Source: an uncultured Allomuricauda sp.
GTDB lineage: Bacteria; Bacteroidota; Bacteroidia; Flavobacteriales; Flavobacteriaceae
Length of the DNA stretch: 15,694 nucleotides
Assembly (NCBI GenBank): GCA_937911965.1
Contig: CALDPL010000467.1
Span: 1-15,694 of the forward strand
Reading direction: 5' to 3'
Each line of letters starts with the position of its first letter. Within the stretch, counting starts at the first letter, position 1. The notes under the pieces were generated by a model, which saw only the letters and a list, made by a program, of their open reading frames with translations, did not search any database and had not been told where the DNA came from. Positions 1 to 15,694 of this stretch are shown here, one piece after another. A program made the position numbers and the translations under genes.

Positions 1-2
1 AA

Positions 3-359
3 ATTCGGGAGGATAACCAGAAAGCAAATGAAGCTAAAAAACAAGCTCAGATTAGTAATCAGGAAAAGTTGGATAGTAAAGTATCCTCTTCGCCGGCTGA
101 GAATAAAACAAGACTTAAGAATTCTTTAGGGGAAGAATATCCGGAAGGCGTTTCTCAGGAAACTTTCAAGCAGAATGATGAAAACGGCCTCATGAAAGCT
201 ATCCTTACCAGGAGAATTGTCGTTAAAGAAGGCCACGGTGATGTTTATGTTCGCACCCAAACCAATTTTGCTACCACCTATTCCAAAAACGGATCTCCAA
301 TAACAGAATATCAATGGGTAAAAGAAACACAGGATGCATCGCTCGTTCGTAATTATTAG
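3..359 (+). CDS. Unrecognised protein, C-terminal part (5' end outside window)
   Basis: An open frame runs in from the left edge and stops with TAG at 357-359, so only the last 118 codons are present. The first in-frame TTG at 69 is probably not the start, because the frame stays open to base 3. The visible N-terminal half is hydrophilic and rich in Lys, Gln, Asn and Glu, which suggests a flexible linker. The last 55 or so residues look folded, with the pattern RRIVVKEGHGDVYV followed by TTYSKNGSPITEYQW. I do not recognise the family. The gene overlaps the apbE start by 26 bases in another frame, so the two are likely co-transcribed and perhaps translationally coupled. There are no membrane segments in the visible part. 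Confidence 0.7.
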   Translation: MREDNQKANEAKKQAQISNQEKLDSKVSSSPAENKTRLKNSLGEEYPEGVSQETFKQNDENGLMKAILTRRIVVKEGHGDVYVRTQTNFATTYSKNGSPITEYQWVKETQDASLVRNY

Positions 360-1383
360 TATTGCGGCTCTTCTCACATTTTCATGTGAAAAACAGTCAG
401 AAAAATCAGTTATTTCAGGAAATACGCAGGGAACGACTTATTCTATTATTGTTCCGGGTGAACAAATTAATTTCAACAAAAAAGAAATTGATTCTGTATT
501 GAATGATTTTGATCTGGCCCTATCGACTTACATAGATAATTCCGTGGTGTCTAAATTGAATAATGCTTCTGATTCGATTTGGGTTCAGGATAAAAGCGGC
601 TATTTTAAGCGTTGCTATGAACTCAGTCAGACTGTATTTCAAAAATCTCAGGGAAGTTTTGACCCGACAGTTTTTCCTTTAATTGATGCCTACGGATTTT
701 TTAAAAACGAAAAGACACCGCCGTCTGATGCGCAGATTACGGCTATTTTGGAGTATGTCGGTTTTGAAGAGAATAAACTTTTCACGATTTCTTTTTCAGG
801 TGACAGCATCCGCCTCATAAAGAAAAACCCAAATCTTAAATTTGACTTTAACGCCATCGCGCAGGGATTGTCTGTGGATGTGCTTGCAAAATTTATCGAA
901 TCAAAAGGTCACGAAGATTATTACGTAGAAATAGGAGGTGAGATCTTCGTCAAAGGGAAAAATCCTGATGGTGAGAAATGGCGAATCGGAATCGACACTC
1001 CGAGTGAAGAGAATATGCCCGGAAAAGATAAACGATCTATCGATAATGTATTAATGATTTCAGGAAAAGCGGTTGCAACAAGTGGAAATTACAGAAAATT
1101 CTATAGCTCCGGTGGAAAGAAATTTTCCCACACACTGGATCCATTGAGCGGTAAAGCAGTAAACCATTCACTCCTCAGCGCCACAGTCATTGCTGAAAAT
1201 TGCGCAATTGCAGACGCCTACGCAACCGTTTTTATGGTTCTCGGTCTGGAGCGCTCAAAATCGTTCCTGGCTGATCATCCGAAATTAAAACTTGATGTTT
1301 ATCTTATTTCCTCGGGTGAAGATGAAACGTACAATTATTTTATCTCTCCCGGACTCGGAAATTATTTGGAAGCTAACAACTGA
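334..1383 (+). CDS. apbE: FAD:protein FMN transferase, ApbE family lipoprotein
   Basis: ApbE enzymes move FMN from FAD onto Thr or Ser of target flavoproteins, such as Na+-translocating NADH:quinone reductase subunits, outside the inner membrane. The 349-residue length is normal. Residues 1-18 form a lipoprotein signal (HRSF, a hydrophobic stretch, then LTFSC with Cys18 as the lipidation site), which supports the ATG at 334. Family motifs follow in order: GTTYSI (33-38), FDPTVFPLIDAYGF (109-122), DFNAIAQGLSVD (171-182), YVEIGGEI (197-204), VATSGNYRKF (247-256), SHTLDPLSGK (265-274) and ADAYATVFMVLG (293-304), which holds the Mg-binding Asp and Thr. At the flavin loop many ApbE proteins have KGxAVD; here it is QGLSVD. 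No NQR target gene is in the window. The 26-base overlap with the previous gene suggests one transcript. Confidence 0.93.
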   Translation: MHRSFVIISIAALLTFSCEKQSEKSVISGNTQGTTYSIIVPGEQINFNKKEIDSVLNDFDLALSTYIDNSVVSKLNNASDSIWVQDKSGYFKRCYELSQTVFQKSQGSFDPTVFPLIDAYGFFKNEKTPPSDAQITAILEYVGFEENKLFTISFSGDSIRLIKKNPNLKFDFNAIAQGLSVDVLAKFIESKGHEDYYVEIGGEIFVKGKNPDGEKWRIGIDTPSEENMPGKDKRSIDNVLMISGKAVATSGNYRKFYSSGGKKFSHTLDPLSGKAVNHSLLSATVIAENCAIADAYATVFMVLGLERSKSFLADHPKLKLDVYLISSGEDETYNYFISPGLGNYLEANN

Positions 1384-1433
1384 TTTCGTTCGCGGAAAGC
1401 GGAACTTTTTATACTTTAGTTGAAAATATCCGT

Positions 1434-1823
1434 ATGAACCGTAAATATCCTCTTTGGCTCAAAATCTGTATCCAATTAATGCTACTGGCCTGCGCCTGCA
1501 CAATTATCATTTTTTACTGGATGAACAGTTCCCTTGAGAGCATGAAAGATCTTCCATTGCCTCTTTTATTCGTCGCGATGCTCTATCTCGCATTACAAAT
1601 TGCCCGTCGCCAGATTTTCATTTCCAACACACTCGTTGATCAGTTATATTACGTCGGATTAGCAGCAATGATCGCACCCATTTTTCTCGCTGATGAAACA
1701 AATACCGGCACTTTCAATCTTGTCACAGACTTCGGAAGCTTTTTCTTTCTCATCCCTGTTATCATTCAATTTGTCCGCTTCAGAAAGAATTTATCGGAAA
1801 TTAAAAATCCCGGTCAATTATGA
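1434..1823 (+). CDS. Small four-helix membrane protein, unknown function
   Basis: A 129-residue protein with four likely membrane segments at about residues 10-29, 41-57, 70-86 and 99-114. A basic end (RFRKN) after helix 4 would face the cytoplasm. I do not recognise a named family and see no catalytic motif. Its stop codon overlaps the start of the next gene in an ATGA arrangement at 1820-1823, the usual sign of translational coupling, so it probably belongs to one operon with mpl. This makes a cell-envelope role plausible but does not prove it. The start is the first ATG after a 50-base spacer from apbE; no clear ribosome-binding site precedes it. Confidence 0.75.
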   Translation: MNRKYPLWLKICIQLMLLACACTIIIFYWMNSSLESMKDLPLPLLFVAMLYLALQIARRQIFISNTLVDQLYYVGLAAMIAPIFLADETNTGTFNLVTDFGSFFFLIPVIIQFVRFRKNLSEIKNPGQL

Positions 1824-3187
1824 ATGTACATTTTATAGCCATCGGCGGAAGTGCAATGCATAATCTCGCAATTGCGTTAAAGGAAAAAGGATATCATGTT
1901 ACCGGTTCAGACGATGAAATACGGGAACCATCCAGGTCCAGACTTCAACGAAAAGGTATTCTCCCTGAGCACGAAGGCTGGAACCCCGATTTGATTCATC
2001 ACGACCTCGATGCGGTAATTTTAGGAATGCATGCCCGCGAAGATAATCCTGAACTGCTCCGAGCCACCGAACTTGGCTTGCGAATTTTTTCCTATCCGGA
2101 ATATTTGTATGAAGCCTCCAAAGATAAAATCCGTGTGGTAATTGGCGGGAGTCATGGCAAAACCTCCATAACAAGTATGTTGCTTCACGCTGCCAAAGCT
2201 CTTCAAAAAGATTTTGATTACATGGTTGGTGCGCAATTAGATGGTTACGATTGCATGGTAAAAATCAGCGATTCGGCAAATGTAATGATCCTCGAAGGTG
2301 ATGAATATCTTAGCTCACCAATCGACAGAAGACCGAAATTTCATTTGTATAAGCCCGATATTGCCTTATTGAGCGGAATTGCCTGGGATCACATAAACGT
2401 TTTTCCCACTTTTGAAAATTATGTTCAGCAATTCGAAGTATTTGTCGATTGCATTCAGGCGGAAGGAAGCCTGATTTACTTTAAAGAAGATCCTGAACTG
2501 CAAAAAATTGTCGCAAAGAAATCGGAACAACTAAAATGTATTCCATATACACATCTCGATTATAGCATTGAAAACGGAAAAACGATCGTTCATTTCAATG
2601 GAAAAGATTATCCTTTGGAAATATTTGGCCGGCACAACCTTCAAAATCTGAATGGTGCGATGCTCATTGCTCTGGAACTTGGTTTTGAGGCTGAAGATTT
2701 CCTGAAAAGTATGCAAAATTTCACCGGAGCAGGAAAAAGACTTGAAAAAGTCGTGGCAAACGAGCATTTTGTGATGTTTAAAGACTTCGCCCATTCACCT
2801 TCCAAACTAAAAGCGACTACAAATGCAGTAAAAGAACAATTTTCCGAGCGCAAATTAATTGCCTGTATGGAATTACATACTTTTTCATCCTTAAATAAAA
2901 GTTTTCTCGAAGAATATAAAGGTTCTATGGAAATGGCAGATGATGCGCTCGTTTATTTCAATCACGCTGTAGTTTCGCACAAAAAACTGGAAGGACTTTC
3001 AAAAGACACGGTTTCAGTAGCGTTTGGAGGTGGGGTGGAAGTGGCGGACTCAACAGAAGAAGTGTTGCAATTCATTAATTCCCGTAATTTAAAAAACAGT
3101 GTTTTGCTGATGATGTCTTCCGGAAACTTTGACGGAATCGATTTTGATAAACTGGGTGAAAAACTTTTGGAAAAGTCTAATATCTGA
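1820..3187 (+). CDS. mpl: UDP-N-acetylmuramate:L-alanyl-gamma-D-glutamyl-meso-diaminopimelate ligase (Mpl), murein recycling
   Basis: Mpl joins the recycled tripeptide L-Ala-gamma-D-Glu-meso-DAP to UDP-MurNAc using ATP in the cytoplasm, which saves several Mur ligase steps. The protein has 455 residues, about the size of E. coli Mpl. It shows the Mur-ligase layout: a Rossmann N-terminal domain opening with HFIAIGGSAMHNLA, the ATP loop GGSHGKTS (109-116), the central domain with LLSGIAWDHINVFP (183-196) and GRHNLQNLNGA (270-280), then FTGAGKRLE (301-309) and KDFAHSPSKL (321-330) leading into the C-terminal domain. MurC is the nearest alternative; the AWDHINVFPTFENY pattern and the N-terminal sequence fit Mpl better. 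The gene starts inside the stop of the preceding membrane protein and overlaps the convergent DUF4199 gene by 11 bases at its 3' end. Confidence 0.9.
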   Translation: MNVHFIAIGGSAMHNLAIALKEKGYHVTGSDDEIREPSRSRLQRKGILPEHEGWNPDLIHHDLDAVILGMHAREDNPELLRATELGLRIFSYPEYLYEASKDKIRVVIGGSHGKTSITSMLLHAAKALQKDFDYMVGAQLDGYDCMVKISDSANVMILEGDEYLSSPIDRRPKFHLYKPDIALLSGIAWDHINVFPTFENYVQQFEVFVDCIQAEGSLIYFKEDPELQKIVAKKSEQLKCIPYTHLDYSIENGKTIVHFNGKDYPLEIFGRHNLQNLNGAMLIALELGFEAEDFLKSMQNFTGAGKRLEKVVANEHFVMFKDFAHSPSKLKATTNAVKEQFSERKLIACMELHTFSSLNKSFLEEYKGSMEMADDALVYFNHAVVSHKKLEGLSKDTVSVAFGGGVEVADSTEEVLQFINSRNLKNSVLLMMSSGNFDGIDFDKLGEKLLEKSNI

Positions 3188-3728
3188 AAATAAAACGTTT
3201 CATTACTATTGCAACAAGAATACTATAAAGGGTGCTTAATAAAATCATTGCGAGCAGCGATACAGTGGTTGTAGTTCCTGCTGAATAAACGGCCCGGGCA
3301 TTTTCACTCATCCTGTCGAAAATTTCTTCTTTCGTCAGAATTTCGAATTCTTCATTTTCCTTTATCGTTTTGAATTCCTGAGGATCATCAAGCATTTTTC
3401 GCACTGCCATTTCCTGCTCTGCAATTTTATGCTCATTGTATCCCGGATCTATTTTACTGTAATATACATATAAGAAGATAGAAACCAATAAGGCGTAAGG
3501 CACTCCGGCAGACATTGCATTTTTGATATCATTGAGCATATTACTTTGTTCTGTTTCCTCTCGTTTATGAAAATAAAGACCCAATGCAATTGCGAGCAAA
3601 ATGAACAAGATATTTATCATAATAATCGGTCGAAGGTCATCGCCGCTTATTCCGCTCCAAAAAAACATCATTTTGGCAAGCATAAAAAGTAAGGCAAACA
3701 GAACTCCGATTTTAACAGTAATACGCAT
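3177..3728 (-). CDS. DUF4199 family membrane protein
   Basis: A 183-residue protein with four likely membrane segments at about residues 5-24, 34-53, 76-91 and 152-176, and a charged central loop (about 92-148) rich in Glu and Lys. The arrangement, including the SAGVPYALLVSIFLY segment, matches the DUF4199 family, which is common in Bacteroidota and has no established function. It lies downstream of rho on the same strand, 56 bases after the rho stop. Its ATG directly follows a hairpin plus T-run (see separate entry), so it may be cut off from rho transcription and use its own promoter. Its last 11 bases overlap the 3' end of mpl on the other strand. A later start, for instance at Met16, would remove helix 1 and is less likely. 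Confidence 0.75.
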   Translation of the reverse strand: MRITVKIGVLFALLFMLAKMMFFWSGISGDDLRPIIMINILFILLAIALGLYFHKREETEQSNMLNDIKNAMSAGVPYALLVSIFLYVYYSKIDPGYNEHKIAEQEMAVRKMLDDPQEFKTIKENEEFEILTKEEIFDRMSENARAVYSAGTTTTVSLLAMILLSTLYSILVAIVMKRFIFRY

Positions 3729-3730
3729 AA

Positions 3731-3762
3731 AAAATCCCGGAACGAATAGTATCGGACCGGGA
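3731..3762 (-). terminator. Hairpin with T-run between rho and the DUF4199 gene
   Basis: On the - strand a six-pair stem TCCCGG/CCGGGA (arms at 3762-3757 and 3740-3735) closes a 16-base loop and is followed by TTTTTT, which ends at the ATG of the DUF4199 gene. It has the form of an intrinsic terminator for rho. The stem is short and the loop long, so efficiency may be low, and it could instead act as a leader hairpin that controls DUF4199 translation. Confidence 0.45.
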
Positions 3763-3770
3763 CAAATTTA
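3763..3770 (-). promoter_or_regulatory. Possible -7 box (TAAATTTG) for the DUF4199 gene
   Basis: On the - strand TAAATTTG fits the Bacteroidota -7 consensus TAnnTTTG exactly. A good TTG -33 element at 17-20 bases upstream is not visible; only a GTTAG occurs there. If active, transcription would begin just before the hairpin that adjoins the DUF4199 start. Short AT-rich boxes also arise by chance. Confidence 0.3.
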
Positions 3771-3784
3771 CTATATCTTTTAGA

Positions 3785-5446
3785 CTAACTGTTCATGGAT
3801 ACGAGGAATTCTTCGTTCGACATGGTGTTTTCCATGTGTGATTTCATAAACTCCATTGCTTCCACCGGGTTCATGTCTGCAATGAATTTGCGCAGCACCC
3901 AGATTCGCTGAAGGATATCCTTGCGAACAAGCAAATCTTCGCGACGCGTACCTGATGCCAATATATCAATTGCCGGATAAATTCTTCGGTTTGAGATCTT
4001 ACGATCAAGCTGCAATTCCATGTTACCCGTTCCTTTAAATTCTTCAAAGATTACTTCGTCCATTTTTGAACCGGTTTCAGTAAGTGCTGTCGCAATAATG
4101 GAAAGCGAACCTCCATTTTCAATTTTACGTGCAGAACCAAAGAAACGTTTAGGCTTGTGTAAAGCATTTGCATCCACACCACCCGATAATACTTTTCCGG
4201 AAGCCGGAGAAACCGTATTGTAAGCCCGTGCAAGACGCGTAATTGAGTCAAGAAGGATACAAACGTCATGTCCGCACTCAACCATTCGCTTAGCCTTTTC
4301 TAGTACCATATTTGCCACTTTTACGTGTCTGTCGGCCGGCTCGTCAAAAGTGGAAGCAATAACTTCAGCTTTTACGGAACGCGCCATATCTGTAACCTCT
4401 TCCGGTCGCTCGTCAATAAGTAGAACGATTAAATAAGTTTCAGGATGATTTGCTGCAATTGCATTCGCAACATCCTTTAAAAGCATTGTTTTACCTGTTT
4501 TAGGCTGAGCCACGATCAAACCCCGCTGACCTTTCCCTATAGGCGTAAATAAATCGATGATCCTAGTGGAATGATTGCCCGTACCCATAAAAAGATTTAG
4601 TCTTTCTGTCGGAAAAAGCGGAGTCAGGTAATCAAAGGGCACGCGGTCGCGGATTTCAGCTGGATTTTGTCCATTGATCGCTTCAATACGTACCAAAGGG
4701 AAGTATTTTTCGCCCTCTTTAGGTGGACGAATACTGCCTCGAACGGTATCACCTGTTTTCAGACCAAACAATTTGATCTGTGACTGGGAAACATAAATAT
4801 CATCCGGCGAAGTCAAGTAGTTGTAATCTGAGGATCTCAGGAAACCATAGCCATCAGACATGATGTCGAGTACCCCTTCACTTTCAATAATGCTGTCAAA
4901 CTCAAATTCAGGTTCCTTGTACCGGTTCTTGAGGTCCTTGTCAAAGTTATTGTTCTTTTTGTCGTGGTGGGTGGGCTTTTGGTGCTGGTGGTTCGCCTGG
5001 GGATGGTTGGACTGCTGGCCTTGGTTCTGTGCTTGGGATGTGTTGGGCCTTCTGCTTGGGGTCTGCGGTTTTTGTGGACCGGAGGGTTTGCTTTCCTTCT
5101 TCGGCGGATGTCCCTTTGAATCCACCTTTCCAACCGTGGGATCCGCTTCCGGAGCCCGCTCCGTAGTATCCGTCCGAGGAGCTTTGGCTTCCGGCGCATC
5201 AGCTCTGGGAGCCCGTTCCCTTCTCGGTTTTGGCCCGGTTTTTTCCTTTTGGGGTTTCGGGGACGATGGCTCGGCGGGAAGGGCTGAGCTTTCGGCCACG
5301 ACTTTTGGGTTGGCAGCCTGTAGATCTAGAATTTGATATACAAGGTCCAGTTTTTTAAGGGTTTTGAATTTGGGCACTTTAAGTTCCTTGGCAATCTCTT
5401 GCAACTCAGGAAGCTTTTTAGCTTTTAGATCTGAAATCTCGAACAT
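3785..5446 (-). CDS. rho: Transcription termination factor Rho, with disordered N-terminal insert; probable mosaic gene
   Basis: Rho is the hexameric RNA-DNA helicase that ends transcription. The 553-residue protein is longer than E. coli Rho (419) because of an insert. Order: Rho_N helical domain (1-45, [16 protein letters not shown]), a Pro/Lys/Gln/His-rich low-complexity segment (about 50-175), the cold-shock-like RNA-binding domain (about 184-258, with [14 protein letters not shown]), then the ATPase: Walker A AQPKTGKT (313-320), [11 protein letters not shown] (344-354), Walker B CILLD (396-400), Q-loop [17 protein letters not shown] (421-437) and R-loop [10 protein letters not shown] (469-478). 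All key parts are present. Such inserts are usual in Bacteroidota; in Bacteroides the Rho insert has been linked to phase separation. The codons up to about residue 175 match the G+C-rich right part of the window, while the ATPase part matches the AT-rich left part, so the gene may be chimeric. Confidence 0.97.
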
Positions 5447-5637
5447 TAAGTAAAGAATAAGTTAAACTTGTCTAATCAGAATAATTGAAGTAAAGGTTAT
5501 TGGGATGCTACTGGAGGATAGGTTTCCTAGGTAAGTACTTCGCTAATAACGCCACAATATTACAAAAAAATTAAAAAAATAAGAGAGCAATTGTCAAAAA
5601 AGACATTTATTTTTGCGTTTTGAAATCGAATTGTACA
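5447..5637. promoter_or_regulatory. Divergent intergenic region and rho leader
   Basis: This 191-base spacer separates rho (-) from the DUF4293 gene (+) and must hold the promoters of both. It is much more AT-rich than the coding DNA to its right. Toward rho, TAATATTG at 5562-5555 on the - strand is one base from TAnnTTTG, which would give a leader of about 100 bases. Within that leader lie two adjacent palindromes, CCTAGG (5526-5531) and AAGTACTT (5533-5540), and an AGGA/TCCT inverted repeat near 5514-5527. Rho controls its own synthesis in some bacteria, so a regulated leader is possible, but nothing here proves it. Confidence 0.35.
5608..5615 (+). promoter_or_regulatory. Possible -7 box (TATTTTTG) for the DUF4293 gene
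   Basis: TATTTTTG fits TAnnTTTG exactly and lies 22 bases before the ATG at 5638, giving a short leader. A TTG at 5591-5593 could be the -33 element, but the 14-base spacing is shorter than the usual 17-20. Confidence 0.4.
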
Positions 5638-6048
5638 ATGATTCAGAGGATTCAGACGTTTTATTTGGTGGTGATGGCCTTGATTTCAGGGATACTCCCA
5701 TTGATTCTGGAACTGTGGAAGGATGGGGATGGCACGGTGGTATTTGCACAGGACACCGCCTGGTCGGGCTTCACATTTTATGGAGCGGCCCTTTTGGCGC
5801 TGATTTCGATTTTTTTGTACAAGAACAGACAAAATCAATTTGTATTGAACAGATTGAACATCATATTGAATCTTTTTTTACTGGGATTTTTCGTTTATCG
5901 ATCGCTAAACTTATCCGGAGAAACTTTGGTTTCACAGAAGGGTATTGGGATGCTGATTCCTGTATTTTCTATCGTTTTTCTGGTCCTGGCCAACAGGGCC
6001 ATCAAAAAGGATGAAGATCTTGTAAAATCTGTTGATCGCTTGCGTTGA
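5638..6048 (+). CDS. DUF4293 family membrane protein
   Basis: A 136-residue protein with four likely membrane segments (about residues 7-25, 43-60, 71-91 and 101-120) and a charged C-terminal tail (IKKDEDLVKSVDRLR). The opening MIQRIQTFYL is the typical start of DUF4293 proteins, so I prefer the ATG at 5638 to the TTG at 5620. The family occurs widely in Bacteroidota and is commonly placed beside rho; its function is unknown. Here it is transcribed away from rho across a shared AT-rich spacer and ends at a strong bidirectional terminator. Its base composition already belongs to the right, more G+C-rich part of the window. Confidence 0.82.
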   Translation: MIQRIQTFYLVVMALISGILPLILELWKDGDGTVVFAQDTAWSGFTFYGAALLALISIFLYKNRQNQFVLNRLNIILNLFLLGFFVYRSLNLSGETLVSQKGIGMLIPVFSIVFLVLANRAIKKDEDLVKSVDRLR

Positions 6049-6077
6049 ATCCAACATCTTAGTAGTATTAGTGCGAG

Positions 6078-6101
6078 AAAGCCCCGAATTTCGGGGCTTT
6101 T
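6078..6101. terminator. Bidirectional intrinsic terminator
   Basis: AAAGCCCCG (6078-6086) and CGGGGCTTT (6092-6100) form a perfect nine-pair stem with a five-base AT loop, followed by T at 6101 and a T-rich stretch. A run of A/T flanks both sides, so it can work on either strand. It sits between the convergent DUF4293 and phosphodiesterase genes, 29 and 5 bases from their stops, where a shared terminator is expected. Confidence 0.85.
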
Positions 6102-6106
6102 GTGTT

Positions 6107-6601
6107 CTATCTCCTTCCCAGTTCCACCACTTCGAGATCGGATATGTTGTCCCCATCGATCACAAATCGGAGCATGGTCCGTATCTGGTGGAATCCCTGT
6201 CTGCCACAGGCACCGGGGTTCATGTGCAACACTCCCAATTTTTTGTCGTTCATCACCTTTAAGATATGGGAGTGTCCACTGATGAAGAGCCTTGGGGGAT
6301 TGCGGTGGATCTCCTCCCGGACCCTGGGATCATAGTGACCGGGATAGCCCCCGATATGGGTGATCCAGACATCCACGTCCTCACAAAGGAAGCGATTGTG
6401 CTGTGGATATTCCCGTTGTATTGTATGATCGTCTATATTGCCGTATACCCCACGGACCGGTTTAATGGCCTTCAATCGGTCCATGATGGAGCGGGTGCCG
6501 ATATCCCCCGCATGCCATATTTCATCGGCCTGTCCCGCATATTTTTCGATGGTTCCGTCCAAGTGGCCATGGGTGTCTGAAAGCAATAAAATCTTGGTCA
6601 T
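6107..6601 (-). CDS. YfcE/MJ0936-type metallophosphoesterase
   Basis: A 164-residue, two-metal phosphodiesterase of the small YfcE/YfcE-like class, which acts in the cytoplasm on phosphodiester bonds; the natural substrate is unknown. All the metal-binding motifs are visible: DTHGH (Asp9, His11), HAGDIG (Asp33), GNID (Asn55), THIGG (His82) and SGHSH (His110 and His112). There is no signal peptide or extra domain. The length fits the family. It stands alone on the - strand between the DUF4293 gene and truA, with the bidirectional terminator just after its stop. The start at ATG 6601 puts the first strand KILLLSD right at the N-terminus, as is usual. Confidence 0.9.
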   Translation of the reverse strand: MTKILLLSDTHGHLDGTIEKYAGQADEIWHAGDIGTRSIMDRLKAIKPVRGVYGNIDDHTIQREYPQHNRFLCEDVDVWITHIGGYPGHYDPRVREEIHRNPPRLFISGHSHILKVMNDKKLGVLHMNPGACGRQGFHQIRTMLRFVIDGDNISDLEVVELGRR

Positions 6602-6660
6602 AACGCTAAAAATATGCTAAAAAGAAAGTGGGTTATCGGTGTTGGAACGGATTGGACTAT

Positions 6661-6676
6661 CTTTAGTGGCCTAAAG
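6661..6676. repeat. Perfect inverted repeat before truA
   Basis: CTTTAG (6661-6666) and CTAAAG (6671-6676) are perfect arms around a TGGC spacer, ending 12 bases before the truA start. A near-consensus -7 box (TATCTTTA, 6658-6665) overlaps the left arm, so the repeat could be an operator or a short leader hairpin. It may also be chance. Confidence 0.35.
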
Positions 6677-6688
6677 TAAGGGATTCCA

Positions 6689-7441
6689 TTGAGATATTTT
6701 ATCCAATTTTCCTATAATGGGAAAGCGTACCACGGATGGCAAAAGCAACCCAATGCCATGAGCGTGCAGGAGGTATTGGAAATGGCCCTATCCACAATTT
6801 TACGGCAAACCATTGAAGTCGTTGGGGCGGGAAGGACCGATGCCGGGGTACATGCCCGGCAAATGTTCGCCCATTTTGATGCCGTTTCCATTGGGGACAA
6901 GGGGGATTTGGCCCATCGCCTCAATGCCCTGCTCCCCGAGGACATCGCAATCCAAAAAATCCATTCCATGGTCCCCGGGGCCCATGCGAGGTTTGATGCC
7001 CTTGAAAGGGCCTATCAGTACCTGTTGATCCGGCAGAAGGACCCCTTTTACAATGACTACGCCCACAGGCTGGACCGGGAACTGGATCTGAAGGCCATGA
7101 ACCAAGCGGCCCAATTTTTGTTGCAGTACAAGAATTTTGAATGTTTTTCAAAATCCAATTCCGATGTGAAGACCTTTGATTGTGAACTTCGACATGCCCA
7201 TTGGGAAGTCGAAGGAGACCTTTGGGTATTTTCGATCAAAGGGGACCGATTTCTTAGAAATATGGTGCGGGCCATAGTGGGAACCCTATTGGAGGTGGGC
7301 ATGGGCAAGAGGACCCCAGGGGACATCCATGAACTGCTGGCCAGCGGAGATCGTGGCCGGGCCGGGGTATCGGTCCCTGCAAAAGGATTATATTTGACGG
7401 AGGTTTCATACCCAAAAGAGCTATTTGATGAGCAAAAGTGA
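6689..7441 (+). CDS. truA: tRNA pseudouridine(38-40) synthase TruA
   Basis: TruA converts uridines 38, 39 and 40 in the tRNA anticodon arm to pseudouridine. The 250-residue length is normal. The N-terminus RYFIQFSYNGKAYHGWQ is typical, and GRTDAGVHA (48-56) holds the catalytic Asp51; the C-terminal half has FLRNMVRAIVGTL, another family hallmark. The start is a TTG: an in-frame TAA lies at 6677-6679 and there is no ATG between, so TTG 6689 is the only reasonable choice and gives the expected N-terminus. The last 14 bases overlap the following ABC transporter gene, which suggests a shared transcript and coupled translation. Confidence 0.95.
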   Translation: MRYFIQFSYNGKAYHGWQKQPNAMSVQEVLEMALSTILRQTIEVVGAGRTDAGVHARQMFAHFDAVSIGDKGDLAHRLNALLPEDIAIQKIHSMVPGAHARFDALERAYQYLLIRQKDPFYNDYAHRLDRELDLKAMNQAAQFLLQYKNFECFSKSNSDVKTFDCELRHAHWEVEGDLWVFSIKGDRFLRNMVRAIVGTLLEVGMGKRTPGDIHELLASGDRGRAGVSVPAKGLYLTEVSYPKELFDEQK

Positions 7442-9182
7442 AGAAACGGGAAAGGCATTTGACATTAGGTTGTTCAAACGGGTCTTCGCGCATACCGCCC
7501 CCTATAGGGGCATCTTATGGTTTGTGGCCATTGTGGCCATACTTTCCGCCATATTTGCAGCCGGGATTCCCATTGTGGTGGAGGACATCATCAACAGTTC
7601 CCTGCCAAGCAAGGATGGGGAACAATTGCTGAACGCCATACTTTTTTGGGCGGCCGTCCTCTTGGGACAGGTCATCACCCAACTTTTGTTCAACTATTAC
7701 GCGAATCTTCTCGGGGAATCGGTGATCCGGGATATCCGTTTAAGGCTCTTTGGGAAAATGACGAGCTTCAAAATGGCCTATTTTGACAAATCCTCCATAG
7801 GGGTATTGGTCACCAGGGCCGTTGCCGACCTGCAGCGTATTGGGGAGATTTTTAGCCAAGGTTTTTTTATGATCATTGCCGATGTGCTCAAAATGTTTTC
7901 CGCGGCCATCATCATGTTGGCTCTGATCGTCTTTGCCATTCTGCCCCTGATCCTGATCGCCACCCGGCTGTTCCAAAGGGCCATGAAAGTGGCCTTTATA
8001 GAGGTACGTGCCCAGGTATCCAATCTCAATTCCTTTGTGCAGGAACGCATAGCGGGAATGAAGATCGTACAATTGTTCAACCGGGAGGAAATCGAAAGGG
8101 AAAAATTCAAGGTCATCAACGAGAAACATCAGAACGCCTGGTTGAAAACGGTCTGGTACAACTCCATTTTTTTCCCCATAGCGGAAATCGCGAACTCCAT
8201 TGGGATCGGCCTGGTCGTATATTTTGGACTGATCCAAAACCTCCAGGATTCAGGCTTGGACAACCAGGGTGCCATTATCGCTTTTTTCTTCCTGATGGAC
8301 CTGTTATTCCGTCCCTTGCGACAGATTGCGGACAAGTTCAACACCCTACAGATGGGTATGGTGGCCGCAAACAGGGTGTTCAAGATCTTGGATACGGACA
8401 GCCATATCGCGGACCAGGGCAAACTGGTCAGGAGCGACGTAAGGGGAGATCTTGAATTCAGGGATGTCCGTTTTGGCTATGCCCCGGGGGAAGAGGTACT
8501 GCACGGCATATCCTTCAAGGCAAAGGCCGGGGAGACCGTTGCCATAGTGGGGGCCACCGGTGCGGGAAAATCAACCATCATCAATCTGTTGAATCGTTTT
8601 TACGAGATCGATTCTGGGAAGGTCCTGGTGGATGGGACCGATATCAAGGAATTGACCCTACATTCCCTAAGATCCAATATTGCGGTCGTATTGCAGGACG
8701 TATTCCTTTTCGCCGACACCATTGCCAACAATATTTCGTTACGTGACCCTTCCGTTGACAAGGAACAGATTGAAAATGCGGCCAAACAGATCGGGGTGCA
8801 CGAATTTTTCACCAGCCTCCCCGGAGGGTATCAATACAATGTCAAGGAGCGCGGGGCCATGCTTTCCAGTGGACAGCGTCAATTGATCGCCTTTCTTCGG
8901 GCCTATGTGAGCAATCCGAGCATCCTGATCTTGGATGAGGCCACCTCTTCAGTGGATACCTATTCCGAACAATTGATCCAAAGGGCCACCGATAAGATCA
9001 CCCAAGGAAGGACCTCCATCATCATTGCGCACCGATTGGCCACGATCAAAAAGGCGGATAAGATCATAGTCATGGACAAGGGACAGATCGTCGAAACAGG
9101 GACCCATCGGGAACTCTTGGAAAAAGGCGGGTACTACAACGATCTCTATATGGCGCAGTTCATGAGCGAAGAAGTCGCCTAG
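7428..9182 (+). CDS. ABC exporter half-transporter (MsbA-like), TMD-NBD fusion
   Basis: A 584-residue homodimeric-type exporter: membrane domain (about 1-310), then ATPase domain (about 340-580). ATPase motifs are complete: Walker A GATGAGKS (375-382), Q-loop Gln423, signature LSSGQ (479-483; LSGGQ in most proteins, a common variant), Walker B ILILDE (499-504) and H-loop His535. The coupling-helix region VQERIAGMKIVQLFN is well conserved. Substrate is unknown; lipids, peptides or drugs are possible. The ATG at 7428 is used rather than the TTG at 7425; it lies within the last codons of truA. The segment joining TM3 and TM4 seems about five residues short (see findings). The stop is three bases from the convergent cdaA stop. 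Confidence 0.92.
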   Translation: MSKSEETGKAFDIRLFKRVFAHTAPYRGILWFVAIVAILSAIFAAGIPIVVEDIINSSLPSKDGEQLLNAILFWAAVLLGQVITQLLFNYYANLLGESVIRDIRLRLFGKMTSFKMAYFDKSSIGVLVTRAVADLQRIGEIFSQGFFMIIADVLKMFSAAIIMLALIVFAILPLILIATRLFQRAMKVAFIEVRAQVSNLNSFVQERIAGMKIVQLFNREEIEREKFKVINEKHQNAWLKTVWYNSIFFPIAEIANSIGIGLVVYFGLIQNLQDSGLDNQGAIIAFFFLMDLLFRPLRQIADKFNTLQMGMVAANRVFKILDTDSHIADQGKLVRSDVRGDLEFRDVRFGYAPGEEVLHGISFKAKAGETVAIVGATGAGKSTIINLLNRFYEIDSGKVLVDGTDIKELTLHSLRSNIAVVLQDVFLFADTIANNISLRDPSVDKEQIENAAKQIGVHEFFTSLPGGYQYNVKERGAMLSSGQRQLIAFLRAYVSNPSILILDEATSSVDTYSEQLIQRATDKITQGRTSIIIAHRLATIKKADKIIVMDKGQIVETGTHRELLEKGGYYNDLYMAQFMSEEVA

Positions 9183-9185
9183 GGA

Positions 9186-9971
9186 TCACCCCAGATCTTT
9201 TTTGATGATTTTGATCAGTTCCTCCGCTCCCTTGAAGGGAACAAACTGGCTGTCCTTAATATAGGATATCGATCCCGTTTCCTCACTGACCACCAAACAA
9301 AGGGCATCGGTCTTTTCCGCAATTCCCATGGCGGCCCTATGTCTCAACCCGAAACGAAGGGGGATGTTCCGGTCATTGGACACGGGCAGGATCACCCTGG
9401 TGGCCGTTATAAAATTTTCCTGGATCACTATGGCCCCATCGTGCAGGGGACTGTTCTTAAAGAAAATACTCTCCAGTATGGGTTGGGTGACCTGGATGTT
9501 CATGGCGTCCCCTGTGGTTTTGATAAAGTCCAGGGAATTGTTCCTTTCGATCACGATCAGTGCACCGGTCCTGGTGGAGGACATACGTTCACAGGCCCCG
9601 ACTATGGCCTCCACATCGGTATTGGTTGGAAGCTGGTCCTGTTTTAGGAACTTGAAGCGTTTGAGGAAATTTCGTTTGGAGGCAAAATTGGTGGAACCCA
9701 CCATCAACAGGAATTTGCGGATTTCCTGTTGGAAGACTATGATCAGGGCAATTAGGCCGATGTTCATAAAGCCCCCCACCATGCTGCTGATCATTTTCAT
9801 CTGAAGCAGTTCGGTGAGTTTCCACAAGGCCCATACGATGACGATCCCGGTGAATATATTGATGGCGACGGTCCCCTTGACCAATTTGTACACGTAGTAG
9901 AGCAGGGCGGCAACAAGGACGATGTCAATGATATCCGTTATCTTGAATTCGAGAAAATTTAAAAATTCCAA
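9186..9971 (-). CDS. cdaA: Membrane diadenylate cyclase CdaA (c-di-AMP synthesis)
   Basis: CdaA makes the second messenger c-di-AMP from two ATP; in many bacteria it controls potassium and osmolyte balance. The 261-residue protein has three likely N-terminal membrane helices (about 12-30, 34-55 and 67-85), then a DAC domain with the active-site motifs DGA (178-180) in LHDGAIVI and RHR (210-212) in GLRHRAAMG. Length and order fit the CdaA/DacA class rather than DisA. It lies 42 bases downstream of folP on the same strand, so the two are probably co-transcribed. No c-di-AMP phosphodiesterase or CdaR-type regulator is in the window. The 3' end meets the ABC exporter gene tail to tail with three bases between. 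Confidence 0.94.
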   Translation of the reverse strand: MEFLNFLEFKITDIIDIVLVAALLYYVYKLVKGTVAINIFTGIVIVWALWKLTELLQMKMISSMVGGFMNIGLIALIIVFQQEIRKFLLMVGSTNFASKRNFLKRFKFLKQDQLPTNTDVEAIVGACERMSSTRTGALIVIERNNSLDFIKTTGDAMNIQVTQPILESIFFKNSPLHDGAIVIQENFITATRVILPVSNDRNIPLRFGLRHRAAMGIAEKTDALCLVVSEETGSISYIKDSQFVPFKGAEELIKIIKKDLG

Positions 9972-10013
9972 GTGCGGTGTTTTTGTAAAATTAACAAAAA
10001 TGGGAATATTCCA

Positions 10014-10847
10014 TCAGAGTGCGTTCGCCTTCAAAACTTCCACAAGTTTAACACATTCCACGGCTTCTTTCACATCGTGGACCCTAATAATATTGGCCCC
10101 CCTGAGCAAGGCAATGGCATGAAGGGCCGTACTGCCGTTGAGTGCTTTCACCGGGGAGGTTTCCAAAACCTTGTATATCATTGATTTTCTGCTGAGCCCG
10201 ATCAATAGGGGCAGCCCAAAGTGCCGGAACAGATCCAAATGGTTCAAGAGGGTATAGTTCTGCTGGATCGTCTTGGAGAAACCCAGGCCGGGATCCAGGA
10301 TGATATCGTTGATCTTGAAGGACACCGCCTCGTGGACCTTTTCGGAAAAATAGTGTGATATTTCCTTGATCATATCATCGTATTGGGTACCCTGTTGCAT
10401 GGTTTTTGGATCGCCCCGCATATGCATCATGATATAGGGGACCCCGAGCCCGGCCACAGTGGAAATCATTTCAGGGTCCAGGTTCCCCGCGGATATATCG
10501 TTGATCAGAGCGGCGCCATGGGCCACACCGGCCGAAGCGACTTTGCCGCGGAAGGTGTCGATGGAAATCAAGGTATCGGGGAAGTGCTTGAGGACCAGAT
10601 CCAGCATGGGGAGCAGGCGCCGGAGTTCCTCCTCCTCGGAAATTGGGTCCGCTCCCGGCCTGGAACTGTATGCCCCCATATCGATAAAGGTGGCCCCCTG
10701 CTCGAGCATGGCCTCCACCCGGGCAAGAACGGATGCCTCGTCCCTGTACGATCCTCCGTCATAAAAGGAGTCCGGTGTCAGGTTCAGAATGCCCATTACC
10801 CTGGGAGTGTCCAGATCCACCAATTCACCTTTGCAGTTAATGGTCAT
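10014..10847 (-). CDS. folP: Dihydropteroate synthase FolP
   Basis: FolP joins p-aminobenzoate and the pterin pyrophosphate to make dihydropteroate in folate synthesis; it is the sulfonamide target. The protein has 277 residues, as expected. Visible motifs: GILNLTPDSFYDGG (19-32, Asn22), GAYSSRPGA (58-66), SIDTFR (95-100, Asp97), INDISAG (115-121, Asn116), DPGLGFSK (185-192), GLSRKS (217-222, Lys221) and RVHDV (255-259). All pterin- and phosphate-binding residues seem present. It is the first gene of a likely folP-cdaA pair and is divergent from the DUF1599 gene, with 96 bases between, which contain a notable hairpin pair. Confidence 0.96.
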   Translation of the reverse strand: MTINCKGELVDLDTPRVMGILNLTPDSFYDGGSYRDEASVLARVEAMLEQGATFIDMGAYSSRPGADPISEEEELRRLLPMLDLVLKHFPDTLISIDTFRGKVASAGVAHGAALINDISAGNLDPEMISTVAGLGVPYIMMHMRGDPKTMQQGTQYDDMIKEISHYFSEKVHEAVSFKINDIILDPGLGFSKTIQQNYTLLNHLDLFRHFGLPLLIGLSRKSMIYKVLETSPVKALNGSTALHAIALLRGANIIRVHDVKEAVECVKLVEVLKANAL

Positions 10848-10856
10848 AAAGAATAG

Positions 10857-10883
10857 TTGCTTTGTCGGGTTTCATTATCTTTG
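10857..10883 (+). promoter_or_regulatory. Likely Bacteroidota promoter for the DUF1599 operon
   Basis: TTG at 10857-10859 and TATCTTTG at 10876-10883 are separated by 16 bases, close to the TTG-N17-20-TAnnTTTG form of Bacteroidota housekeeping promoters. The -7 box is an exact match. It would drive the + strand run beginning at 10944, with a start site near 10887-10890 and a leader of roughly 55 bases. Confidence 0.55.
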
Positions 10884-10885
10884 GC

Positions 10886-10916
10886 CAGGTGCATGTCCTG
10901 CACCTGAAAACAGGAC
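10886..10916 (+). promoter_or_regulatory. Two overlapping, mutually exclusive hairpins in the DUF1599 leader
   Basis: Hairpin A is a perfect eight-pair stem, CAGGTGCA (10886-10893) with TGCACCTG (10899-10906) and a five-base loop. Hairpin B pairs GTCCTG (10895-10900) with CAGGAC (10911-10916). B uses the loop and part of the 3' arm of A, so both cannot form at once. The site adjoins the predicted start of transcription and lies between folP and the DUF1599 gene. It may be an RNA switch, or an operator read as a DNA palindrome. No T-run follows, so it is not a plain terminator. Confidence 0.5.
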
Positions 10917-10943
10917 GGAATTTACGCAAATTGCAATTGATAT

Positions 10944-11525
10944 ATGCAACGAACCTCCCAACAATACGACGCAGTGATACAAAGCTGTAGGGAATTGTTC
11001 TTAAAAAAAGGCCAGGACTACGGGACCGCATGGCGGATCTTGCGCCTGCCTTCCCTTACGGATCAGATATTTATCAAGGCACAGCGAATCCGTGGCCTTC
11101 AGGGGAACGCGGTGCAAAAAGTGGACGAGGACCAGGAGTCCGAGTTCATCGGAATCATCAATTATTCGATCATGGCATTGATCCAAATAGAAAAAGGGGT
11201 CGCCGAGCAGCCCGATTTGACCCTTGACCAGGCCCTGTCCCTATATGACGATGAAGTGGCCGTCACCAAGAAACTCATGGAAGACAAGAACCACGATTAC
11301 GGGGAGGCCTGGAGGGAGATGCGGGTGAGTTCCCTTACCGATCTGATTTTGCAAAAACTGTTTCGGGTCAAAGAAATCGAGAAGAACCTGGGGGCCACTT
11401 TGGTCAGTGAGGGGGTGGACGCCAACTACAGGGACATTGTCAATTATGGTGTCTTTGCCCTGATTCACCTGGGAGGGGTCCCCAATGGACATTCTCCCTC
11501 CGGTACTGCCGAAAAAAACCAATAG
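10944..11525 (+). CDS. DUF1599 domain protein with internal duplication
   Basis: A 193-residue soluble protein made of two copies of one module, at about residues 8-82 and 102-176. Each has the same order: K-x-x-DYG-x-AWR, then SLTD, then a basic helix, then I-I/V-NY-x-x-x-ALI. For example QDYGTAWR (24-31) matches HDYGEAWR (117-124), and IINYSIMALI (71-80) matches IVNYGVFALI (165-174). This is the DUF1599 pattern. The family has been grouped with nucleotide-modification-associated domains, but I know of no proven activity. The strictly kept Asp, Tyr, Trp and Arg look like functional rather than structural residues. It heads the run leading to tpiA, prmA and clpS. The last 15 residues are a loose tail. 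Confidence 0.82.
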   Translation: MQRTSQQYDAVIQSCRELFLKKGQDYGTAWRILRLPSLTDQIFIKAQRIRGLQGNAVQKVDEDQESEFIGIINYSIMALIQIEKGVAEQPDLTLDQALSLYDDEVAVTKKLMEDKNHDYGEAWREMRVSSLTDLILQKLFRVKEIEKNLGATLVSEGVDANYRDIVNYGVFALIHLGGVPNGHSPSGTAEKNQ

Positions 11526-11558
11526 CCCTTGCTTAATGAATATTATATTCCACCAAAT

Positions 11559-12656
11559 ATGAAGTACTTAGTCTGGATTTCCCGGATCATCGTGGGCCTT
11601 TTGTTCATCATCAGTGGCCTGATCAAATTGAACGACCCCATGGGATTTTCCTTCAAATTGGAGGAGTACTTCAGCATAGGGGTGCTGAACCTGCCCTTTT
11701 TGATGCCCATGGCACTGGGCATATCCATCGTCCTGGTCATAGTGGAAGTGCTGTTGGGGATATTCCTCCTTCTGGGCTTCAAGCCCAAGTTCACCCTTTG
11801 GAGCCTGTTGTCAATGATCGTGTTCTTCACCTTTTTGACCTTTTATTCCGCCTATTTCAACAAGGTGACCGACTGCGGCTGTTTTGGGGACGCCATCAAG
11901 TTGACCCCTTGGGAATCCTTCGCTAAGGACGTTCTGTTGTTGGTCCTGATCCTGGTCCTGATCATCGGCCGTAAGCATATCCGACCTCTATTGGCCCCGA
12001 GGGCCAATTGGATCGTGGCAGGTTTGTCCCTTTTGGCTTGTATTTGGTTCGCAACCCACGTGCTGAACCACCTGCCCTCGGTTGATTTCAGACCCTATAA
12101 GATCGGGGCGAACATTCCGGAGGGAATGGGGATTCCCGATGGGGCCCCGCAGCCCATCTATGATTATGCGTGGAAGTTCATGGTGGACGGAGAGGAAAAG
12201 GTGGTGGTGACCCAAGGCGATTATCCGAGCGTTGAGGGGGAATTCATCGATGTGGAAACCAGCTTGGTCCAAAAGGGCTACGAGCCTCCCATACATGATT
12301 TTACCATTGAACGGGAAGGGGAGGACCATGCCGCAGAGTTGATGCGCGAAGAAAAATTGGTGTTGGTGGTCGCCTATGATCTGGCAAAGAGCAAGAAGGA
12401 AGGATTTGAGGACTTGGCCCAAACGGTGAGATCGGCAAGGGAAAAGGGCTATAAGGTCATAGGGGTATCGGCATCCAATGAGCAGCAGGCCCAGGTGATA
12501 AGGGACCAATACGGATTGGAGCTGGATTTTTATTTCACCGATGAGACCACCCTTAAGACCATCGTGCGTTCCAACCCGGGAATCTTGGTGCTCCGGCAGG
12601 GGACCATAGAGCAAAAGGTCCACTACAACGATTTTGACAAACTGAATTTCGAATAA
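11559..12656 (+). CDS. BT_3928-like DoxX/MauE membrane protein with thioredoxin-like C-terminal domain
   Basis: A 365-residue protein with two parts. Residues 1-165 hold about five membrane helices (5-22, 50-72, 80-100, 122-137, 149-166) of the DoxX/MauE kind, with a CGCFGD motif (106-111) after helix 3, as in related proteins that may exchange thiols. Residues about 245-362 look like a thioredoxin-type fold (VLVVAYDL, VIGVSASNE, SNPGILVLRQGTI) but have no CxxC pair, so it is probably not a reductase. The BT_3928 family is widespread in Bacteroidota and its function is not established. The ATG at 11559 is preferred to the TTG at 11529 because it gives a proper first helix, KYLVWISRIIVGLLF. 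It lies 33 bases after the DUF1599 gene and 21 before tpiA, so one operon is likely. Confidence 0.82.
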   Translation: MKYLVWISRIIVGLLFIISGLIKLNDPMGFSFKLEEYFSIGVLNLPFLMPMALGISIVLVIVEVLLGIFLLLGFKPKFTLWSLLSMIVFFTFLTFYSAYFNKVTDCGCFGDAIKLTPWESFAKDVLLLVLILVLIIGRKHIRPLLAPRANWIVAGLSLLACIWFATHVLNHLPSVDFRPYKIGANIPEGMGIPDGAPQPIYDYAWKFMVDGEEKVVVTQGDYPSVEGEFIDVETSLVQKGYEPPIHDFTIEREGEDHAAELMREEKLVLVVAYDLAKSKKEGFEDLAQTVRSAREKGYKVIGVSASNEQQAQVIRDQYGLELDFYFTDETTLKTIVRSNPGILVLRQGTIEQKVHYNDFDKLNFE

Positions 12657-12677
12657 CAACTAGAAGCAAAACAGAAA

Positions 12678-13427
12678 ATGAGAGCAAAAATAGTAGCCGG
12701 AAACTGGAAAATGAACAAGACCCAAAAGGAAACCGAGGCCCTGCTCTCGGAGCTTTTGAAGGAAGTGCCCAGGCAGGGGCCCCAGGTAATCGTGGCCCCG
12801 AGCTTCGTCAATCTGGCCGCCGCCAAATCCATTCTGGGGGAATCCGGGATACAGGTGGCCGCACAGAACATGCACCAGGCGCAAAGCGGGGCCTATACCG
12901 GAGAGGTTTCCGCACAGATGTTGTTGGACATCGGGGTGGATACCGTTATACTGGGGCATTCCGAGAGAAGGTCGCTTTTTGGGGAAACCGATGAGCTTTT
13001 GGCCCAAAAGGTAAAGGCCGCCCTTGAAGCGGACATGAAAATAATTTTCTGTTTTGGGGAAGAGCTGGAAGACCGCAAGTCTGGAAGGCATTTTGAGGTG
13101 GTCGGCTCCCAGTTGAACAATGCCCTTTTTGAACTTGGGGCCAATTCCTGGAAGAATATAATCTTGGCCTACGAACCGGTATGGGCCATTGGGACCGGGG
13201 AGACGGCCAGTCCCGAACAGGCCCAGGAAATGCACGCCTTCGTCAGGGAGTCCATTGCCAAGGCCTTTGGAGCTTCGGTGAGCGAAGGGGTTTCGGTGCT
13301 CTACGGCGGAAGTGTAAAACCTTCCAATGCCGCGGAGATTTTCTCCAAACCCGATGTGGACGGGGGGCTGATCGGTGGGGCATCCCTGCTGGTCCCTGAC
13401 TTTGTGTCCATAATCAAATCCATTTAG
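12678..13427 (+). CDS. tpiA: Triosephosphate isomerase
   Basis: This glycolytic enzyme interconverts dihydroxyacetone phosphate and glyceraldehyde 3-phosphate in the cytoplasm. The 249-residue protein is of normal size. Catalytic residues are Lys11 (GNWKMNKT), His94 (ILGHSERR) and Glu166 (AYEPVWAIGTG); the flexible loop 6 IGTGETAS (171-178) and the phosphate-binding YGGSVKPSNA (209-218) and GGASL (233-237) are intact. It sits 21 bases behind the DoxX-like gene and 20 before prmA. The ATG start gives the usual short N-terminus MRAKIVAGNW. Codons are strongly G/C-ending with many GGG glycines, as in the right part of the window as a whole. Confidence 0.98.
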   Translation: MRAKIVAGNWKMNKTQKETEALLSELLKEVPRQGPQVIVAPSFVNLAAAKSILGESGIQVAAQNMHQAQSGAYTGEVSAQMLLDIGVDTVILGHSERRSLFGETDELLAQKVKAALEADMKIIFCFGEELEDRKSGRHFEVVGSQLNNALFELGANSWKNIILAYEPVWAIGTGETASPEQAQEMHAFVRESIAKAFGASVSEGVSVLYGGSVKPSNAAEIFSKPDVDGGLIGGASLLVPDFVSIIKSI

Positions 13428-13447
13428 ACGCCTAAGGGAACAGCTCC

Positions 13448-14275
13448 ATGATCTATCTCGAATACGATTTCAAGGTAACCCCCCCGGAACCTTTTACCGA
13501 TATCCTGACGGCGGAACTGGGAGAACTCGGTTTTGAAAGCTTTTTGGTGCAGGACAGCGGGGTGTTGGCCTATATCCAAAAAACCGATTGGAGGGAAGGG
13601 ATGTTGGATGGGCTTTTTGTCCGGCAATTGCCCGAAGTGGAGATCGATTTTTCCTGGAAGGAGATACAGCCCCAAAACTGGAATGCCCAATGGGAACGCA
13701 ATTTCCATCCGATCCAGGTGGGGGACCAATGCGTGGTCAGGGCCCCCTTTCACCAGGTCCCGCAGGTGGAATACGATATCGTGATCGAGCCCAAGATGAG
13801 CTTTGGTACCGGCCACCACGAAACCACCCATATGATGCTTCAGCACATCCTGGAGACGGATTTTAAGGGAAAATCCGTCCTGGACATGGGTTGTGGAACT
13901 GCTGTATTGGCGATTCTGGCCAAAAAAAAGGGCGCGACGACAGTGGTTGCCATAGATATTGACCGATGGTGCTATTTGAACGCCCTTGAGAACGTGGAAC
14001 GGAACCAATGTGCCGATATCGAGGTCCATCAAGGGGATCGTAACCTATTGGGAAATCGGGGATACGATATTATACTGGCCAACATCAACAGGAATATTTT
14101 ATTGGAGGATATTCCAATCTACGCCAAATGCCTCAATCCCAAAGGAGCTCTTTTTTTGAGTGGCTTCTTTATGGAGGATCTGGATGCCATTTCCGAAGAA
14201 TGTGGGGACAATGGGCTGAAATTTGAAAAAAAACTGGACCGCAATAACTGGATTGCCGTAAAATATGTAAATTAG
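13448..14275 (+). CDS. prmA: Ribosomal protein L11 methyltransferase PrmA
   Basis: PrmA trimethylates amino groups of ribosomal protein L11 using S-adenosylmethionine. The 275-residue protein has an N-terminal substrate-recognition domain (about 1-100), then MSFGTGHHETT (117-127), the AdoMet loop VLDMGCGTAVLAI (144-156), the acidic residue of VVAIDID (166-172) and the NPPY-like ANINRNIL (211-218). All are standard. The protein is slightly shorter than E. coli PrmA (293). It follows tpiA after 20 bases and precedes clpS by 21, and it is likely to be on their transcript. ATG at 13448 gives the expected start of the first strand, YLEYDFKV. Confidence 0.96.
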   Translation: MIYLEYDFKVTPPEPFTDILTAELGELGFESFLVQDSGVLAYIQKTDWREGMLDGLFVRQLPEVEIDFSWKEIQPQNWNAQWERNFHPIQVGDQCVVRAPFHQVPQVEYDIVIEPKMSFGTGHHETTHMMLQHILETDFKGKSVLDMGCGTAVLAILAKKKGATTVVAIDIDRWCYLNALENVERNQCADIEVHQGDRNLLGNRGYDIILANINRNILLEDIPIYAKCLNPKGALFLSGFFMEDLDAISEECGDNGLKFEKKLDRNNWIAVKYVN

Positions 14276-14296
14276 AAAGACTTAAACTCCACAATC

Positions 14297-14572
14297 ATGG
14301 ACCCACGGGAAAAGCAACTTGAGGATGTCCTTCTTGAGGAAGGGACGGCGGACTTAAATGAAATTGTACTGTTCAACGATGATGTGAATACCTTTGACCA
14401 TGTCATTTCGACCTTGGTGGAAGTGTGCGGTCACTCCTTTGAGCAGGCGGAACAGTGTTCCTTGATTGTACATTACAATGGGAAATGTACCGTAAAGACC
14501 GGGGAGTATTCCGAACTCAGGCCCCGATGCACAAAATTGCTTGAGGCCGGGCTCAGTGCCGAGATTGTCTAA
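14297..14572 (+). CDS. clpS: ATP-dependent Clp protease adaptor ClpS
   Basis: ClpS binds the N-terminal domain of ClpA-type unfoldases and delivers proteins with destabilising N-terminal residues (N-degrons). The 91-residue protein has the usual flexible N-terminal tail (1-21), then VLFNDDVNTFDHVI (24-37), which carries the N-degron-binding Asn and Asp residues, and VHYNGKC (58-64), whose His59 matches E. coli His66. The C-terminal strand has GEYSELRPRCTKL. No clpA is in the window. It is the last clearly housekeeping gene of the + strand run; just after its stop lies a dense C-rich tract (see separate entry). Confidence 0.95.
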   Translation: MDPREKQLEDVLLEEGTADLNEIVLFNDDVNTFDHVISTLVEVCGHSFEQAEQCSLIVHYNGKCTVKTGEYSELRPRCTKLLEAGLSAEIV

Positions 14573-14573
14573 T

Positions 14574-14605
14574 CCCCAGCCCCCCAGATCCCCCGACTTG
14601 CCCCC
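14574..14605 (-). other. Putative G-quadruplex motif after clpS
   Basis: The + strand has four C-runs of 4, 6, 5 and 5 bases (14574-14577, 14580-14585, 14590-14594, 14601-14605) separated by 2, 4 and 6 bases. The - strand therefore meets the strict G-quadruplex rule, with four G-runs of at least four and short loops; the + strand could form an i-motif. It begins two bases after the clpS stop codon, within a 207-base spacer that has no other gene I can support. Confidence 0.6.
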
Positions 14606-14629
14606 TGACTTACCTCTTTTGCATTTGGT

Positions 14630-14646
14630 CCACCTTGAAAAGGTGG
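14630..14646. repeat. Short perfect hairpin in the clpS downstream spacer
   Basis: CCACCTT (14630-14636) and AAGGTGG (14640-14646) are perfect seven-base arms around GAA. No T-run follows on either strand, so it is not a typical intrinsic terminator, but it may stabilise the clpS transcript 3' end. Confidence 0.45.
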
Positions 14647-14779
14647 GTAATACCTATGTCAAAACTGAAATGGAAAATAATAAAATGGGGAACTTCGGGA
14701 TTCCATGTGCCATGACAAACCCATATAAGGGAAACAGGCCCCTATGGACCGAGGAATCCCCAAAATTCCCCAAGGAGCG

Positions 14780-15376
14780 ATGAGTAATTTTTTTAAGGCT
14801 GAACTCAAGGATCGGTTTTTGGAATACGCATTGGAGTGCGGGGAATTTTTTGAGGTGCGGATCCTCTATGACGAATTCCTGCGCCCCAATTACGATTTGG
14901 GGTACGTGGAAGGACTGGTTCGGGAAATCCTTGAGTACGACCCGGGACTTCTGGATATAAAGAGCGGCCATGGACGGGAACTTTTCATGTTGTCCCCCAC
15001 GGAAGCCACCGAGGATTTTATGGAAAATGGAGGCTTTATGGACCTCTATGTCAAGGAGGAGGAAAAGTGGGATGCGTTCCTGGGCCATATCTCCAATACA
15101 AGGATTCCTTCAAAACCGTTTGCAAAGGGAAGTGGGGCATCTTCCTTGAAAAAGGAGAAATCCATGCTTTATGCACTGATTTCAGCGGTCGCCCTGAGTT
15201 TCCTCTTTACCGTGTTCAGCATCTTCAAGCAAACTTTTTTGGAACCAAAGTATGTTCCGGTGGATGAGTTTGAAAGGAAATTGGAAATTCTTCAGCAACA
15301 GTATATCCAAGAAAACCAGCGGCTTCAATTTAAATTGGAACAGTCCCGTATGGACCTGGATTCCCTGGGCGGATAG
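14780..15376 (+). CDS. Unrecognised single-helix membrane protein with coiled coil
   Basis: A 198-residue protein I cannot assign to a family. Residues 1-108 look like a soluble domain with helices and conserved-looking acidic patches (LKDRFLEYALECGEFFEV, YDPGLLDIKSGHGRELF). A basic linker (110-127) precedes one membrane helix at about 129-149 (LYALISAVALSFLFTVFSIF), and residues 160-193 are likely coiled coil (heptad-like Leu/Ile among Glu, Gln and Lys). By the positive-inside rule the N-terminal domain is cytoplasmic and the coiled coil extracytoplasmic. The frame is open from ATG 14744, but ATG 14780 gives a cleaner start and has AAGGAG just before it, although only two bases away. Placed between clpS and proline dehydrogenase, it may be an adaptor or envelope protein; that is a guess. 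Confidence 0.72.
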   Translation: MSNFFKAELKDRFLEYALECGEFFEVRILYDEFLRPNYDLGYVEGLVREILEYDPGLLDIKSGHGRELFMLSPTEATEDFMENGGFMDLYVKEEEKWDAFLGHISNTRIPSKPFAKGSGASSLKKEKSMLYALISAVALSFLFTVFSIFKQTFLEPKYVPVDEFERKLEILQQQYIQENQRLQFKLEQSRMDLDSLGG

Positions 15377-15382
15377 TCCGTA

Positions 15383-15419
15383 CCGGGCCCGGGTTCCCCT
15401 TAAGTCCCGGTTGTTTCGA
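15383..15419. terminator. Possible convergent terminator or palindrome
   Basis: CCGGGCCCGG (15383-15392) is a perfect ten-base palindrome, and CCGGG (15383-15387) can also pair with CCCGG (15415-15419), followed by TTGTTT on the + strand. It lies at the meeting point of two convergent genes and partly inside the end of the proline dehydrogenase gene. The stem is short and the T-run broken, so support is weak. Confidence 0.3.
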
Positions 15420-15694
15420 GTCCCTTTCTACGAATAAGTTCCCTTTCGATGAGCTGCAGCTCCCTGGAGGACTGGGAGCCCACCGAAGAGTTCTCCTTCG
15501 CCCGTCGGATCAAATAGGGCATGACCTCCCGGACCGGTCCATAAGGCACATATTTGGCCACATTGTAATCTTCTCTTGCCAAATTAAAACTAATATGATC
15601 GCTCATGCCCAATAATTGAGAGAAGTATATGCGAGAACCATCTTTAGGTATATTGAGATTTTCCATTATTTGAGCCACCAAAAAAGAACTTTCT
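15400..15694 (-). CDS. Proline dehydrogenase, C-terminal part (5' end outside window)
   Basis: The frame enters from the right edge and stops with TAA at 15402-15400, leaving 97 full codons. Proline dehydrogenase oxidises proline to pyrroline-5-carboxylate with FAD, in proline breakdown. The visible part contains IYFSQLLGMSDHISFNLA, YNVAKYVPYGPV and EVMPYLIRRAKENSS. This matches the end of the single-function PRODH barrel, whose final helix carries the YLIRRAxE substrate-binding motif (the paired arginines contact the proline carboxylate). The frame is open beyond the TTG at 15681, so that codon is internal and not a start. It converges on the unrecognised + strand gene, 23 bases between stops. 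Confidence 0.9.
   Translation of the reverse strand, partial: ESSFLVAQIMENLNIPKDGSRIYFSQLLGMSDHISFNLAREDYNVAKYVPYGPVREVMPYLIRRAKENSSVGSQSSRELQLIERELIRRKGLETTGT

Follow-up and report, generated by a model that had tools for sequence, protein, structure and literature searches.

Does the rho gene of this contig belong to a single genome? Seventeen genes lie in the window, by which we mean the whole 15,694-nucleotide stretch analysed; they form two blocks that meet at rho, and reading frames are cut at both window ends. The rho frame (3785–5446, minus strand) is 553 codons long and runs unbroken over two joints, with Rho_N (residues 6–46), Rho_RNA_bind (190–262) and ATP-synt_ab (294–498) Pfam domains all within it. 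A preliminary description took rho for a mosaic of two lineages or an assembly joint, with the break where the gene is highly conserved; such a break is what identities, neighbourhoods, trees and composition all point to. In our assessment the window is probably a chimeric contig with two joints in rho, a metagenome mis-join of about three bacteria. The rho gene likely combines sequence from a Muricauda-like genome, from a rho of Sphingobacteriaceae type and from a lineage that stands beside Crocinitomicaceae. A plain mosaic of two lineages proved incomplete, as residues 197–310 fit Sphingobacteriaceae and not Crocinitomicaceae.

Left of rho lie a DUF4199 gene (3177–3728, minus strand), mpl (1820–3187, plus), a hypothetical gene (1434–1823, plus), apbE (334–1383, plus) and, at the window's left edge, the end of an open frame (3–359, plus). 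To the right follow, in order, DUF4293, metallophosphoesterase, truA, ABC transporter, cdaA-like, folP, DUF1599, MauE/DoxX-like, tpiA, prmA, clpS, a hypothetical gene and the end of a proline dehydrogenase gene, which is truncated by the window's right end (15400–15693). Pfam searches with ten window proteins supported ApbE, DUF4199, Rho, DUF4293, metallophosphoesterase, DUF1599, MauE/DoxX and proline dehydrogenase and returned no family for the two hypothetical proteins; mpl, truA, the ABC transporter, cdaA-like, folP, tpiA, prmA and clpS were named by reading translations and are presumed identities. No tRNA genes were found in the window.

Composition changes sharply within rho. G+C is ~0.40 to the left of the break and ~0.49 to the right. 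When the synonymous third positions of 4558 codons were scanned for one step, with 300 codon shuffles as a control, the best change point fell at 4915, inside rho, with 4753–4930 lying within 3 log units; the gain was 139.1, compared to a maximum of 8.3 in the shuffles, and GC3 was 0.351 to the left of the change point and 0.615 to the right. Along the gene, GC3 is 0.54 in the first rho piece, 0.41 in the middle one and 0.34 in the last. The N-part exceeds the C-part by 0.20, compared to a mean difference of -0.006 (sd 0.056, highest 0.13) across 99 other rho genes, none of which has a step of this size. The parts of the window left and right of the break are separated by a tetranucleotide distance of 0.437 and a dinucleotide distance of 134. 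As controls, 67 fetched loci with a minimum length of 15694 bases were cut like the window (some of them come from the same genomes), and none shows as large a difference in either measure or in G+C. The step at the joint thus exceeds the normal variation of these 99 genes and 67 loci, and both the change of composition and codon choice reported inside rho and the check by G+C and tetranucleotide profiles proposed with it hold up. Between the break and the window's left end, 4.4 kb away, neither composition nor gene content returns to the right-hand type.

One could ask whether a single lineage might produce this step through a codon bias confined to part of rho, whose N-part, rich in P, N, Q and K, is of low complexity and fast evolving (long branches in the N-part tree). 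We give this reading next to no credence: regional codon bias of rho as such is ruled out by the 99 control genes, the amino-acid identities change lineage abruptly and the flanking genes differ too.

The right piece (4865..15694) comprises rho codons 1–194 and the right-flank genes, and is assigned to a Muricauda/Allomuricauda type by best matches, gene order and a truA tree. Window Rho residues 1–196 match P0002, an intact Muricauda-type Rho present on 6 contigs from four sources (up to 58.9 kb), at 196/196 aligned residues, which bears out the Muricauda character ascribed to the N-terminus; from residue 197 to 553 identity to P0002 drops to 76.5%. The sole difference within residues 1–196 is a 5-residue gap behind codon 144 of rho (~5014), where the protein is rich in glutamine and asparagine; strain variation or a collapsed near-repeat may account for it. 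Searches for the genome carrying P0002 gave no close match in 361 scored genomes from one family draw (best 73%; 36 further genomes of the draw unscored), a best identity of 90% in the Muricauda genus (full-length matches, 70 of 71 genomes matching) and one distant match in viral contigs.

The first joint was located with diagnostic columns, defined as those in which Muricauda-type and Sphingobacteriaceae rows have no residue in common. At residues 170–194 the window is of Muricauda type in 11/11 such columns and at residues 212–292 of Sphingobacteriaceae type in 20/20, with residue 197 matching none of the lineages; the joint therefore lies after residue 194 and before residue 212, at 4814..4864 (minus strand). 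The preliminary description had put the change at residues of about 175–240, which is the right region, although the lineage switch is narrower. Trees of the two parts were built from 50 hand-picked rows (45 loci, 4 proteins and the window). The window groups with P0002 and P0003 in the N-part tree (support 99), and in the C-part tree a branch with support 100 separates it from all 27 Flavobacteriaceae-type rows. By comparison, rho is of Flavobacteriaceae type in both N- and C-part in 13 aligned Muricauda-type loci.

Genes right of rho agree with its N-part, having their best matches in Muricauda-genus loci and the same gene order. The window's truA groups with Muricauda, and a grouping with Crocinitomicaceae was rejected (AU p 0.020).

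Among six Muricauda-genus loci (L121–L126), DUF4293 is present in 6/6, and 5/6 carry further right-flank genes in window order as far as the stretch reaches; left-flank genes had no match in the 8.3–10.0 kb 3' of rho in these loci. The window therefore resembles Muricauda/Allomuricauda Rho loci (P0002, L001, L121–L126) in residues 1–194 and the right-hand neighbourhood, and differs from them from residue 212 on and in the left-hand neighbourhood. A wider set comprised the best 80 of 591 confirmed loci, ranked by how closely they resemble the complete Rho of the window, and many of them have short flanks; because the loci were selected by similarity, per-family numbers in the set are uninformative on frequency. 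DUF4293 was matched in 66 of these loci and DUF4199 lay directly 3' of rho in 8, with mpl within 2 kb in 4 of the 8. One locus of the 80, from a Flavobacteriales MAG (L045), has DUF4199 3' and DUF4293 5' of rho (29% and 38% identity), so that both neighbourhoods may go back to one older arrangement, and in L027, a locus from Flavobacteriaceae, mpl is found 5.1 kb 3' of rho. Because of these two loci the combination of neighbours alone is no proof, and gene order was dropped as a stand-alone argument.

The C-part was split for separate analysis because the window's branch in its tree is long (0.19, compared to a median of 0.02). Sphingobacteriaceae rows were three loci so titled (L055, L073 and L077) and L172–L178, from the family of L055's genome; a row was labelled Crocinitomicaceae-type if its genome came from the family of L050's genome (titled Crocinitomicaceae) or by tree position. 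Across residues 197–310 the window is identical to L172 and L177 at 106/114 positions (up to 93%) and to any of 16 Crocinitomicaceae-type rows at no more than 86/114. The relation reverses further on: identity with Crocinitomicaceae-type rows reaches 120/120 at residues 311–430 and 116/123 at 431–553, compared to at most 109/120 and 96/123 with ten Sphingobacteriaceae rows. The window differs from P0126 at 29 positions in 197–310 and 7 in 311–553, and from L172 at 8 and 44. As a control, other Rho sequences were compared in 5011 pairs that are not independent, each with 15 or more differences; none reached the window–Crocinitomicaceae ratio and one was as low as the window–Sphingobacteriaceae ratio.

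Diagnostic columns place a second switch between residues 301 and 337 (4543–4439): 11/12 columns at 197–301 are of Sphingobacteriaceae type, residue 197 being the exception, and 13/13 at 337–540 of Crocinitomicaceae type. The middle piece (4544..4813, minus strand; residues 212–301) covers a large share of the RNA-binding domain and extends into the beginning of the ATPase domain, and the second joint (4439..4543, minus strand; after residue 301 and before 337) contains QPKTGKT, which we take to be the P-loop. Trees of the two segments used 47 rows, with L076 left out. For residues 197–310 the window falls with Sphingobacteriaceae (support 99), and AU tests did not reject a placement with Crocinitomicaceae (p 0.087) or Flavobacteriaceae (p 0.125). 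For residues 311–553 it falls with Crocinitomicaceae at a support of 77, which is not firm; Sphingobacteriaceae (p 0.005) and Flavobacteriaceae (p 0.028) groupings were rejected, and a position just outside the Crocinitomicaceae rows was not (p 0.179), in agreement with the Mpl tree. Overall, the window is like Sphingobacteriaceae Rho in residues 197–310 and differs from it in the rest of the protein, and it is like Crocinitomicaceae-type Rho (L050, L068, L131, P0126) in residues 337–553 but only 72–75% identical at 197–310. Its N-part is 12–28% identical to the 16 Crocinitomicaceae-type rows, compared to 85–90% for the C-part.

These results revise the earlier view in two respects. The two-lineage mosaic missed the Sphingobacteriaceae-type piece at ~212–301 and the second switch at 301–337, and the motif [12 protein letters not shown], described as Cryomorphaceae type, lies within that piece (residues 197–310: 106/114 with L172). 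Just ~337–553 and the left flank are Crocinitomicaceae-like. The separate trees that the preliminary description had called for set the N-part with P0002/P0003 and the C-part apart from Flavobacteriaceae-type rows, and those of flanking genes put truA with Muricauda and Mpl beside Crocinitomicaceae.

The left piece (1..4438) holds rho codons 337–553 and the left-flank genes, and its lineage lies beside Crocinitomicaceae. In an Mpl tree that includes Sphingobacteriaceae rows, the window's Mpl, P0240 and P0241, the last placed as sister, group beside the sampled Crocinitomicaceae (together 100/100); Muricauda (AU p 0.00016) and Sphingobacteriaceae (p 0.00017) groupings were rejected. A separate contig of 2689 bases encodes P0240, which shares 448/455 residues (98%) with the window's Mpl; the next best among the matches listed is 72%. 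P0240 and the window's Mpl are the same over residues 1–342, with all 7 differences within 343–423, an uneven spread that could reflect strain recombination or a further small join. Gene order in L131, of the Crocinitomicaceae family, is that of the window's left side (rho–DUF4199–mpl–hypothetical–apbE). Twelve loci of this family, L131 among them, were picked by Mpl, 5 of them without rho in the fetched stretch; all 7 that include rho have DUF4199, and also mpl 3' of rho at 2 to 10 kb, and none has a match to the right-flank genes. Muricauda genomes have an Mpl of 55–57% identity in 8/10 cases, and in two of them (G671 and G674) one contig carries both mpl and rho, ~190–200 kb apart. Sampling of the left-hand lineage is very sparse: the best Mpl match was 68% in 240 Crocinitomicaceae-family genomes, and the one match at a strict threshold in 399 genomes of the order was also 68%.

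Could the second switch be older than the contig? A single mis-join at 4814–4864 would suffice if the switch at 4439–4543 were an old natural recombination in the left lineage's rho. The sparse sampling of that lineage, with its Mpl beside the sampled Crocinitomicaceae, is consistent with this, as is GC3, at 0.41 and 0.34 in the middle and last pieces against 0.54 in the first. No recent donor of the middle piece is seen either, the best nucleotide identity being 80% in 399 Sphingobacteriaceae-family genomes (7 at E <= 1e-75). However, among the best 120 of 7999 proteins scored for residues 241–553 there was none of that combination, no parent of the last rho piece and nothing above 90% identity besides the window, and two switches within conserved stretches of a single gene are most simply put down to one process. 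We regard a single joint as rather unlikely. No flank of Sphingobacteriaceae type turned up in the window, where the grouping of Mpl with that family was rejected.

Alternatively, the region could be real, homologous recombination or transfer having swapped the 3' part of rho and its neighbours for DNA of other families. The unbroken frame, the position of the joints in conserved stretches, as recombination needs, and the status of rho as a shared core gene all suit this, but the frame stays open because the pieces are joined at homologous positions, which is the same under artefact and recombination. Against it stand at least three family signatures in one gene, the intact P0002 with its identical N-part and the uniformly Flavobacteriaceae-type rho of the 13 Muricauda-type loci; right-type composition and genes also do not resume on the left, where a second boundary could lie beyond the window. 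We consider such a swap very unlikely, and find it highly improbable that a living bacterium has a hybrid Rho in which recombination among three Bacteroidota families swapped RNA-binding and ATPase modules at highly conserved motifs, in a genome where Muricauda-type and Crocinitomicaceae-type neighbourhoods are joined. Three lineage signatures with two clean switches, differing flanks, a composition step and an intact right-side allele are direct observations, and the evidence favours an artefact over natural recombination because of the three signatures in one gene, the intact right-side parental allele and the lack of return to the first composition. Intact parental sequence without the join is P0002 for the right side, and the left has just an Mpl relative (P0240) on another contig. 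We infer that the window is a metagenome record and that the joining arose during assembly or library preparation rather than inside a living cell; the window is then probably no real genome region, its hybrid gene is untrustworthy and, under the chimeric-contig reading, the hybrid Rho exists in no organism. Should the contig be chimeric, any gene tree, bin or gene-transfer claim that relies on it is wrong, and protein-database entries of the hybrid Rho need a flag.

Under the mis-join of about three bacteria, a walk from the Muricauda-like genome on the right, in metagenome assembly or a preceding amplification, would enter rho and pass to a rho of Sphingobacteriaceae type in the conserved stretch [14 protein letters not shown]. 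In or close to the conserved P-loop stretch the walk would change over once more, to the rho of the lineage beside Crocinitomicaceae, and then stay on that genome to the left end. An assembly joint requires sequence common to both species, and both joints lie in stretches of near-identical protein sequence across families. In the codon bins that contain the joints, rho genes from these lineages have exact words of at least 17 bases in common, counted on related rho genes and not on the parents' own DNA: 24 such runs begin in codons 200–219 (up to 130 Muricauda–Sphingobacteriaceae pairs) and 24 in codons 300–319 (up to 140 Sphingobacteriaceae–Crocinitomicaceae pairs), including a 28-base run at codon 312. 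Other parts of rho, above all codons 420–479, have more of these words, so the joints are possible at their sites but not singled out.

According to two reviews, chimeric contigs arise from k-mers shared by related species or from conserved regions of co-occurring species (PMC7299287, PMC4782286). Read as a mis-join, the window is like the contigs described there in combining several genomes, in having its joints in sequence conserved across taxa and in its composition step. Unlike them, its parents are of different families rather than close species or strains, and it probably has two joints within ~430 bases. A short third piece can hide in this way between two joints in one conserved gene, where a test for a single change point misses it.
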